A stretch of 64,000 nucleotides of DNA, from contig CALWVN010000006.1 of NCBI GenBank assembly GCA_944384995.1, positions 30,443 through 94,442 on the forward strand, given 5' to 3'. Below the pieces are notes generated by a model. That model had not been told where the DNA came from, searched no databases, and saw nothing but the letters and a program-made list of their open reading frames with translations. Below are positions 1-64,000 of the stretch, piece after piece. Both the position numbers and the translations under genes were made by a program. This DNA is from an uncultured Clostridia bacterium (GTDB lineage Bacteria; Bacillota; Clostridia; Oscillospirales; Acutalibacteraceae). Position 1 is the stretch's first letter. Each line of letters starts with the position of its first letter.

Positions 1-191
1 ATATTTTCCAAATACTGTTCCATGATCGACTTGTCCACCGTGTCAAGAACGGCAATTTTTTCATCATCCAAAAAATAGGCGTTGTAGGAAACGCCGTTCG
101 GCACGGGATACATGTTTTCAAACAGCGAAAGTCTGCGGTCGCTGCCGCCGATATAGGAAATATTCTCTGTAATTTTGCGTGTGCAATACAT
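1..191 (-). CDS. Flavodiiron protein (FprA-type), N-terminal fragment
   Basis: Only the first 63 codons are in the window; the gene runs off the left edge. The visible part resembles the start of A-type flavoproteins/flavorubredoxins: a YIGG segment, DRRLSLFEN, GVSYNAYFL, and an LDTVD stretch that begins the metallo-beta-lactamase-like diiron domain. The family reduces O2 or NO to protect anaerobes, usually fed by rubredoxin. The ATG at 189-191 is preceded by GGAGG at normal spacing. The diiron ligands and flavodoxin domain lie outside the window, so the assignment rests on N-terminal similarity alone. Confidence 0.75.
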   Translation of the reverse strand, partial: MYCTRKITENISYIGGSDRRLSLFENMYPVPNGVSYNAYFLDDEKIAVLDTVDKSIMEQYLEN

Positions 192-239
192 AACTGTGAT
201 TCCTCCGTTTGCGTTTTGGGAAGTCCCCAATCGAACAGT

Positions 240-258
240 ATTGTATCATATTTTGATA
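240..258 (-). promoter_or_regulatory. Candidate promoter and operator of the flavodiiron gene
   Basis: On the minus strand a TACAAT -10-like hexamer (240-245) sits about 50 bases before the start codon. It overlaps the palindrome TATCATATTTTGATA (244-258). A palindrome over a -10 box suits a stress-responsive repressor site, but no specific regulator is recognised and the -35 is weak. Confidence 0.35.
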
Positions 259-290
259 GGAAAAGCTATGGAAAATTCCATAGGCGCGGA

Positions 291-324
291 AAAACGGCAA
301 AGCGCTGTGCTTTGCCGTTTTTTT
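291..324 (-). terminator. Rho-independent terminator of the XRE gene
   Basis: A 13-bp inverted repeat (291-303 / 309-321) with a 5-base loop and flanking A and T runs lies just downstream of the XRE-family gene on the minus strand. It could work in both directions. Confidence 0.8.
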
Positions 325-337
325 CATGAAAAAGTCG

Positions 338-973
338 TTATTTTTGCTCGTCGGACGCGTCATTTTTTCCCTGATCGGGCTTATAGAAGCATGCAACGAT
401 CCAATAATACAGCGGAATAAGCAGAAAGATGACCCAGCTTGGATTCCAGAGCCCGCCGAGGAAGCCGAGCAGCAAATACACAAGCAAAATGACCTCGGGT
501 ACAGGCATAGCCAGCAGCCGCGCTTTCCTGCTGCGGATCTCCAGTGCGCCGGCCAAATGATAATAGATCGGGAGGAGCAAGAAAACAAGCCACGACGGAT
601 GCCAAATATCACCTGCAAAGCCGAAAATCAGATATACGATGACAACCACCAGCGGGAAAGGGAATTTCAGCAGGCTGTCCGCTTTTTTCTGTACGGGTGT
701 TTTGGGAAGCTTTTTTGGCGCTTCCTCCTCGGACTGTTCTGCATCGGCGCCGTCGAGCACATACGCGTCGTTTTCAGTGTTCAAAAGCGCGTCAAGCGTC
801 ATGCCGTACAGCTGCGCCAACGCCATAAGATTGTCGGTATCGGGCGAGGCCTCTGCGCGCTCCCATTTGGAGATCGCCTGACGGCTGATGCCGAGCTTTT
901 CGGCAAGCGCCTCCTGCGAAAGACCGTTCGCCTTGCGCAGCGCGACTAAGCGGTTCGCAATTTCAATATTCAT
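338..973 (-). CDS. XRE-family transcriptional regulator with membrane tail
   Basis: 211 aa. Residues 1-60 form a Cro/C1-type helix-turn-helix (GLSQEALAEKLGISRQAISKWE). A short linker is followed by about four hydrophobic helices from residue 100 onward, including repeated WHPSWLVFLL and WNPSWVIFLL blocks. The architecture is a membrane-tethered DNA-binding protein, common in Firmicutes and of largely unknown ligand. AGGGAG precedes the ATG, and a TATAAT-like -10 lies about 40 bases upstream. It is transcribed alone and ends in its own terminator. The target and signal are unknown; it might act on its own promoter or the adjacent flavodiiron gene. Confidence 0.85.
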   Translation of the reverse strand: MNIEIANRLVALRKANGLSQEALAEKLGISRQAISKWERAEASPDTDNLMALAQLYGMTLDALLNTENDAYVLDGADAEQSEEEAPKKLPKTPVQKKADSLLKFPFPLVVVIVYLIFGFAGDIWHPSWLVFLLLPIYYHLAGALEIRSRKARLLAMPVPEVILLVYLLLGFLGGLWNPSWVIFLLIPLYYWIVACFYKPDQGKNDASDEQK

Positions 974-1041
974 AGTGTTCTCCCTTCAAGCGGTTGTTTG
1001 GCAGAATTATAATATAATCCACTTAGGTTTGCCACCGATTT

Positions 1042-1072
1042 CGGTTTGCAGCGGGAAATTTCCCTGCAACCG
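1042..1072. other. Imperfect hairpin downstream of the MltG-like gene
   Basis: An extended imperfect inverted repeat is centred on GGGAAATTTCCC, with outer arms CGGTT/AACCG. It lies 25 bases past the stop of the MltG-like gene and upstream of the XRE promoter. It lacks a U-tract, so it could be a weak terminator or a mRNA 3'-end stabiliser. Confidence 0.4.
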
Positions 1073-1097
1073 TCGGTTGCTGTGCGCGGTTGCGGCT

Positions 1098-1991
1098 TTA
1101 ATAGCCCATTTCCTCGCAGTTTTTCTGGTGCTCCTCATATGTCGCAGAAAAGCGCGATTCATAAGGCGGTTCCGTATCGATGACGAAATACAGATAATCC
1201 GTATCATCGGGGTTCAGCGCCGCGTTGATGGAGGAAAGCCCCGGATTGCAGATGGGGCCTGCCGGCAGGCCGCCGCAGCGGTAGGTGTTGTAATAGTATT
1301 TGTAGTGGTCGATCTGATCGGGATATTGCAGCTCGATGACGCCCGTGCAGTATTTTACGGTCACATCGCATTGCAGCTTCATGCCGTCGTCCAACCGATT
1401 GTAAAGCGTCGAAGCGATCAGCGTGCGCTGCTCGGCGGTGTATGCCTCTTTCTCAATGATAGAAGCCATCGTCAAAATCTCGTGGATGGAATACCCCATG
1501 GACTGCGCCTTTGCTTTCATGCTGTCCGTGATGCGCGCGGCGGACGCGGCCAGCATTTCATCAATGACGGCTTTGGGCTCTGTATTCTTTTCAAATTCAT
1601 AGGTCGCGGGGAACAGATACCCTTCCAGGGGGAAGCAGACATTTTCTGCCGCACGCACATCGGAAAGCAGGGGGTTCGAAGAAAGGTCGTAATTTTGCGC
1701 CGCCTCCAAAAAAGCGTCGCTTGTGCAAATGCCCTTTTCCTCCAAAAGCCACGAAATGCGCACAAGGGTGTAACCCTCGGGCACGGTGACGGAAATGAGG
1801 TCGGATTGCCGAACGCTTTGCGTTTCGGGCGCGTCGGTGCCGTCGGCATAGACGCCGCCGCTGTATCTCGTTGTACCGTAAGGGCTGTCCTCTGAGGTCG
1901 TCGTGTCGCCGTCCCCCGAACCGCACGCCGTGAGCACCAGCAGCATGCACGCCAAAAACAGGCATAAAATGGATTTATATTGCAATTTCAT
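1098..1991 (-). CDS. mltG: MltG/YceG-like endolytic murein transglycosylase (lipoprotein)
   Basis: 297 aa. MltG cleaves nascent glycan strands at the membrane and so sets peptidoglycan strand length. Family motifs are clear: LEGYLFPATYEF, ASIIEKEA (its first Glu matches the catalytic residue of E. coli MltG), STLYNRL, LQCDVTVKY, and GLPAGPICNPG near the C-terminus. The usual N-terminal transmembrane anchor is replaced by a lipoprotein signal (LLVLTAC, lipobox Cys about residue 23) and a Ser/Thr-rich linker, and the LysM-like domain is short. An upstream TTG at 2001-2003 is possible, but GGAG 6 bases before the ATG at 1991 favours the shorter form. It is monocistronic. Confidence 0.88.
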   Translation of the reverse strand: MKLQYKSILCLFLACMLLVLTACGSGDGDTTTSEDSPYGTTRYSGGVYADGTDAPETQSVRQSDLISVTVPEGYTLVRISWLLEEKGICTSDAFLEAAQNYDLSSNPLLSDVRAAENVCFPLEGYLFPATYEFEKNTEPKAVIDEMLAASAARITDSMKAKAQSMGYSIHEILTMASIIEKEAYTAEQRTLIASTLYNRLDDGMKLQCDVTVKYCTGVIELQYPDQIDHYKYYYNTYRCGGLPAGPICNPGLSSINAALNPDDTDYLYFVIDTEPPYESRFSATYEEHQKNCEEMGY

Positions 1992-2101
1992 GATATGCTC
2001 CAATCTGAAAGATATACGCTATTCTATCAGATTATCGTGCAATTTGCAACTTTGAGACGAAAAATGTAACCAAATCGCAAAAACGCAGCTGCATTTTTCT
2101 C

Positions 2102-3214
2102 TTACCCGTTCGGTGCGAGCGGCCGGCACTGCGCTTCCTCGGCGAACACGCGAAACAGAGGCAGGCAGGCGGAGAAAAACGCTTTGTATGCCTCGCAGTA
2201 ATCGGCGCTCTCTTTGGTGCGCTTGCAGCCGCCGGCGCGGCACAGCGGGAAGAATTTGCAGCTGCGGCAGCGTTCGGGCACAGGCAGGCTCTCTTTGATA
2301 AAGCGCGCGGCAGTTTCGCTTTGCGCCATAGCGGCAAAGTCCGTATCGGCAATGTTGCCGAGCAGGTATTCATCCGTGCAGTAAAAATCACAGGGGTAGA
2401 TGTTGCCGTTGCTTTCCGAAACAAATTGGTGCGCGCAATGCCCTGCCATGCCGCATTGCTCGGGATTCTGCCCGAGGTACATACGCACGAGGTTGTCAAA
2501 TTGCCGCACACTGATATATTGTCCGCGCATATAGTCTTCGGTATACAGCTTGAACACACGGATCAAAAAATCGGCGTACTGCGCGCTCGTCATGTAAAGC
2601 TCGCTTTCCTCGTCGGAGCCGAACGGGCGCAGGCAGGGGATAAACTGCAAATACCGAAAGCCCTTTTTGCGGAAAAAGCGGTAGATACGTTCGCCGTTTT
2701 CGGCACAATAACCTGTGAGCACCGTAAGGATGTTGAATTCCGCACCATGCTTTTTTAAAACGGCGGCGGCGTTTTGAATTTGATGAAACGTGTTTTGACC
2801 CGAGGGTGTTTTACGGAATTTGTTGCCGTCGAAATCGCCGTCCAAGCTCAGCCCCGTCAGAAAATTGTGCTTAGCAAGAAAACGCGCCCATGCGGCATTG
2901 ATTTGTGTGCCGTTGGTCTGGATGCTGTAATACACGGGGCTGTTTTTTGTATTTTTCTCCCGCACCGTGCGCACAAAATGCTCAAAATACGGAAGCCCCG
3001 CGAGTGTCGGCTCGCCGCCCTGAAAGGCGAACGAGACGGTTTTGCCGTCGGCAAAGATCAGCGCCTTTTCAATCAAGAGCGTTGCTGTTTCAGGCGTCAT
3101 AATGCCGAAGCCGAGGTGCTCGCGATGTTCGGCGACATCGCGGTAAAAGCAGTATTCACAGCTTAAATTGCAAAGCGACGAGGCAGGCTTGATCATCAAA
3201 GAAAGCGGGGGCAT
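2102..3214 (-). CDS. Anaerobic sulfatase-maturase-like radical SAM/SPASM enzyme
   Basis: 370 aa. The N-terminus MPPLSLMIKPASSLCN and the CNLSCEYC motif (CX3CX2C, binding the SAM-cleaving [4Fe-4S] cluster) are typical of anSME. These enzymes oxidise an active-site Cys or Ser of sulfatases to formylglycine. A GGEPTL motif follows at about residue 66. Cys-rich segments in the last 130 residues (CGMAGHCAHQ, CDFYC, CRSCKFFPLCRAGGC) form the SPASM auxiliary-cluster region. No sulfatase gene is nearby, so the substrate is encoded elsewhere or the enzyme modifies another peptide. A 27-base gap separates it from the acetyltransferase upstream, so the two may be co-transcribed. Confidence 0.85.
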   Translation of the reverse strand: MPPLSLMIKPASSLCNLSCEYCFYRDVAEHREHLGFGIMTPETATLLIEKALIFADGKTVSFAFQGGEPTLAGLPYFEHFVRTVREKNTKNSPVYYSIQTNGTQINAAWARFLAKHNFLTGLSLDGDFDGNKFRKTPSGQNTFHQIQNAAAVLKKHGAEFNILTVLTGYCAENGERIYRFFRKKGFRYLQFIPCLRPFGSDEESELYMTSAQYADFLIRVFKLYTEDYMRGQYISVRQFDNLVRMYLGQNPEQCGMAGHCAHQFVSESNGNIYPCDFYCTDEYLLGNIADTDFAAMAQSETAARFIKESLPVPERCRSCKFFPLCRAGGCKRTKESADYCEAYKAFFSACLPLFRVFAEEAQCRPLAPNG

Positions 3215-3241
3215 AAAAAGAACTCCTTAGCGGTTGCTTGA

Positions 3242-3844
3242 TTATTCTGTTTCGGGGTCAAACATCGGGTAGCGGTCTTTATCCGCCTGTGTGATCTCGC
3301 GCAGCACGCGGCAGGGGACGCCCACGGCGACGACGTTTGCGGGGATGTCCTTTGTCACTACGCTGCCCGCCCCGATGACCGCGTTGTCCCCGATCGTCAC
3401 GCCCGCAAGCACGGTCGAGCCCGCGCCGATCCAGACATTATTTCCGACGGTGATGGGCTTTGCGATCTCTAAGCCCGCCTTGCGCTGCTCGGGGTCGGTG
3501 GGGTGCTCGGCGGTGGTAAAGCAGCAGTTCGGCGCGATAAATACGTGGTCGCCGAAGGTGACTTTCGCGCCGTCGGTAATGACAAGGTTATGGTTCGCAT
3601 AAAACCAGTCCCCGACGGAAATGTTGTAGCCGTAATCGCACCAAAACGGCGGGGTGAACACGACTTCTTTCCCCATTTTGCCGAGCAGGGTGCGTAAAAT
3701 TTCCGCCTGCGCTTCGTAGTTGTTGGGATTGAGCTGATTATATTTGTGGCATTTGTCCTTTGCTTTGCGGATCTCCGCTTCGTAAGCGGGGTTGTAGCAC
3801 CCCTGAAACAGGCAGTAAAGCGGGACTTCCGGTTTGCCGTTCAT
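3242..3844 (-). CDS. Maltose/galactoside O-acetyltransferase family protein
   Basis: 200 aa, the full length of the LacA/Maa family. An N-terminal maltose acetyltransferase cap (YNPAYEAEIRKAK...NQLNP) is followed by left-handed beta-helix hexapeptide repeats (ITVGNNVWIGAGSTVLAG, IGDNAVIGAGSVV). The catalytic His lies in TTAEHP. It transfers acetyl from acetyl-CoA to a sugar hydroxyl in the cytoplasm. AGGAGG precedes the ATG. Substrate specificity cannot be read from sequence; it could be a detoxifying maltose/galactoside enzyme or a surface-sugar acetylase. Confidence 0.88.
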   Translation of the reverse strand: MNGKPEVPLYCLFQGCYNPAYEAEIRKAKDKCHKYNQLNPNNYEAQAEILRTLLGKMGKEVVFTPPFWCDYGYNISVGDWFYANHNLVITDGAKVTFGDHVFIAPNCCFTTAEHPTDPEQRKAGLEIAKPITVGNNVWIGAGSTVLAGVTIGDNAVIGAGSVVTKDIPANVVAVGVPCRVLREITQADKDRYPMFDPETE

Positions 3845-3891
3845 ATGTATCCTCCTATGTACGTTTGGAATGTACTTTGCACAGAAACCAA

Positions 3892-3924
3892 AAAGCGCGC
3901 CCCAAAACGGGCGCGCTTTCAGAA
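3892..3924 (-). terminator. Terminator of the hydrogenase operon
   Basis: An 11-bp GC-rich stem (3892-3902 / 3909-3919) is followed on the minus strand by a run of five T residues, just past the hydA stop codon. Confidence 0.85.
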
Positions 3925-3929
3925 CCTGC

Positions 3930-5672
3930 TTAATTATACTTTTTGCGCGCTACATAAGAAGTGTGCAAGATCTCGTGTGCCTTGTGGCTGCCGGGCTCGC
4001 CGAGGAACTCTTGATACAGCTTTTGGATGGTTTCGTTTTCGTGCGATTTGCGCTTCTTGTTTTTGGAATCCGCATCATACAGCGCCGCGGCACGCCGGGC
4101 TTTCAGATCTACAAAGTTGCGCACGACCGCGTGCTGGATCGGCTGGCCGCCGCCGTTGATGCAGCCGCCGGGGCAGCCCATGATCTCAATGAACTGGTAG
4201 TCCGCCGTGCCGTCCTTGATCTTGTCAAGCAGCACCTTGGCGTTCTTCGTGCCGCTTGCCACGGCGACCTTGATCTTTGTGCCGTCCACATCGTACTCGG
4301 CTTCCTTGATCGCCTTCATGCCGCGAACCTCTTTGAAATCGACGCTCGGCAGCTCCTTGCCGGTCAGAGTCTCGACCGCAGTACGCAGCGCCGCTTCCAT
4401 AACGCCGCCCGTTGCGCCGAAAATGGTGGCAGCGCCCGTGGATTCACCGAACGGGATGTCAAAGCTCTCATCGGGCAGGTGCTTGAAGAAGATGCCTGCG
4501 CTCTCAATCATGCGCGCAAGCTCGCGGGTAGTGATGGCGATGTCCACATCCGGATAGCCGGATGCCGCCTGGTCGGGACGCTTGGTCTCGAACTTTTTGG
4601 CGGTGCAGGGCATCACGCCCACCACGACCATATCTTTCGGATCTATGCCCATTTTCTGCGCATAATAGGTCTTCATCGTCGCGCCGAACATCTGCTGCGG
4701 AGATTTGCAGGTGGACAGATGCGGGATCAGCTCCGGGTAATAGTGCTCGCAGTATTTGATCCAGCCGGGCGAGCAGGAGGTGATCATCGGCAGCACGCCG
4801 CCGTTCTGCACACGGTCTAAGAATTCGTTTGCTTCCTCCATGATCGTAAGGTCGGCGGCAAAGTCCGTATCAAATACGCGGTCAAAGCCGAGCCGGCGCA
4901 GCGCCGCGACCATTTTGCCCTCGACGTTGGTGCCGATGTGCATCCCGAACGCCTCGCCGAGCGTCGCGCGGATGGAGGGCGCGGTGTTGACGATGACGAA
5001 CTTGTCGGGGTCGTTGATGGCGGCGAGCACCTTGTCGGTGTCGTCTTTTTCCACAATAGCACCCGTCGGGCAGTTGACAATGCACTGCCCGCAGGAAATG
5101 CACGAGACCTCTGCCAAATCCTTGTCGAATGCGGAGCTGATGTGCGTGTCAAAGCCGCGCGCATTCGCGCCGATGACCGAAATGCCCTGCGCGTCGCAGG
5201 CGGCGACACAGCGGCGGCAGAGGATGCACTTGTTGTTGTCGCGCACCATGTGCGCGGCGGAATCGTCGAAATCGTAGTGAATGGTCTCGCCCGCAAAGGC
5301 GTTTTCGTCATCCACGCCGAATTCCTTGCAAAGCGCCTGTAATTCGCAGTTGCCGCTGCGCACGCAGGAAAGGCACTTTTTGTCGTGGGTGGAAAGGATC
5401 AGTTCCAGCGTCGTCTTGCGTGAGTGGCGCACACGCTCGGTGTTGGTATACACCTCCATGCCCTCGTTCACCGGGTACACGCACGCGGTCACAAGGTTCC
5501 TTGCGCCCTTTACCTCCACCATGCAGATGCGGCACGCGCCGATCTCGTTCATGTCTTTCAAATAGCAGAGCGTCGGGATCTCGATGCCGGCGAAACGCGC
5601 CGCCTCCAAAATCGAAATACCTTTCGGCACGCTTAAGGGCATGCCGTTGATTTTAATGTTTACGGTTTCCAT
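3930..5672 (-). CDS. hydA: [FeFe]-hydrogenase catalytic subunit of a trimeric HydABC-type enzyme
   Basis: 580 aa. In order: a plant-type [2Fe-2S] domain (Cys36, 47, 50, 64), a His-Cys [4Fe-4S] domain (about 95-115), two [4Fe-4S] clusters (about 149-201), then the H-cluster domain. H-cluster motifs are TSCSPGW (298-304), MPCTAKK (354-360) and MGCPGGCINGGGQ (498-510), followed by the fused small-subunit tail. The CpI-type TSCCP motif has Ser301 where the proton-relay Cys normally sits. With hydB and hydC it should form the NAD(H)/ferredoxin-linked cytoplasmic hydrogenase. AAGGAG 8 bases before the ATG at 5672 decides the start over an upstream GTG. It is the last gene of the operon. Confidence 0.95.
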   Translation of the reverse strand: METVNIKINGMPLSVPKGISILEAARFAGIEIPTLCYLKDMNEIGACRICMVEVKGARNLVTACVYPVNEGMEVYTNTERVRHSRKTTLELILSTHDKKCLSCVRSGNCELQALCKEFGVDDENAFAGETIHYDFDDSAAHMVRDNNKCILCRRCVAACDAQGISVIGANARGFDTHISSAFDKDLAEVSCISCGQCIVNCPTGAIVEKDDTDKVLAAINDPDKFVIVNTAPSIRATLGEAFGMHIGTNVEGKMVAALRRLGFDRVFDTDFAADLTIMEEANEFLDRVQNGGVLPMITSCSPGWIKYCEHYYPELIPHLSTCKSPQQMFGATMKTYYAQKMGIDPKDMVVVGVMPCTAKKFETKRPDQAASGYPDVDIAITTRELARMIESAGIFFKHLPDESFDIPFGESTGAATIFGATGGVMEAALRTAVETLTGKELPSVDFKEVRGMKAIKEAEYDVDGTKIKVAVASGTKNAKVLLDKIKDGTADYQFIEIMGCPGGCINGGGQPIQHAVVRNFVDLKARRAAALYDADSKNKKRKSHENETIQKLYQEFLGEPGSHKAHEILHTSYVARKKYN

Positions 5673-5684
5673 GGGGCACACTCC

Positions 5685-7472
5685 TTATCTCTTTGTAACC
5701 GCGCCGAATTTGCATGTCTCCATGCAAACGCCGCACTTGATGCACTTGTCCGTATCAATGGTATGGACTTCCTTGACCTTGCCGGAAATGGCGTCGGCGG
5801 GGCACTTGCGCGCACAGGCGGTGCAGCCGCGGCACTTGTCCGCGTCAATGGAATATACCGTCAGCGCCTTGCACACGCCCGCCGGGCAGTGCCGGTCTTG
5901 GATGTGCGCCACATATTCCTCACGGAAGAATTTGAGCGTGGCGAGCACGGGGTTGGGCGCGGTCTGCCCAAGGCCGCACAGGGAGTTTGCCTTGATGTAG
6001 TTGCAAAGGTCCTCCAATTTGTCAAGGTCCTCCATGGTCGCCTTGCCCGCGGTGATCTTGTCGAGCATTTCCAAAAGCCGTTTGGTGCCGACGCGGCAGG
6101 GTGTGCACTTGCCGCAGGATTCATCCACCGTGAAGTTCAAGAAGAACTTCGCGATGTCCACCATGCAGTTGTCCTCGTCCATGACGATCAAGCCGCCCGA
6201 GCCCATCATACAGCCGATGGCGGTGAGGTTGTCGTAGTCGATGGGCGTATCCATGAGCGAAGCGGGGATGCAGCCGCCGGAGGGACCGCCCGTCTGCGCC
6301 GCTTTGAACTTTTTGCCGTTCGGGATGCCGCCGCCGATCTCTTCGATGATCTCGCGCAGTGTTGTGCCCATCGGGATCTCCACAAGACCCGTGTTGCGGA
6401 TCTTGCCGCCGAGGGCGAAGACCTTTGTGCCCTTGGATCTTTCCGTACCCATGGAGGCAAACCAGTCCGCGCCGTTTAAGATGATCTGCGGGATGTTCGC
6501 AAAGGTCTCCACGTTGTTTTCCGTGGTGGGCTTGCCGAAAAGGCCCTTAACCGCCGGGTACGGCGGACGCGGACGCGGTTCGCCGCGATTGCCCTCGATG
6601 GAGGTCATCAGCGCGGTTTCCTCGCCGCAGACAAAGGCGCCGGCGCCCAGACGCACATGCAGATCAAAGTCAAATCCGGAATCAAAGATATTTTTGCCCA
6701 AAAGCCCGTATTCACGCGCCTGCTTGATCGCGATCTGCAACCGCTTTACGGCAATGGGGTATTCCGCACGGACATACACATAGCCCTCGCTCGCGCCCGT
6801 GGCATAGCCGCAGATTGCCATCGCCTCGATGATGCAGTGCGGGTCGCCCTCCAAAACGGAACGGTCCATGAAAGCACCGGGGTCGCCCTCGTCCGCGTTG
6901 CAGACGACATATTTCTGGTCGGCTTCGTTCGCTGCGGTAAAGCTCCATTTTTTGCCGGTCGGGAACCCGCCGCCCCCGCGCCCGCGAAGCCCGGAATCCG
7001 AGACGATCTGAATGACCTCTTGGGGCGTATATTCCTTTAAACATTTGGCAAGCGCCATATAGCCGTCATATGCGATGTATTCCTCGATGTTTTCGGGGTC
7101 GATCACGCCGCAGTTGCGCAGCGCGACGCGGTGCTGTTTTTTATAAAAGTCCGTTTCCTGCAAGGACTTCACGTCGTCCATCGTGACGGTCTCATCGTAA
7201 AGCAGACGCTTGACGATGCGGCCTTTGAGCAGATGCTCTTCGACGATCTCGGGTACGTCCGAGACCTTGACCTGGCTGTAAAAGCAGCCTTCCGGGTAGA
7301 CGATCATAATCGGGCCGAGCGCGCAAAGACCGAAGCAGCCCGTGCGTACGACCTTGATCTCCTCCTGAAGACCGCGGTCGGCGATCTCCTTTTCCAGCGC
7401 CTCGATGATCGCAGGGCTGTTGGAGGAGGTGCAGCCGGTACCGCCGCAAACCAGAACGTGGGAACGATACAT
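5685..7472 (-). CDS. hydB: NuoF-like NADH/FMN subunit of the bifurcating hydrogenase
   Basis: 595 aa. The N-terminal thioredoxin-like [2Fe-2S] domain has Cys9, 14, 46 and 50. The NuoF core shows GRGGGGFPTGKKW and NADEGDPGAF (FMN and NADH sites) and ESCGKCTPCRVG (the N3-type [4Fe-4S] site). Two ferredoxin-type [4Fe-4S] motifs end the protein (CRGCTACARKCP, CIKCGVCMETC). This is the complete HydB architecture of electron-bifurcating hydrogenases, where FMN is thought to split electrons between NAD+ and ferredoxin. Twelve bases separate its stop from the hydA ATG. A GGAGG site precedes its ATG. Confidence 0.95.
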   Translation of the reverse strand: MYRSHVLVCGGTGCTSSNSPAIIEALEKEIADRGLQEEIKVVRTGCFGLCALGPIMIVYPEGCFYSQVKVSDVPEIVEEHLLKGRIVKRLLYDETVTMDDVKSLQETDFYKKQHRVALRNCGVIDPENIEEYIAYDGYMALAKCLKEYTPQEVIQIVSDSGLRGRGGGGFPTGKKWSFTAANEADQKYVVCNADEGDPGAFMDRSVLEGDPHCIIEAMAICGYATGASEGYVYVRAEYPIAVKRLQIAIKQAREYGLLGKNIFDSGFDFDLHVRLGAGAFVCGEETALMTSIEGNRGEPRPRPPYPAVKGLFGKPTTENNVETFANIPQIILNGADWFASMGTERSKGTKVFALGGKIRNTGLVEIPMGTTLREIIEEIGGGIPNGKKFKAAQTGGPSGGCIPASLMDTPIDYDNLTAIGCMMGSGGLIVMDEDNCMVDIAKFFLNFTVDESCGKCTPCRVGTKRLLEMLDKITAGKATMEDLDKLEDLCNYIKANSLCGLGQTAPNPVLATLKFFREEYVAHIQDRHCPAGVCKALTVYSIDADKCRGCTACARKCPADAISGKVKEVHTIDTDKCIKCGVCMETCKFGAVTKR

Positions 7473-7484
7473 AGGGGCTCCTCC

Positions 7485-7859
7485 TTACTTTGTTGCGGCG
7501 CCGACGGTGAAATCCACGATCGGGTTGCCGTTCACAAGATGCTCGTTGACGACCTTGACCGCCTTTTCGGGGGTCATTTTGACATAGGTGATCTTTTCCT
7601 TGCCGGGCTCCATGACCTCTACGATCGGCTCGTATTGGCACATGCCGATGCAGCCGGTCTGTGAGACTGTAACACCCTTGAGCCCGCGCTTTGCGATCTC
7701 ATCCACAAAGGCATTGAGCACCGGCCGCGCGCCCGCCGCTATGCCGCAGGTCGCCATGCCCACGACCACGCGCGTGCAGTCGTCGCCCGTGTCCTCACGG
7801 ACGGTCATTTTTTTCTTCGCGTTGTCGCGAATCGCCATCAATTCTTCAATCGTTTTCAT
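7485..7859 (-). CDS. Thioredoxin-like [2Fe-2S] ferredoxin, hydrogenase accessory
   Basis: 124 aa. A NuoE-like/thioredoxin-like [2Fe-2S] fold is suggested by ATCGIAAGA and QTGCIGMCQYEP, which supply the four expected Cys ligands. It resembles the N-terminal domain of HydB as a stand-alone protein. Such genes recur between hydB and hydC in clostridial hydrogenase operons, presumably as an extra electron carrier. It overlaps the upstream HATPase gene by 14 bases and lies 12 bases before hydB, so translation is probably coupled. Confidence 0.85.
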   Translation of the reverse strand: MKTIEELMAIRDNAKKKMTVREDTGDDCTRVVVGMATCGIAAGARPVLNAFVDEIAKRGLKGVTVSQTGCIGMCQYEPIVEVMEPGKEKITYVKMTPEKAVKVVNEHLVNGNPIVDFTVGAATK

Positions 7860-8409
7860 ATGTTTCTCCTTTATACAGGCTTTCCGTATTTTCCCGTATG
7901 AAATCCCGCAGCCACTGTGCTACGGCAGGGTCGGAGAGCGGTACGCCCTCTAACAGCGCGGCAAGCTCTGCCGTATCGAGCACAAATTCCCGTCCGTCCA
8001 CGCGGTGCCGGTATAAAAACTGCCGGTCCGTGTTCATCGTGATGAGCGTGCACATCGTGGACGCCATATCCCCAAGCGGCGTGCAGTCCACATTGTCCGT
8101 ATGGAATGTGGCGCGCACCGAGGTACCGATCCCGACCTTCGACGAAATCTCCAGATCGCCGCCCGTCTGCTGCGCCGCAAGACGGAACAGCGGGATGCCC
8201 ATGCCGACCTTGCGCGTGGTGCGCGTTGTGTAAAACGGATCGAGCACGCGCTGTACCTGCTCGTCGGTCATGCCGCAGCCGTCGTCGTAAATGCCGAGCA
8301 CGAGCGTGTGCGCTTTCGTGTCCTCGAGCACCTCGATTCGGATGCACGCGGCACCCGCGGCAATGGAATTCTGTGCGATGTCCAGCACGTTGAGCGAAAG
8401 CTCGCGCAT
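7846..8409 (-). CDS. Stand-alone HATPase_c (GHKL) protein in the hydrogenase operon
   Basis: 187 aa. The ATP-binding fold of histidine kinases is complete: N-box DIAQNSIAAGA (about 11-21), G1 DDGCGM, F-box DPFYTT and G2 GMGIPLF. There is no dimerisation domain, phospho-acceptor His or sensor. About 75 C-terminal residues are unassigned. Its start overlaps the hydC stop by one base (TGATG) and its end overlaps the next gene. The same linkage is seen in other clostridial hydrogenase operons. It could be an anti-sigma-like kinase or a regulator of the complex; the role is not established. Confidence 0.85.
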   Translation of the reverse strand: MRELSLNVLDIAQNSIAAGAACIRIEVLEDTKAHTLVLGIYDDGCGMTDEQVQRVLDPFYTTRTTRKVGMGIPLFRLAAQQTGGDLEISSKVGIGTSVRATFHTDNVDCTPLGDMASTMCTLITMNTDRQFLYRHRVDGREFVLDTAELAALLEGVPLSDPAVAQWLRDFIRENTESLYKGETYEND

Positions 8410-8906
8410 CAGCTTCTGTATTTCGCGAGGATGCCTGCGACATCGTCCTCGGTGATCTTGCCGTACACTTCGTCATTGACGGTCAGAACGGGCGCAAGCC
8501 CGCACGCGCCGATGCAGCGGCATGCCTCCAGCGAAAACGCACCGTCCGGCGTGCATTCGCCCGCGCCGATGCCTAAAAGCTCCGAGAGCTTGTCGAGGAT
8601 CTGCTGGGAACCTTTGACATAGCACGCCGTGCCCAGGCATACCGAAATGTTGGTCTCGCCTTTGGGCGACAGGGAGAACTGTGCGTAAAAGGTGGAAACG
8701 CCGTACACCTTTTCCAGCGGGATGTCCATCCCCTCGGCGATCATCACCTGTACCTCATAGGGCAGGTAGCCGTAGATCTCCTGCGCCTCCTGCATGACGT
8801 GCATCAGCTGGCTTTTGTCATCCTTGCACGCCTCGATCACCGCTTGCAGCCGCTGGGCCTGTTCGGGTGTGCCGCGAAACGGGATCGTACTGATTTTTTT
8901 GAGCAT
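8409..8906 (-). CDS. hydC: NuoE-like [2Fe-2S] subunit of the bifurcating hydrogenase
   Basis: 165 aa from the chosen ATG. A NuoE/HydC fold is shown by the helical N-terminus (LQAVIEACKD...), YGVSTFYAQFSL, and the four-Cys [2Fe-2S] site in CLGTACYVKG (two ligands) and EACRCIGACGLAP (two). It works with HydA and HydB at the entry of the operon. The reading frame is open 28 codons further upstream, but AGGAGG 10 bases before the ATG at 8906 and family length favour this start. Confidence 0.93.
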   Translation of the reverse strand: MLKKISTIPFRGTPEQAQRLQAVIEACKDDKSQLMHVMQEAQEIYGYLPYEVQVMIAEGMDIPLEKVYGVSTFYAQFSLSPKGETNISVCLGTACYVKGSQQILDKLSELLGIGAGECTPDGAFSLEACRCIGACGLAPVLTVNDEVYGKITEDDVAGILAKYRS

Positions 8907-8991
8907 TCTTGACTTTCCTCCTTTGCAAAAGCCACGTGCCGCGCACAGTTTGTGCGTTCGGCCACACAACTTTCGCGTATACACATCCATT

Positions 8992-9030
8992 ATAGCAGAA
9001 AGAATGTTAAAAATCTATCATTTTTTACAA
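8992..9030 (-). promoter_or_regulatory. Promoter and possible operator of the hydrogenase operon
   Basis: On the minus strand TGC-TATAAT, an extended -10, lies at about 8991-8996, roughly 85 bases before hydC. Just upstream is an 8/9 inverted repeat, TGTTAAAAA (9005-9013) and TTTTTTACA (9021-9029). The half sites recall the redox repressor Rex (TTGTTAA) but the spacing does not fit the Rex consensus, so the regulator is uncertain. The -35 is not well conserved. Confidence 0.5.
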
Positions 9031-9123
9031 AAAGTTTATCAGTATTTTCTTACTGATTTGTATGTTTTTACATATCCAATATGAGCACTATAGCTCACCT
9101 TAAAATTGTATCAAATGAGACAT

Positions 9124-10476
9124 TTAATAAGTTGAAGCTTCCATATTCTGCGGCAAACAGACCGCAGCGAGCTGTGCCGCCGCATTGGGAAAATCCGAAG
9201 CGCGCACACCCGAGCAGGCGAGGAACAGCGTGCAAGCGCCGTTTGCGTCATTTTCCGCACGCAGCGAAATGCCCGTTTTTCGCGCCCGCAGCTCCAGATC
9301 GCCTGCGGCAAGCGGCGTGCGCAGACGTACCTGTACGATAAAACCTGTCTCGCGCAAACGCACCTCCGCAGCTTCGCCGAACGCCGCGTGCACCGCGGTT
9401 TCCAAAAGCCGCGCTTTCTGGGTGTAAAGCTTTCGGACTTTTCGAATCTGTCCTGCCAAGTGCCCGTCACGGATGAATTGACACAGGGCGATCTGCTCGG
9501 CTTTGGAGGCCGTTTGGTTGTAAAGCGGCGCAATCTCGCGGTAGCGCGCCGCGAGGGAATCCGGCAGGACGAGAAAGCTGATGCGAATGGAGGGCAGCAG
9601 CAGGCGCGAAAAGGTTCCGATATACACCACGTGCCGCCCGCCGTCGAGCCCCTGCAGCGCGGGGGCGGGGCGGTCAAAATAGCAGAATTCATTATCGTAG
9701 TCGTCTTCAATGAGCAGCGTCCCGCGCGCCGAGATGCGCTTGAGCAGCGCAATGCGCGCGTCGGTCGGCATCACGTCGCCGCGGCGGTTCATGTGGGAGG
9801 GGGAAATATAAAAAATCTGTGCGTCCGCCTCGCGCTCGCGAATCGTGAAGCCGTAATCCTGAAATACAGCGCGCCCCTGTAAAAACGCCGGGTCGCAAAA
9901 CGCAACGGTTTTTTTGTCATGCAGCACAGCACACAAAATATGTAATAGACTCTGCACGCCCGCGCCGATGACAATGGAATCCGCACGGCAGACGACATTG
10001 CGCTTTTCGGCAAGGTACTGTGCCAGCGCCTCGCGCAGATCCCGTTCGCCCTGTACCTCACCGTAAGAAAGCAGACGCTCATCCTGCCGCAGTGCGCTTT
10101 TTAAATAGCGCCGCCACAGGTTGAAGTCAAAGCTCTCGCGGTCTACGGAAAGCGATGCGAAATCATACAGCGGCGCGGCGGTTTTTTCCGCCTGTGGTGC
10201 AAGTGCCGGGCGCGGGGCGTGAAAATACAGGTCGGTCACGAAGTAGCCGCTTTTCGGTTTGGAAAGGATGTAGCCGTCTGCGCAAAGCTGCAAATAGGCG
10301 CCTTCTGCCGTCGTACGGCTGACCCCGAGCGTTTCGGCACAGTGCCGCAGGGAGGGGAGCTTGGCGTTGGGCAGCAGCTTGCCGCTGACGATCAGTGACT
10401 TATAATAATTGTATACCTGCATATACAGCGGCGTGTCCGTATCCAGCAGCGGTGAAAACTCAGCTTTGGTTTCCAT
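9124..10476 (-). CDS. MocR/PdxR-like GntR regulator with aminotransferase domain
   Basis: 450 aa. An N-terminal GntR winged helix (about 15-82: PSLRHCAETLGVSRTTAEGAY) is joined to a fold-type I aminotransferase domain (about 115-450). MocR proteins usually bind PLP on a Lys in GTFSK. Here the motif is GTFSRLLLP, with Arg291 (CGC, 9604-9606). The EDDYDNEF segment that contacts the pyridine ring is retained. The gene is divergent from a pyridoxal kinase and an ECF transporter, which points to control of vitamin B6 salvage. Loss of the Schiff-base Lys suggests non-covalent ligand sensing or a changed ligand. Confidence 0.88.
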   Translation of the reverse strand: METKAEFSPLLDTDTPLYMQVYNYYKSLIVSGKLLPNAKLPSLRHCAETLGVSRTTAEGAYLQLCADGYILSKPKSGYFVTDLYFHAPRPALAPQAEKTAAPLYDFASLSVDRESFDFNLWRRYLKSALRQDERLLSYGEVQGERDLREALAQYLAEKRNVVCRADSIVIGAGVQSLLHILCAVLHDKKTVAFCDPAFLQGRAVFQDYGFTIREREADAQIFYISPSHMNRRGDVMPTDARIALLKRISARGTLLIEDDYDNEFCYFDRPAPALQGLDGGRHVVYIGTFSRLLLPSIRISFLVLPDSLAARYREIAPLYNQTASKAEQIALCQFIRDGHLAGQIRKVRKLYTQKARLLETAVHAAFGEAAEVRLRETGFIVQVRLRTPLAAGDLELRARKTGISLRAENDANGACTLFLACSGVRASDFPNAAAQLAAVCLPQNMEASTY

Positions 10477-10586
10477 ATGATCTGTCCCCTAAAAAATAAT
10501 CATTTTTGTGTATTTCCATAATGACAGCTTTGTTCTATTATATAGAAAATTTGAAAATCATGCAAGGGGAAAAGGCAGGTGGTTTC
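10477..10586. promoter_or_regulatory. Divergent promoter region of the B6 locus
   Basis: This 110-base region separates the MocR-like regulator from the kinase. It holds the near-palindrome TTCTATTATATAGAA (10533-10547), which contains a TATTAT -10-like element on the plus strand. An operator for the divergent regulator is the natural expectation, but no direct repeats of the known PdxR type are obvious. Confidence 0.45.
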
Positions 10587-11417
10587 ATGAAGCGCATCGC
10601 GGTCGTCAACGACCTTTCGGGATTGGGGCGCTGTTCGCTCACGGCGGCGCTTCCGGTGTTGTCCGTGCTCGGCACGGAGTGCTGCCCGCTGCCCACGGCG
10701 ATTCTCTCCAATCAAACGGGCTACGACAGCTTTTTCTGCGATGATTTCACCGACCGGCTCGACGATTACCTTGCCGAGTGGCAAAAGCTCGGCGTGCGCT
10801 TCGACGGTATATTGACAGGCTACCTTGCAAGCGAGGCGCAGGCAAAGCGGATCGAAGCGTTTTTGGATGCCTTTCAAACGCCGGATACGCTGTTTGTCTG
10901 TGACCCCGTCATGGCGGATGACGGCAGGGTGTATGATACCTATGACGAAGCCCTTTGCGCCGCTGTCGCGCGGCTCTCCAAGCGCGCCAATGTGATCACG
11001 CCGAACCTGTCGGAGCTTAGCCTGCTCTGCGGTGCAGACTACCATGCGCTTTCGGAAACTTGCACACAGGGCAAGGGCTTTTCCGAGATCGCGGCGCTTG
11101 CAAAGGCGCTGTTGTCTGAAACCCTGCACACCGTCGTAATCACCGGCGTGCGCCACGGTGATGAGATTTCCTGTGTGCTGGTCACGCGTGAAGGTGAAAC
11201 GGTCGTCACGGGCAAACGCTTCGGTGGTAGCTATTCGGGCACGGGCGATCTGTTTTCCGCCGTGCTCACAGGGGAACTCGTGCGCGGGACAAATGCCGAA
11301 ACGGCCGTGCGCAAAGCGGTACGCTTTTTAGAGGCTTCCATTGAAGAAAGCTATCGCGCGGGCACGAATCGAAACGACGGTGTGAATTTTCAAAACCACT
11401 TGGAGATGCTGCTATGA
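10587..11417 (+). CDS. pdxY: Pyridoxine/pyridoxal/pyridoxamine kinase
   Basis: 276 aa. The PfkB/ribokinase-fold B6 kinase family is recognised from VVNDLSGLGRCSL, LPTAILSNQTGY, GILTGYLAS, VCDPVMADDG, VITPNLSELSLL, and the C-terminal anion-hole segment GGSYSGTGDLFSAV with the catalytic Asp. It phosphorylates B6 vitamers to PLP precursors in the cytoplasm. An open frame extends 27 codons upstream, but the ATG at 10587 follows AGGTGG and starts the conserved MKRIAVVND. Its end overlaps the ECF gene start by 4 bases (ATGA). The symbol pdxY versus pdxK is by family resemblance only. Confidence 0.9.
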   Translation: MKRIAVVNDLSGLGRCSLTAALPVLSVLGTECCPLPTAILSNQTGYDSFFCDDFTDRLDDYLAEWQKLGVRFDGILTGYLASEAQAKRIEAFLDAFQTPDTLFVCDPVMADDGRVYDTYDEALCAAVARLSKRANVITPNLSELSLLCGADYHALSETCTQGKGFSEIAALAKALLSETLHTVVITGVRHGDEISCVLVTREGETVVTGKRFGGSYSGTGDLFSAVLTGELVRGTNAETAVRKAVRFLEASIEESYRAGTNRNDGVNFQNHLEMLL

Positions 11418-11956
11418 AAAAAAATAAAGCGCTTGGGGCGTTATATAATTTGATTTTAAGCGCGCTTTTTGCGGCGCTCATCGTCGTGATGACCGCGTAT
11501 ATTAAGTTCAACACAGGCATCAACAACGGCTATCTGCACTTCGGCGACAGTATGATCTACCTCGCCTCGTGCATTCTGCCGTTGCCGTATGCCGCCGCTG
11601 CCGCCGCCGTGGGCGGTGCGGTCGCAGATGTGCTTGCTGGCAGTGCGGTCTGGGCGCCTTTCACCGCGATCATTAAAGCGTGCAACACGCTGCCGTTTGC
11701 GCTCGTATATTTCCGCCGCAAGCATCCGCCGACACGGATGCTCAACAAAACGACGGCGTTCATGCCGCTCGTTTCGGGGCTTATCACGGTCTTCGGTTAT
11801 TTTCTCACGGAAGGGCTTTTGTACAGTTTCCCGACGGCGCTCACCTCCGTACCGTTCAGCATCGTGCAGGCGGTCGGCAGCGCGGCAATCTATTATGCCG
11901 CCGCAGCAGCGCTGGACAAAGCCGATATAAAGAAAAGAATCTATCACAATTTTTAA
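11414..11956 (+). CDS. ECF transporter S component, probably for a B6 vitamer
   Basis: 180 aa with about six hydrophobic helices. The N-terminus (LSALFAALIVVMTAYIKF) and the GYLHFGDSMIYLAS segment are typical of substrate-binding S components of energy-coupling-factor importers, and it resembles the TIGR04002-type family. The ATPase and T subunits are not in the window, as expected for group II ECF systems sharing one energising module. It is translationally coupled to the pyridoxal kinase and divergent from the MocR-like regulator, which supports B6 uptake. That substrate is inferred from context. Confidence 0.82.
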   Translation: MKKNKALGALYNLILSALFAALIVVMTAYIKFNTGINNGYLHFGDSMIYLASCILPLPYAAAAAAVGGAVADVLAGSAVWAPFTAIIKACNTLPFALVYFRRKHPPTRMLNKTTAFMPLVSGLITVFGYFLTEGLLYSFPTALTSVPFSIVQAVGSAAIYYAAAAALDKADIKKRIYHNF

Positions 11957-11968
11957 GGAGATGGCAAC

Positions 11969-12577
11969 ATGGCGGATATTTTGTATACTTTTGAAAATAA
12001 GGTCTACTTGAATCTCACCAACGCCTGCCCGTGCCGCTGTAAATTCTGCATTCGGCAAAACGGCGACGCCGTAGGCGAGGCGCAGACGCTGTGGTTTAAA
12101 GCACACACGCCGACTTTTGAAGAGATCAAAGCAGCGATCGACGCGTGGAATTTTACGGGCTACACGCAGGAAGTCGTATTCTGCGGCTACGGCGAACCGA
12201 CCTGCGCTTACGAAAACCTGTTGAAAACGGCGGCTTATTTAAAGGAAAAGGGCTTAAGGCTGCGCTTGAATACCAATGGGCTTTCCGACCTCATCAATAA
12301 AAAGCCGACGGCAAAGGAGATCTGCAAATATTTTGATACGGTCTCTGTTTCGCTCAACGCCCCGACCGCCGAAAAATACAACGACCTTTGCGCGCCCTCG
12401 TTTGGGGAAGCGGCGTTTAACGCGATTTTGAAATTTGCCCGCGAATGTAAAGAAACCGGTGTAAATGTCAAATTTACGGTGGTGGATGTTATTTCCAAAG
12501 AGGACATTGCCGCCTGTCAAAAACGCGCGGACGAAATGGGTATCCCGCTGCGCGTGCGCGCATACACTGCCGGATAA
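11969..12577 (+). CDS. Short radical SAM protein, TatD-associated type
   Basis: 202 aa. CPCRCKFCIRQ is a CX3CX2C radical SAM motif, followed by CGYGEPTCAYENLL and LNTNGL typical of the TIM-barrel core. It matches in size the short radical SAM family often found beside TatD nucleases; no tatD gene is adjacent here. It lies 12 bases after the ECF gene behind AAGGAGATGGCAAC, so it belongs to the B6-linked operon. The reaction is unknown. Lack of a SPASM or C-terminal domain suggests a small-molecule or tRNA-type substrate, but this is speculation. Confidence 0.8.
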   Translation: MADILYTFENKVYLNLTNACPCRCKFCIRQNGDAVGEAQTLWFKAHTPTFEEIKAAIDAWNFTGYTQEVVFCGYGEPTCAYENLLKTAAYLKEKGLRLRLNTNGLSDLINKKPTAKEICKYFDTVSVSLNAPTAEKYNDLCAPSFGEAAFNAILKFARECKETGVNVKFTVVDVISKEDIAACQKRADEMGIPLRVRAYTAG

Positions 12578-12607
12578 CGGAATACAGTGAAACAATAACT
12601 TACAGAA

Positions 12608-12649
12608 AAGCGGTATGCTTCCGAAGAGGCATACCGCTTGTTTGTTTTT
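12608..12649 (+). terminator. Terminator of the B6 operon
   Basis: A perfect 11-bp stem (12608-12618 / 12629-12639) is followed by GTTTGTTTTT, 30 bases after the radical SAM stop. It lies between convergent genes and may also serve the MBL-fold gene. Confidence 0.85.
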
Positions 12650-12656
12650 GGGCGCT

Positions 12657-13418
12657 TTAAAGCCGAACCGACCAGTCGCCGTAGTCGAATTTTCCGCTGC
12701 CGTGCGCAAGCTTCCCGCACCGTGCAAGATCCCGAAACGCGTCCCGCATGCGCGCAAGAATCTCCGGCTGCATGCTTAAATCGTGGTGTGCGGGAAAGAC
12801 TCTTTTTACGGGCAGGGCAGCTACCGTTTCGAGCGAGCGCAGATATGCCTGCGGGTCGGTGGAGGGGAAATATGCGGTCAGCTCGCCCTTGTATGCGAGG
12901 TCTCCCGTAAACAGATATCCGCGTGCCGCTTCCCAAAAGCACATGTGTCCGGGCGAATGTCCCGGTGTGTGCAAGACCGTGATCTGCCGATCACCGAGGT
13001 CGATCTGTTCACCGCCGTGCAGCACTTTTGTCGGTGTCCCCTGAAAAAAGACATAGGTATTTACGTCATAGCCCTCCGGCAGGCGGCAGCGCTCCGTTAC
13101 ATAGCCCCGAATGGTCTCGATAGGCTGCGGAAAGCCGCCCTGCAGCCAGGCGAGCTGCAAGGCGTGCGCATAGAAATCGGGGTAATACCGATGCCCGCCG
13201 ATATGATCCCAATGGATGTGGGTGGCAACGGCGGTGATCGGCTTGTCTGTCAGCGGCGTTACGGCGTTGCGGATGTCGCAGATACCGAGTCCCGTATCAA
13301 TGAGCAAACTCCGTTTCGTGCCGTTTAACAGATAGCAGTGCGTTTCCTCCCAGTGGCGGTATTCGCTGATCGCAAACGTGTCCGGGTCTATGCGATCCGT
13401 TGTAAACCAATTTTCCAT
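12657..13418 (-). CDS. Metallo-beta-lactamase-fold hydrolase
   Basis: 253 aa. The zinc-binding signature is complete: THIHWDHIGG (HXHXDH), a later His in TPGHSPGHM, the bridging Asp in FTGDLAY, and the last His in FPAHHD. This matches the glyoxalase II-like/teichoic-acid-like general MBL hydrolase group. No signal peptide is present, so it is cytoplasmic. The substrate is not predictable; thioester, lactone or phosphodiester hydrolysis are all possible. It is transcribed alone. Confidence 0.85.
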   Translation of the reverse strand: MENWFTTDRIDPDTFAISEYRHWEETHCYLLNGTKRSLLIDTGLGICDIRNAVTPLTDKPITAVATHIHWDHIGGHRYYPDFYAHALQLAWLQGGFPQPIETIRGYVTERCRLPEGYDVNTYVFFQGTPTKVLHGGEQIDLGDRQITVLHTPGHSPGHMCFWEAARGYLFTGDLAYKGELTAYFPSTDPQAYLRSLETVAALPVKRVFPAHHDLSMQPEILARMRDAFRDLARCGKLAHGSGKFDYGDWSVRL

Positions 13419-13434
13419 AAGTATCTCCGTGTAG

Positions 13435-13479
13435 ACCGACGGCGGGGCGGACTGGTGAACAGTTCGCCCCGCCGTCGGT
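13435..13479. terminator. Strong GC-rich hairpin after the small SOS-type gene
   Basis: A perfect 15-bp stem (arms 13435-13449 and 13465-13479) carries an inner 3-bp extension. It lies 40 bases downstream of the minus-strand small membrane gene. A U-tract is absent on either strand, so it may be a weak terminator or a 3' stabiliser. Confidence 0.5.
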
Positions 13480-13519
13480 GTTGTGTGAAAAAAGGAAGAA
13501 TAGAAGTAGGCAATATCAA

Positions 13520-13765
13520 TCAGGCTACATGTATGCTGCCGCCGGAGGGCTTTTTGGATTTGCCGCCCTCATACACGCGGAACGCACGCTCTTTCTGCAT
13601 TCTTTCATACCGCTTTTTACGCTTATAGCGGCGGTAATTGACAACAATGATGCGGCGCACTTTCTGCTCAAACGCGATCAGCTTGTCTTCTTTGATAAAC
13701 CCGTAAATCAGCAACAGGATAAATGCAAGTTCCAGGGCGGAACGAATAGCAAGTGCGGCTGTCAT
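13520..13765 (-). CDS. Small single-pass membrane protein under LexA-like boxes
   Basis: 81 aa. One hydrophobic helix (LELAFILLLIYGF, about 9-22) is followed by a very basic segment (RRYKRKKRYERMQKERAF) and a Lys/Gly tail. GGAGG lies 10 bases before the ATG at 13765; an upstream TTG is too close to it. The promoter carries GAACATTTGTTC, a match to the Gram-positive LexA box. SOS-induced small membrane proteins such as YneA and SidA block cell division, and this could be a functional analogue. No LysM domain or sequence homology to YneA is visible, so function is inferred from regulation and topology only. Confidence 0.65.
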   Translation of the reverse strand: MTAALAIRSALELAFILLLIYGFIKEDKLIAFEQKVRRIIVVNYRRYKRKKRYERMQKERAFRVYEGGKSKKPSGGSIHVA

Positions 13766-14097
13766 CTGTCTCAAACCTCCGTTCGGAACATTTGTTCTGT
13801 CTCGTTACACCCTTATTATAGCAGGGTTATTTTGTTTGTCAAGACAAATGTTCGATTTTTTTGACACAAAAGTCCAAAAAATTGGACTTTAAATAAATTC
13901 TATAGAAAGTTTTTCCTTTCTGCGCTTATATTACCACAATATATAGTGTTAGTCAAGATGAAAAGCACAATTTATGCAAGCCAAACAGAAAAACAGAAAT
14001 TTTTGCTTTTTTCCCACTCGTCTATTTATCTTTTCAGCGGATTTTGCTATAATAACAACGATTCATTCGCAGCAAAGACAGTATGAGGAAAGAAACT
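13766..14097. other. Intergenic region between the SOS-type gene and obgE
   Basis: Besides the SOS promoter it holds a perfect 9-bp palindrome with A4 loop (13869-13877 / 13882-13890), function unknown. An extended -10 TGC-TATAAT at 14046-14053 serves obgE. The remainder is AT-rich with no coding signal. Confidence 0.6.
13786..13854 (-). promoter_or_regulatory. SigA promoter flanked by LexA-like SOS boxes
   Basis: On the minus strand, TTGACA (13837-13842), a 16-base spacer and an extended TGC-TATAAT (13815-13820). Box 1, GAACATTTGTTC (13786-13797), lies at the transcription start side and is an exact GAAC-N4-GTTC. An imperfect second copy, CGAACATTTGTCT on the minus strand (about 13842-13854), overlaps the upstream side of the -35. 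Confidence 0.7.
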
Positions 14098-15369
14098 ATG
14101 TTTGTAGATATTGCAAAAATCAAGATCAAGGCGGGCGACGGCGGCGATGGCGCCGTCGCATTCCACCGTGAAAAATATGTGGCGTCCGGCGGTCCTGACG
14201 GCGGCGACGGCGGGCGCGGCGGCAACATCGTGTTCGTCGCGGATGACAGCCTTTCCACGCTTGCGGACTTCCGCTATAAGCGCAAATATACGGCGGAAAA
14301 CGGGCAGAACGGGCGCGGCGCGCACTGCAACGGCAAAAAAGGGCAGGATCTGGTCATCCGCGTCCCGCGCGGCACCGTTATCCGTGAGGTGCAAAGCGGC
14401 GCGGTGCTCGCCGATATGTCCACAGACGAACCGTTCATCGCCGCAAAGGGCGGCAAAGGGGGATTTGGCAACCGCCATTTTGCCACGCCCACGCGCCAGA
14501 CCCCGCGTTTTGCGAAAAGCGGCGCGCCGGGTGAATCGTGGGAGGTCTCTCTGGAGCTGAAACTGATCGCCGACGTGGGGCTTTTAGGCTTTCCGAATGT
14601 CGGCAAATCTTCGCTTCTCTCGGTCGTCAGCGAAGCCAAGCCCATCATCGGCGATTATCACTTTACAACGATCACCCCCGTGCTCGGCGTGGTGCGCATG
14701 GGCGAAGGGCAGAGCTTTGTCATGGCGGATATTCCCGGCCTTATCGAAGGCGCCGCCGAGGGCGTGGGGCTCGGGCACGCGTTTCTGCGCCATGTGGAGC
14801 GCTGCCGTATGCTTGTGCATTTGGTGGACGTCGCAGGCAGCGAGGGGCGCGATCCGATCGAGGATTTTGAGAAGATCAACGAAGAACTGCGCAAATTCAA
14901 TCCCGAGCTCAGTCAATGCCCGCAGATCGTTGCGGGCAACAAGATCGATCTTGCCGAGGACGAGCAGCGCGAACGCTTCAAGGCGTATATCGAAAAGCAG
15001 GGCTTGCCGTATTTCGAGATCGTTGCACCGATCCGCTACGGCACGCAGGAGCTCATCAACGCCGTGGCGGCAAAGCTCGCCACACTTCCGCCCGTCAAGC
15101 ACTACGAGCCTGAGGAGATCCCGATGGAGCTGCTCGAAAAAGATAAGAAAAACGGCTTTACGGTCACCGTGCGCGACGGGGTGTATATTGTGGAAGCCGA
15201 GTGGCTCTATAAAATTCTTCTGAAAACCGATATGGATGACTACGAATCCCTGCAATATTTCCAGAATGTCCTGCAAACAAGCGGTATTTTGGACGCCCTG
15301 CGGGAAAAAGGGATCGGGGAAGGCGACACCGTCAGCATTTACGACTTTGAATTCGACTATGTGCCGTAA
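14098..15369 (+). CDS. obgE: GTPase ObgE/CgtA
   Basis: 423 aa. The N-terminal glycine-rich Obg domain (VDIAKIKIKAGDGG, GGPDGGDGGRGG) spans about 1-157. The G domain shows GFPNVGKSSLL (Walker A), the DIPGLIEGA switch and NKIDL, and a C-terminal OCT domain ends at about residue 423. Obg is an essential ribosome-associated GTPase linked to 50S maturation, (p)ppGpp signalling and, in Bacillus, sporulation. AGGAAAG precedes the ATG at 14098. mrnC follows at 33 bases, so the two are probably one operon. Confidence 0.96.
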   Translation: MFVDIAKIKIKAGDGGDGAVAFHREKYVASGGPDGGDGGRGGNIVFVADDSLSTLADFRYKRKYTAENGQNGRGAHCNGKKGQDLVIRVPRGTVIREVQSGAVLADMSTDEPFIAAKGGKGGFGNRHFATPTRQTPRFAKSGAPGESWEVSLELKLIADVGLLGFPNVGKSSLLSVVSEAKPIIGDYHFTTITPVLGVVRMGEGQSFVMADIPGLIEGAAEGVGLGHAFLRHVERCRMLVHLVDVAGSEGRDPIEDFEKINEELRKFNPELSQCPQIVAGNKIDLAEDEQRERFKAYIEKQGLPYFEIVAPIRYGTQELINAVAAKLATLPPVKHYEPEEIPMELLEKDKKNGFTVTVRDGVYIVEAEWLYKILLKTDMDDYESLQYFQNVLQTSGILDALREKGIGEGDTVSIYDFEFDYVP

Positions 15370-15402
15370 TTCGGCAGCACAAAACGGATAAACGGGGGAA
15401 CC

Positions 15403-15813
15403 ATGGAGAACAATACCAATATGTACAGCCCCCTTGCGCTTGCTTTCTTAGGCGACGCGGTATACGGGCTGCTTGTCCGGGAACACCTGCTTTTGCAGGC
15501 AAACCGCCCCGCCGGTCAGCTACATACCCTTTCGACGGGACTTGTCAACGCCGCGGCGCAGGCAAGGGCTGTAAAAAATCTGCTGCCCGAGCTTACCGAA
15601 ACGGAGCTTGCCGTTTACAAACGCGGGCGCAACGCGCACCCGGGGCATACCCCGAAACACCAGTCGGAGGGTGACTATCACAGCGCCACGGGTTTAGAAG
15701 CATTGTTCGGCTGGCTTTACCTGAACAAAGATGAGACCCGCCTTCGTGCGCTGTTTGATAAGATCTGGCAGATTGGGGCGGAGAACGGTGCGCAAAAAGG
15801 CGAAACGAAATAG
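15403..15813 (+). CDS. mrnC: Mini-ribonuclease 3
   Basis: 136 aa. A stand-alone RNase III catalytic domain without the dsRNA-binding domain: LAFLGDAVYGLLVREHL, then the GRNAHPGHTPKH loop, then SATGLEALFGWLYL containing the second acidic pair. Mini-III trims the 23S rRNA ends in Firmicutes. GGGGGA precedes the ATG. The downstream YitT-family gene starts inside its last codons. Confidence 0.92.
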   Translation: MENNTNMYSPLALAFLGDAVYGLLVREHLLLQANRPAGQLHTLSTGLVNAAAQARAVKNLLPELTETELAVYKRGRNAHPGHTPKHQSEGDYHSATGLEALFGWLYLNKDETRLRALFDKIWQIGAENGAQKGETK

Positions 15814-16669
15814 GCACACGGCACGCAAAACGGCGGCAGACTTGCTGCTGTATTTTGCCGGCGCTTTTTTGTATGCGGCGGCGGTCAACGTGTTTTTGGC
15901 GCCGAATGAAATCCTGCTCGGCGGTTTTACGGGTGTCGCCACGGTGCTCAACCACCTGCTTGGCACGCCCATCGGCACGGTGGTGTTTCTGCTGAATGTG
16001 CCGCTGTTTCTGATCGCGTATTTCAAATTCGGTTTTTCCTTTATTATACGGACGGTCATCGCCACCTTTTTTTCCTCCGTACTCATCGATGTGACCGCGC
16101 TGTTTTTGCCCGTGTATGCGGGCGACCGCTTGCTTTCTTCACTGTTTGGCGGCATTTTGAGCGGCGCGGGACTCGGCCTTGTGTTCCTGCGCGGGGCGAC
16201 GACCGGCGGCACGGACATCCTTTCGAAGCTGCTGCAAAGGCGGCGGCCGCATATGTCCATGGGGCGTGTGATCCTGCTTTTGGATCTTGCGGTCGTGCTT
16301 TTGTCCTTTGCCGTATACCGAAGTCTCGAAACGGTGCTGTATTCGCTGGTAGTCATTTATGTCAGCGCGCAGGCGGTGGACCTTACGCAGACGGGGCTTT
16401 CGCACGACAAGCTGCTGTTTATCGTAACCGATAAGGGCGAGCGCGCTACGCGCGCGATCGTCGAAACGCTGGACCGCGGCGTGAGCGTGCTGGATGTGCG
16501 CGGCGGCTACACCGGGGAGAAGCGCCAAATGCTGTTTTGCGCCGTGCGCGCAGGCGACGCAGTAAGGCTGACGAAAGCGATCCGCGCGATCGACGAAAGC
16601 GCGTTTATCGTGATATCCGAGATTTCCGATATCCTCGGCGAAGGGTTCAAGAGCCGCACGGCGGTATAA
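15788..16669 (+). CDS. YitT-family membrane protein (DUF161/DUF2179)
   Basis: About 293 aa from a GTG start. Five to six hydrophobic helices include the family motif ILLGGFTGVATVLNHL and the GATTGGTDILSKLL repeat. A C-terminal cytoplasmic DUF2179 domain (DKGERATRAIVETLDRGVSVL...) follows. YitT proteins are widespread in Firmicutes; transport of an unknown substrate is usually assumed. The start is chosen at GTG 15788 because GGAG lies just upstream and an earlier start would overlap mrnC more deeply. The overlap of 26 bases suggests translational coupling. Confidence 0.85.
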   Translation: MRKKAKRNRHTARKTAADLLLYFAGAFLYAAAVNVFLAPNEILLGGFTGVATVLNHLLGTPIGTVVFLLNVPLFLIAYFKFGFSFIIRTVIATFFSSVLIDVTALFLPVYAGDRLLSSLFGGILSGAGLGLVFLRGATTGGTDILSKLLQRRRPHMSMGRVILLLDLAVVLLSFAVYRSLETVLYSLVVIYVSAQAVDLTQTGLSHDKLLFIVTDKGERATRAIVETLDRGVSVLDVRGGYTGEKRQMLFCAVRAGDAVRLTKAIRAIDESAFIVISEISDILGEGFKSRTAV

Positions 16670-16725
16670 GCAGAGAGCTAAGACGCGCGCCAAAGCGACG
16701 GATTTCTTTAGGAGACGCAGAAACC

Positions 16726-17133
16726 ATGCAAATTGAGATCGCTGCCAAACAGGATCTGGCGTTTTTGAAAGACCATGACAGGCATATTTCCGAAGAAGAG
16801 TTGGAATATGCCCTTTTGCGCGGGCGAATCTATGTCCTGAAACAAGACGGCGAGATTGCCGCGTGGCTGCGGTGGAACCTGTTTTGGGACAACACCCCGT
16901 TTATGAACATGCTGTATGTTTTGGAGCGTTACAGGCGGCAGGGCTTCGGAAAACAACTCGTCGCCTTTTGGGAGCAGCAAATGCGTGAACAGGGCTACAG
17001 GTTTGTGCTGACATCCTCGCAATCCGATGAACAGGCACAGCATTTTTATCGGCACTTGGGGTATCGGGATGCCGGCGTGCTCCTGTTACCGAATGAAGCG
17101 GGCGAGCTCTTTTTTATCAAGGATTTTACATAA
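16726..17133 (+). CDS. GNAT-family N-acetyltransferase
   Basis: 135 aa. GNAT core: MLYVLERYRRQGFGKQLVAFWEQ carries the acetyl-CoA pyrophosphate-binding R-x-x-G-x-G/A loop, and YRHLGYRDAGV is the family's C-terminal strand. AGGAG precedes the ATG at 16726. The substrate cannot be predicted. It may be read with the YitT-family gene 56 bases upstream. Confidence 0.85.
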   Translation: MQIEIAAKQDLAFLKDHDRHISEEELEYALLRGRIYVLKQDGEIAAWLRWNLFWDNTPFMNMLYVLERYRRQGFGKQLVAFWEQQMREQGYRFVLTSSQSDEQAQHFYRHLGYRDAGVLLLPNEAGELFFIKDFT

Positions 17134-17181
17134 AACGAGAAAATCCTGCTCCACAGAATACTTTGGAAAGGGGAAGAGCAT

Positions 17182-17961
17182 ATGCGTGTCAGGAAAAACA
17201 GTAACGGCGGGATGACGGTCGCTTTCCTCTTTTTGCCGGTCCTTTGCCTGCTGGTTGGCCTTTTGCTGTTTTCTCTCGGGATCCGCGACGCGGTCGCAAA
17301 CAGCAAGCGCGGCTATCGCGAAGTGACCGGCTATTTGATCGATTACACGCTGCAGGAAGCAGGCGGTTACGATTCGCAGCGGAGAACCGAAACGGCGGAT
17401 ACATACAGGCTGGTTTACCGCTATAATGTGGACGGGCAGGCGTATACGCTCGTTACGTCTTACAGCACGTCCTTTGTTCCGTCGCGCGGCAGTGAAACGG
17501 AGATCCTGTATAATCCGGAAAATCCCGCCGAGTCCGTGATCGGCGGGCCGAATCAATCCGAAAATCATCTTATTTTTATCGGGCTGTTTTTCATGTTTTG
17601 TTCGCTTCCGTTTTTCCTGCCCTTTCTGCCGAAACGAAAGAAGAAAAAGGGCGGCAAACAGGCTGCCCGGCGCGCGCCTTCCAAATGGGCGGCGGTCGAT
17701 TGGGTCGGTACTGTGATCGGACTTTTCCTGATCGGTATAAGCTACGGCGCGCTTGCCATGATCTCCAATTCTTATTCGCCGGTCGGTATCGTGCGCTATT
17801 ATGCGGCGTCGTTCCACTTTGCGCTTCTCATCCCGCTTCTGATGATCGCGGCGGGCTTGCTTCTGTTTTACAGAAGCTTGCCGTTTCGAAAAAAGCAAAA
17901 GCAGAATGCCGAACAGAACAAACAAAACGAGAAAGACGAAAACGCAAATTCAGATCGTTAA
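17182..17961 (+). CDS. DUF3592-like membrane protein
   Basis: 259 aa. An N-terminal helix (VAFLFLPVLCLLVGLLLFSLG) is followed by an extracytoplasmic beta-rich segment (YREVTGYLIDYTL...YRYNVDGQAYTLVTSY...EILYNPENPAES) typical of DUF3592. Three more helices and a charged, Gln/Asn/Lys-rich cytoplasmic tail follow. Function unknown. A purine-rich AAAGGGGAAG precedes the ATG. It ends 23 bases before lepA. Confidence 0.75.
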   Translation: MRVRKNSNGGMTVAFLFLPVLCLLVGLLLFSLGIRDAVANSKRGYREVTGYLIDYTLQEAGGYDSQRRTETADTYRLVYRYNVDGQAYTLVTSYSTSFVPSRGSETEILYNPENPAESVIGGPNQSENHLIFIGLFFMFCSLPFFLPFLPKRKKKKGGKQAARRAPSKWAAVDWVGTVIGLFLIGISYGALAMISNSYSPVGIVRYYAASFHFALLIPLLMIAAGLLLFYRSLPFRKKQKQNAEQNKQNEKDENANSDR

Positions 17962-17984
17962 TATCCCAATTTACGAGGTAATCC

Positions 17985-19790
17985 ATGCAGAAAAAAGAGT
18001 ACATTCGCAATTTTTCCATCGTGGCGCACATCGACCACGGCAAAAGCACGCTGGCCGACCGCCTTCTGGAGCTGACCGATTCCGTCCAGAAGCGCGATAT
18101 GGAGGAGCAGCTTTTAGACAACATGGACTTAGAGCGCGAGCGCGGCATCACCATCAAAGCGCACGCCGTGCGGCTCGATTACAAGGCGAAAGACGGGGCT
18201 ACATATGCGCTGAACCTCATTGACACGCCCGGCCACGTGGACTTCAATTACGAGGTTTCGCGGTCGCTTGCCGCCTGCGAGGGCGCGGTGCTCATTGTGG
18301 ACGCGTCGCAGGGCATCGAGGCGCAGACGCTCGCGAACACCTACCTTGCGCTTGATCACGATTTAGAGATCGTTCCCGTCATCAATAAGATCGATCTGCC
18401 CGCCGCCGACCCGGAGCGTGTGGCGCAAGAGGTGGAGGATGTTATCGGTATCCCCTGCATGGACGCGCCGCGTGTCTCCGCCAAAACGGGCGAGAATGTC
18501 GAGCAGGTGCTTGAAGAGATCGTCAAGCTCGTGCCTGCCCCCGAAAATCACGATGACGCACCGCTGCGCGCGCTGATCTTCGATTCGGTTTATGACAGCT
18601 ACCGCGGCGTGATCGTCTATGTCCGCGTCATGGACGGCGCCATCCATCCGGGCGATACCATGCGCATGATGGCGACGGGCGCGGAATTTACCGTGGTGGA
18701 AACGGGCTATATGCGCGCCACGCGCATGGAGCCGACCGACGGGCTTTCCTCCGGCGAGGTCGGCTATATCACAGCTTCGATCAAAACCGTATCCGATGCG
18801 CGCGTGGGCGATACCGTGACGCTTGCCTCTGCACCCGCCGCAGAGCCCCTGCCCGGCTATCGCAAGGTCAACCCCATGGTGTTCTGCGGGGTATATCCGG
18901 CAGACGGCGCGGATTACGAAAATTTACGCGAGGCGCTCGAAAAGCTGCGCTTGAACGATGCGGCGCTCTCCTTTGAGCCGGAGACCTCCGGCGCGCTGGG
19001 CTTCGGTTTCCGCTGCGGCTTTCTGGGGCTTTTACACCTTGAGATCATACAGGAGCGCCTCGAGCGCGAATATGATCTCGATCTTGTCACCACCATTCCG
19101 AGCGTCGTGTATAAAATTCACTTGACCGACAAGTCCGTCGTCGAGATCGACAACCCCTGCAACTATCCCGACCCCGCCACGATCGACTATGCCGAGGAAC
19201 CCATCGTCGAAGCGCATATCTTTTCCCCGCCCGAATACGTCGGGCAGATCATGGACCTTTGCCAGGACCGCCGCGGCACCTATAAGGAAATGACCTATCT
19301 CGCCGAGGACCGCGTGGACATCAAATATCTGCTGCCGCTTAATGAAATCATTTACGATTTCTTCGACGCGCTCAAATCCCGCACACGCGGCTATGCATCG
19401 TTCGACTATGAGATCCGGGGCTATGATCGCTCGCAGCTCGTGAAGCTGGACGTGCTCTTAAACGGTGACGCCGTGGATGCGCTCTCGTTTATCATCCATG
19501 CGGACAAAGCCTATGCGCGTGCCCGCAAGATCGCCGAAAAGCTCAAGGAGCATATCCCGCGCCAGATGTTTGAGATTCCTATTCAAATTGCCATCGGCGG
19601 CAAGGTGATCGCGCGCGAGACGGTCAAGGCGATGCGCAAGGACGTGCTTGCCAAGTGCTATGGCGGCGATATCACGAGAAAGAAGAAGCTTTTGGAAAAA
19701 CAGAAGGAAGGAAAAAAGCGTATGCGCCGCTTCGGGACAGTCGAAGTCCCGCAGGAGGCGTTCATGGCGGTGCTGAAGTTAGATGAATAG
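17985..19790 (+). CDS. lepA: Elongation factor 4 (LepA)
   Basis: 601 aa, full family length. The GTPase domain shows [13 protein letters not shown], the RGITIKA switch, DTPGHVDF and NKIDLP. EF-G-like domains II, III and V and the LepA-specific C-terminal domain follow ([21 protein letters not shown], the ribosome-contacting segment). It remodels stalled or mis-translocated ribosomes. lepA is beside hemW, spoIIP, gpr and rpsT, a group also clustered in Bacillus, although orientations differ here. Confidence 0.97.
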
Positions 19791-20271
19791 CAGAGAAAAT
19801 ATTTTTGAAAGACTGCGGACGCTCGGTATTTCCTATGAATTGATCGAGCACGCGCCCGCGTTCACGATGGAGGAATACAACGCTCTCGGCTTTAACCCCG
19901 ACGATGAGATCTGCAAAAACCTGTTTTTGCGCGATTATAAGGGCAAGCGGCATATGCTTGTGGTCTTAAAGGGCAGTAAGCATGCCGACCTGCGGCTCAT
20001 ACAGTCGGAGGTCGAGTCCTCCAAGCTGAGCTTTGCCTCTGATGAACGGCTGGAAAAGCATCTGGACGTAAAAAAAGGCTCGGTGTCGCCGTTTGGGCTG
20101 ATCAACGACACCCAAGGTGCAGTCGAGGTGTATTTTGACGAGGATCTGCAAAATGCGCCGCGTCTTGGCTTTCATCCAAACGACAACACCGCGACGGTGT
20201 TCCTCCCGTTTGCCGATGTCCTGCGTTATATTGAAAGCACGGGGCATACAGTACGGTTCATTCGGGTATGA
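19783..20271 (+). CDS. YbaK/ProX-type aminoacyl-tRNA deacylase
   Basis: 162 aa. A stand-alone trans-editing domain related to the INS domain of prolyl-tRNA synthetase. [12 protein letters not shown] holds the conserved Lys, and [23 protein letters not shown] matches the PrdX/ProXp-ala signature. It hydrolyses mischarged tRNA such as Ala-tRNA(Pro). It starts 8 bases inside lepA and ends overlapping hemW by 4 bases, so the three genes form one coupled operon. Confidence 0.88.
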
Positions 20272-21374
20272 ACGCACCGATCGGGCTTTATCTGCATGTT
20301 CCGTTTTGCCGTTCCAAGTGCCCGTACTGCGATTTTTATTCCATGCGTGCGGATGCGGCGCAAACCGACGCCTATGTGACAGCTCTGCGTCGAAAAATTT
20401 CGGAAAGTGCTGAAACCTTGCAACGTAAAGCGGATACGCTTTACATTGGCGGCGGAACGCCTTCCGTGCTGGGCGCAGACTGCCTGAAAGCCCTTGTAAT
20501 TCAAGCCAAAACCGACTTTATGACCGAAGATGCGGAAATCACCGTAGAGTGTAATCCGTATGGGCTTCCGCCGGCTTTCTTTGCGATCCTTGCCGAAGCG
20601 GGCGTGAACCGCATTTCACTGGGGCTGCAATCCGCCGTGGACAGCGAACGCCGTGCTTTAGGGAGACTTTCGGATGCGGACACCGTGCGCACGGCAGTGC
20701 TCTCGGCACAAAAGGCGGGGATTTTAAACATTTCACTGGACGTGATGCTGGGTATCCCGCACCAAACCACGCAAACACTCGCCGAAACACTGGATTTCTG
20801 TTTGTCGCTCGGGGTGCCGCATTTGAGCGCTTACATTTTGAAGATCGAAGCCGGCACGCCGTTTGAAAAACGCCGTGATGCGCTCGCGCTTCCCGACGAC
20901 GACCAAACGGCGGACTTGTATTTGCAGCTGTGTGAAACGCTTACGCAAAACGGCATTTTGCAGTACGAGATCTCCAATTTCGCGCGCCCGGGTTTTGAAA
21001 GCCGCCATAATCTGAAGTATTGGCACTGCGAGGAATATTTAGGGCTCGGCCCCGCCGCCCATTCGTTTTTAGAAGGCAGACGGTTTTATTACCCGCGCGA
21101 CCTGCAGGGCTTCTTAGACGGCAAGCTGCCCGTGCCCGATGGCACAGGCGGGGATTTTACGGAATATGCCATGCTCGCACTTCGGCTTTGCGAGGGGCTT
21201 TCGGAGGAAAAGGTGCAAAACCGTTTCGGACACGGCATTCCGCAGGAAATGCGTTCGCGCGCAGCAACGCTTGCCGCACACGGGCTGCTGCTGGCGGACG
21301 ACGGCGGAATTCGTCTGACGCGCACGGGTTTTCTCGTTTCCAACGCCGTTCTTGCAGAGCTGCTGGACATTTAA
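20268..21374 (+). CDS. hemW: HemW-type radical SAM protein
   Basis: 368 aa. LYLHVPFCRSKCPYCDFYS is the CX3CX2C motif with the HemW signature, followed by YIGGGTPSVL and a HemN C-terminal domain (FLVSNAVLAELL). HemW was long called oxygen-independent coproporphyrinogen oxidase but acts as a heme chaperone in characterised cases. The shorter N-terminus without the HemN extension fits HemW. The ATG overlaps the preceding stop (ATGA). Confidence 0.92.
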   Translation: MNAPIGLYLHVPFCRSKCPYCDFYSMRADAAQTDAYVTALRRKISESAETLQRKADTLYIGGGTPSVLGADCLKALVIQAKTDFMTEDAEITVECNPYGLPPAFFAILAEAGVNRISLGLQSAVDSERRALGRLSDADTVRTAVLSAQKAGILNISLDVMLGIPHQTTQTLAETLDFCLSLGVPHLSAYILKIEAGTPFEKRRDALALPDDDQTADLYLQLCETLTQNGILQYEISNFARPGFESRHNLKYWHCEEYLGLGPAAHSFLEGRRFYYPRDLQGFLDGKLPVPDGTGGDFTEYAMLALRLCEGLSEEKVQNRFGHGIPQEMRSRAATLAAHGLLLADDGGIRLTRTGFLVSNAVLAELLDI

Positions 21375-21443
21375 ACTGTTCCGGCACATTAAAAATCCAA
21401 CATCGAAAGCTGAAAACCGCCGAGGCTCTCGCCCCGGCGTTTT

Positions 21444-21644
21444 TCAAAGCATTTCCCGCAGTTCTTCGATCGCCTGCACGGCAAATTCGCGCACATCCTG
21501 CGCATCGACTATTTTCGTCTCGCCGCCCGTGCGCATTTTCTGGGAATTCTCCTGCGCGCGTGTAAGGCCGAATACCAGCCCAAACGCCAAAAGAAGAACA
21601 CTTAATACCATCAAATACCGCGAAAATACGCTTTTTCGTCTCAT
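21444..21644 (-). CDS. Small membrane protein in the yqxA position
   Basis: 66 aa. A basic start (MRRKSVF), one transmembrane helix (about 9-28) and a charged tail rich in Glu. AAGGAAG lies 7 bases before the ATG. It follows spoIIP at 20 bases. In Bacillus subtilis the small membrane gene yqxA occupies the slot between spoIIP and lepA, so this may be a positional counterpart, although sequence similarity cannot be judged. The reading frame is open further upstream, but that part overlaps spoIIP and has non-coding composition. Confidence 0.6.
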   Translation of the reverse strand: MRRKSVFSRYLMVLSVLLLAFGLVFGLTRAQENSQKMRTGGETKIVDAQDVREFAVQAIEELREML

Positions 21645-21664
21645 GCTTACACTTCCTTGTAGAA

Positions 21665-22828
21665 TTACGGCGCGTAACGCAGCAACAGCTCCGCGAGCGC
21701 CGTGCCGATGAGTCTGCCTGCATACACCGCTTCCTCCAGCGTGTTCGAATCGCTCCCCATTTCCAACAGCACCGAGCAGGGCGTGATGTCCATGTTGTAT
21801 TTGCGTGCGGAAAACAGGATCGGGCGCATCAGACCGGGATATTTGGTTTCGGCGGTCTGTTGCAATTGCAGTGCAAAGGTCAGGTTCTGTTCCCATGTCG
21901 GGAAATTCGTCACCTTGCCGTCCTCGCAGCCGGCAATGATCATGATCTGTGCCGACTTTTTGCCGTCGATCGTTGCCACGGGCTTGATGCGCGTGCCGTC
22001 CTGCTGCTGGATGGCGTCGCGGTGCACGTCGATCACGACCTGTATGGAGGGGTACTCTGCCATAATCGCTTCAATGCTTTCGCGCGAACGGTCGTATGCG
22101 CCCGTGTATTTTGCGTCATGGATCTCCGTATCGTGGATCACGCCGATCCCCGCCGCTTCCAGCTGTTCGCAGATCGCATCGCCTACACGCACCATGTTGC
22201 GCGCCGGGTCGTCAATGCGCGTGATGTAATCGGTTGCGTACCAATTCCGATCCAAAAGCTCATAGCACTCTGTGGTGTGCGTGTGGAAGATGAGCACTAA
22301 GGGCTCCGCAATATTTTCTATGGAAAGCGAAGCGGATTTTGCCACGCTCGCGGCGATGTCGACGCTGTGCGAAGCGGTTGTGTTGCGCACCGTGATGTTT
22401 TCCCAGGTGTCCGTCGCATTTCCCGCACCGTATTGCTTTTCGATGATCGCGCCCTTTTTCGTGGCGTTTACGGAAGCGGCCTCAGCGGATGCCATCATGG
22501 CAAGGATGTCCTCGGGCGTGTCGGTCAGTACCGTTTGCGCCGCGGTCTCTTCGGCGGGCGCGGCGGAGACTTCGGCGGGTGCTTGCGTGGCAGGTTCCGT
22601 CGTTTCTTCGGCTGTCAGTTCTTCCCGGATCGTCTCGGCTGTGCCCTGCGGCATGGCGAGCGAGGCGCTGAACATGGCGACCTTGGAGACGGGCGCGGCA
22701 AACCGCGTGCCCATATAGAAGGTCGCGGCAGTCAAAGTGACGAGAAGCAACAATAAGGCGGCGGGATGCGCAGTCCCCACCGGGTTCGGTTTTCTGCGAC
22801 GGCTTCTTTGTGCGTTCGTTTGCGGCAT
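21665..22828 (-). CDS. spoIIP: Stage II sporulation protein P
   Basis: 387 aa from the ATG at 22828, preceded by GAGGGA. A basic cytoplasmic start and one transmembrane helix (about 18-38) lead to an Ala/Glu/Thr-rich linker and the SpoIIP amidase/endopeptidase domain. Conserved pieces include LIFHTHTTECYE (zinc His), IGVIHDTEIHD, YDRSRESIEAI, VIDVHRDAI and LLEMGSDSNTLEEA. It degrades septal peptidoglycan during engulfment with SpoIID and SpoIIM. It lies 73 bases after gpr on the same strand, as in Bacillus, so sporulation-sigma control is expected. Confidence 0.95.
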   Translation of the reverse strand: MPQTNAQRSRRRKPNPVGTAHPAALLLLLVTLTAATFYMGTRFAAPVSKVAMFSASLAMPQGTAETIREELTAEETTEPATQAPAEVSAAPAEETAAQTVLTDTPEDILAMMASAEAASVNATKKGAIIEKQYGAGNATDTWENITVRNTTASHSVDIAASVAKSASLSIENIAEPLVLIFHTHTTECYELLDRNWYATDYITRIDDPARNMVRVGDAICEQLEAAGIGVIHDTEIHDAKYTGAYDRSRESIEAIMAEYPSIQVVIDVHRDAIQQQDGTRIKPVATIDGKKSAQIMIIAGCEDGKVTNFPTWEQNLTFALQLQQTAETKYPGLMRPILFSARKYNMDITPCSVLLEMGSDSNTLEEAVYAGRLIGTALAELLLRYAP

Positions 22829-22901
22829 AGGCTGTCCCTCTTGCTGTATCCTTTCGGTGCAGTATATGCGACCAAAACAGAAAATAGAAGCGGGGAAGGG
22901 G

Positions 22902-23771
22902 TTAAACGATATTGAGCAGCAGCTCCGGCTCAAGCGCAGGCTGCAGCGCGCAGTTGATGGCGAGAGACAAGAACCGGGACGCGCGCCGCACGAGCGTGTC
23001 CACCTCGCGCGGGGTGACCATCATGGTGCCGGCTTCCTTTGCATATGCTTCGTGCGGTGCGTGTCCGTCGGTAAAATCATGAATGAGTGTGGCGGCATCC
23101 ACTACGGTCGGCACGCCCACGGCAATTACGGGTACGCCCAGCGTTTCGCGGTCGATGCGCGCGCGGCTGTTGCCAACGCCTGACCCCGGGGTAATGCCGG
23201 TGTCGGTCAGCTGTACGGTTTTCCCCAAGCGCGACAGGCTGCGAGAGGCGAGCGCGTCCACGGTGATGACGGCACAAGGGTGCACGGTGCCGACCATCCC
23301 GCGCAGGGCCTCGGCGGTCTCCATACCCGTCTGCCCAAGCACGCCGAAACAAACCGCGCAGACCTCCCGAAGCTCTGAAAAGCCCAAGCTTTGCGCAAAG
23401 GTCTTGTCAATGTGGCGTGTGGCGAACACGCCTCGTGCGGTGCGCGGCCCGAGCGCATCAGGTGTGATGTCCGGGTTCCCGAGCCCCGCCACCAGCACCG
23501 CGCCGTCTTTCGGCAGAAGCGAACAAAGCGTTTCGGTCATCGCCGTAAGCCTGCCGTCCAAAAGCTCACTGTCATGCGCGAATTCCGGGATCTCTACCGT
23601 GATATATTTCCCCTGCGGCTTGCCGAGTTCCTTTTCCCCCGCCGCGTTGCAAACTTCAATTTCCGTGATTTCCGCCGCACCGTGCCTGCGTTTGCGCACC
23701 TGCACGTTGTCCGTTGCTTTTCCTGCCATAAGCTCGCGCTGTTCGAGCGCCAGATCCGTACGAATCTGCAT
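22902..23771 (-). CDS. gpr: Germination protease GPR
   Basis: 289 aa. The family start (MQIRTDLALEQRELM) is present; the segment up to residue 7-15 corresponds to the autoprocessed propeptide. VAGLGNPDITPDALGPRT and ITPGSGVGNSRARI are characteristic. GPR degrades small acid-soluble spore proteins at germination. This is strong evidence that the organism forms endospores. AGGAGG lies before the ATG. It is divergent from rpsT. Confidence 0.95.
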   Translation of the reverse strand: MQIRTDLALEQRELMAGKATDNVQVRKRRHGAAEITEIEVCNAAGEKELGKPQGKYITVEIPEFAHDSELLDGRLTAMTETLCSLLPKDGAVLVAGLGNPDITPDALGPRTARGVFATRHIDKTFAQSLGFSELREVCAVCFGVLGQTGMETAEALRGMVGTVHPCAVITVDALASRSLSRLGKTVQLTDTGITPGSGVGNSRARIDRETLGVPVIAVGVPTVVDAATLIHDFTDGHAPHEAYAKEAGTMMVTPREVDTLVRRASRFLSLAINCALQPALEPELLLNIV

Positions 23772-23803
23772 AAAACCGCCTCCTAAAAGCGTATTATGTC
23801 TTT

Positions 23804-23810
23804 TAGTATG
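23804..23810 (-). promoter_or_regulatory. Candidate forespore sigma (SigF/G) -10 box of gpr
   Basis: CATACTA on the minus strand, about 33 bases before the gpr ATG, fits the CATNNTA -10 pattern of SigF/SigG promoters. The -35 match is poor, so this is a tentative reading supported by the biology of gpr. Confidence 0.4.
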
Positions 23811-23851
23811 GGCGCATCTTTGAAAAACTATCGTGGAATTTGAAAAAAAAC

Positions 23852-23880
23852 TTGCTTTTTTCCGAAAACAATGGTAATAT
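23852..23880 (+). promoter_or_regulatory. Promoter of rpsT
   Basis: TTGCTT (23852-23857), a 17-base spacer and TAATAT (23875-23880) lie about 30 bases upstream of the rpsT ATG. Confidence 0.65.
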
Positions 23881-23911
23881 ATAGTCCGCTATTGTAAGGG
23901 AGGTGTGACCG

Positions 23912-24169
23912 ATGCCGAACATTAAGTCCGCAAAAAAGCGCGTGATCGTGAACAATAAGCGTGCACAGCGCAATAAGTCTATGAATTCTGCGCTCAAGAC
24001 CGCTATTAAAAAGGCGAACGTCGCGATCGAAAGCGGCGCTGCCGACAAAGAGGCGCTCGTGACCGCCGCCGTGAAAAAGATCGATCAGGCTGCCGCGAAG
24101 GGGCTTCTGCACAAGAACAACGCCGCCCGCAAAAAGTCCGCCCTCGTTACGAAGCTCAACAAGGCGTAA
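23912..24169 (+). CDS. rpsT: Ribosomal protein S20
   Basis: 85 aa, Lys/Arg/Ala-rich, with the family start [12 protein letters not shown], the core [11 protein letters not shown] and the [12 protein letters not shown]-terminal segment. A primary 16S rRNA binder of the 30S subunit. GGGAGGTG precedes the ATG. Codon usage is strongly biased, as expected of a ribosomal gene. Confidence 0.96.
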
Positions 24170-24193
24170 CAAGACTTTTATTGCAGGATAAAT

Positions 24194-24230
24194 GCCGCAG
24201 ACCGTAGTGGTCCGCGGCGTTTCGCGTTTT
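24194..24230 (+). terminator. Terminator-like hairpin after rpsT
   Basis: A 10-bp stem with one mismatch (24194-24203 / 24209-24218) is followed by a T-rich GTTTCGCGTTTT, 25 bases after the rpsT stop. Confidence 0.6.
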
Positions 24231-24260
24231 ACGGGCGGGCGACACGCCGTGAAAGCACAT

Positions 24261-24305
24261 AAAAAGCACAGGGCGTTTTGCAAAGAACGCCCTGTGCTTT
24301 TTCTT
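24261..24305. terminator. Strong bidirectional terminator between rpsT and proC
   Basis: A perfect 17-bp stem (24261-24277 / 24286-24302) begins with A5 and ends with T5. It can terminate both convergent transcripts. Confidence 0.9.
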
Positions 24306-24328
24306 TGATAAGATAAAGCTGTTTTCTC

Positions 24329-25126
24329 TTAAACGCGGCTGTCTTTCTCCAGCGCCGCGTCCACGGCGCGCGAGATTGCCGCATCCAATGCGTCCGCCTG
24401 CAAAGAGGCAACGCCTTCTATGGTCGTACCGCCCGGCGAGCAGACACGGTCAATGAGCTCCCACGGATGCGTGTCGCTCTCCAGAATTTGTTTGGCGCTG
24501 CCCAAGACCGTCTGTGCCGCGATGTGCAGTGCATCCGCCTTTGCCATGCCGTTTTTTACGCCGGCGCGCGCGAGCGCATCGATGAACATATAGCTGTAAG
24601 CCGGCGCACAGCCCGCAAGGACCCCGAACAGCGGGAACATGCTTTCCGCAAGCGGCATCACCTCGCCGAACGACCCGCACATGGCTTCGGCAAGCGCACG
24701 CTGCTCATCCGTCACGCGCGCATTGCAGCAATAGGCGCTCATGGCGGCGCCGACGGTGGCATTGATGTTGGGCATTATGCGGATTACCGCCGCGTCATAG
24801 CCCAAAAGGCCTTCGATGTAGTCGATCGTCTTGCCTGCGGCAATGGAAATAACCAGCGCGTCACGCGTTTTTAGCGCTTCGCGAAGTTCCGGCAGAAGCA
24901 CGGGAAAAACATTCGGCTTGACGGCCAAAACCACCGTGTCGCAGGCTTCGACAAGCGCGCCGGCGCTTTGTGATGTACCGATGCCGAGTTCTTCCCTAAG
25001 TAATGTCGTCTTTTGCGCCTGCGTGTCAAATGCCGAAAGCTCTGTCGGGTCAAACGCACCCGAACGCACCATGCCGCGCAGGATGGCGCTTGCCATGTTG
25101 CCCGCGCCGATGAATCCGATTTTCAT
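24329..25126 (-). CDS. proC: Pyrroline-5-carboxylate reductase
   Basis: 265 aa. The N-terminal Rossmann fold is MKIGFIGAGNMASAIL (NAD(P)H-binding GxGxxA/S). The dimerisation domain holds the family signature in SPGGTTIEGVASLQ, and VLAVKPNVF and MPNINATVG are conserved. It performs the last step of proline synthesis. Four bases separate it from mscL upstream, so the two form an operon. Confidence 0.95.
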   Translation of the reverse strand: MKIGFIGAGNMASAILRGMVRSGAFDPTELSAFDTQAQKTTLLREELGIGTSQSAGALVEACDTVVLAVKPNVFPVLLPELREALKTRDALVISIAAGKTIDYIEGLLGYDAAVIRIMPNINATVGAAMSAYCCNARVTDEQRALAEAMCGSFGEVMPLAESMFPLFGVLAGCAPAYSYMFIDALARAGVKNGMAKADALHIAAQTVLGSAKQILESDTHPWELIDRVCSPGGTTIEGVASLQADALDAAISRAVDAALEKDSRV

Positions 25127-25130
25127 AGTC

Positions 25131-25655
25131 TCATTCCTTTACTTGTGTATCTACGGGGATATGTGAAGTACAATGCGGGCACCGCGTTGCCGCGATGTCG
25201 ATCTCCGAAAGGCAGTACGGACACTTCTTGACGGCAGGCGGTGCACTTTCCGTCTGCTTTTCGCGCTTGAGCTTTTCGGAAAGGGCGTTGATCCCCTTGA
25301 TGAACAGGAAGATCACAAACGCCATGATCAAAAAGTCGAGCGCCGTGCTCAAAAACGTGCCGAAGTTCAGCGTGGCGACGCCCGCCGCCTGTGCTTCCTC
25401 CACAGTGGCGAAATCACCCTCGCCGAGCGCCAAAAACCAGTTGTTGAAATCCACGCCGCCCGTTAAAAGGCTGATAAGCGGCATGACGATGTCGTTGACC
25501 AAGGAATTTACGATCTTTTGAAATGCGCCGCCGATGATCACGCCGACGGCAAGGTCGATGACATTCCCGCGTGCAATAAAGGTTCTGAATTCTCCGAAAA
25601 AGCGCCCGCCTTTTTTACGCAGCTTTTTCATATCGTCCGCAGCTTTTCTTGCCAT
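25131..25655 (-). CDS. mscL: Large-conductance mechanosensitive channel with zinc-ribbon tail
   Basis: 174 aa. The MscL core shows [24 protein letters not shown] (pore helix TM1) and a second helix [16 protein letters not shown]. Unlike the short enterobacterial channel it ends in a CPYC...CPHC zinc-ribbon motif (about residues 145-165). This extension occurs in some Firmicutes and is cytoplasmic. The channel opens under hypo-osmotic stress. The ATG at 25655 follows GGGAGG at 6 bases and is preferred over an upstream in-frame start. Confidence 0.92.
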
Positions 25656-25681
25656 GGCGCGCCTCCCGCATGCTTTCCCAC

Positions 25682-25709
25682 AGTATAGCACAATTTTTTA
25701 TAAAATCAA
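25682..25709 (-). promoter_or_regulatory. Promoter of mscL-proC
   Basis: Minus strand: TTGATT (25704-25709), 16-base spacer, TATACT (25682-25687), 27 bases before the mscL ATG. It overlaps the last codon of the upstream radical SAM gene. Confidence 0.6.
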
Positions 25710-26584
25710 ACCCCTGTCAGATCAAAGGCAGGGATGAAGCGGTCGTTCGCGGAAGCGCCCTCCTGCATAAAGCCGTTGCGCAGGCCGAGGTCGAAAAACG
25801 TGCGCAGCACGCGGTCATATTCCGCTGTGGTAAGCCGGCGGTTGAGCGCCTTGTAAGGGTATGTTCTGCCGCAGGGCGAGTATTGCCGCATGAGGCTTAC
25901 ATAGGTGTCTTTGGAAAGGGAGCCTGCGATCCACCGCAGAATTTCCGCAGAATCCTTTGTTCCCTGCGGAAGTACCAGATGCCGCACAATAAGCCCCGAA
26001 AGCATCCGTCCGTCCGGCGCGAAACGGTCTTTTGTCTGGCGGCGCATTTCGAGGATCGCCGCTTTGGCGCGTTCCGGGTAATCGGGCGCGGCGGAGTAAA
26101 GCCGCGCGGTAGCTTCAGACATATATTTGAAGTCGGGCAGATATATATCTACAAGCCCCGAAAGGCTTTTTAGCGTCTCGACCGAATCATACCCGCCGGA
26201 ATTATAGACCACGGGCACATGCGGCTTGTATTTTGTCAGTGCATCGCGTAAAAACGGCGCGAAATGCGTAGGGTTCACAAGGTCGATGTTCTGCGCGCCC
26301 GCCGCTTCCAGCTCCTGCATGATTTCGACAAAGCGATCAACCGAAACGCACTTCCCGAAATTTTTGTGGCTGATCTCAAAATTTTGACAATAGACACAGC
26401 GCAGCGTGCAGCCCGAAAAAAAGATCGCCCCCGCGCCGCCGTGCGCGCTCAAAGGCGGCTCCTCCCAGAAATGCAGCGCAGCGCGTGCGATCACGGCGTT
26501 ATAGGGCATTTTGCAAAAGCCCGCCGAGGGTGTATTTTCCGTGCGGGTTGCGCCGCACTGCCGCGGGCAGGTGTTGCAGAGCAT
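25706..26584 (-). CDS. PflA-like radical SAM protein
   Basis: 292 aa. An N-terminal Cys cluster (CNTCPRQCG...AGFC) precedes the radical SAM motif CTLRCVYCQN, then GAQNIDLVNPTHF and VVYNSGGYDS. The layout matches the YgiQ-unrelated 'pyruvate formate-lyase activating enzyme-like' family with an extra Cys-rich start. No glycyl-radical enzyme is adjacent, so pyruvate formate-lyase activation is not supported by context. The ATG at 26584 is preceded by GGGAG. A consensus promoter lies upstream. Confidence 0.82.
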   Translation of the reverse strand: MLCNTCPRQCGATRTENTPSAGFCKMPYNAVIARAALHFWEEPPLSAHGGAGAIFFSGCTLRCVYCQNFEISHKNFGKCVSVDRFVEIMQELEAAGAQNIDLVNPTHFAPFLRDALTKYKPHVPVVYNSGGYDSVETLKSLSGLVDIYLPDFKYMSEATARLYSAAPDYPERAKAAILEMRRQTKDRFAPDGRMLSGLIVRHLVLPQGTKDSAEILRWIAGSLSKDTYVSLMRQYSPCGRTYPYKALNRRLTTAEYDRVLRTFFDLGLRNGFMQEGASANDRFIPAFDLTGV

Positions 26585-26662
26585 TGCGATGTCTCCCTTC
26601 CTTGACAAGTCGAACAGCCTTACAAAAGACGCCTTGACAAAGCTGTACGCCTTGTCCTGTAT

Positions 26663-26691
26663 ATAATAGCCGCCGCGCGGCGCTTTGTCAA
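26663..26691 (-). promoter_or_regulatory. Promoter of the PflA-like gene
   Basis: Minus strand: TTGACA (26686-26691), 17-base GC-rich spacer, TATTAT (26663-26668). Confidence 0.75.
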
Positions 26692-26715
26692 TTCACCGCC
26701 GGACGGGGAACGTGC

Positions 26716-26744
26716 TTGAAAGCCCGCAAAAACCGTGCTACAAT
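26716..26744 (+). promoter_or_regulatory. Promoter of the 5'-nucleotidase gene
   Basis: TTGAAA (26716-26721), 17-base spacer, TACAAT (26739-26744), 36 bases upstream of the ATG. Confidence 0.75.
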
Positions 26745-26780
26745 ATTACGGTAAATGAAACTGAGAAAGGGGATCCCTGC

Positions 26781-28676
26781 ATGAAAAAATGCGTAGCCCT
26801 GCTTTTGACGCTGTGTTTGGCGCTTTGCTCGTTTGTGAGCGTCTATGCAGCGCAGGATCGGGACATTGTGATTCTTTACACCAACGATATGCACTGTGCT
26901 GTGGAGAACGAGGACGGTGTTTCGCTTGCGGGTCTTGCGGCATATAAGCAGCAGATGCTCGAAGACGGCAGCGATGTTGCGCTCGTAGACGCGGGCGACG
27001 CGATACAGGGCGACGCGATCGGCGCGCTGACCGAGGGCGAATACATGGTCGACCTGATGAACCGCCTCGGATATGCGGCGGCGGTGCCCGGCAACCATGA
27101 GTTTGACTACGGCATGGACCGCTTTTTGGAGATCGCGGAAACTGAAGCACAGTTCTCGTATGTTTCCGCGAATTTTACGGATCTGCGCACAGGGGAGACC
27201 GTTTTTGACCCCTATGTGATGCTCACCTTCGGTGATACGCAGGTTGCACTTGTGGGCATTTGTACGCCCAAAACCATCACCAGCTCCACGCCGGCGTATT
27301 TTCAGGATGAAAACGGCGAATTCATTTACGATTTCTGCCGCGGCGGCGATGGGCAGGCGCTGTATACGGTGGTGCAGGCGAGCATCGACGAGGCCAAGGC
27401 CGCCGGTGCGGATTACGTTATCGGGCTTGCACACCTCGGCATAGAGCCTTCCTGCTCACCGTGGATGTCTACCGAAGTCATTGCAAATACTTCGGGCTTT
27501 GATGCGGTGATCGACGGGCATTCCCACAGTGTGATCCCACAGCAGGACTGCACCGATAAAGACGGCAACACCGTGCCGCTGACCTCTTCGGGCACGAAGC
27601 TCTTCTCTATCGGGAAACTGACTATCCGCACAGACGGCACTATTGCAACGGAATTGGTTGAAAATTATGTGCCCGCCGAAGACGCAAGCGAGACCGTGCG
27701 CGCGGCATATGACAATATGCAGGCGTATGTTTCCGCATTGCAGGGGGATTTCAGTGCGCTGTTAAATACGGTTGTCGCGAAAAGCGAGGTCGATCTGCTT
27801 GCCCACAATCGGGAGGGTACGGCGTGGCTTGTCCGCAGCGGGGAGACAAACCTCGGAGATCTTTGCGCCGATGCATACCGCGTGATGATGGACGCGGACG
27901 TTGCGATCGTCAACGGCGGCGGCATCCGTGCCAATATCTATGCGGGCGACGTCACCTACGGCGACATCCTCGAAGCGCACCCCTTCGGTAACCTGCTTTG
28001 CGTGGTGGAAGCGACCGGGCAGCAGATTCTGGATGCGCTTGAAATGGGTGCGCGCGCCTATCCCGATATCACGGGCGGCTTCCAGCAGGTGTCGGGGATC
28101 ACGTTCGATCTGTACGGTGACATCCCCTCGGGCGTGGTGCTCGACCAGAACGGCATGTTTGTGCGCGTGGACGGTACCTATCGCGTGCAGAATGTTCAGA
28201 TAAACGGCGAGCCGCTGGAGCTTAATAAGACCTATACGCTCGCTTCACATAACTACTGCCTGAAAAACGGCGGCGACGGCTTTTCCATGTTCCAGGGCTG
28301 CGAGCTTATCAAAGACGAGACCATGGTGGACTACGAGGCGCTGATTCGCTACATCACCGAAACGCTCGGCGGCGTGATCGGTGAAGAATATGCAAACGAG
28401 TCGGGCAGCGGCCGCATCCGCTTTATGCGCGGCACGCCGCAGACCGGAACAGGCGAGGAAGAGACCCCCACGACGCCTGTGACACCGGAAATGCCCGACG
28501 ACACGTCCGATGATGTACAACCGCCCGTGACCGGGGCACCCGAAATTCCCGCAACGAACGCAGAGCTGTCAGACGGCATTTACACCATTGCGGCGATCCT
28601 GCCCGTTTGCGCGGCAGCGCTGCTGGTGGCGGCGAGGATCCGCAATCGCCGCGGCCGCAAATCGGCTTCCCGCTGA
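26781..28676 (+). CDS. Secreted, membrane-anchored 5'-nucleotidase/phosphodiesterase
   Basis: 631 aa. A signal peptide (residues 1-24, ending VYAAQ) precedes a calcineurin-like metallophosphatase domain: ILYTNDMHCAVE, DAGDAIQGD, GNHEFDYG and DGHSHS supply the dimetal ligands. The 5'-nucleotidase C-terminal domain follows (NGGGIRANIYAGDVTYGDI, KNGGDGFSMF). A Thr/Pro-rich linker leads to one transmembrane helix and a basic tail, so the enzyme is held outside the cell membrane. It should dephosphorylate extracellular nucleotides for nucleoside and phosphate salvage. No LPxTG motif is seen. The ATG at 26781 heads the signal peptide and follows AAAGGGG. Confidence 0.9.
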   Translation: MKKCVALLLTLCLALCSFVSVYAAQDRDIVILYTNDMHCAVENEDGVSLAGLAAYKQQMLEDGSDVALVDAGDAIQGDAIGALTEGEYMVDLMNRLGYAAAVPGNHEFDYGMDRFLEIAETEAQFSYVSANFTDLRTGETVFDPYVMLTFGDTQVALVGICTPKTITSSTPAYFQDENGEFIYDFCRGGDGQALYTVVQASIDEAKAAGADYVIGLAHLGIEPSCSPWMSTEVIANTSGFDAVIDGHSHSVIPQQDCTDKDGNTVPLTSSGTKLFSIGKLTIRTDGTIATELVENYVPAEDASETVRAAYDNMQAYVSALQGDFSALLNTVVAKSEVDLLAHNREGTAWLVRSGETNLGDLCADAYRVMMDADVAIVNGGGIRANIYAGDVTYGDILEAHPFGNLLCVVEATGQQILDALEMGARAYPDITGGFQQVSGITFDLYGDIPSGVVLDQNGMFVRVDGTYRVQNVQINGEPLELNKTYTLASHNYCLKNGGDGFSMFQGCELIKDETMVDYEALIRYITETLGGVIGEEYANESGSGRIRFMRGTPQTGTGEEETPTTPVTPEMPDDTSDDVQPPVTGAPEIPATNAELSDGIYTIAAILPVCAAALLVAARIRNRRGRKSASR

Positions 28677-28998
28677 AAATTACACATAACGAATCGACCG
28701 CTCCGCAAAAACGGGACGGTCGTCTGAGTGTGTCAAAAATTGTCTTTTGCTCCCCTTGTCAGGGGAGCTGGCGAGCGAAGCGAGACTGAGGGGTAGTCAA
28801 AAACCTTGATATTTCAAGGTTTCTCTCCCTCCGTCACGCGCGAAGCGCGTGCCACCTCCCTCGTCAGAGGGAGGAAAAAAGACTTCTTTGACAGGCTGAA
28901 CCGATCGCTCCGCAAAAACGGGGCAGTCGTCTGCATAGGGAGATTTTATATGCCGCTTTCCGTGCATCCGAAAAACAGATTTTTATGGGGTGGATTAC
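28677..28998. repeat. REP-like hairpin repeats flanked by a duplicated 32-base element
   Basis: This 320-base gap has no gene. A 32-base element (28695-28726) recurs at 28902-28933 with only a few differences; each copy can fold (CGACCG...CGGTCG in the first). Between them are a hairpin-forming repeat at 28749-28796 (CTCCCCTTGTCAGGGGAG core), a perfect 9-bp hairpin at 28801-28822 and a second hairpin repeat at 28825-28874 (GCGCGAAGCGCG core, CCTCCCTC...GAGGGAGG arms). The style is that of dispersed intergenic repeats in gut clostridia. Confidence 0.75.
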
Positions 28999-29790
28999 AT
29001 GACCGACTTCGGTGTGCCGACGCTTTTGGAATTGCAGACTTTGGAAGAGACCGCCGCGCTTTGCCGTGAGCTGCGGCTGCAATTCATAGAACTGAACATG
29101 AACCTGCCGCAGTACCAGCCGAACGCGCTGGATATTGCGCAGCTGCAAGCCATCGCGCACGAATACGGCGTGTATTACACCATCCATCTCGACGAGAACT
29201 TAAATGTCAGCGACTTTAACCCCTATGTTGCCGAGGCGTACCGCCGCACCGTGCGCGAGACGATACGCCTTGCGAAAGAACTGCACGCGCCCGTGCTCAA
29301 TATGCATCTGGCGCGCGGCGTATATTTCACACTGCCTGCAAAAAAGGTCTACCTTTTTGCGGCGCACAAAGCGCATTACCTCCAAAGCATGCGGGATTTC
29401 CGCGATGCGTGTGATACCGAGATCGGCGGCGCAAACCTTCAAATTTGTGTGGAAAACAGCGACGGCTTTACGGATTTCCAGGTGGAGGCGCTCGACCTCT
29501 TGCTGCAAAGCCCCGCGTTCGGATTGACCTTTGATATCGGGCACAACCACGGCGTCAGCGGCGCGGATGAGCCGATCCTGATGGAGCGCGTCGAGCGTCT
29601 GCACCATGTCCACTGCCACGACGCACTCGGCAGAAAGAACCATCTTACGCTCGGCACGGGCGAACTCGATCTTCCGAAATACCTGACGCTTGCCTGTGCG
29701 CACAACTGCCGCGTCGTGCTGGAGACCAAAACCGTCGAAGCCCTGCGGCAGTCCGTCGCGTGGCTCGACCGCAACGGTTTTCGCACATAA
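28999..29790 (+). CDS. Sugar phosphate isomerase/epimerase-like TIM-barrel protein
   Basis: 263 aa. It resembles the xylose isomerase-like TIM-barrel / AP endonuclease 2 superfamily: LRLQFIELNMN, YYTIHLDENLNVSD, VLNMHLARG, ICVENSDGF, LTFDIGHNHG, HHVHCHDALG and VVLETK place Glu, His and Asp metal ligands at the strand ends. Substrate unknown. The ATG at 28999 follows GGGGTGG. It stands alone between the repeat region and a terminator. Confidence 0.78.
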   Translation: MTDFGVPTLLELQTLEETAALCRELRLQFIELNMNLPQYQPNALDIAQLQAIAHEYGVYYTIHLDENLNVSDFNPYVAEAYRRTVRETIRLAKELHAPVLNMHLARGVYFTLPAKKVYLFAAHKAHYLQSMRDFRDACDTEIGGANLQICVENSDGFTDFQVEALDLLLQSPAFGLTFDIGHNHGVSGADEPILMERVERLHHVHCHDALGRKNHLTLGTGELDLPKYLTLACAHNCRVVLETKTVEALRQSVAWLDRNGFRT

Positions 29791-29864
29791 ACGGGCATTT
29801 CTCCGAGCCCTATCTATAACGGCGGCTGTGCAGTGAACCGTAACAAAATAATAAGGCATAATCG

Positions 29865-29901
29865 AAACAGCGAGGGCATACAAAAAGTACCCTCGCTGTT
29901 T
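29865..29901. terminator. Bidirectional terminator
   Basis: A 12-bp perfect stem (29865-29876 / 29890-29901) lies between the convergent TIM-barrel gene and the frd-type operon. Short T runs are present on both sides. Confidence 0.7.
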
Positions 29902-29937
29902 GAATGCTTGTGCAAACGTACAGATGTGGGAAACGCT

Positions 29938-30618
29938 TTATTTCCCAAACCGGTTCATCCGCGCCATTGAGGCAAGCGTGTCGATCTCCATCGGGCAGAC
30001 GCTGACGCAGGAAAGCGCCTTGGAGCAGCCCGCGGCGAAGTGCTCGGCATAGGCCTTGCGAAGCGGTTTGGTACGGTCTTCGCTTTGCAGGGCGAGCAGC
30101 GCCGCCTCATTGGCAAACAGCGCGCCGAAAAAATGCTCCCCTTTATTGTAATTCGGGCAGACCTCCAAACACAGCCCGCATTTCAGGCATTTTGCCGCCG
30201 CATACATCTGTTCGAAATCCTTTTTCCGCAGCGGGCGGTACGTCCCCAAATACGCCTGTGCTTTTTGCAGGTTTTCCGAAATGATGCTTCTGTCCACAAT
30301 CAGGTCCGCTACCACGGGGAACTTGGAAAGCGGCTCGAGCGTCAGAACGTCGCCTTTTTCGTCGCGCAGGAACGCCGCGCACGCAAGCTTCGGGACGCCG
30401 TTGATCACCATAGCACACGCGCCGCACATCTTTTGCGAGCAGCTGCACTCCCAGCGGATGCGGGGTGCCGCGACGCCCTCTGCGTCATAAAGGTCGTCCG
30501 TGTAATTGAGCCGGTCGAGCAGGGCGCTGACGGTCATGTCGGGGTCTGTGTCGACCGAAAAGGTCTGCCAATACGGCGCACTTTCGGCGTCTTTCTGCCG
30601 TTTGATCTTTACCAGCAT
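29938..30618 (-). CDS. frdB: Fumarate reductase/succinate dehydrogenase iron-sulfur subunit
   Basis: 226 aa. The [2Fe-2S] domain has CSCSQKMCGACAM (about 64-76) with the distal Cys in PKLAC. The C-terminal ferredoxin domain has CLKCGLCLEVCP (about 145-156) and CSKALSCVSVCP (about 199-210). It passes electrons between the membrane subunit and the flavoprotein. The start overlaps the flavoprotein stop by 10 bases. The set frdB-frdA-sdhC-like is complete, with the membrane subunit first. Direction (fumarate reduction or succinate oxidation) cannot be told from sequence; an anaerobic lifestyle favours reduction. Confidence 0.88.
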   Translation of the reverse strand: MLVKIKRQKDAESAPYWQTFSVDTDPDMTVSALLDRLNYTDDLYDAEGVAAPRIRWECSCSQKMCGACAMVINGVPKLACAAFLRDEKGDVLTLEPLSKFPVVADLIVDRSIISENLQKAQAYLGTYRPLRKKDFEQMYAAAKCLKCGLCLEVCPNYNKGEHFFGALFANEAALLALQSEDRTKPLRKAYAEHFAAGCSKALSCVSVCPMEIDTLASMARMNRFGK

Positions 30619-32243
30619 AGCTCATCCTCATTTCTGTAGGTCACGTCGAATGCCCCGTTGTTATAGTCGATCAGAGTGCAGGTCGCCATACTTTCCGCAC
30701 GCTGCGGAAAGTCCGTGCGAATATGCGCGCCGCGCGTTTCCCGGCGCTCGGCGGCACAGGTGAGCACGGCAAGCCCCAAACAGAGCATCGGACGCAGGCT
30801 GTATGCCTGGTACGGCGAGATCTCACTGTCATATTTGAGCTTTTCCACAACGGAAAGATAGAATTGCAGATTCTGTATGCCGTCATGCAATTTTTCTTCG
30901 GTGCGCACGATGCCGAGGTCTTCATTCATGATCTTGGCAAGATCGTTTTGTATGTATACGGCGGAAAACCGGCTTTTCGCCGCTGCGCGCTCGGAAAGTT
31001 TTTCGTCCTGTTCGCGGATGTAGCTTTCAAAGTTCGCATGGGAAGGCGTTGGGGAAACTTGCGCAATATCCCGCGCTGCCACACGTCCGCTGTATACGGC
31101 GGCAAGCAGAGAATTGCCGCCCAAACGGTTCGCGCCGTGATAGATCGACGCGCACTCCCCGACGGCATACAGATTGCGGATGTTCGTGCGGTGCTTTGCA
31201 TCTACCGCAAGCCCGCCCATAAAGAAATGCACGGACGGTGCGACCGGGATGCTTTTCTTCGTCACGTCCAGCCCGAGGTATTCCCGGCACAGGTCGTAGA
31301 CCTCCCGCAGGTTTCCCTTGATTTTCTGTTCGCCTAAAAACGCAATGTCCAAATACACCTGACTAGGCGCGTCATAGATACATTTGGAAACGATGTCGCG
31401 CGGCATCAGGTTGCCTTTTTCCCCGTATTTTTCCTCCATGAAATAGACGCGTTTGCCGTTTTCCATATAATACAGTCGCCCGCCGTCGCCGCGCGCGCCC
31501 TCGGTGATGAGCATGCGTTTTTGCGGTGTTTCGATGGTGGTGGGATGGTATTGGATGAATTCAAGGTTTTTGAGCTTCGCGCCCTGCAAAAACAGCTGCC
31601 CTGCCGCATAGCCGTCGCACAGCGCCGAACCCGTCGTTTTTCCGAACAGGCGGTTCTGCCCGCCCGTAGCAAACACGACCGCGTCGGCATACAGCGGTTC
31701 GAGCCGCTTTGCCGTCTCATCGTAAAACAAGGCGCCGCTGCAAACGCCGTCTTCGATCAGGGCGGAATGGAACTGCAGTCCGAGCCGGCGGGTGATCTTG
31801 CCCGCGCACTCCCATTTTCGCGCCTCCTGCACAAGGGCGGTCACGATCTGCTTGCCGGTGGAAGCGCCCGCATATGCTGTGCGTTTGCGCGACTGCCCGC
31901 CGAATGCCCGCCTTGCAAGGCTGCCGTCCGGGTTTCTTGCGAACACAACGCCAAGGCCCTCCAGCCACGTTAGGATGTGCGGCGCGTCGGTGCAAAGCCC
32001 TGTGACAGTTTGCTCGCCCGCAATGCGGCAGCCGCCGTCAAGCGTTTCGCGGATATGAAGGTCGATGCTGTCCCCGTTATTCCCGTTCGGCACAACGGCG
32101 TTGATGCCGCCCGCCGCCATGACGGACTGTGCGCGCTCAGAAGGGTAGGGGGAAACGAGCACGGCACAATTTCCCGCCATAGCCGTTTCCACGGCGCAGG
32201 TCAGCCCCGAAATGCCGCTGCCGATGATCAGTACCCGTTTCAT
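30609..32243 (-). CDS. frdA: Fumarate reductase/succinate dehydrogenase flavoprotein
   Basis: 544 aa. The FAD dinucleotide-binding start is VLIIGSGISGLTCAVETA, and AAGGINAVVPN surrounds the usual flavin site. FIQYHPTT and TEGARGDGGRLYY hold the catalytic His and Arg, and HFFMGGLAVDAKHRT and NRLGGNSLLAAVYSGR are family motifs. The usual covalent-FAD His in SHTVAA is replaced: the equivalent reads RAQSVMAAGG, so FAD may be non-covalent as in L-aspartate oxidase. Aspartate oxidase (NadB) is an alternative, but the frdB and sdhC-like neighbours argue against it. The ATG overlaps the upstream stop (ATGA). Confidence 0.85.
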   Translation of the reverse strand: MKRVLIIGSGISGLTCAVETAMAGNCAVLVSPYPSERAQSVMAAGGINAVVPNGNNGDSIDLHIRETLDGGCRIAGEQTVTGLCTDAPHILTWLEGLGVVFARNPDGSLARRAFGGQSRKRTAYAGASTGKQIVTALVQEARKWECAGKITRRLGLQFHSALIEDGVCSGALFYDETAKRLEPLYADAVVFATGGQNRLFGKTTGSALCDGYAAGQLFLQGAKLKNLEFIQYHPTTIETPQKRMLITEGARGDGGRLYYMENGKRVYFMEEKYGEKGNLMPRDIVSKCIYDAPSQVYLDIAFLGEQKIKGNLREVYDLCREYLGLDVTKKSIPVAPSVHFFMGGLAVDAKHRTNIRNLYAVGECASIYHGANRLGGNSLLAAVYSGRVAARDIAQVSPTPSHANFESYIREQDEKLSERAAAKSRFSAVYIQNDLAKIMNEDLGIVRTEEKLHDGIQNLQFYLSVVEKLKYDSEISPYQAYSLRPMLCLGLAVLTCAAERRETRGAHIRTDFPQRAESMATCTLIDYNNGAFDVTYRNEDELCW

Positions 32244-32791
32244 GCAAGCCCTCCCAAAAAGAAGCGGAGCACTGCAAACAGTGCCGCTGCCGCGACAATG
32301 CCGCATACTGTATAAGCGACCGCGTCCAGCCGTTTTGCCGCTTTTGAAGAGGAGATCCATCCGAGCGTAACAAACGCTTTGCCGAACGACACCGCCGTGT
32401 GGGTGCATACGGCAAGAAGATAGATGCTTTCCGTGATGCCGTGAAAAATGGATGCCCCGTGCGTAAGCGTTTCTCCCGTCGCCATATGTGCGTAAGCTGT
32501 GGTGTGCATATGGATGAAGATCAGGATCAGCAGCGCCGTTGCCCGCTGCACCCATGTGCGCGCGTTTTGGCGGGCATAACGCGCGCCGGCGCCGTCGTGT
32601 TTAAAAAAGAAGATACAAAGGGTCGTCAATACATGCAGCACCAGCAGCAGGACTGCGATGTGGGCAAAGCCCTTGCACAGCGCCAGATCATACCAGCCGG
32701 TCAGCAGGGAACAGACCATTGTGCCCGCATGGCACAACAGCGCAGCGACAATGCCGAGCCCCAAAACCGCGTTCCATTTTTTCAGCTTCAT
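32240..32791 (-). CDS. Succinate dehydrogenase/fumarate reductase cytochrome b-like subunit
   Basis: 183 aa with five predicted helices. His residues in helices (LCHAGTM, FAHIAVLLLVLH, FIHMHTTAYAH, VCTHTAVSFGKA) are suited to bind heme b, as in single-subunit SdhC/FrdC. It anchors FrdAB at the membrane and exchanges electrons with quinone. GAGGTG lies 4 bases before the ATG at 32791; a longer in-frame extension is GC-rich and lacks a ribosome site. It is the first gene of the operon. Confidence 0.8.
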   Translation of the reverse strand: MKLKKWNAVLGLGIVAALLCHAGTMVCSLLTGWYDLALCKGFAHIAVLLLVLHVLTTLCIFFFKHDGAGARYARQNARTWVQRATALLILIFIHMHTTAYAHMATGETLTHGASIFHGITESIYLLAVCTHTAVSFGKAFVTLGWISSSKAAKRLDAVAYTVCGIVAAAALFAVLRFFLGGLA

Positions 32792-32858
32792 AAAACACCT
32801 CACGTGATGTCCGCCCGCATGCGCGGCCGGGATCTTTTTGCGTAAATTCTTCACCTCG

Positions 32859-32887
32859 ATTGTACGCGCTTAGCCGGGCAAAGTCAA
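32859..32887 (-). promoter_or_regulatory. Promoter of the frd-type operon
   Basis: Minus strand: TTGACT (32882-32887), 17-base spacer, TACAAT (32859-32864). Confidence 0.75.
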
Positions 32888-33390
32888 GCATGCATGCGGA
32901 ATGTAAAAATCGAAAAGGCTATATCCGATGATGCGAATTAAGGGTTGCGGCAAAACTGCTCGGCTTGCTGTTTGCGGGGAAGTTTACGGCAGACAAGATA
33001 TACAATATTTTTCTGCATGCCCCATCGGTAATTGCAATATACCATTGCCTGTTTTCATACGGTCACGTATACAGGACAGAATCTCCTTTAAGAATCTGTT
33101 TGCGTTGCTTAACTATATATACCCTCTAAAGACTATGCCCTTCTGCTGCATTCGCTTTTCCCCCTCTACGGTCCGATATGTGTTAATCCTACACTTTTGA
33201 CAAAAGCCGTCTTTGGTTGACAATAAGAGTGGTAGTTGCTATAATAGCATTCGTGAAAATATAGCTTATATATGGATCTGATTTTGAAAGAATATGGCTG
33301 TATCCGATTTCATGCTGTTCCCCGAATTGAACAAGCGCAAAGCAAACAGTTTGTTTATAAATTGAAAGGTACAGTTACAAAGGAGCCATT
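32888..33390. other. Long intergenic leader before the polysaccharide operon
   Basis: About 500 bases without a credible gene. GC content falls sharply relative to the left side, marking the border of the surface-polysaccharide locus. It holds the perfect promoter at 33217-33245 and leaves a 140-base 5' leader before the first gene. No riboswitch or attenuator fold was recognised in that leader. Confidence 0.55.
33217..33245 (+). promoter_or_regulatory. Consensus promoter of the polysaccharide operon
   Basis: TTGACA (33217-33222), 17-base spacer and TATAAT (33240-33245) with TGC before the -10. Every position matches the SigA consensus. Confidence 0.85.
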
Positions 33391-34461
33391 ATGGAAAAGA
33401 ACATTTTGTTTTCGGTCGTAATGCCGATATACAATGTGGAACCTTTTTTGGAAGATGCCGTTTCCAGTGTCCTGCGGCAGAGTTATCCGAATTTTGAGAT
33501 TGTTTTGGTGGATGACGCTTCTCCGGATGGTTGCCCGGCGATTTGTGACGCTTATGCAGAGCAATATGATAATATCCGGGTCGTGCATCATCCCGAAAAC
33601 AAAGGGCTCAGTGGGGCGAGAAATACCGGACTTCAATATGTTCGCGGGGATTATGTTACCTTTATGGATTCCGATGATTCCATTGAGCCGGACTTATTTC
33701 AAAGTGTGTATGATTCCCTTACCGAAAACGAGGCGGATGCGGTCGTTTTCGGCTGCACGGAAGATTATTACAACAGTCGGGGTGAATTGACCAAGTCTTT
33801 TGTTTTAAAGCCGAAAAGAGCTTTCTGCAAAAACCAGGCTGAAGTTCACGACAAGGTTTTGGAACTGGAGGTTGAAAGTTTTTACGGGTATGCTTGGAAC
33901 AAATTTTACAAAACGAATCTTATTCGAGAAAACAATCTCACATACCGCAATGTGGTTTTGATTGAAGATATTGATTTCAACGTAAGATTTTTCAATTTTG
34001 CCAAAACGCTGAATGTTTTAGAATCAGGGCCTTATCACTATGCCAAAAGAGGTACGAATAGTATTACCTCTAAATTCGTTCCGGAATATTATGCCGTGCA
34101 CAGAGAACGTATTTCTCTGCTCTGTGAACAGCAAAAAAGCTGGGATCATTTCGGGGAGCATGAAAAGTCCATTTTGGCAAGACTTTATGCAAGATACATT
34201 TTGTCCGCACTCAGCCGAAATTGTGATAAACGGGCTAATATGAACCATGCAAAACGAAAACAGTGGATTCAGTCGGTTTTTGCCGACAGCCTTTTTATAG
34301 AGCTGATTCCTTCGGCGCAGCCTAACGGTGCGGCCATGAAGGTTTTACTTCACATATTGCAAAAAAAATCCGTCTCACTGTCCCTTTTGGTCGGGCGGGT
34401 GATTTTTTTCGTACAAAACCAGATGCGATCTGTTTTTGTACAACTGAAGCAGAAGCGTTAA
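33391..34461 (+). CDS. Glycosyltransferase family 2
   Basis: 356 aa. The GT-A core is clear: VVMPIYNVEPFLEDAVSSVL, IVLVDDASPDG, HPENKGLSGARNTGL and MDSDDSIEPDL (the DXD-type metal site). The C-terminal third, about 120 residues, is helical and probably membrane-associated. It adds a sugar from a nucleotide sugar during repeat-unit assembly on the lipid carrier. AAAGGAG precedes the ATG. It is the first gene of the locus. Confidence 0.9.
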   Translation: MEKNILFSVVMPIYNVEPFLEDAVSSVLRQSYPNFEIVLVDDASPDGCPAICDAYAEQYDNIRVVHHPENKGLSGARNTGLQYVRGDYVTFMDSDDSIEPDLFQSVYDSLTENEADAVVFGCTEDYYNSRGELTKSFVLKPKRAFCKNQAEVHDKVLELEVESFYGYAWNKFYKTNLIRENNLTYRNVVLIEDIDFNVRFFNFAKTLNVLESGPYHYAKRGTNSITSKFVPEYYAVHRERISLLCEQQKSWDHFGEHEKSILARLYARYILSALSRNCDKRANMNHAKRKQWIQSVFADSLFIELIPSAQPNGAAMKVLLHILQKKSVSLSLLVGRVIFFVQNQMRSVFVQLKQKR

Positions 34462-34527
34462 GCAAAAGCATTTTAAACAGTCCTTTGGAACGTAAAAAAA
34501 TCTTTATAAAATGAAATGGGATATAAC

Positions 34528-35652
34528 ATGAAAAAAATACTGATTGGCTATCTGATCGATGGTCATTCCGGTGGAATCGATAAATATTTGATGAATCTTA
34601 TGGAGTCGATTCCCTTTGATGACAATACGGTACAAATTGATTTTCTGACCAATCGGATCACCGAGGAGCTGCAACTTGCTGTTGCAAAATATCATTCTCA
34701 TATATATGAGGTCGAAACGCTCAAACATCCTATCCGGCAGTACAAGCAAATGGTGTCTGTTTTCAAGAATAATGCGTACGATGTTGCTTATTTTAACATT
34801 TCCACCGCTTTGAATTGCATTGGTGCGGCGGCGGCAAAAAAATGCGGGGTAAAGAAAAGGATTATTCATTCCCACGCTTGTGGTATAGATGAGAACGATC
34901 GGCTGAAAAGAACGGTTTTAAGTTTCTTGAACAACCTTATCGCAAAAACGTTTTTATATCGGCAGGGAACAGATTTTTGCGCCTGCTCCGAGCTTGCGGG
35001 GCTATGGCTTTTTCCGGAAAAAATCGTCCGAAGCAGCCGCTTTCAAGTCATTAAAAATGCCGTAGACACAAAGGCTTATATGTATTCTCCGACCAAGCGT
35101 GAGACCGTCCGAAAAGCGCTTGGTTTGGAGGACAAGCTTGTGATAGGGCATGTCGGTTTGTTCGGTTATGCAAAAAATCATGCATTTTTGCTTAAAGTAT
35201 TTCAGCAAGTCTATGCGCGCAATGCAAAGGCGGTTTTGCTGCTTGTGGGAGACGGCGTCTTATATCCGGAGATCGTCCGGCAGGTAAATGCGCTTGGTTT
35301 GCAAGAAGCAGTACTGTTTTTGGGCCAAAGGCGAGATGTTCCCGATCTCTTGCAGGCAATGGATATTTTTGTGCTTCCGTCCAATTTTGAAGGCTTTGGA
35401 ATCGTGGGTATTGAAGCGCAGGTGAGTGGGCTCAACTGTATTTTTTCAAATCATGTTCCGAAGGAAGTGGCCTTTACGGATAACTGTGCTTTCTTAGAAA
35501 TTGATCAAGAAAACAGTGTTTCGGAGTGGGCAAAGCAAATTGAAAAAATGGGGCACAAATCAATTCGGCAGGATGCCTGTGTGTTGGCAGAAAAAGCAGG
35601 ATACAGCCTGAAAAAACAATCCGTATCATTTTTGTTAGGGGAAGAAGGGTAA
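34528..35652 (+). CDS. Glycosyltransferase family 4 (GT-B)
   Basis: 374 aa. An N-terminal Rossmann half (GYLIDGHSGGIDKYLMNL) and a GT4 C-terminal half: IGHVGLFGYAKNHAFLLKVF, LLVGDGVLYPEI, VLFLGQRRDVPDLLQAMDIFVLPSNFEGFGIVGIEAQ with the E-x7-E nucleotide-sugar site. It should extend the repeat unit. The ATG at 34528 (MKKILIGY) is chosen; a second in-frame ATG lies 4 codons upstream. It ends 3 bases before the polymerase-fusion gene. Confidence 0.88.
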   Translation: MKKILIGYLIDGHSGGIDKYLMNLMESIPFDDNTVQIDFLTNRITEELQLAVAKYHSHIYEVETLKHPIRQYKQMVSVFKNNAYDVAYFNISTALNCIGAAAAKKCGVKKRIIHSHACGIDENDRLKRTVLSFLNNLIAKTFLYRQGTDFCACSELAGLWLFPEKIVRSSRFQVIKNAVDTKAYMYSPTKRETVRKALGLEDKLVIGHVGLFGYAKNHAFLLKVFQQVYARNAKAVLLLVGDGVLYPEIVRQVNALGLQEAVLFLGQRRDVPDLLQAMDIFVLPSNFEGFGIVGIEAQVSGLNCIFSNHVPKEVAFTDNCAFLEIDQENSVSEWAKQIEKMGHKSIRQDACVLAEKAGYSLKKQSVSFLLGEEG

Positions 35653-35655
35653 GTT

Positions 35656-38187
35656 ATGAGAACGATTGGAAAACAATTGACATTTTTTGTAAAAAACGGG
35701 TTATTATTCAAAATACTGTATTTGATACTGGCTTTATTATCCTTTAATAGTCTGTGCAGCAATCGACCTGTCTTGACTTATTTTTCCTATTTTCTGACTT
35801 TGGTCGGCGGGATTTACCTCGTATACCGAGCGCTTCATTTTAATCGCTATCGGTCAAGCAAGGGAATCATATTTCTTTTACTTTTTATTGTTTCCTATCT
35901 GATTTCTTCGGTTTTGAACATAAAATACGGCATCACGGAAAACGCAAAAGCGATGATTTGGATGCTGTTCCAGTTCTTTTTGCTTTATGCCTATGATGCC
36001 GAAGCGTCAAAAGAGCAAACCAAAAAGGAATTTAAGATTTTTTCTCACGTCTTTCTCACATACACTTTTTTAATGGCAATTATCGGGACGGTTCTGCTCT
36101 TCATGAATTACCACTATTACGGGATTTATGAAGGCAAAACAATTATCATCGGATTTTTGTGGAATCGCCTTTGGGGGCTTTACTCTGATCCGAATTACGG
36201 TGCGGTTTTTGGGGTTATTTCTCTTATACTTTGCTTTTACTACTTTCTTCACACCAAAAAGAAATGGCAGAAAACGCTTTATGTTGTGATAGCCGTATTT
36301 CAGGTCGCCTACATTGCTTTTTCCGATTCAAGAACGGCGTTGGTTGCGTTTATGCTTACTTCCGGCGTCGGTGCATTTCTCTTTTTCCTACGCTATGAAA
36401 AACAGAAGCATCAGAAGAAAATCGTTCGGGCGTGTCTGACAGTTTTATTAACAATTGTTGCTTTTGTTCTTCCTTATATAGTCGTTCAAACAACAGCTGT
36501 TGCCGGTTCTTACACGTTAAAAGCTATCCAGAGTAACTATGGCTCGGAACTGCCCGGAGAAGACGAGGATGATGACAGCTTGATGATCGGCCGCCAAGAG
36601 GCGGATATGAACAACGATATCAGCAACAGGCGCTTTGCCATTTGGCAAAGCGCGCTGGAAGTGTTTTCCACGAAACCCGTCTTTGGTGTAACATTTCGCC
36701 ATATTGTAAATTACGCGGAAGAAAACTTGCCGGATACGTATATTGTTAACAATGACTTTACTTCGTTTGCCAGCATGCACAATGTGTTTATGGATGTTCT
36801 TGTCAGTCAGGGTGCGGTGGGCTTTGTTCTATTTCTTGGCTTTATCGTTACTGTGTTTATCACGATTTTCAAATATCTGTTTCGGAAAAATGACAAGGAA
36901 TATGCAGACAATCTGTTTTTGATCTGTACCATACTGCCGATTGCCGTTTCTGCGATGTTTTATTCGGAAATTTTGTTTATCAACACCGCGAACGCCGTGT
37001 TCTTCTGGTTCGGTCTGGGTTGTCTTATTAAAAGCTTGACACAAAAGGAGGATTCTCAGAATCCCGTTGGGATTCTGACCTTCCACAACGCCACAAATTA
37101 CGGGGCGGGTCTTCAGGCGTTTGCTTTGCAAACCAAGCTGACGGAACTGGGGCATCCTGCGGATATCGTCGATTATCGTCCGGCGGCAATTGAAGATGAT
37201 TTCGGCATCATTATCAAAAATCAGCTCCGCGATGCCTGCAAAAATCCCGTTGCATTTGTGAAATTTTGGATTTCTGCATTACTGCATTTGCCGTGGCGCG
37301 TACTTCGCGAAAATAAGTTTTTACGATTTAGACAAAAGAGTTATTCTTTGTCTGACGAAACTTATTCCGATATCTCCGAGCTTCGCGCCGATGCAAAAAA
37401 CTTACCGTATTCCTATTATTTCTTCGGCAGTGATCAAATTTGGAACCCTGCTATTACAAAAGGTGTGGATCCTGTATATTTCGGAGCGTTCTGTCCCAAT
37501 GAAACCGTAAAAGCATCTTATGCGGCAAGCACCGGAACGAAGGAGCCTACTGCGGAAGAAAAAGCTGAAATTCAAAAACAGCTTGAAAATTTAAACGCTG
37601 TTTCTGTGCGCGAAGCGGCATCCGCACAATGGCTTTCCGAAATTACAAATCGACCGATTTCAGTTTGTGTGGACCCTACGCTGCTTTTGACACCTGAAAC
37701 ATGGAAAAAGCATTGCAAAAAGACTAACGTGCGAGGAGATTATATTCTGGTCTATGTGTTGGAAATCAACCCGGAGCTGAGCGCTTTGGTCTCTTCCATA
37801 GCGAAAGAAAAAAATCTTCCGGTTCTGTTTTTCGATATCAAAAACCGATATGACTGTAAAGCCATTTCAAAAAACACTGCAGACCCGTTTGAGTTTATTT
37901 CTTATGTTAAAGACGCAAAATATGTGATTACAAACTCTTTCCACGGTACTGTATTCTCCGTCCTTTTCCGGAAACAATTTCTTTGTGTGCCAAATCAAAA
38001 AAACCCGACGCGTATGGTGGAACTGTTGCAAAAGCTGGGCTTGGGGGAACGGCTTGTTGTTTCCGCAGATGACAACATCGTCTTAGACCGTGTTATTGAT
38101 TATGAAACGGCTTTTAAAGAGCTCGATGAACTGAAAGCAGCCTCACAGCAATATCTGGACTCTGTCTTTTCCCCTAGAGGTGAATAA
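35656..38187 (+). CDS. Polymerase (Wzy/O-antigen-ligase-like) fused to polysaccharide pyruvyltransferase
   Basis: 843 aa. Residues 1 to about 460 hold about 11-13 membrane helices with a large outer loop (ISNRRFAIWQSALEVFSTKPVFGV), as in O-antigen ligase/Wzy polymerases. After IKSLTQKED the chain continues straight into a polysaccharide pyruvyltransferase domain (about 470-843): VGILTFHNATNYGAGLQAF, FFGSDQIWNP, ITNSFHGTVFSVLF. Such domains usually start their own gene. At the joint the DNA carries an AAGGAGG ribosome-site look-alike (37045-37051) and a 9-bp hairpin (37057-37077), suggesting fusion of two former genes or an internal start. Confidence 0.85.
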   Translation: MRTIGKQLTFFVKNGLLFKILYLILALLSFNSLCSNRPVLTYFSYFLTLVGGIYLVYRALHFNRYRSSKGIIFLLLFIVSYLISSVLNIKYGITENAKAMIWMLFQFFLLYAYDAEASKEQTKKEFKIFSHVFLTYTFLMAIIGTVLLFMNYHYYGIYEGKTIIIGFLWNRLWGLYSDPNYGAVFGVISLILCFYYFLHTKKKWQKTLYVVIAVFQVAYIAFSDSRTALVAFMLTSGVGAFLFFLRYEKQKHQKKIVRACLTVLLTIVAFVLPYIVVQTTAVAGSYTLKAIQSNYGSELPGEDEDDDSLMIGRQEADMNNDISNRRFAIWQSALEVFSTKPVFGVTFRHIVNYAEENLPDTYIVNNDFTSFASMHNVFMDVLVSQGAVGFVLFLGFIVTVFITIFKYLFRKNDKEYADNLFLICTILPIAVSAMFYSEILFINTANAVFFWFGLGCLIKSLTQKEDSQNPVGILTFHNATNYGAGLQAFALQTKLTELGHPADIVDYRPAAIEDDFGIIIKNQLRDACKNPVAFVKFWISALLHLPWRVLRENKFLRFRQKSYSLSDETYSDISELRADAKNLPYSYYFFGSDQIWNPAITKGVDPVYFGAFCPNETVKASYAASTGTKEPTAEEKAEIQKQLENLNAVSVREAASAQWLSEITNRPISVCVDPTLLLTPETWKKHCKKTNVRGDYILVYVLEINPELSALVSSIAKEKNLPVLFFDIKNRYDCKAISKNTADPFEFISYVKDAKYVITNSFHGTVFSVLFRKQFLCVPNQKNPTRMVELLQKLGLGERLVVSADDNIVLDRVIDYETAFKELDELKAASQQYLDSVFSPRGE
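37045..37077 (+). promoter_or_regulatory. Shine-Dalgarno-like site and hairpin at the fusion joint
   Basis: AAGGAGG at 37045-37051 and a perfect 9-bp stem with 3-base loop (CAGAATCCC GTT GGGATTCTG, 37057-37077) sit where the pyruvyltransferase domain begins. No in-frame ATG/GTG/TTG follows closely; ATT or CTG would be needed for an internal start. Confidence 0.5.
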
Positions 38188-38193
38188 GCAAAG

Positions 38194-39609
38194 ATGGATA
38201 GAAACAAAAGTTTGGTAAAAAACATCTTCATATTTGCCATAGGAAATGTCGGCTCTAAAATGCTTCAATTCCTGTTGCTGCCGTTTTATACACGCGTGCT
38301 TTCCAGTGAGCAATACGGCACCGTAGATGTTTTGCAAAGCATCAGCACGCTGCTGTTGCCTATATTGTCTTTGACTATTTATGACGCGGTTTTCCGCTTT
38401 GCCATGGACGGTGCAACCAAAAAAGAAGATGCATTTTCCGTGGGCATGCTGACGGTGTCCGCAGGGACAATCGTGCTACTGCTGTGCGGCGCAGTTTTAC
38501 CGTTGTTCTTTGGGTACAGAAGCTATATTTGGCTGATCATCCTATATACGATTGCGCAGATGTACCGTTCTGTTACTTCCCAGTACATTCGCGCGATCGG
38601 GAAGGTGAAACTGTTCACCATAGACAATATGTTCCAAACCCTGATGATATTGCTATGCAATATCTTGTTTCTGGTCGTGTTCCATTGGGGGATTGAAGGG
38701 TATATTTTAGGTTATATTGTCGGCAATTTCTGTTCTTTCTTTTTCGTGTTTTTCGTTCAGAGGCTTTGGCGCGATATAAAATACAAAGGTATCGGCAAAG
38801 GGCTGTTTTCAACCATGTGCCGGTTCAGCGTCCCGTTGATCCCGAATGCGGTTTGTTGGTGGCTGACTACCATGATTGGCCGTCTCATGGTTACGGCATA
38901 TCTCGGGGCAGACGCAAACGGCTTGTTCGCCGTGGCCTTCAAGGTGCCGACGATTGTGACGATTTTAGTCGGTATATTTTTACAAGCATGGCAAATTTCC
39001 GCGAACACGGAATGCGAAAGCAAAGATTTTAACGAATACAACAGCCAAATTTTTCATATTTTGCAAGTCTTAACATTTCTGCTGTCTTCCTTTTTAATTT
39101 TGATCAGCAAATTACTGGTTAGAATTTTAGATAGCTCTTATTACGATGCGTGGGAATATATCCCGCCCATGATGGTTGGCATCTGTTTTTATACCTTTGC
39201 GCAGTTCTTAGGTGCACTTTATACGGCCAGCAAAAAAACCGTCATGGCTTTTGTCACCAATTTAGTAACGGCGATCGTCAACATTGTCGGCAATGTTGTG
39301 CTGCTTCCGAGATTAGGCGTCATGGGTGCGGCCTTGTCCCTTGCTATCAGCTATCTGGTGTTTTGGCTCTTTCGTTTGGTCGATACCCGCCATTTGGTTA
39401 AAATACAGTATCAGGCGAAATCTATTGTTGTCAACCTTATTTTGACAACTGCAATAGCGGTTGTCGTTACCTTTTCTCCAAAGTACTGGATTGTATGGGG
39501 CACGCTTTTGTTTGCGGCGCTGTGCCTTGTAAATGTCCGCGTAATCAAAGATTTGATTGTGGAAGCTTTGCATATGTTGCAGTCTATGTTTCATTTTAAG
39601 AGGGGATAG
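38194..39609 (+). CDS. Polysaccharide flippase (Wzx/MATE-type)
   Basis: 471 aa with 12-14 predicted helices. The start NIFIFAIGNVGSKMLQFLLLPFYTRVLSSEQYGTVDV is characteristic of oligosaccharide flippases (PST family). It should move lipid-linked repeat units across the membrane for the polymerase encoded just upstream. AGAGGTG precedes the ATG inside the previous gene's last codons; the gap is 6 bases. Confidence 0.9.
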   Translation: MDRNKSLVKNIFIFAIGNVGSKMLQFLLLPFYTRVLSSEQYGTVDVLQSISTLLLPILSLTIYDAVFRFAMDGATKKEDAFSVGMLTVSAGTIVLLLCGAVLPLFFGYRSYIWLIILYTIAQMYRSVTSQYIRAIGKVKLFTIDNMFQTLMILLCNILFLVVFHWGIEGYILGYIVGNFCSFFFVFFVQRLWRDIKYKGIGKGLFSTMCRFSVPLIPNAVCWWLTTMIGRLMVTAYLGADANGLFAVAFKVPTIVTILVGIFLQAWQISANTECESKDFNEYNSQIFHILQVLTFLLSSFLILISKLLVRILDSSYYDAWEYIPPMMVGICFYTFAQFLGALYTASKKTVMAFVTNLVTAIVNIVGNVVLLPRLGVMGAALSLAISYLVFWLFRLVDTRHLVKIQYQAKSIVVNLILTTAIAVVVTFSPKYWIVWGTLLFAALCLVNVRVIKDLIVEALHMLQSMFHFKRG

Positions 39610-39613
39610 TAAA

Positions 39614-40771
39614 ATGATGTCTTATTTGCAAAACGGGGATACACACTTTTGCTGCGGTTGCCGAGCCTGTGTGCAAAAATGCCCGCAGCAGTGTATTTCC
39701 TTGAAGGAAAAAGATGGCTTTTTTTATCCGATAATTGATGAACCCCGTTGCATAAATTGCAAGCTTTGCGAAAAGGTTTGTCAATATACGGATGAAAATC
39801 AGGACAGACGTAAAGAACGCACAGTGATAAAGACCTATTCCGCTTGGCATAAAGACGAAAACGAACTTCCGAACAGTACCTCCGGCGGCGTCTTTTTTGC
39901 CCTTGCAGAACAGTTTATTGCAGACGGCGGTGTCGTGTTTGGTGCTGGCTATACGCAGGATTTTTCCGTAAAGCTGTTCTCCGCTTCCACTGCAGAGGAA
40001 TGCCAAGCGTTTCGGAAAAGCAAATATGTATTCAGCAGCACGGATGCCTCTTATCCGCAGGCTGAACATCTTTTAAAAGAAGGACATAAAGTGCTTTTTT
40101 CCGGCACGCCGTGTCAAATTATGGGACTTTATTCCTATTTGGGAAAAGAGTATGAAAACCTGTTTACAGTGGATATAGTTTGCCACGGCTTTAATGCACC
40201 GATTTCTCTGCAATCATATTTGGATATGATGGAGAAAAAATACAAAGGTAAAACCACTGCTCTGGATTTTCGGCACAAAACCAAGGGGAAGGCTGAACCG
40301 GAATTGCGAATTGCTTTTTCAAACGGTCAGTCGCACACCGAGCCGTACCGCACCTCTTCTTTTGGAAAGCTTTACGGCAGCAACGCGTTGCTGATGGCTT
40401 CCTGCACAACGTGTCAATACGCCAACACCTCTCGCCCCGGAGATTTAACCATTGGTGATTTTTGGGGTATCGATCAGCATTGTCCGCAAGCCTACAACGT
40501 TGACGGCACGTCCCTTGTTTTGGTCAATTCAGAAAAAGGGAATGTGCTTTTTGAAAGCATAAAAGAAAATATCACCGCCCACGGAGCGGAACTTTCCTGG
40601 GCGGTTGCGCATAATCAACCTCTTGGGCGCCCGTCTCCGAATAATCCCTTTTCCAAGAAGGTGATTGCTTCCCTGAAAGATAAGGGGTTTGAAAAAACCT
40701 ACCACCATTATCAAATGATCGACAGCAAGCTTTTTTTGGTGTATCGAGTTTTGAGAAAGCTTGTCAAGTAA
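39614..40771 (+). CDS. F420 hydrogenase/dehydrogenase beta-like iron-sulfur protein
   Basis: 385 aa. Two [4Fe-4S] motifs open the protein (CCGCRACVQKCPQQC, CINCKLCEKVC), followed by the FrhB/FdhB domain: STSGGVFFALAEQF, FRKSKYVFSS, LFSGTPCQIMGL, DIVCHGF and DLTIGDFWGI. Members of this group often sit beside polysaccharide pyruvyltransferases in capsule/EPS loci, where their reaction is not established; F420 itself is unlikely to be present. The ATG at 39614 is preceded by AGGGG, four bases after the flippase stop. Confidence 0.85.
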   Translation: MMSYLQNGDTHFCCGCRACVQKCPQQCISLKEKDGFFYPIIDEPRCINCKLCEKVCQYTDENQDRRKERTVIKTYSAWHKDENELPNSTSGGVFFALAEQFIADGGVVFGAGYTQDFSVKLFSASTAEECQAFRKSKYVFSSTDASYPQAEHLLKEGHKVLFSGTPCQIMGLYSYLGKEYENLFTVDIVCHGFNAPISLQSYLDMMEKKYKGKTTALDFRHKTKGKAEPELRIAFSNGQSHTEPYRTSSFGKLYGSNALLMASCTTCQYANTSRPGDLTIGDFWGIDQHCPQAYNVDGTSLVLVNSEKGNVLFESIKENITAHGAELSWAVAHNQPLGRPSPNNPFSKKVIASLKDKGFEKTYHHYQMIDSKLFLVYRVLRKLVK

Positions 40772-40792
40772 TATTTCACCGCGTAATAAAAG

Positions 40793-40829
40793 GCTGCATG
40801 TTTTGCCATTGTAAAATATGCAGCTTTTT
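40793..40829 (+). terminator. Terminator of the polysaccharide operon
   Basis: A 12-bp stem with one wobble (40793-40804 / 40813-40824) and T5 lies about 20 bases after the last gene. Confidence 0.85.
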
Positions 40830-40963
40830 GCGTTACAAAAACCCAGCCCAAAATCTGAACTACTCCAGATTGTGCTGACAGTACAAAAAGCCCTCTATGT
40901 AGGGAATAAAAAGTTTTAAGTGGAGTGGTGGCGAAGCGTCAGCGGCACCACTTCGGTTTTAAT

Positions 40964-41750
40964 CTAAATGCGCGCATGGTTATAAAAGTGAATGTATCTA
41001 TCGATTAGATCATTGGCTTCTTGGAATGTCTTCGGCTTATGCCAGTAGATACACTCCGTTTCCAATATAGAGAAGAACTTCTCTGCCAGTACGTAGTCAT
41101 AAGGATTACCCTTACTTGACATTGACGATGTAATGTCGTAAGATTGAGTTAGCTTAAAATTAGCTTGTGATGTATATTGAAAGTCTTGGTCGCTGTGGAG
41201 CTGCAACTCCGCAGCGACTCTCTTTTTCTCTTTCTGCATTGCAGGTCGGATCGTGTCCAATACAAGATTCACGGTCTGCCATGTGGATGCCTTGTAAGCT
41301 ACAATGCTGTTGTAATACAGATCCCGGATAATGGACAAATACAGTACAGCTTCTTTCATGTGAATGTAAGAGATATCTGTAACCTACTTTTCGTTTAGTC
41401 TATCCGCATGGAATTGCCGGGCAAGTAGATTCTGGTATTTATGTATCTGCTGACTTAGGTTTATCCACTTCCTGCGGCAGCGGATTTCCGACAGAAGGCC
41501 ATGCTTTTTCATCATTCTAAGTACTGTTTTCGGCTTTCTTCAATCTTTCCGCCTTTGAGCCACTTCCACCCTGCCTGTAGCCGTAAGTCTTGTCTGTATT
41601 ACTCTGACTTTTTTCTATCTTCTTTGCCAATCTCGCATCCGCCTCGGGCTTCCCCTTGCACTTCATGAAGTTATAATAATCGCTTCAGGACACAGCAAAG
41701 GACGTACACATGACAGATAGCGGATACTCCTTCCGGTGACGACAGATAAC
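40964..41750 (-). pseudogene. IS3-family transposase orfB remnant
   Basis: The last 131 codons are open and carry the end of an rve/DDE integrase domain: LHSDQDFQYTSQAN, SMSSKGNPYDYVLAEKFFSILETE (including the catalytic Glu) and RYIHFYNHARI. Upstream the sequence continues in frame as VTDISYIHMKEAV but is interrupted by TAG where Trp is usual. The N-terminal half is scrambled by further shifts. It cannot encode an active transposase alone. Confidence 0.8.
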
Positions 41751-41770
41751 AGCATACTTGACTTTCGAAC

Positions 41771-42057
41771 TCACATTCTTTCTGCGAATTGTAGAAAATC
41801 CTGCAACAACTCCACTTCTATCCTTAACCGCTTGTTCTCATACTTGGATTCCTGCAAAGTCTTGGTCTGTTTGCGGCCACGAACCTTTGGCAATCCCTTA
41901 GAGGGCATCCTGCATTGTTGCTTAAGAAAGTTGTACACCGGACGATCTCCTTCCAAACCCAGTTTCTCTACGATTTGCTGTGACTCATTTCGGTCTCCTG
42001 CATCTGCTCTATTACCGGAAGTAAGACCAACATATTCGTGTATCTGCGTTTGCTCAT
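41771..42057 (-). pseudogene. IS3-family transposase orfA remnant
   Basis: It starts MSKRRYTNMLVLLPVIEQM, hits a stop after about 29 codons, and resumes in another frame as VEKLGLEGDRPVYNFLKQQ...SKYENKRLRIEVELLQDFLQ. The second part is the leucine-zipper-like end of OrfA. At least one frameshift (about 41,970) disables it. Confidence 0.7.
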
Positions 42058-42161
42058 ATGAATTTCCCCTGATGTAGTTATCATCCTACATCAGAGGGTG
42101 TTTATCGTCTGGTTTTATTGGTTCAGTTCATTTCACCAGCGGGGGCTTGTTGCCGTATGTT

Positions 42162-42785
42162 TTAAGAGAACGGATATATATGATCGATCGGCGCAGCCGC
42201 AGCAGGGCAGCTGCCATACCTTGTCGTCACCAATTCCCGAAACAGCTCGCCGCTGGGAAAATATTCCGTTCCCGCATCCGTCTTGCGGGAAAAGACCCAA
42301 TCAAAATTGACATCCCGGTTGATCTGTATCGTATGCAGAATGTTGTCTTGCATATAATCATAAAAACGATAGCCGTCCCAGGCAAAGGATCGCTGCGTAT
42401 GATTGAGTGTCGCGATAATGCTGCGATTCGTCAAACGATCTACCGTGCAATAGGGCGCCTCGGAAAACATACGCTCCAAACAGCCGCACATCTCAGCATC
42501 CTCCTTGTAAAGTTCTAAGAGATACTGCGCGACGATATTTCCGATTTCGTTCATATCGGCAACTTTCAGATCCATTAAAAACAGCGTGAATTTGCTTGCA
42601 AAATTCGCAAGCTGCACGCATTTCCGCCGGTCGAAATAAAAGATCTTACCGCCCCATTCCAGCAATTCATTTCCACGTTCTTTTGCCATCAGGCTTTCTA
42701 CAATTTGATTGGTTGGCGGCGCCATTTCGTGCGGGAGCTTCAGCTTGTATCGTTCGAGTGTCAGCTTGGTAAGATAAAAAATCAT
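42162..42785 (-). CDS. DUF6933-like protein
   Basis: 207 aa. The start MIFYLTKLTLERYKL and the core FYFDRRKCVQLANFASKFTLFLMDLK resemble the DUF6933 family of small uncharacterised cytoplasmic proteins. The remainder is helical, with a short Pro/Ala-rich end. No catalytic motif is recognised. It lies between the dead IS element and the tRNA remnant, downstream of the tRNA terminator. The ribosome site is weak (GGGGCG). Family assignment is by resemblance only. Confidence 0.6.
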   Translation of the reverse strand: MIFYLTKLTLERYKLKLPHEMAPPTNQIVESLMAKERGNELLEWGGKIFYFDRRKCVQLANFASKFTLFLMDLKVADMNEIGNIVAQYLLELYKEDAEMCGCLERMFSEAPYCTVDRLTNRSIIATLNHTQRSFAWDGYRFYDYMQDNILHTIQINRDVNFDWVFSRKTDAGTEYFPSGELFRELVTTRYGSCPAAAAPIDHIYPFS

Positions 42786-42976
42786 TTTTCAACGCCCCGT
42801 TCTGTTTTTATATACCGCAAAAGTCGAAATTGTGCAACTGCTGTTGATTTATCCCTATTGTATTTGTATAGCCGCGCAAAGTCAAGTCCTGCTGGCTGCT
42901 GTGATAAAAGTGTGGATTTCCTGCCTGAACTTTTTGCACACAATCACGCCGCTCTTGCTTTCGCGGCTGCACGCCA

Positions 42977-43018
42977 AAGGGGCAACACCAGCCCACAGCT
43001 GGGCCGGTATTGCCCCTT
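42977..43018 (-). terminator. Hairpin downstream of the tRNA-Ser remnant
   Basis: A long imperfect stem with AAGGGGCAA (42977-42985) pairing TTGCCCCTT (43010-43018) directly abuts the tRNA CCA end. It was probably the terminator of the intact tRNA gene. Confidence 0.6.
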
Positions 43019-43073
43019 GGCGGAGCAGGTGGGATTCGAACCCACGAGCCCGTGAGGACTACCTGATTTCGAG
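43018..43073 (-). tRNA. 3' half of tRNA-Ser(CGA), attachment-site remnant
   Basis: On the minus strand the sequence reads anticodon loop CTCGAAA, anticodon-stem 3' strand TCAGG, a long class II variable arm (AGTCC TCAC GGGCT), T-arm GTGGG TTCGAAT CCCAC, acceptor strand CTGCTCC, discriminator G and CCA. The anticodon CGA and long variable arm identify tRNA-Ser. The 5' half is absent: position 43074 onward has TTTTA instead of the complement of CCTGA. The break at the anticodon loop is the usual crossover point of tyrosine integrases. The intact copy should lie past the right edge. Confidence 0.85.
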
Positions 43074-43346
43074 TTTTATAGGATAATGGCAGTTTAGCGA
43101 TTTTTGAAGGTGGTTTCGGGATACTTCGTATTCGCCGAAAATGCTTGATATTAAAGGCTTTTTTGGCGGTTGCGTCGCAGAAATCCCGATAAATAAGGAA
43201 AGTTCGAATAACGGCATTTTCGCTGTTTTTGGAAAGAACAGGCACTATTTTGGAAAGAACTGCGGAAAGAACAGAGTAAACACATCAACAACGGCAATAC
43301 ACAGGAAAGACCCGCACCGACTAAAATATTTACGAGGTGTATTGCT
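43074..43346. repeat. Left end of the element with integrase-arm-like repeats
   Basis: Non-coding. GGAAAGAAC occurs at 43231-43239, 43252-43260 and 43264-43272. A 22-base sequence at 43300-43321 recurs in inverted orientation at 63075-63096 with 20/22 identity, and GGAAAGAAC recurs at 63041-63049. Paired sites inside both ends suggest integrase or excisionase arm-type binding sites. Confidence 0.6.
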
Positions 43347-43934
43347 ATGAATGAAACCGCAATCAACTGGGATTCGATTCCCGATATTATTACAAAAGAC
43401 CAACTTTATAAAATCTGCCACATCAGTAAATCAACGGCTTTGTATCTGCTTCGCAGCGGAAAGATACCGTGCGAGTATACGGGCAAGAAAACTCGCTGTT
43501 ACAAAATCAAAAAGGCCGATGTTATTACATATCTTGAAAAAAGAAAAGTATTTCCCGAATCCTATTCCGCACCGGCAGGTCGGTACAAGGGAAATTATAC
43601 CGTCAAAATGAGTGCCGAAGTACCCAAACTGGTTCTTGAAAATATGAAGCTGTATTATACGGAACTTTTTGCGCAATACCCAGATGTGCTGACTGCGACC
43701 GAAATATCAAAAGTAATCGGTTACGGCACGACGTCAATAAATGATTGGTGTAGAAAAGGACATATTAAAGCGTTTAAGAGGAACAATATGAATCATATTC
43801 CTAAAGTCTATTTAATAGAATTTTGCTGCTCAAAATACTTTCGCACTATTACCCGAAAATCCGATTGGCATATTTGTGTGCTTCAGGAATTTCCTCGTTG
43901 GCAAGTGATACGAGGATTGAAAACAAATGAGTGA
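43347..43934 (+). CDS. Two-domain helix-turn-helix protein, excisionase-like
   Basis: 195 aa. Two DNA-binding segments of the HTH_17/excisionase kind: ITKDQLYKICHISKSTALYLLRSGKIP...KADVITYLEK (about 15-65) and LTATEISKVIGYGTTSINDWCRKGHIKAF (about 113-143). Its place next to attL and the repeats above supports a role as recombination directionality factor, or as regulator of the left end. GAGGTG precedes the ATG. Confidence 0.7.
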   Translation: MNETAINWDSIPDIITKDQLYKICHISKSTALYLLRSGKIPCEYTGKKTRCYKIKKADVITYLEKRKVFPESYSAPAGRYKGNYTVKMSAEVPKLVLENMKLYYTELFAQYPDVLTATEISKVIGYGTTSINDWCRKGHIKAFKRNNMNHIPKVYLIEFCCSKYFRTITRKSDWHICVLQEFPRWQVIRGLKTNE

Positions 43935-44067
43935 ATATGCGCTGAATTTTCACTGAATATTCGCTATGTTCGCTGTAAAAAGTGGCACAGGAATGGAGAT
44001 ATTCGTCGTAATTTTTGGCACGGGCAAAATTTGCAAATTCATAAATCGCACATTCGACTTTTGATAG

Positions 44068-44097
44068 CCTCCTTTGTACAATAAGGTGCAAAGGAGG
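44068..44097 (+). promoter_or_regulatory. Hairpin hiding the tnpV ribosome-binding site
   Basis: A 12-bp stem (44068-44079 / 44086-44097, one G-U pair, 6-base loop) contains the Shine-Dalgarno AAAGGAGG in its 3' arm, 8 bases before the ATG at 44106. Translation should be repressed unless the stem opens. Confidence 0.65.
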
Positions 44098-44105
44098 TTT
44101 TTACT

Positions 44106-44483
44106 ATGACTGACACATTATTTGAACAACTCGGCGGTACTTATACACAGATTGGTGACTATCTCTTGCCGGACTTGTCATTACCGGCGGAAAAAGAAAC
44201 GGGTAATATCGGCGTGTGGGCATCAAGGCGAAAACGATATTTGAAACAACATCATAAGGTGCTGTACTACAATTTACTCACTTCCGGCAAACTCCATTCC
44301 CACCTCGCAGACGTCGAAGAACAAGCACAGGATCTTTTTTCTCGGCTCGTAAAAGAACACGCCGAAAAAGCAGGTATTACTGAAAACCTCAAAGCAACAG
44401 ACCAAATGAAGTGGGTGCAGAGTATAAATAATATTCAATGGTCAATCAATGAATATATCGAAAAAGAAATTATTACACAATAA
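44106..44483 (+). CDS. TnpV-family transposon-encoded protein
   Basis: 125 aa, matching the small TnpV family found on clostridial mobile elements (GGTYTQIGDYLLPDL, RKRYLKQHHKVLYYNLLTSGKL, QWSINEYIEKEIITQ). Function is not established. It lies alone on the plus strand between a sequestering hairpin and a terminator, convergent with the defence operon. Confidence 0.8.
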   Translation: MTDTLFEQLGGTYTQIGDYLLPDLSLPAEKETGNIGVWASRRKRYLKQHHKVLYYNLLTSGKLHSHLADVEEQAQDLFSRLVKEHAEKAGITENLKATDQMKWVQSINNIQWSINEYIEKEIITQ

Positions 44484-44485
44484 AG

Positions 44486-44529
44486 AAAATCACCGCCACT
44501 GAATATAATAATCGTGGCGGTGATTTTTT
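44486..44529. terminator. Bidirectional terminator between tnpV and the defence operon
   Basis: A 14-bp perfect stem (44486-44499 / 44514-44527) with A/T runs on both sides, placed where the two convergent transcripts meet. Confidence 0.9.
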
Positions 44530-46858
44530 AGATGCTCGATAACTTGTTAATATAATCCTTAACGTCAAAATCTTCTTCGTTAATCTCTTGGCTAATCAAG
44601 AATAAGGATTGGATACTTTTAAAAATAGTATCTTTTTCTTGCTTGATACGTTCTAAGCTGATATTACCAAGCGCAATCCATAATAAATAGAAATTCTGAT
44701 TTGTTCTGCTTTGAGTGTTTTTCTTAGTATGGCAAATCATTCTATTGAAGTTTTCAAATTCATCTCCACATAAATGTTGAAGTTTATCTATGAAATCTTT
44801 TACATCTAGAAGTGCATCTGCAAACACTGGATCGTTATTGCTAGATATTTCTGTGAGACGATTTGTTATATTGCTTTTTGTATTAATTCGGGCATTCAAA
44901 CGTTGATTTCTCACAAATATATTCAAATAGTCTCCCGGTTTAATAGAGTCTTTTCTTTGGATATACGCTAGATATGCTAACATCGTTATTAGCTCTTCGT
45001 TTTTCATTCGAGTATCAACAGGTTTGAAAAGCTTTCCTGCATATTGCTCAGCATACAGTTTTATCGTTTCAACAAACTGCCTTGAAACAAACGCATTCCA
45101 CATTTCGAATGTATTTGCTTCAATCGGAAAAGGTTTAGAATTCAAACGTAAGAACAAGTCAATGGGACTAAAATTGGGGTTTTGTGCTTGGTTGATTTCA
45201 ACGATATCAATTTGGAAATCAAGAATACGATCCTTTAGCGAAGCGTCATATTCTTCAACTCCATCGATATTTCTTCCGTTTAATTCTTTGAGAAAGCGAA
45301 GTTTTGAAAGCTTAAATCCATGTTTGTTGGATAACTGATCTTTGCCATTTTCATCTTTATATTTTTCTTGTAGAAAACCTAGTATTGAAAGCAGACGCTG
45401 CTGTCCATCAATAACTTCACTTACATTATCATCTCTTCTGTAAATAAATATTGGAGGAATTCGAATTCCAAGCATAATACTTTCAAGCAAGTACGAAGCC
45501 TTTTGAATGCTATTTGACACTTCTGATCGTTGATAATCTGGTCTTATTATAAATTGCGTTGATTTAACATCAGTCAAAATATCATAAACAGTCGCAGAAA
45601 CAGGATCAGTTTTTGATAATTTAAAATCCTTGAATTGATCTATAGAAGGATTTTGTGCCATTATTACATCAAATTCACTCTTGTTCTTAATATGAGCATC
45701 AAAGCTTATGTTGGTGGTGTTCGAAAGGTAGTTTGATACAAAAAGATATCTGTTGATAATGGACTTATAATAATGGCTACCCGTAGCAAAGAATACCATA
45801 TCAAAGTCTTTTTTCTCTACAAGTATTCCCTCCCAAAAAACATCTTTGTTGGAACAATCATCTACATCTGTAGCTATTGCTGCCATATCTAAATTTTCAA
45901 ATTTATCAGGTGCTTGCTCTCGAACAACGGATAAGCCCCAATACATTGCTTCGAAGAAAAGATTATTTTCTGCTATTACTGAGTTAATCTTAGCCAATTC
46001 GCCTCTAAGTTGGAATAGCTTATTGATAATCAATTCAAATGTACTAATAGTATTATCAATTGGTTCTTTCTCCACTTTAAGAAGTAAGTAATTGCGTATT
46101 ACATCAGATTTTGAACTTGCTCCCGCATAGCTTTGAATAGGTATGTATTGCATCGACAAAACATTTCTAGTACGAGAAAGGATATAATTAATTTTATCTC
46201 GTTCTTTTAATGTCTGCTTTCTTTTTGGCATTAATACAAGCTGGCATTTTTTCAAAAATTCGCCATCTTGTTCTAACTTTGTTTTTAAGTCACGAACTAA
46301 AAGATCGTTAATATATGCGGCTCTTTCAATTTCCTGCGGCTTTAATGCTATTATACCGGAATTATATCGAGTAAATATTTCTTTTTTGACTTTATCTTCC
46401 TGTTCTGGTGTTAGTGAAGGTTCGTTAACTATACTAAATTGAAGAATTCGAATTTTTGTGTTATTAAAACTACCCTTGATTGCATCAGGAAGTTCGGAAT
46501 AATACTTTCCTTCTAAGGATGTCAAAGACTTTAACCCATTCGCATCCAATGGAAGCTTGTCTTCAAGAAATCGTTTAATCGTTTCATATCTTTGACGACC
46601 ATCAATTACTTCATTCTTTTTTCCATCATCAAACAATACTATAGGCGGGATTTCAGTTCCAAGCAAAATACTTTCAATAAAGTATGAAGCCTTTTCATTA
46701 TCCCAAACATACTTTCTCTGGAAATAAGGAGAATAATCAATACGATTGGCATATCTCGCATTTAAGAAAGTATGAGAGATAGATTTTACTGAATTTTCTA
46801 TTTTCAAATGGGTTTTAAATATTTCGATAATATCAGAACAATCAAGTTGAATACTCAT
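44528..46858 (-). CDS. Tandem-DUF262 protein (GmrS-like ParB/Srx-fold repeats)
   Basis: 776 aa. Two DUF262 domains in one chain. The first has YFQRKYVWD (about 45-53), ESILLGTEIPPI and DGRQR (86-90). The second has RPDYQRSEV (about 439-447), ESIMLGIRIPPI and DGQQR (484-488). DUF262 is the GmrS half of type IV GmrSD enzymes, where the DGQQR-containing ParB-like fold binds and hydrolyses NTP. No DUF1524/HNH nuclease (GmrD) motif is visible, so the protein may act as sensor or regulator for the neighbours. AGGAG precedes the ATG, 11 bases after the upstream gene: last of a five-gene operon. Confidence 0.85.
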   Translation of the reverse strand: MSIQLDCSDIIEIFKTHLKIENSVKSISHTFLNARYANRIDYSPYFQRKYVWDNEKASYFIESILLGTEIPPIVLFDDGKKNEVIDGRQRYETIKRFLEDKLPLDANGLKSLTSLEGKYYSELPDAIKGSFNNTKIRILQFSIVNEPSLTPEQEDKVKKEIFTRYNSGIIALKPQEIERAAYINDLLVRDLKTKLEQDGEFLKKCQLVLMPKRKQTLKERDKINYILSRTRNVLSMQYIPIQSYAGASSKSDVIRNYLLLKVEKEPIDNTISTFELIINKLFQLRGELAKINSVIAENNLFFEAMYWGLSVVREQAPDKFENLDMAAIATDVDDCSNKDVFWEGILVEKKDFDMVFFATGSHYYKSIINRYLFVSNYLSNTTNISFDAHIKNKSEFDVIMAQNPSIDQFKDFKLSKTDPVSATVYDILTDVKSTQFIIRPDYQRSEVSNSIQKASYLLESIMLGIRIPPIFIYRRDDNVSEVIDGQQRLLSILGFLQEKYKDENGKDQLSNKHGFKLSKLRFLKELNGRNIDGVEEYDASLKDRILDFQIDIVEINQAQNPNFSPIDLFLRLNSKPFPIEANTFEMWNAFVSRQFVETIKLYAEQYAGKLFKPVDTRMKNEELITMLAYLAYIQRKDSIKPGDYLNIFVRNQRLNARINTKSNITNRLTEISSNNDPVFADALLDVKDFIDKLQHLCGDEFENFNRMICHTKKNTQSRTNQNFYLLWIALGNISLERIKQEKDTIFKSIQSLFLISQEINEEDFDVKDYINKLSSI

Positions 46859-46869
46859 AATTTTATCTC

Positions 46870-48390
46870 CTAATTAATTTTTATTCTTGTTGGAATTTTT
46901 TTTGCCTCAAAACCATTCACTGTTTTTTGAACTACAGAACCTTGGAAGAAAAATTCATTATTATAATTCATACGCTGCTTAATGAGTCCATCTAATGCAA
47001 ATCTAAATGTGTATTGCCAACTCGGATTAGAAAAGGCGTTAGGAATCTGATGAATCGCTGGTAACCAATCGTACAGGTAACGGCACTCATCAAATAACAT
47101 CAAATCCGTAAACATTCTTTTTTGCTTTGCTACATATGTTAACCTAAGTGCCTTATCGCTAACATAATGCATTGGATGAGATAATTGGCTAATAACAGCG
47201 TCATAAAACAGAAGTCGATTTGGTTTATCCAAAAACTGATACATAGATTGCTCTTTGTCGAAAAACACCAAAGTGTCTTTTAGAGCTGGAGAGATATCAA
47301 CACCTTTTGACTTTATTTCATACAATTTCTTAGACGAGGATAAAAGGTCATATCCACTAGTCGGTGCTGATATTTCACTTATAAGTTTGTCCACCTTTGA
47401 AATACCTTCAAACCTTGATGAGGTTTGCTTTAAAAAACAATTCATAGCCAAGTACTTATATAAGGTGTTGTCTTTTATCGTGTTCACATCTTGAAATTGA
47501 AGTGAACTTATTGGAACAGGCTGCGTATTTGATAAGGAGCGCAAATAATTGGAATTGCAGAATCTTACTGTGGGAATTGATATGGATGCTGTGTTACAAA
47601 TCATAGCACTTACAAAATCACCATAGGCTTCCTCAAGATTTTCTTCAACTCTTTTCTTTCCCGCTTCATAACCGTCATTAAATACTACTGTACCTTGATG
47701 ATCCAATAAACAAGCGTTCCGGTTATCTCTAATAAAATTGTACCTAGAAATGATATCAATGTATTGTTGCTTTTCCACACCTACAGTTTCATCCAAATAA
47801 GCAAAATTAGATATCAATATACCGGGAGAACTCAGCCGATGATGTTTGAACATTGAGGCAATACATCTTAGTGCGTGCTGATCGGAAATTAAAGAAGCGC
47901 AAGCATCAATATATACAATATCAAAGGTTTTAGGTGATGCTTCAAAGAATCGCTCTATGGATGTTTTTATCAGTTTTGGCTGCATAAAGTTTGTACTATC
48001 GATTGATGTCAGTGCCTGTAAATATGTATTCCTTTCACATTCAAAGGCCCAAATATTTTGAGGCTTGATACCCATAGAAACAAACTCCGCAAAATCGTTT
48101 TCCGGTTCAGGACCGGAAAGATAACATACAGACAATTCTTCCGGACGTTTAACACCTAGATTGTTTGCGTGCATACTTTCCCATTCCTGTATGTACGATA
48201 CGTCAATCTTGCGGGCTTCTTCTTGTTCGTGAGATTCTGCCAGGTCATTAAAATAATCATATAAATCCCGGACGTATGAGTGGCGGACACAGCAGGCTTG
48301 TGAGCGTTCTGCTGTCAGCATTTCTACGGCTCGTCGTATAACAGCGTGCCTAACAGTGTTTTTTGTCTCTTGTCTGTATGTTACATCCAT
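46870..48390 (-). CDS. Uncharacterised protein with a methyltransferase-like fold
   Basis: 506 aa. Residues about 86-190 look like a class I SAM-dependent methyltransferase core: a beta-strand CYLSGPEPENDF (SAM-loop position, 89-100), acidic strand end IWAFECE (113-119), and FDIVYIDACASLISDQHA (156-173). The catalytic NPPY/DPPY of DNA amino-methyltransferases is absent; IDAC takes that place. The remaining about 300 residues match nothing I recognise. It begins 39 bases after mod and ends 11 bases before the tandem-DUF262 gene. It could be a divergent methyltransferase, a specificity factor or an SAM sensor. Confidence 0.6.
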   Translation of the reverse strand: MDVTYRQETKNTVRHAVIRRAVEMLTAERSQACCVRHSYVRDLYDYFNDLAESHEQEEARKIDVSYIQEWESMHANNLGVKRPEELSVCYLSGPEPENDFAEFVSMGIKPQNIWAFECERNTYLQALTSIDSTNFMQPKLIKTSIERFFEASPKTFDIVYIDACASLISDQHALRCIASMFKHHRLSSPGILISNFAYLDETVGVEKQQYIDIISRYNFIRDNRNACLLDHQGTVVFNDGYEAGKKRVEENLEEAYGDFVSAMICNTASISIPTVRFCNSNYLRSLSNTQPVPISSLQFQDVNTIKDNTLYKYLAMNCFLKQTSSRFEGISKVDKLISEISAPTSGYDLLSSSKKLYEIKSKGVDISPALKDTLVFFDKEQSMYQFLDKPNRLLFYDAVISQLSHPMHYVSDKALRLTYVAKQKRMFTDLMLFDECRYLYDWLPAIHQIPNAFSNPSWQYTFRFALDGLIKQRMNYNNEFFFQGSVVQKTVNGFEAKKIPTRIKIN

Positions 48391-48429
48391 TTTATCTAAT
48401 CCCTTGAATCTTAATATCTTTTGCGTTTA

Positions 48430-50271
48430 TTAAAGCGCCCAAACCGTTTCGTCGCCGCAGATGTTGCGAATTTTCAGGCGAAGCGGTTTTTGTTCGCAGC
48501 GGATTTTTCCGTCCCAGAAGACCTTTGTTTTATTTCCGTTTACAACGACAAAACCGTTTTTGTCAATCTTGATTTCGCTGTCGGAATGCCACTCTCCTTC
48601 AGCAGCAGTGCAATCAATGCTCAAGAACTCAATTAGTTCCAAACCGTCCTCGCTGATTTCTATTGGTTTATAAGGTTTCTTTGCGGAAGAATTGAGGAAC
48701 GCCTTTTCGTTGAACTCAGCTATTTTTGAAAGCACACGGTCGCTGATAAATTTATCAATGGTAACAGCATATCCGCCAAATAAATCATCGTGGGTTTCTT
48801 CGGTGTGAAATTCCGCATAATCTCCGATTATGACATCATCAAGAATTGTTTTTAGATCTCTCAGCTCAATTTCAATATTTGTGCTGTCATCATCTTTTAT
48901 AAACTTTTGAATCTCGGCTTCATTGGTAATATCTATGTAATAGACGATTACTTTTTTGATGTTGCTATCCAAATCGGGTATAGCCTGATGAATAATACGG
49001 TTCATGGTCACTTTATCAAGAAGTTTTGATGCGCTGTCCATCAGGTTCGGCACATATACAGGAACGGTACCAAGTTTGCTGTCGGAAATTGCACCCTCCC
49101 AGAAGGAATCAAGCGAATCCTCGTTTTTAAGTCCGGGAATCAGCGATTTGATTTTATCCATTGTCTGCACGGGATTGCGGTAGAGTTGAACGCCATCTTT
49201 AATTTCAAGTACATCAAATTCAGCACCATCAGCAACAAGACGGTCACGGGTTGTTTGAATAGAATTCAGTCCGATGTCGCAATGAATAAACTTGCGTCCA
49301 AGTTTGTTTGCTACAGCAGCAGTAACACCACTACCGCCGAAAAAGTCTGCGACAAGCATTCCAGCGTTAGAGCACATTTTAATAATCCTGGATAGTAACG
49401 CCTCTGATTTTTGCGTTGAATAATCCAACTTTTCGGGGTCAGTTGGACTTGTGATTTTAGGAACATCTGTCCACCAATCATTAATAGGCGTCCCTTCTTC
49501 TCTCAGTTCAGCATTTTCCCCTTTTACTTGCGTTCTACCACGTTGTATTGTCCCCTCTGAATATGCACGGTATTCTGTATTAAACACCCATTGATCATTC
49601 CACTCCTCATCTCCAGAGCCCATAGAATACCAAAAAATAGTGTCGTGTTTGTGCGGCATCTCATGCTTAGGTATGCCTCCACCGCTATAGCACCAAATAA
49701 CTTCATTACGAAAACGATTTTCACCAAAAATCTCGTCCATTAGAATTTTCACATAATGTCCTATATGCCAATCCAAATGAACATAAATAGATGCAGTCTC
49801 ACTCATCACGCTTTTGATTGCCATAAGGTTTTCGTAAATCCAGTTGAGATACTTTTCTTTATCCCAAACATCACCGTACATCTTTTCCTCGAAAGCTTTC
49901 AGCTCGTCAATATCAAGCTCCTGTTCAGCTTGGGCGATAGCTTCTGCCACCTTGGGATTACGGCGGATATATACTTTCTTAGCATAATCAGCTCCACTGG
50001 CAAAAGGAGGATCAATATAAACAAGGTCAACTTGAATGCCTTGTTCTTTGAGATAGGCACAAGCAGACACACATTCTCCTCGAATGACCATATTGCCGTC
50101 GGCATTTTCGCCCACGGTTTCCTGCTTCTCCATTTCATACAAGGGCATACCACGCTGGATCGTCATTGAAACATCGTCAGCGCCTTTGTATTTCAGTATT
50201 CTGTTAAAGTTACCGAGCACAGCTTGTCCTTCCACCGGCTCCGGTATAAATGGTACATATTTAATCGGCAT
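48430..50271 (-). CDS. mod: Type III restriction-modification methyltransferase (Mod)
   Basis: 613 aa. Beta-class adenine methyltransferase order: motif IV DPPF (87-90, in YIDPPFASG) before motif I DFFGGSG (309-315). Segments SIYVHLDWHIGHY and ENRFRNEVIWCYSGG are typical of type III Mod. The region between (about 190-300) and the C-terminal about 250 residues should hold target recognition and Res contacts. Mod alone methylates one strand of an asymmetric site and, with Res, makes the restriction complex. The start overlaps the stop of the 68-aa gene by one base. Confidence 0.92.
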   Translation of the reverse strand: MPIKYVPFIPEPVEGQAVLGNFNRILKYKGADDVSMTIQRGMPLYEMEKQETVGENADGNMVIRGECVSACAYLKEQGIQVDLVYIDPPFASGADYAKKVYIRRNPKVAEAIAQAEQELDIDELKAFEEKMYGDVWDKEKYLNWIYENLMAIKSVMSETASIYVHLDWHIGHYVKILMDEIFGENRFRNEVIWCYSGGGIPKHEMPHKHDTIFWYSMGSGDEEWNDQWVFNTEYRAYSEGTIQRGRTQVKGENAELREEGTPINDWWTDVPKITSPTDPEKLDYSTQKSEALLSRIIKMCSNAGMLVADFFGGSGVTAAVANKLGRKFIHCDIGLNSIQTTRDRLVADGAEFDVLEIKDGVQLYRNPVQTMDKIKSLIPGLKNEDSLDSFWEGAISDSKLGTVPVYVPNLMDSASKLLDKVTMNRIIHQAIPDLDSNIKKVIVYYIDITNEAEIQKFIKDDDSTNIEIELRDLKTILDDVIIGDYAEFHTEETHDDLFGGYAVTIDKFISDRVLSKIAEFNEKAFLNSSAKKPYKPIEISEDGLELIEFLSIDCTAAEGEWHSDSEIKIDKNGFVVVNGNKTKVFWDGKIRCEQKPLRLKIRNICGDETVWAL

Positions 50272-50477
50272 TATGCTTGACCTCCGTTTTTCATATAGTT
50301 TACAAATTGCTCTAATGAGGTTGCCATACTATACGATGTTATGTATTCTTGTGCCAACTGCACTCTTTGCGCATCGGTTAGCCCATCTAATGCCTTGACC
50401 AACTCAATCAGTTTGCTTTTTGCATTTGTGTATTTGTCATCAAACTCGATCTCTACAGTAGGTCTAATTCCATTCAT
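50271..50477 (-). CDS. 68-aa protein coupled between res and mod
   Basis: Short acidic/helical protein (IEFDDKYTNAKSKLIELVKALDGLTDAQRVQL...LEQFVNYMKNG). Its start overlaps the res stop by one base and its stop overlaps the mod start by one base. GGAGG precedes its ATG. Tight coupling implies a product needed in fixed ratio with Res and Mod. No known family recognised; an assembly factor or restriction modulator are possibilities. Confidence 0.75.
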   Translation of the reverse strand: MNGIRPTVEIEFDDKYTNAKSKLIELVKALDGLTDAQRVQLAQEYITSYSMATSLEQFVNYMKNGGQA

Positions 50478-53347
50478 TACGATTCCTCCTTGAAAAACTC
50501 ACAGATCTTCCGGCGAGTCAGTGTCATTCTATCCTTTTCGGGTAGTCTATCTTCTAAATACAGATAGTCAAAGCGTTCGTAGCCGAATGCTGTGTTATTC
50601 TGCTTTGAAAACTCAGTTTCCATAAAGGTTTTCTTTTCCTTGAATGTGGGATCTTTAGCGTAAATTTCGCCTTTGGTTTCAACAACGATAATCTTATGAA
50701 TTTTACCGTCTTTACGCTTGATAATCAGAAAGTCGGGTGTGTAGATGCCAACATAACTCCACTTACTTCCGTTCTTCTTATAACACTTGATCTTAAACTC
50801 GGTCATAGCACGGTCGCCGTTGTAGTAAACCTCCAAGCCAAGATTTTCGATCTCGTCAAAGGACAACACTTCTTTTAAGAATGTCTGTTCGAATCCGCTA
50901 TCGGTACGATAGGGCAAATAGTGGAAGGAATGATCTTTTCGAGGATGAGATGTAATTTTCGATCTGAGCATTTCTACAATTTTTGTATCGCCCATTTCTT
51001 CTGCCAGATTAATCATCTGTTGTGTTTTGGAATCAGCCTTTAATTTCCCGGTATCATCCAATATGATTCTATCGACCATTTGCACATCAGGATAGTAGTT
51101 CTGTGGCTTGTCGGTATAAACTTCAGGAGTGAAGTTTGCAATATTCAAGAGATTGGCTTCTTCGGGTATCAGTTCGTCAGTGGTGTTAAAGTCAAACTTA
51201 TCGCAGAATGCTTTGCGGATATTTGCTTCTACCAACTTGCGATTATATTTGGAACTGTAATAATGAGAGCCGTCTTTTTCAAAAGTGATTTTTTGATACA
51301 CAGCTTTCAACTGTTCTGCATATTGCATCATCTCTGCAACTGTGGGTGAGCCAAAACCGCCTTTCATAATCCCGTATATCCAAGAATTAAAGGTGGCAGG
51401 TTCGGTGCCATATTCTGTATCGTCAACGGTGATACTGGTCTTGCTTTCATCCATTGAAAGATCGGTAGTTTTGATAATGCTGTCTGCAAGGCGTGCTGAA
51501 TCAGCCGAAGCCGCAATCGTGTTTGCAGGATCAGCCTTTTCGACGGTAAGGGTATCATAATTGATTTTAAGCTGATAAAAATCAACTTTGGGAAGTTTCA
51601 AATGTGCTGTACGGTTATAACGCTTCAGCGGTGTTTTGCTATTATCAGCAGACGAAAACTCTTTGAGGGAGATATGGTGCTGTTGTTCAAGCTGCATATT
51701 CAGCTTGTCGGCGTTACTTTCATTCAAATAAATGAGCGCTGTTTCGGGGTTACCTTTAATCACCTGGCGCAAGCAGCGGCAAGAGGTTTGCAGAACCATA
51801 TTTGTGGGGCAGTCGCCCTCTTGAGAAAGAATGATACCTGTAAGACTGCGGCAGTCCCAGCCTTCTTTACCGATCTGCACAAGAAGAATAATGCGAATCT
51901 TGGAAATAGACTTGTCCAAAATGTCAAACTGCATTTGACTGTCGGCAGGCATTTTGTACTGCTTATTGCCCTTGTGGGATTTGAGGATTACATCCGTTCC
52001 AAGACCGTATTCTGCAACAATACGTGATACCAACGGATAGACAACTTCCTCTAATTTTTCGATAGTACCGCAGTAGATACCAAGTTTGGCAGTCAGTCCA
52101 TCGGCATAGACAGTGTCCTTGTATGTATCAAGGAACTCTCTGACACCTTTTTCGATAATCAAACTACTGTCGGCGATATCTGCAATTTTAACGATAGGAC
52201 GTTTTAAGAAGTTGCCTACGCCATCAATAAGAGGATAGTAGTAAACAATGTTTGTGATCTCAGCAGTACCAACAGAAAGAGAATCTACAACCTTGAACTT
52301 CTCTGCTTTTTCAAGATAAGGTGTGCCGGAAAAACCGATAACGGAGTTGACGGTGTTATTCTGTGCCCATTTGGTTACGACGGCACGAAGCTTTATTTCA
52401 TCGCTAACAGCGTGATGCACCTCGTCAATGAAGATAGAGAGCGATGGCAACTTACCGATAAGATTGCGGAGCTCGTTAGCCTGTCTGTCTTTTTCATCGT
52501 CACTTTCTTCAAACATATTGATTTGTCCGCTCTTCTCTTGGATACGGTCAAGAATTACCTTTTCGGCGTTAGTTACTGAAACCAATCCGAAAAGTTCGGA
52601 AAGCGGCTGATGATTAGCAATTTTCTGAACATTCGGGTTCTTGGTTTTATTTGATTTATTTGCAGTTTTTCCTTGATCAAGCACCTCAAAGGAAATCATA
52701 CGCTTGATATCCGTTGCCGCAGGTTCGGGAATGATCCACGCAGGGTTAAAGTTTTGAATTGTCTTAAGGCTCGGCACAACAGAGGATTTCAAACCCGATG
52801 GTGCAAAAATGATAAAGTTGTGGGCGAAAGCAGGATTGGTAGGCTCGTTCAGAGCAAAATATAAATCAAGATAGATAAAAGCTGCCATCAAGTATGTCTT
52901 ACCTGCACCCATCGGAAGGCTGAACAGATAATCAGTATAGGAAACTCCGTAAAAGGCAGTACGGAAGAAAGCGTCATAGTCAATGCTTGACGGATCTTTC
53001 TTGATTTGCTTTTCGAGTTTTTCAGAAACCTGTTCGCCTTTATCATTGGTTAAGCGAGAATACTCGAACAATGCCGTTGCCGCAGGGTTTTCCTCTAAGT
53101 ATTCACGGGTTGCGGTAGATAACTCTATGTTGTTCAGATTGATAGAATTAAAGCACCCATATCTAAAAAGAAACTCCAATGGCTTACATTCACAACCGAT
53201 TTTGAGGAACAGATAAACCTTGATAGCTTCGATCTGAGCATCTCTCATTTGCCCGGTTTTCTCTATATATTCAATTAAATTATGAACAGTGCATTGCTCG
53301 GAAGCATACCACTCTTTGCACTTGTTCTCTATCATTTTATAGAACAT
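50477..53347 (-). CDS. res: Type III restriction endonuclease subunit (Res)
   Basis: 956 aa. Superfamily 2 helicase: Walker A MGAGKT (146-151), DEVHH box (about 315), motif VI-like LQTSCRCLRQV. A C-terminal PD-(D/E)XK nuclease is seen as TPDFLIIKRK...VVETKGEIYAKD near residues 880-915. It translocates or diffuses on DNA after site recognition by Mod and cuts unmodified DNA. It is the first gene of the operon; GGAGG lies before the ATG. All catalytic motifs look intact, so the system may be active. Confidence 0.92.
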   Translation of the reverse strand: MFYKMIENKCKEWYASEQCTVHNLIEYIEKTGQMRDAQIEAIKVYLFLKIGCECKPLEFLFRYGCFNSINLNNIELSTATREYLEENPAATALFEYSRLTNDKGEQVSEKLEKQIKKDPSSIDYDAFFRTAFYGVSYTDYLFSLPMGAGKTYLMAAFIYLDLYFALNEPTNPAFAHNFIIFAPSGLKSSVVPSLKTIQNFNPAWIIPEPAATDIKRMISFEVLDQGKTANKSNKTKNPNVQKIANHQPLSELFGLVSVTNAEKVILDRIQEKSGQINMFEESDDEKDRQANELRNLIGKLPSLSIFIDEVHHAVSDEIKLRAVVTKWAQNNTVNSVIGFSGTPYLEKAEKFKVVDSLSVGTAEITNIVYYYPLIDGVGNFLKRPIVKIADIADSSLIIEKGVREFLDTYKDTVYADGLTAKLGIYCGTIEKLEEVVYPLVSRIVAEYGLGTDVILKSHKGNKQYKMPADSQMQFDILDKSISKIRIILLVQIGKEGWDCRSLTGIILSQEGDCPTNMVLQTSCRCLRQVIKGNPETALIYLNESNADKLNMQLEQQHHISLKEFSSADNSKTPLKRYNRTAHLKLPKVDFYQLKINYDTLTVEKADPANTIAASADSARLADSIIKTTDLSMDESKTSITVDDTEYGTEPATFNSWIYGIMKGGFGSPTVAEMMQYAEQLKAVYQKITFEKDGSHYYSSKYNRKLVEANIRKAFCDKFDFNTTDELIPEEANLLNIANFTPEVYTDKPQNYYPDVQMVDRIILDDTGKLKADSKTQQMINLAEEMGDTKIVEMLRSKITSHPRKDHSFHYLPYRTDSGFEQTFLKEVLSFDEIENLGLEVYYNGDRAMTEFKIKCYKKNGSKWSYVGIYTPDFLIIKRKDGKIHKIIVVETKGEIYAKDPTFKEKKTFMETEFSKQNNTAFGYERFDYLYLEDRLPEKDRMTLTRRKICEFFKEES

Positions 53348-53492
53348 ACTGTTCCTCCACTAATCAATGTTTTATATTCTCACACATATCTACAAATTTC
53401 GCACCAATGGCACCGATGAATATGGGCTTGAGGAAAAGATATATGTGGGATAATATGTAATGTTTAAATAACATCAAAGGGACATTTGCAGA

Positions 53493-53924
53493 TTACAATA
53501 AATACTTCGACACTAAATAACCACCTAATATGCCCAGTAAACAGAAAAACAGATTCCACCACCACGATTTTTTGCTGGATTTTTTCTCATCTTCTTTGAG
53601 TACACCACCGAAAAGTTTGGTAACGGCTTCAACTTCTTTTTCACTCAAAGATGCTATAATCTGGGATGTTTGAGCCTCTTTGCTCCACTTCTCGGCTAAT
53701 TCTTTCTGTTGCTGAAATTCGGATTCGATTTCAGCCATTAACATAGAGGTTTCGTGGAGATTGCTAGTTAATTTTTCGAGCTTCTTTGATAATGCTTCCT
53801 TTGACTTTTTTTCATCCTTTAATATTTGCTTCTTTCTAAAAAAGAGTTCAATAAAACTATCACTAAATCCGGTTAAGGAAGATATTATTCCTGAGAATAG
53901 CTCTATTAACACATCAACAATCAT
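53493..53924 (-). CDS. Coiled-coil protein with C-terminal membrane anchor
   Basis: 143 aa. A hydrophobic start (VLIELFSGIISSL) is followed by a long charged coiled coil (about 30-100: KKLEKLTSNLHETSMLMAE...) and a C-terminal transmembrane helix (WWWNLFFCLLGILGGYLVSKY). No family recognised. It follows the four-helix membrane protein at 10 bases, so the two are probably a pair. Membrane proteins beside nuclease systems often act as effectors, but nothing here proves that. Confidence 0.65.
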   Translation of the reverse strand: MIVDVLIELFSGIISSLTGFSDSFIELFFRKKQILKDEKKSKEALSKKLEKLTSNLHETSMLMAEIESEFQQQKELAEKWSKEAQTSQIIASLSEKEVEAVTKLFGGVLKEDEKKSSKKSWWWNLFFCLLGILGGYLVSKYLL

Positions 53925-53934
53925 AACTTAACTC

Positions 53935-54498
53935 CTAAACATTTTTCTTATTCTTTCCACCTGTAGCAAGTAACGCAATTACAATTATGAGTAAAACCGG
54001 GAATCCAATATAATTTACCATAGGATTTGCAATGGTAGGTATTGCTTTAGCCGCAAGACCAAACACACAACCAAGTCCTGCAAAAAATACGAACCCCAAT
54101 ATACGATGTCCCAAATTTTTAAATCCCTTGATAAAAAGACATAACAGGGCTATAAGCCATACAAGAACTCCGCCGGTTATAAACTTGATCAGATTAACAG
54201 TATTATCTGCTTCTTTTATGAAAACGCTGCCTATATTTCCAGAAGACTGCTTTTCAATTTCAGTGAGAATGCTATTGTATTCTTTGTACAAGATTTCATT
54301 TTCTTGTATTTGTTCAACATTGATTTCTGAAACTTTTGTTAAAATGTCAATACGGTCATTTACTCGATTATAATAAAAGAAATTGGCATCAATATAAGGG
54401 AATAGAACTAAGACCGTTAACAATACAACTAGTAGAAAAACGTATAATTTTGGGTTTTTGAAGTTGTTTTTTATAAGATCAAATATTTTTTCAAACAT
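53935..54498 (-). CDS. Small polytopic membrane protein
   Basis: 187 aa with four predicted helices (about 19-35, 100-120, 127-145, 155-175). A loop of about 60 residues rich in Glu/Ile between helices 1 and 2 may be a short extracytoplasmic coiled coil. GGAGAAGG precedes the ATG at 54498. The open frame extends upstream through the Fic relic, but that part is not real coding. Function unknown. Confidence 0.65.
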   Translation of the reverse strand: MFEKIFDLIKNNFKNPKLYVFLLVVLLTVLVLFPYIDANFFYYNRVNDRIDILTKVSEINVEQIQENEILYKEYNSILTEIEKQSSGNIGSVFIKEADNTVNLIKFITGGVLVWLIALLCLFIKGFKNLGHRILGFVFFAGLGCVFGLAAKAIPTIANPMVNYIGFPVLLIIVIALLATGGKNKKNV

Positions 54499-54515
54499 AA
54501 TCCTTCTCCAATGGT

Positions 54516-54590
54516 TTACAATTCTTCCGTATTGAAGGTTGTATATCCTTCTTAATGGTAGCTGTGGTAGATGCTTTATATGAGCTTTAT
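54516..54590 (-). pseudogene. Relic of a Fic gene 3' end
   Basis: The minus strand can be read as S-I-Y-H-S-Y-H-stop-EGYTTFNTEEL-stop, a decayed copy of the C-terminus of the small Fic protein at 55693 (YMKGIDHSYYYEGYTTFKTEEL region). It starts directly after the stop of the larger Fic gene. It carries in-frame stops and is not translated as such. Confidence 0.7.
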
Positions 54591-55672
54591 TAAACCAAAA
54601 CTTCCCATTTGCCGTAACGTTTGCCGCTTTCACGGCGGATATAGTTTTTATCCTGCAGGGATTTCATAATACGCTTAATTGTTCTAATCGATTTACCTGA
54701 TGCATCTGCCAATTCTTGTTGTTTAGCAGATGGATTTTTTGCAATCAGTTCTAAAAGTGCCACTTCTTCCAAAGTGCAGTCCAAAGTGCCAAATTGACAC
54801 TTTGGAGTTTCAGTGGTGGCACTTTTGGAAGCGGTTTCATCCACAAAATCAACGTGCATATAGCGATTCTTTAATTCGTAATTTGTACCGAGCAGAAGGT
54901 TTGAGAAAAACAATTCCAAAAACTTTGTGGTGGAATGAATACCTTTTTGCAAATCATTATAGTTTGCTCGAACCAGTGCGTTGCGGAAGTACCAAGAGTT
55001 CTCACGGAACGCATCGTTATTGACACGGAACCCAAAGGTTTTCATATACTTAATCATAAACACGGCGGTGGCTCTTGTGTTGCCCTCGCCGAAGGGGTGA
55101 ATCTGCCAAATGTCCGACGCAAATTTTGCAAGATGCTTTACCGACGCTTCAACCGACAGTCCCTCATAGGAAAACTGCTTTTCGGTGGCAAAATCATAAT
55201 CCAAAGTATCTTTTATACTGTTAAAATCTGCATAGATAACTGTTTCGCCGTTCAGTATCCATTCCTTTTTGGAAATGTTGTACTTTCGGATTTGTCCGGC
55301 GTGGTCAAATACGCCCTCAAACAATCTGCGGTGAATGGTAATCCACTCGGCAGGGGAAAACTGGAATGCTTTTTCGCCTAAAAGCTTTGTGATTCTTGCG
55401 GAAACGATGTCGGCTTCCTTTGTTTCGTTTTCCGTTTCGGTGCTGGTGGTTCTCTGCTCGTAATAGCTGTGAATACGCTTCTGAGCCTCGTCAATGGTGA
55501 TTTTGCCCTCGATGTGATCCTTTGCAGTATCCAGCAAATATTCGGAGGTTTTCAGCCCGTCAACTGCCTGCAGACCGATAGCAGTTTGCCACGCTTCACT
55601 TTTTTCGGCTCTTTCAGGCTCGCCCTGCTTTATATATTCTTCAAGTTCAAATTGCCATTTCTTGTCGGGCAT
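54590..55672 (-). CDS. Fic-family protein with N-terminal helical and C-terminal winged-helix domains
   Basis: 360 aa. An N-terminal helical part (about 25-75: TAIGLQAVDGL...HIEGKITIDEAQ) resembles the VbhA antitoxin, but the expected inhibitory (S/T)xxxE(G/N) reads LQAVDG. The Fic core follows, with HPFGEGNTRA (192-201); the canonical GNGRxxR has Thr199 and lacks the second Arg. Residues about 295-360 form a winged helix (AKQQELADASGKSIRTIKRIM), so DNA binding is likely. Such proteins usually transfer AMP to a target. GAGGT precedes the ATG, 20 bases after the smaller fic gene. Confidence 0.85.
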   Translation of the reverse strand: MPDKKWQFELEEYIKQGEPERAEKSEAWQTAIGLQAVDGLKTSEYLLDTAKDHIEGKITIDEAQKRIHSYYEQRTTSTETENETKEADIVSARITKLLGEKAFQFSPAEWITIHRRLFEGVFDHAGQIRKYNISKKEWILNGETVIYADFNSIKDTLDYDFATEKQFSYEGLSVEASVKHLAKFASDIWQIHPFGEGNTRATAVFMIKYMKTFGFRVNNDAFRENSWYFRNALVRANYNDLQKGIHSTTKFLELFFSNLLLGTNYELKNRYMHVDFVDETASKSATTETPKCQFGTLDCTLEEVALLELIAKNPSAKQQELADASGKSIRTIKRIMKSLQDKNYIRRESGKRYGKWEVLV

Positions 55673-55692
55673 ATTTGTACCTCATTTCGTTA

Positions 55693-56298
55693 TCATAATT
55701 CTTCCGTCTTAAAGGTTGTATAACCCTCATAGTAGTAGCTGTGGTCGATGCCTTTCATATAGACCTCACGACTGTTTATTTCGTCTGTAAGCGCACTTTT
55801 CAGCAACACTTTGATTTCCACATCTTTAATCGGACTGCGCTCCATAGCGAGCAGACAATCTTCTTTGTCAATTTTGCTCCAATCGACAACCTTGCCGATT
55901 TCGTTTTTCAAGATATGGTCGAGCCAAATGCGGGTGCTGCGACCGTTGCCCTCACGGAAAGGGTGGGCAATGTTCATCTCAACATACTTTTCTACTATCT
56001 CGTCAAAGTTTGACTGCGGCATTTTGTCAATGTTATCAAGAGCCGCTTGCAAATACATTAAAGGCGCAAAGCGAAAATTGCCCTTTGCAATATTGACTGT
56101 TCTGAGTTTGCCTGCAAAGTCGTAAATGTCCTCAAAGAGGTACTTATGAGTTGCTTGCAATGTAGAAAACTTGCCGGCGGGGAGATTATATAAAACACCC
56201 TTTTCAAAAAGGTCAACAGCCTTTTTCTTGCTGATTCGTTCTTCCTCACGGGCAAGGTCGGCGGAGCTTGTCAACCCTAATTTATTTTCAAGTGCCAT
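55693..56298 (-). CDS. Fic-family adenylyltransferase, small form
   Basis: 201 aa. A compact Fic domain with the full motif HPFREGNGRSTR (112-123); the catalytic His and both Arg are present. LFEDIYDFAGKLRTVNIAKGNFRFAP is the usual target-clasp region. No inhibitory helix is apparent at either end, so control could come from a separate antitoxin or from the neighbouring larger Fic protein. The ATG at 56298 follows GGGGGTG. It lies 18 bases after the DUF6548-like gene. Confidence 0.88.
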   Translation of the reverse strand: MALENKLGLTSSADLAREEERISKKKAVDLFEKGVLYNLPAGKFSTLQATHKYLFEDIYDFAGKLRTVNIAKGNFRFAPLMYLQAALDNIDKMPQSNFDEIVEKYVEMNIAHPFREGNGRSTRIWLDHILKNEIGKVVDWSKIDKEDCLLAMERSPIKDVEIKVLLKSALTDEINSREVYMKGIDHSYYYEGYTTFKTEEL

Positions 56299-56316
56299 AT
56301 CGCACCCCCAAATCAA

Positions 56317-56802
56317 TTATAATATTTTTGATATTAAAACGATTGCAACGACAATAATTAAAATACCTACTAAAAATGTCATGCAACCGGCAACCTGTGG
56401 GGATGATTTCTTATGATTAGCAGTCGGCTGAGAATATGTGTATGTAGGGGATTTCGGCTTATGATTTTGTACTAGTTTTTGAGCCGGGCGAGGTTTGGTG
56501 GCTTTTGAATACAAAGCGAGAGGATCGGTTTGATTCATTATGCGCGAATAAAAATCGTCAAGCCACTCAGTATCACTCGGTTCGCACATATTTTGCTCGG
56601 TGCAATCAGGTTCATGTGCTATTTGGTTTCTAACCCAACGGTAGTGTTTCAGTTGTTTTAAGTCGTCATCCCAACCTCTTACAAGACAAGAACCACGGGG
56701 AGTATTTATCATTTCATCAATATAAGCGGATATACGCCTATCGTCATTTAATACTTCGCCGCATAATTTTTCAAGATGTTTATACGATTCAATAAAACCC
56801 AT
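56317..56802 (-). CDS. DUF6548-like protein with C-terminal membrane helix
   Basis: 161 aa. A helical start (MGFIESYKHLEKLCGEVLND, YIDEMINT, LKHYRWVRNQIAHEP) resembles the DUF6548/HEPN-like small proteins seen on clostridial elements. A low-complexity linker leads to a C-terminal transmembrane helix (MTFLVGILIIVVAIVLI). R-N-x-x-A-H in RNQIAHEP resembles the RX4-6H motif of HEPN RNases, which is worth noting in a defence island. GGAG 9 bases before the ATG decides the start. Confidence 0.6.
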   Translation of the reverse strand: MGFIESYKHLEKLCGEVLNDDRRISAYIDEMINTPRGSCLVRGWDDDLKQLKHYRWVRNQIAHEPDCTEQNMCEPSDTEWLDDFYSRIMNQTDPLALYSKATKPRPAQKLVQNHKPKSPTYTYSQPTANHKKSSPQVAGCMTFLVGILIIVVAIVLISKIL

Positions 56803-56820
56803 ATTGTACATCTCCGAAAC

Positions 56821-57009
56821 TTACTTATCCGCCGCAATACCGGATTTCATCCAAGCGTCTACTTCGCTGACCTTGAATTTCCAAAGGCGACCAATTTTTG
56901 CGGCGGGCATATTTCTTTTTTCTATCCAAGCGAGTACGGTGTCACGGCTGACACCGAGGTATTCGCAAATTTCTTTCATTGAGTACCAGCGTTCGATGTT
57001 GGAATCCAT
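56821..57009 (-). CDS. Small excisionase-family HTH protein
   Basis: 62 aa. A single HTH_17 domain (WYSMKEICEYLGVSRDTVLAWIEKRNMPAAKIGRLWKF) spans almost the whole protein. GAGGAT lies before the ATG. It heads the minus-strand group with the DUF6548-like and Fic genes and may regulate them, or help excision. Confidence 0.8.
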   Translation of the reverse strand: MDSNIERWYSMKEICEYLGVSRDTVLAWIEKRNMPAAKIGRLWKFKVSEVDAWMKSGIAADK

Positions 57010-57125
57010 TAAATTATCCTCACTTTCGGGTAGATATATTTATACAATTTTAGTATAGCATATTTTAAGTTTAAAATCAAGGATTATTGAGGATTTATAA
57101 AGGAAAGGCGGGAAAATATTATAAA

Positions 57126-57154
57126 AGCGGAACTGCTTTTGTCACAGTTCCGCT
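57126..57154 (-). terminator. Terminator of the DUF6076-like gene
   Basis: A 10-bp perfect stem (57126-57135 / 57145-57154) followed by TTTTATAAT on the minus strand, 33 bases after the stop. Confidence 0.65.
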
Positions 57155-57187
57155 CGGGAAAATTGGTTGTTTATTGGCAAAGAACGA

Positions 57188-58609
57188 TCATTGCTTCTTT
57201 TTCCTATTCGGAAAGCTGCCCTCAAGCCATTCTTCAAACTCCGCAAGGGTGATTTTGCCGTCGGAGCATTCGTCGCGCTTTGTCATCGCTTGATATTTCC
57301 ATTTCTTAAAATCGGGCTCTTTAATCTGCCTTACACGCACACGGGCGGCATAGCGCTTATAATACTTTTGATATAACGGAATGGCGGCATTGTCCGCCAT
57401 TTTCTTTTTATAGTTTTCTTGTGCGGCTAAGTCCTGGCAGTTGCGGGTTTCGCCTTCGGAAATGCGGTCGCAGTAATTAGTATCGTAATTGCCCTTCATA
57501 ATAAAATATTTACCGCAGCGTTTGCATTTACGCATTCCGATATCGGACTTCAACAACTGTATCAGTTCAAACTCAATTTGCTGTTCAATACTTTCGCAAA
57601 TACAGGTTTCGTACTCGTCGGCTTGCATTGCAGACAAGGCAATCATTTCCGGCATAGTAAAACCGAGCTTATCCAAATTCTTTTGAACGCTCGGAGAAAC
57701 TTCCGAAGCAGCAGCCATTTTTATATCCAAATCAAAATCACTTTCTACACAGCCGTCAAGTACATTTTCTACCTGATGTTCTGCGTCAACAATGCTGATG
57801 CTATGCACAATCGTTCGCTTTTGCTCTGTCGGCAATCCGTGCTTACGGCAGTAGCCTGCAAATCTCGTTTTGTGGGTTAGGCGATTGAAAAATCCGTCGC
57901 AAAAATTCTCGTCAAATGTCGCCTCGATTAAATGCAATAGATTATTTTGCATTTTTTTAAGGTGCTGGTAATAGTCCGTCAACTCATGCTTTGAGCAATG
58001 AAGCAGAATCGGCGGAAATTCCGCTGTAAACAGCGAAGCTTCTATCAATGGCTTAAATCGTTTTTGCGTTTCGGTTAAAGCCAAATAATAATACAATTTC
58101 TTTTCTTTTTCGGTCAGTAAAGAAATATCAAGACTTGTCTCATCAGGCAGGTCTTTTTTTGTGCGATTCAGGCATTCATTATACGCCGAGTCAAAATCAG
58201 CATAGAGAAAATTCCAAATTCCTTCGCCCGGTGAAAAAAAGACAGAAGCGGTGTTCATCGGTGAGATATAAGCTCTGCTGTCGCCCATAGGAAGAAAGTC
58301 AAATGCAGAGTTTATTTTTTGCGTAACAGCTCGCAAACGAGCAAGCGTATCGGCAGTATCCTGCTTAATTTGAGCAAGTTCACCGTCCGATAAAATAAAT
58401 TCTTTTTTGCCGGTAACAGCCCAAGTAATCACTTCTCGTTTATCAACTTCGATAGCGTTATACAACTCAAGAAGTTTTGAATAGTTGTATTCGTCGTTTA
58501 CGGAAAGTACACAAGATTTTTCGTCGTTCGTTACGTGCCATCTGTTTGGAACAAATCCAAAGGACACGGCACTATATTTATCTTCTGTTTGGAGTATGTT
58601 TTCGCTCAT
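57188..58609 (-). CDS. DUF6076-like protein with zinc-finger-type Cys cluster
   Basis: 473 aa. A long helical protein with a C-terminal Cys-rich segment (CKRCGKYFIMKG...YCDR...RNC) likely to bind zinc, as in DUF6076/CGNR-type proteins. No enzyme motif seen. It is divergent from the replication/mobilisation operon, which suggests a regulator, but that is inference. GGAGG lies 8 bases before the ATG at 58609. Confidence 0.7.
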   Translation of the reverse strand: MSENILQTEDKYSAVSFGFVPNRWHVTNDEKSCVLSVNDEYNYSKLLELYNAIEVDKREVITWAVTGKKEFILSDGELAQIKQDTADTLARLRAVTQKINSAFDFLPMGDSRAYISPMNTASVFFSPGEGIWNFLYADFDSAYNECLNRTKKDLPDETSLDISLLTEKEKKLYYYLALTETQKRFKPLIEASLFTAEFPPILLHCSKHELTDYYQHLKKMQNNLLHLIEATFDENFCDGFFNRLTHKTRFAGYCRKHGLPTEQKRTIVHSISIVDAEHQVENVLDGCVESDFDLDIKMAAASEVSPSVQKNLDKLGFTMPEMIALSAMQADEYETCICESIEQQIEFELIQLLKSDIGMRKCKRCGKYFIMKGNYDTNYCDRISEGETRNCQDLAAQENYKKKMADNAAIPLYQKYYKRYAARVRVRQIKEPDFKKWKYQAMTKRDECSDGKITLAEFEEWLEGSFPNRKKKQ

Positions 58610-58692
58610 TGCTAAGACCTCCGTTTTAGAAAATGAGAATTTTTGAACAATTAGCAAATCTATATCACTACAAATAACATTATACAAAAGTA

Positions 58693-58721
58693 TTGCCTTT
58701 GTGTCAATACACAGCTATAAT
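58693..58721 (+). promoter_or_regulatory. Promoter and operator of the mobilisation operon
   Basis: TTGCCT (58693-58698), 17-base spacer, TATAAT (58716-58721). The spacer holds the perfect palindrome TGTGT CAAT ACACA (58700-58713), a likely repressor site. Confidence 0.65.
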
Positions 58722-58959
58722 AAATTTGCAAATCAAGATTGTGCGATGTTTGATTTTCTAAAATTTAATGACCGTCCGAATGGGATATGACTTTGCGATG
58801 ATACGAGCAAGGCAACGCCGCTGAGATGGGGCAGGGATAACAAAAACGACATTCGGGCAGAACGGCAAAAGGCGACAGCAAGAGTCCTCCTTTCGACTGT
58901 TGCCTCTTACATAGCTGTACAGACTGTGCAGCTTTTTTCTCACAAAGGAGGTTAAGAAG
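58722..58959 (+). promoter_or_regulatory. Structured leader with anti-Shine-Dalgarno and terminator
   Basis: The 240-base leader holds an 8-codon Arg-rich open frame (MIRARQRR, about 58796-58822). A hairpin follows (58871-58878 / 58897-58904) whose loop carries CCTCCTTT (58886-58893), complementary to the next gene's Shine-Dalgarno AAAGGAGG (58944-58951). Between them is an intrinsic terminator (9-bp stem 58913-58921 / 58925-58933, T6). This looks like an attenuator controlling the operon. Confidence 0.6.
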
Positions 58960-59187
58960 ATGAGAAAAACAGAATTGAAAGAGCTTTACAAGATGATGTT
59001 CCCGGACTATCCGGACATTGTTACAGTAGCTCAGCTTCAACAAATGCTCGGCGTAAGCCGACACTTGGCATACGACCTGGTTAACAACGGATATATCTCC
59101 GGCGTTAAAATCGGAAACGCTTTTAAGATTCCGAAGGTCAATGTCATCAATTATGTTATGGAAGAAGGTGTGAAGAATGCAAGTTGA
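58960..59187 (+). CDS. Small HTH protein of the replication module
   Basis: 75 aa. An HTH_17-like domain (IVTVAQLQQMLGVSRHLAYDLVNNGYISGVKIGNAFKI). It is the first gene of the plus-strand operon and overlaps the ATPase gene by 11 bases, so expression is coupled. It may bind the origin or the operon promoter. AAAGGAGG lies 8 bases before the ATG and is a target for the leader hairpin. Confidence 0.8.
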   Translation: MRKTELKELYKMMFPDYPDIVTVAQLQQMLGVSRHLAYDLVNNGYISGVKIGNAFKIPKVNVINYVMEEGVKNAS

Positions 59188-60202
59188 AAAGCTGAAAACG
59201 ATTGATGCGGACACGCTGCTGTCAACGCCGATGAGAAAAACCTTATTTGTGGTTGACGGCTTGATACCGCAAGGACTAAGTGTGCTTTCGGGTTCAAGTA
59301 AAATCGGCAAGAGCTGGCTTATGCTTTGGCTCGGTATTCAAGTGGCGAGAGGACAGCACGTGTGGGAATTTGAAACCCACAAGAACGATGTGCTTTATCT
59401 CTGCTTGGAGGATACCTACGCACGAATACAAAGCCGCCTGTATCAAATCACAGACGAAGCACCGCCCGAACTTCGAATTGCCACAACGAGTTTTCAAATT
59501 GGCAACGGTTTGGAACAGCAAATCGAACAGTATCTTTCCGACTTTCCGAAAACAAAGCTTGTCATTATCGACACCTTTCAAAAGGTGCGAGATTCTAAAA
59601 GCACCGGCGGAAAAAACGGAATGTATGCAGGAGACTACGACGATGTATCGGCGCTGAAAAATATTTCGGACAAGTACGGCATCGCTGTTGTGGTTGTTCA
59701 TCACGTCAGGAAGCTGAAGGATATCAGCGACCCATTCAACGAGGTATCAGGCTCCACAGGTATCACGGGTGCGGCAGATACGAATTTTGTTTTGAAGCGC
59801 AGCCGTGCCAATGAAACCGGAACTCTGCTTGCCACAGGTCGAGATATTGCATATCAGGAGCTGACCTTGAAGTTTGACAACCGCAGTCACTTGTGGGAAT
59901 TGGTCGAGCGAAAGGATATGGAGGATATTCACCGTGAAGAAATTCCGAAGTTTATTTTCCGGCTGGTTGATTATATTTCGGAAGTAAAAGAATGGCGAGG
60001 CACTGCAACCCAACTTATAACGCAGATGAACGAAACCGAGGTTACACCGAATGTCGTGACCAAAATGCTTGCCCGATTTTCTTCGGAAGTTTTTCAGCCG
60101 CAAGGCATCGAATACAAAACAAAACGCACCGGTACAAGCCGACTGATTTACTTAAAAAAGAATGACGGCAATGACGGCGATGACAATAAATCCGCTATAT
60201 AG
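59177..60202 (+). CDS. RepA/DnaB-like AAA ATPase
   Basis: 341 aa. A RecA-fold helicase/ATPase: Walker A GSSKIGKSW (about 39-47), DVLYLCLED, Walker B LVIIDTF, VVVVHHVRK and GSTGITGAADTNFVL are typical of the RSF1010 RepA-like hexameric helicases on mobilizable elements. A C-terminal winged-helix-like part ends in an Asn-Asp-Gly repeat. It probably drives replication of the excised circle. Confidence 0.85.
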   Translation: MQVEKLKTIDADTLLSTPMRKTLFVVDGLIPQGLSVLSGSSKIGKSWLMLWLGIQVARGQHVWEFETHKNDVLYLCLEDTYARIQSRLYQITDEAPPELRIATTSFQIGNGLEQQIEQYLSDFPKTKLVIIDTFQKVRDSKSTGGKNGMYAGDYDDVSALKNISDKYGIAVVVVHHVRKLKDISDPFNEVSGSTGITGAADTNFVLKRSRANETGTLLATGRDIAYQELTLKFDNRSHLWELVERKDMEDIHREEIPKFIFRLVDYISEVKEWRGTATQLITQMNETEVTPNVVTKMLARFSSEVFQPQGIEYKTKRTGTSRLIYLKKNDGNDGDDNKSAI

Positions 60203-60235
60203 GAAAAGCCGTCACAGCCGTCACTATCGTCACTT
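60162..60235. repeat. Iteron-like TGACGGC repeats at the end of the ATPase gene
   Basis: ATGACGGC repeats occur on the plus strand at the 3' end of the ATPase gene (60162-60184). The reverse form GCCGTCAC/CGTCAC recurs right after the stop (60208-60232), forming an inverted set. Candidate replication origin or terminator-like fold. Confidence 0.45.
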
Positions 60236-60295
60236 TTTGAGAAAGTGGATATAAGGCTATACAGGTAATGCCAATCCGTAAGGATAGCGAGCATA

Positions 60296-60358
60296 GGTTT
60301 TGTGTTGCCTTTGAAATCCACAAAACCGGCGGCAAATTGCCGAAATGGGCTTGCCGCC
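60296..60358 (+). other. Candidate oriT
   Basis: Two perfect inverted repeats in tandem just upstream of mobC: GGTTTTGTG / CACAAAACC (60296-60304 / 60319-60327) and GGCGGCAA / TTGCCGCC (60328-60335 / 60351-60358). Position and layout fit a MOB_P-type transfer origin; the nick site is not identified. Confidence 0.6.
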
Positions 60359-60397
60359 CCTGTAACCCCGATTTTTAGGAGAAAGGAATGAAAATAT

Positions 60398-60712
60398 ATG
60401 AGACAAAGAACAACTGCAATCAATATCCGAGTGACTGAGGGAGAAAAAAGAAAAATGGAAACTGCCGCTAAAAAATGCGGACTTTCGCTCTCTGCTTACC
60501 TTCGAAAGCTTGGCTTGGGTAAGGAAGTTCAGGCAACTTTGCCACAGGAATTTTACGAAGCTTACCGAGGTTTGACCTCACTTCGTGACAATTGGAAGTC
60601 GCTTTCCGAAGCCAATGTAAATGCAAACTTCAACGATGTTGTGAGCAAATTATTGAAGGCTTACCACTCAATCGGCGAGCCGGAAAGCGCAAGTGATTCG
60701 CCGTGGCAGTAA
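60398..60712 (+). CDS. mobC: MobC-like relaxosome protein
   Basis: 104 aa. A ribbon-helix-helix start (TTAINIRVTEGEKRKMETAAKKCGLSLSAYLRKLGLG) and a helical end typical of MobC accessory proteins, which open the DNA strands at oriT for the relaxase. AGGAGAAAGG precedes the ATG. It overlaps the relaxase start by 10 bases. Confidence 0.88.
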   Translation: MRQRTTAINIRVTEGEKRKMETAAKKCGLSLSAYLRKLGLGKEVQATLPQEFYEAYRGLTSLRDNWKSLSEANVNANFNDVVSKLLKAYHSIGEPESASDSPWQ

Positions 60713-62088
60713 CAAAGATATGGGCTATAACCGACAGTGTCAGCCGTGTTTTGAGCTATGCTGCGAACCCGGACAAGACGATTTACAGCGATATTTGCAA
60801 GGCACTTCACTACGCAAGCGACGAGCGAAAAACCGTAATCGGTGAAGAAAAAGCAATGTATGTGACAGGCGTAAACTGCACCGCAGAAACAGCTTTTGCC
60901 GAGATGAAAGCGGTACAAGAACGCTTCGATAAGACGGTAGGCAATGTGGCGTATCACGCATATCAGAGTTTCAAAACAGGCGAAGTTACACCTCAGCTTG
61001 CACACAAGCTGGGCGTAGAGCTTGCAAAAAGAATGTGGGGCGATCAGTACCAAGTGCTGGTAGCTACGCACTTTAACACCGGCACATATCACAATCATTT
61101 GATCATCAATTCGGTGAATATGTGGAACGGTAAGAAGTTTAACTGCAACGAGGGAGCATACTGGAAACTGCGTAGTATTTCCGATGAGCTTTGCAAAGAA
61201 AATGGTTTGACGGTCATTAAAAATCCTAAAGGAAAGACTCCACGCAAGCTGTACTTTGCGGAAAAGAACGGCGAGCCTACCCGATACAATTTAATGCGAG
61301 AGGCGATAGATAAAGCGCTTACGATGAGTACAAATCCCAAAGCTTTTACCTATGTTATGAAACAGCTCGGATATGTAATCGACCTTAACCCATATCATAA
61401 GTACGCCACCATTCGCTCTGTCAACAGCAAAAAAGTGACTCGTTTGTACCGCTTGGGAGAAGCCTATGACCGTGACGCAATCTATGACCGAATGAAAGAT
61501 ACTCTGCGAAACAACCCGCAGGAAGCTTACCGCTTATACTATGAGTTTACCGAAAAAAAGAGCTTCGGTGTAACAATTCAAAAGGCGCATTTTGTTAAAG
61601 GCAACTTAAAAACCGCCAAAAAGATTACGGGTCTTAAAGCGTTGTATTTCAGATATTTGTATCTGCTCGGCGTGCTTCCGAAGAATAAAAAGCATAAGCC
61701 GTTATCGCCCGAAATGCGTGAGGCTTGCCGTTGGCTTGACCGCCACACCGCACAGGTACAGCTCATTTGCGACAATCACTTAACCGATATTTCTTCTGTG
61801 GAAGTATTTATAAAAAACACAGACTCAGAAATAAAGCTCATATCGGATTACCGCAAAATGCTCTACCGAGATATTGATTCTTGCCACAATCCCGACGAAA
61901 AAGCAAAGCTTGTTGCCAAGCGAGATGACTGCACAAAGGCTCTGGCTCAGCTACGAAAGGACAGAAAAACAGCGGCAAGAATTATAGAAGATAACCCCAA
62001 AATCAAAGAAAATATTCTCATTGAGGAGAATATGCGAAGCCGATATTTCGGATTTAATAAATCAAGAAAGAGAGGATACGAACGATGA
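60703..62088 (+). CDS. mobA: Relaxase, MobA/VirD2 (MOB_P) family
   Basis: 461 aa from a GTG start. The N-terminal relaxase domain has a candidate catalytic Tyr in LSYAANPDKT and the three-His metal site THFNTGTYHNH (His123, 130, 132). The C-terminal half is helical and basic. It nicks oriT and leads the strand into a recipient using a helper's secretion channel. The GTG lies inside mobC; downstream its stop overlaps the parB-like start (ATGA). Confidence 0.9.
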   Translation: MAVTKIWAITDSVSRVLSYAANPDKTIYSDICKALHYASDERKTVIGEEKAMYVTGVNCTAETAFAEMKAVQERFDKTVGNVAYHAYQSFKTGEVTPQLAHKLGVELAKRMWGDQYQVLVATHFNTGTYHNHLIINSVNMWNGKKFNCNEGAYWKLRSISDELCKENGLTVIKNPKGKTPRKLYFAEKNGEPTRYNLMREAIDKALTMSTNPKAFTYVMKQLGYVIDLNPYHKYATIRSVNSKKVTRLYRLGEAYDRDAIYDRMKDTLRNNPQEAYRLYYEFTEKKSFGVTIQKAHFVKGNLKTAKKITGLKALYFRYLYLLGVLPKNKKHKPLSPEMREACRWLDRHTAQVQLICDNHLTDISSVEVFIKNTDSEIKLISDYRKMLYRDIDSCHNPDEKAKLVAKRDDCTKALAQLRKDRKTAARIIEDNPKIKENILIEENMRSRYFGFNKSRKRGYER

Positions 62089-63002
62089 CAAAACGAAAAT
62101 CAGATTTTACTTTACCGACTCTGGATGACCTATTTACAACGCAGGCGGAGCGTGACGACGCAAAGCTTGAGCGTGTAAAGAACATACCTCTTGACGAACT
62201 TCACCCTTTTAAGAATCACCCATTTAAGATATTGAACAACGAAGAAATGGAGCGAATGATTGAAAGTATACGCAAGGTCGGAACGATAACTCCGGCACTT
62301 GCTAGACCTCTGCCCGACGGCGGCTACGAGCTTATCTCAGGGCACAGAAGGCTTGCGGCGTGTCAGGTACTCGGAATTGAAACTATGCCGGTTATCGTCC
62401 GTGAGGTGTCCGACGACGAAGCGGTGATTGCAATGGTGGACGCAAATTTGCAAAGGGAAACGATTTTACCCAGCGAAAAAGCGTTCGCCTATAAGATGAA
62501 GCTGGAAGCGATAAAACATCAGGGTGTTACTTCTCGCCAAGTTGGCGAGAAGTTGCTGAGTGTAACACAAGTGAGCAAAGACAGCAATGATAGTGAGCGA
62601 CAAATCCAACGCTATATCCGCTTAACTTACTTAATTCCCGAACTGCTTTCAATGGTAGATGACAATAAAATCGCTTTCAACCCTGCGGTTGAAATCTCCT
62701 ACCTTGACCGTGATGAACAGCTCACTTTGCTTGACGCAATCAATATGAATGACTGCACGCCGTCACACGCACAGAGTATCAGGCTGAAGAAAATGTCACA
62801 GGACGGCTTGCTTACCGCAGATGCTGTATATGCTGTTTTATCAGAAGAAAAACCAAATCAAAAGGAACAAATCAAACTGCCTCGTGATGAGCTTCGCAAA
62901 TACTTTCCGCAAAATTACAGCGATGAGCAAATCAAACGGGATATTCTAAAAGGCTTGGAGCTTCTGAAACGCCAACGAGAACGCAACAGAGACGCCCGTT
63001 AA
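62085..63002 (+). CDS. ParB/RepB-family protein
   Basis: 305 aa. ParB N-terminal domain: IPLDELHPFKNHPFKI, IRKVGTITPALARPL, YELISGHRRLAACQVLG (CTPase motif GxxR-like GHRR) and ANLQRETILPSEKAFAYKMKLEA. A HTH region and helical end follow. No ParA is present in the window. On such elements the protein may help stability or regulate. It is coupled to the relaxase and ends 120 bases before the integrase. Confidence 0.85.
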   Translation: MTKRKSDFTLPTLDDLFTTQAERDDAKLERVKNIPLDELHPFKNHPFKILNNEEMERMIESIRKVGTITPALARPLPDGGYELISGHRRLAACQVLGIETMPVIVREVSDDEAVIAMVDANLQRETILPSEKAFAYKMKLEAIKHQGVTSRQVGEKLLSVTQVSKDSNDSERQIQRYIRLTYLIPELLSMVDDNKIAFNPAVEISYLDRDEQLTLLDAINMNDCTPSHAQSIRLKKMSQDGLLTADAVYAVLSEEKPNQKEQIKLPRDELRKYFPQNYSDEQIKRDILKGLELLKRQRERNRDAR

Positions 63003-63039
63003 TTCGAACCAAAGTGTACAGCGAGTGACTTTTGCAGAA

Positions 63040-63105
63040 TGGAAAGAACTATGCCGGCAAGCTATAATAGGCTTGTCGGTGTAGGTCTTTCCTGTGATGT
63101 ATAAT
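63040..63105 (+). promoter_or_regulatory. Integrase promoter region with end-repeat copies
   Basis: TGGAAA (63040-63045), 17-base spacer, TATAAT (63063-63068); a second TATAAT lies at 63100-63105. The GGAAAGAAC repeat (63041-63049) overlaps the -35 and the 22-base inverted end repeat (63075-63096) sits before the second -10. Binding at these sites could couple recombination to integrase expression. Confidence 0.55.
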
Positions 63106-63122
63106 GAAAGGAGTTAAAAACA

Positions 63123-64000
63123 ATGGTATCAGGACACCTACAAGTTAAAAAAGGTTTTTATTATGTAGTGCTGAGCTACTATAACAACAACGGAAAACGC
63201 CGTGTGAAATACTTTTCCACGGGACTGCCCGAAAAGGGCAACAAACGAAAAGCCGAAGCTGAGCTTGTGCGAATCAGAAGTGAATTCGTGCCCCCGCAGG
63301 AAGTCGGCGAGCTTGCTTCAAATATGCCGTTTGCAGATTATCTTCTCGAATGGCTGGAAATCGTCAAGGTCAGGGTGAAGCCCACCACCTTCGGCTCCTA
63401 TGAGAGCATGGTGAAGCAGACCATTGAGCCGTATTTTCGGAATAAGCTGATTACCCTAAAGGACTTGGAAGCAAGGCACATCCAGCAGTTTTATTCCGAA
63501 AAGCTGCGGACGGTCAAGCCTAATTCCGTCATCCACTATCACGCCGTGATCCATCAGGCGCTGAAATACGCCATGAAAACCGACCTTGTACCGCAAAATG
63601 TGGCGATGAAGGTAGACCGCCCAAAGAAGAATGATTTCCAGCCAGTGTTTCTGGATGCGGCGGAGCTCCAGCACTTATTTGAAGTGGTTAAGGGTACAAA
63701 GCTGGAACTTCCCGTTTTAGTCGCCGCCTTTTACGGCTTGCGCCGTGGCGAGGTGCTGGGGCTTAAATGGGACGCCATCGACTTTGAACGGGGAACGATG
63801 ACCATCAAACGGACGGTGACCTCCGTCAATGTCGGCGGGAAAACGCAGATCATCGAGCAGGAGTCGGCAAAAACCAAATCCAGTATGCGCACCCTGCCGC
63901 TGGTAGGAAGATTCAAGGAATACTTTGCAGAGGTCAAGGCGGCGCAGGAGCTGAACAAGCAGGTCTGCGGCAACTGCTACAACTACGAATACGACGGCTT
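63123..64000 (+). CDS. int: Tyrosine integrase, C-terminus outside window
   Basis: The first 292 codons are visible. An AP2-like/arm-binding start (GHLQVKKGFYYVVLSYYNNNGKRRVKYFSTG) is followed by a SAM-like core-binding domain (FADYLLEWLEIVKVRVKPTTFGSYESMV) and the start of the catalytic domain with box I Arg in YGLRRGEVLGLKW. The remaining catalytic residues (HxxR, Tyr) are past the edge. AAAGGAG lies before the ATG. It should recombine the element into tRNA-Ser; the rebuilt tRNA is expected just beyond it. Confidence 0.92.
   Translation, partial: MVSGHLQVKKGFYYVVLSYYNNNGKRRVKYFSTGLPEKGNKRKAEAELVRIRSEFVPPQEVGELASNMPFADYLLEWLEIVKVRVKPTTFGSYESMVKQTIEPYFRNKLITLKDLEARHIQQFYSEKLRTVKPNSVIHYHAVIHQALKYAMKTDLVPQNVAMKVDRPKKNDFQPVFLDAAELQHLFEVVKGTKLELPVLVAAFYGLRRGEVLGLKWDAIDFERGTMTIKRTVTSVNVGGKTQIIEQESAKTKSSMRTLPLVGRFKEYFAEVKAAQELNKQVCGNCYNYEYDG

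Follow-up and report, generated by a model that had tools for sequence, protein, structure and literature searches.

A run of five closely spaced genes in an uncultured Clostridia bacterium raises the question of whether a restriction–modification (R-M) system and its neighbours form a single defence system or separate modules that lie side by side. Within the window, the whole 64,000-nucleotide stretch of DNA that was analysed, we confirmed five minus-strand open reading frames (ORFs) in 44528–53347, which read in order Res (956 aa), P68 (68 aa), Mod (613 aa), X506 (506 aa) and D262 (776 aa). One base is shared between Res and P68 and again between P68 and Mod (TAATG in both cases), and the spacing is 39 bp between Mod and X506 and 11 bp between X506 and D262. 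A previous sequence-only reading had described one-base overlaps or gaps of 11–39 bases, which the ORFs, coordinates and spacings reproduced, and had placed the genes on a mobile element. Consistent with the latter, a TnpV gene lies just beyond D262 (44106–44483) and the flank on the Res side holds two Fic genes and genes for a small HTH protein, an AAA_25 protein, a relaxase and a ParB_N protein, so that the five genes appear to sit inside a mobilizable element. Our best guess is that X506 and D262 make up an independent module, a type-IV-like sensor and effector whose action complements that of the type III system.

In type III R-M systems Mod methylates the recognition site, and Res translocates and cuts unmethylated DNA. 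We found that Res (50477..53347, minus strand) matched the Pfam family ResIII above the curated cut-off (9.8e-8), giving it the SF2 helicase domain of a type III restriction subunit. The motifs GAGKT, DEVH, GKEGWDCR, QTxCRCLR and PDF..ETKG, which we take to be those of the helicase and the nuclease, were conserved in all three aligned sequences. The last of these is a C-terminal PD-ExK-like motif; Pfam nuclease matches to Res fell below the cut-off, an NCBIfam restriction match reached 34 bits against a cut-off of 800, and none of the PADLOC type III REase models matched. Mod (48430..50271, minus strand) matched Pfam N6_N4_Mtase (2.4e-39) and PADLOC MTase_III (3.9e-48) and reads IDPPF, the DPP(Y/F) motif of an N6/N4 adenine-type DNA methyltransferase. 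The type III core proposed from the sequence was thereby supported, and Res, P68 and Mod together would constitute a type III R-M system. It is unlike its relatives in having P68 between Res and Mod, where one of them (L034) has a 213-aa gene and another (L040) has nothing.

Relatives of Res were present in four of 147 genomes of the order (E≤1e-30) and two of 391 genomes of the class (E≤1e-60), and relatives of Mod in three of 291 genomes (E≤1e-80), the window's own genome being included each time. Single-protein scans of viral contigs recovered no relative of Res or Mod, a scan with a Res alignment recovered none there either, and no plasmid matched Res at E≤1e-40. The gene order in L034 is Res, the 213-aa gene, Mod and a Ymh-family gene; in L040 Res and Mod are followed by IS21 genes, and L041 has Mod alone with 833 bp readable after it. 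The closest Res relatives belong to the genomes G022 (97% identity over 425 aa) and G080 (86% over 176 aa). Because their contigs end inside Res, the two loci concerned (L035 and L036, respectively) are silent on the DNA past Mod.

P68 (50271..50477, minus strand) was assigned to a small-protein family by profile and gene context. Weak matches (6e-4 and 8e-4) were obtained in two other genomes among 147, and a three-row profile found relatives in four other genomes among 265. With a profile built from the four members outside the window, P68 scored 32.4 bits, against 5.2 for the next best of 505 window ORFs and 7.4 for the best of 2000 shuffles; blastp gave 3e-7 against the small window ORF set. 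At E≤1e-3 tblastn with P68 alone missed all four relatives, so the evidence for kinship comes from the search matches, blastp, the profile test and context. Three of the four relatives belong to type I R-M operons, in which they are placed between HsdS and HsdR; the fourth (L049) lies at a contig edge. In L050 and L054, where Pfam confirmed HsdM, HsdS and HsdR, the P68-like gene follows HsdS and precedes HsdR, and in L055 HsdM and HsdR were confirmed likewise and the gene preceding the P68-like one resembles HsdS by reading only. One, one and six further genes, respectively, stand between the P68-like gene and HsdR in these three loci. Plasmids gave no match to P68 or to the P68-like protein of L050. 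Judged by these similarities, P68 is best seen as a putative small R-M-operon protein common to type I and type III systems, and because its relatives sit in type I R-M operons we propose a probable role for this small protein in the regulation or assembly of R-M enzymes.

The fourth gene, X506 (46870..48390, minus strand), belongs to a family that Pfam does not recognize: its single Pfam match (E 0.038) was below the cut-off, and none of 24 members matched at E≤0.01. Of 197 genomes from the order and 398 from the phylum, only the window's own yielded X506 at E≤0.001. A survey of 84,980 species, each represented by one genome, with a four-row alignment returned 19 loci, and an alignment-guided scan of viral contigs returned six, where a single-protein scan had found no relative. 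Three of 72,556 plasmid records and none of 50,697 phage records contained the gene. In total there are at least 28 related loci (L002–L029), counts that are lower bounds because both alignment-guided scans used two short peptide patterns each. Among the 28, one species accounts for both L002 and L010, the L008 copy is truncated and the L023 copy partial; the alignment (A2) and tree comprise 24 rows, with L008, L023 and the plasmid rows L002–L004 left out. The X506 frame of L018 was missed in the ORF set and found by tblastn, which needs no ORF calling. Complete Escherichia coli genomes held no near match to the X506 genes of L028 and L020. The family is rare yet taxonomically wide.

To locate the limits of the unit, the five window proteins were searched by tblastn (E≤1e-3) against 37 loci. 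Res, Mod and P68 had no match in any of the 28 X506 loci. A D262 homologue was present in four of them (L005, L006, L007 and L024), each time directly after X506 (74, 72, 63 and 47% identity, at distances of 10, 11, −4 and 26 bp). L007 has 582 bp before X506, and the end of Mod would show there, since Mod is only 39 bp away in the window. Conversely, X506 and D262 were absent from all five loci with Res or Mod (L034, L035, L036, L040 and L041), of which three are readable past Mod. At the DNA level, L034 is homologous up to the last base of Mod (48430), and L005 and L008 are homologous from the first base of X506 (48390) onwards, so that the edges of homology place the junction of the two modules in the 39 bp between (48391..48429, minus strand). 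Because homology to relatives breaks here, co-linearity does not make the five genes one unit.

These results bear on the hybrid that the sequence-only reading had put forward, in which X506 and D262 read the modification state of DNA and modulate Res. In its favour the genes share a strand, X506 begins 39 bp after Mod, and type I R-M loci that include DUF262 genes have been described (PMC11411939). With the pair free of Res and Mod in four of four loci, neither of its genes in the five Res/Mod loci (three of them readable past Mod), a sharp homology edge between Mod and X506 and the five-gene arrangement seen in the window only, we consider this hybrid very improbable. It could gain ground from the DNA past Mod in G022, and it counts against our preferred reading that the closest Res relatives, in G022 and G080, end at contig edges before Mod. 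The same reading had held that the locus would be two adjacent systems if homologues of the last two genes were usually found apart from type III genes, and that is what the co-occurrence search revealed. We are highly confident of the two-module reading in itself; X506 and D262 may be co-transcribed with Mod in this strain. The GC content follows the same division, at 41.3% for Res, 41.9% for Mod, 36.8% for X506 and 32.3% for D262, which within the window is weak evidence, because another cargo gene (53493–53924) has 34.7%. In L005, L006 and L024 the GC content of the pair is well under the locus average, but in L007 it is close to that of the short contig.

The AF2 model of X506 was of good quality (mean pLDDT 87.8, pTM 0.91), and all 15 of its matches in the PDB at E≤0.001 were methyltransferases. 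Two low-rmsd matches, 9ri2 and 2esr, span 118 and 122 columns, and whole-query TM-scores of about 0.2 leave the greater part of X506 outside the PDB matches. Going by our reading of the secondary structure, the matched region probably corresponds to the strand–helix stretch 88–197, a predicted methyltransferase-like core joined to a long helical part. Foldseek against viral models gave two matches at E≤0.001, of which one was a cap methyltransferase and the other had no name, and the X506 profile had no credible match among the sequences of solved structures. In the 24 rows G93, P94, P96, N98, D99, E117 and D162 are invariant, and the C-terminal part has many invariant polar residues. The model and the invariant E117 agree with a class I SAM methyltransferase, which has a Rossmann-like core and an acidic end of strand 2. 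Binding of SAM by X506 is possible, since its loop, which reads GPEP, resembles what we take to be the GSGPLP loop of nicotianamine synthase. At motif IV, where amino-methyltransferases read DPPY, the window protein reads IDAC and the 24 rows have DAC, DSC, DFT, DFC or DFI in place of (D/N)PP(Y/F). The description of X506 as a SAM-fold protein with IDAC instead of DPPY therefore held, in so far as the fold is predicted, and a role as a DNA amino-methyltransferase was rejected for want of DPPY.

X506 could instead be a working methyltransferase whose mark identifies self, on DNA, RNA or protein, with D262 as a reader blocking unmarked targets, in a small R-M-like or toxin–antitoxin-like pair. 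Its methyltransferase-like core with the invariant acidic residues E117 and D162 would suit such a role, as would the tight gene spacing and the GGAG-type site that precedes D262 in the window, L005, L006, L007 and L024. Set against the lack of DPPY in all 24 rows, the 24 of 28 X506 loci without D262 and the lack of a recognized nuclease in D262, a self-marking pair seems unlikely to us.

D262 (44528..46858, minus strand) carries two tandem DUF262 (GmrS-like) domains. Pfam GmrSD_N matched two stretches (2e-34), and the motifs of GmrSD DUF262 domains (QR/DGQQR/FxxxN) occur in both copies, at 47, 86 and 162 in the first, where the middle one reads DGRQR, and at 443, 484 and 569 in the second. 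These NTP-site motif sets are intact in all five aligned rows. No DUF1524/HNH domain was matched by Pfam in D262 or in the 24 X506 members, and EHxxP is absent from D262, in line with the earlier description of a GmrS-like double domain without nuclease. The best plasmid relative, from Priestia megaterium, is a single protein with DUF262 and a C-terminal HNH: D262 361–762 aligns to its residues 54–475 (36%), and the HNH lies beyond, at 519–565. Because the nuclease of this relative lies past the aligned part, D262 looks like a double version without it. Matches to D262 were found in 109 plasmid and 20 phage records, none covering 80% of the protein. Its profile matched one of 147 genomes of the order, the window's own, in which D262 is the sole GmrSD_N protein found; an alignment scan of viral contigs recovered only the L024 contig, and no credible match was obtained among the sequences of solved structures. 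Structure prediction, which had been suggested for both proteins, succeeded for X506 and failed for D262, whose model (mean pLDDT 58, from five rows) was too poor for use. Phosphorothioate sensing was also considered: the window's own genome (86% complete) had no DndB match, which is compatible with Ssp-type genes.

In 24 of the 28 X506 loci no D262 homologue was found by tblastn in the available DNA, suggesting that most of the family does not need D262 and counting against our preferred reading. No convincing match in these 24 loci was obtained with profiles of D262 or of either DUF262 copy, which a diverged DUF262 gene could escape; a 77-aa ORF in L019 (E 0.0032, 14.4 bits with the first DUF262 profile) was taken as chance. 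The ORF set left out L001, L030, L042 and L043, copies of the window or of L024, and the window copies L056 and L057, present in it, were not counted. A branch with 100/100 support in the 24-protein X506 tree separates the five paired proteins from the rest. Ten genes from the surroundings of X506 in five loci were hand-picked for a defence-like look, which gives no unbiased rate, and all ten matched PADLOC at E≤1e-4. GajA and GajB of Gabija are neighbours of X506 in L009 and also in L011, where the best models differ; L013 has a split Dsr1 and two cytosine methyltransferases, L024 an AbiJ match, and L028 a PDC-S25 about 5 kb from X506.

X506 might on these grounds be an anti-phage protein that prophages and mobile elements carry and that works by itself, with a DUF262 protein becoming its regulator in one Clostridia lineage after losing its HNH. 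The loci without D262, the single clade that holds all pairings, the DUF262–HNH relative in Priestia and the nearby Gabija, Dsr1 and PDC-S25 genes all speak for this. On the other side, flanks extend to about 12 kb at most, several contigs end near X506 and a diverged DUF262 gene would escape; L008 owes its place in the 24 to a deletion, and L023 is only a partial locus; X506 might have partners among other neighbours on its strand, as in L003, and the defence neighbours were hand-picked. We regard a stand-alone origin as possible but doubtful. In L008 the first half of X506 is present without D262, and since both flanks match L005 (99.3 and 99.5%), the remainder of X506 and D262 were deleted or the locus is mis-assembled. 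This loss with retention of the flanks argues against X506–D262 as a maintenance or regulatory pair of mobile elements, with no part in defence, which the ParB/Srx-like DUF262 fold, the mobile setting and the position of the pair after two serine-recombinase-like genes in L024 (by eye) would favour. The flanks in L006 resemble chromosomal genes (by eye) and defence genes lie near relatives, and we judge such a pair improbable.

Compared with known systems, D262 resembles the DUF262+DUF1524 type IV enzymes GmrSD, BrxU and SspE in having the motifs QR, DG(R/Q)QR and FxxxN, as listed in PMC11411939. It is unlike them in having two DUF262 domains in one chain, no DUF1524/HNH match in either protein of the pair and a methyltransferase-fold partner. 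TgvAB of Vibrio cholerae is likewise a two-gene unit with two DUF262 domains within an R-M cluster, but TgvA and TgvB are separate proteins, TgvB has a DUF1524 nuclease, and the available portion of its description mentions no X506 (PMC11411939). The R-M cluster that contains TgvAB is of type I; the system gives protection from phages whose genomes are modified, its authors suggest complementary cover, and RloF is another DUF262 gene inside or beside an R-M locus (PMC11411939). BrxU and its BREX are reported to give complementary resistance (PMC10952713). The nearest PADLOC model to D262 is NsnA of Menshen (NsnABC; 1e-58); NsnB and NsnC were not among the matches listed for ten window proteins (for Mod, the best 25 of 52), and with NsnA as the sole one of the three in these lists, membership in Menshen was rejected. 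Five of the 24 X506 members matched mad2 of MADS at E≤0.01 (best 1.3e-6), weakly and over about 70–120 residues of the core region, and one matched PD-Lambda-5_A of PD-lambda-5 (3.8e-4), also weakly; the window X506 matched neither. None of the searched libraries contained a known system that X506–D262 matched as a pair, and no title or abstract listed from a partial literature library described the pair or the P68 family. The suggestion of a new multi-gene defence type thus survives in a smaller form, with the pair unmatched and P68 found to have relatives in type I R-M operons.

The simplest reading, by analogy, is that the window repeats the pattern of DUF262 genes near R-M loci, here beside a type III system and with a DUF262 part in which no nuclease is recognized. 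X506 and D262 would form a two-gene unit in which the tandem DUF262 domains sense invading, probably modified, DNA or another phage cue, and NTP binding and hydrolysis by D262 would gate X506, the methyltransferase-fold protein acting as effector or co-sensor. That X506 is an effector is a guess, as it has no recognized nuclease and its loop reads GPEP; it may instead act as a co-sensor or a modifier. Beside the type III system such an antiviral module could provide complementary cover of modified and unmodified phage DNA, as TgvAB is suggested, and BrxU reported, to do. We find this mechanism tentative and, in its details, rather doubtful; two independent modules lying side by side in the cargo of a mobilizable element, with the proposed functions included, have in our view a somewhat better than even chance of being right as a whole.

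A wider proposal, to which we give distinctly less than an even chance, is that X506 founds an unrecognized anti-phage family with a class I methyltransferase core and a large helical part. In the prophages and islands of Proteobacteria the family would mostly act with no DUF262 partner, and coupling to a double GmrS-like NTP sensor that lost its nuclease would have arisen in one Clostridia lineage, making a type-IV-like module with a non-nuclease effector; P68, common to type I and type III enzymes, would point to a shared control step. The analysis replaces a tempting hybrid with two testable modules, and names X506 as a rare, taxonomically wide family without a Pfam match (E≤0.01, 24 members), some members of which lie beside defence genes. 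D262 provides a natural example of a DUF262 sensor in which no nuclease is recognized. Furthermore, the P68 family spans type I and type III operons and could reveal a shared control point of restriction enzymes.

L008 was nearly identical to L005 except that it lacked the second half of X506, the methyltransferase-like protein, and the whole of D262, the tandem-DUF262 protein; this gap could be a natural deletion or an assembly error. In L006, the X506-D262 pair was bracketed by direct copies of a 634-bp stretch (8732-9365 and 14505-15138; 91% identical), each containing a 185-aa gene. X506 without D262 was found close to Gabija genes in L009 (5637-9288) and L011 (5673-9595), and close to a Dsr1 divided into two genes in L013 (5805-9627). 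The top match of D262 among plasmids was a DUF262-HNH protein of a Priestia plasmid (L044:7842-9545), whose kinship was mainly with the second half of D262.

In L034, a Res/Mod relative, the place between Res and Mod that P68 occupies in the window held a gene for a 213-aa protein with hydrophobic stretches (10430-11071), and a Ymh-family gene (PF09509; 13059-13754) lay directly 3' of Mod, where the window has X506. By eye, a 216-aa protein of L055 (8042-8692) looked similar to the 213-aa protein.

P68-like genes were also found in type I R-M operons, after HsdS in L050 (8205-8396) and L054 (9246-9455), with one gene separating them from HsdR, and after an HsdS-like gene in L055 (5819-5989), with six genes separating it from HsdR. 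Their position in these operons looks like a cargo insertion site.

Upstream of Res in the window, two small genes (53493-54633), one with a 143-aa product weakly matching LeoC (6.4e-4), separated Res from two Fic genes, the PADLOC candidates PDC-S72 and PDC-S04. The Fic genes and a DUF6548 gene (together 54590-56811) are likely to form a further cargo unit.
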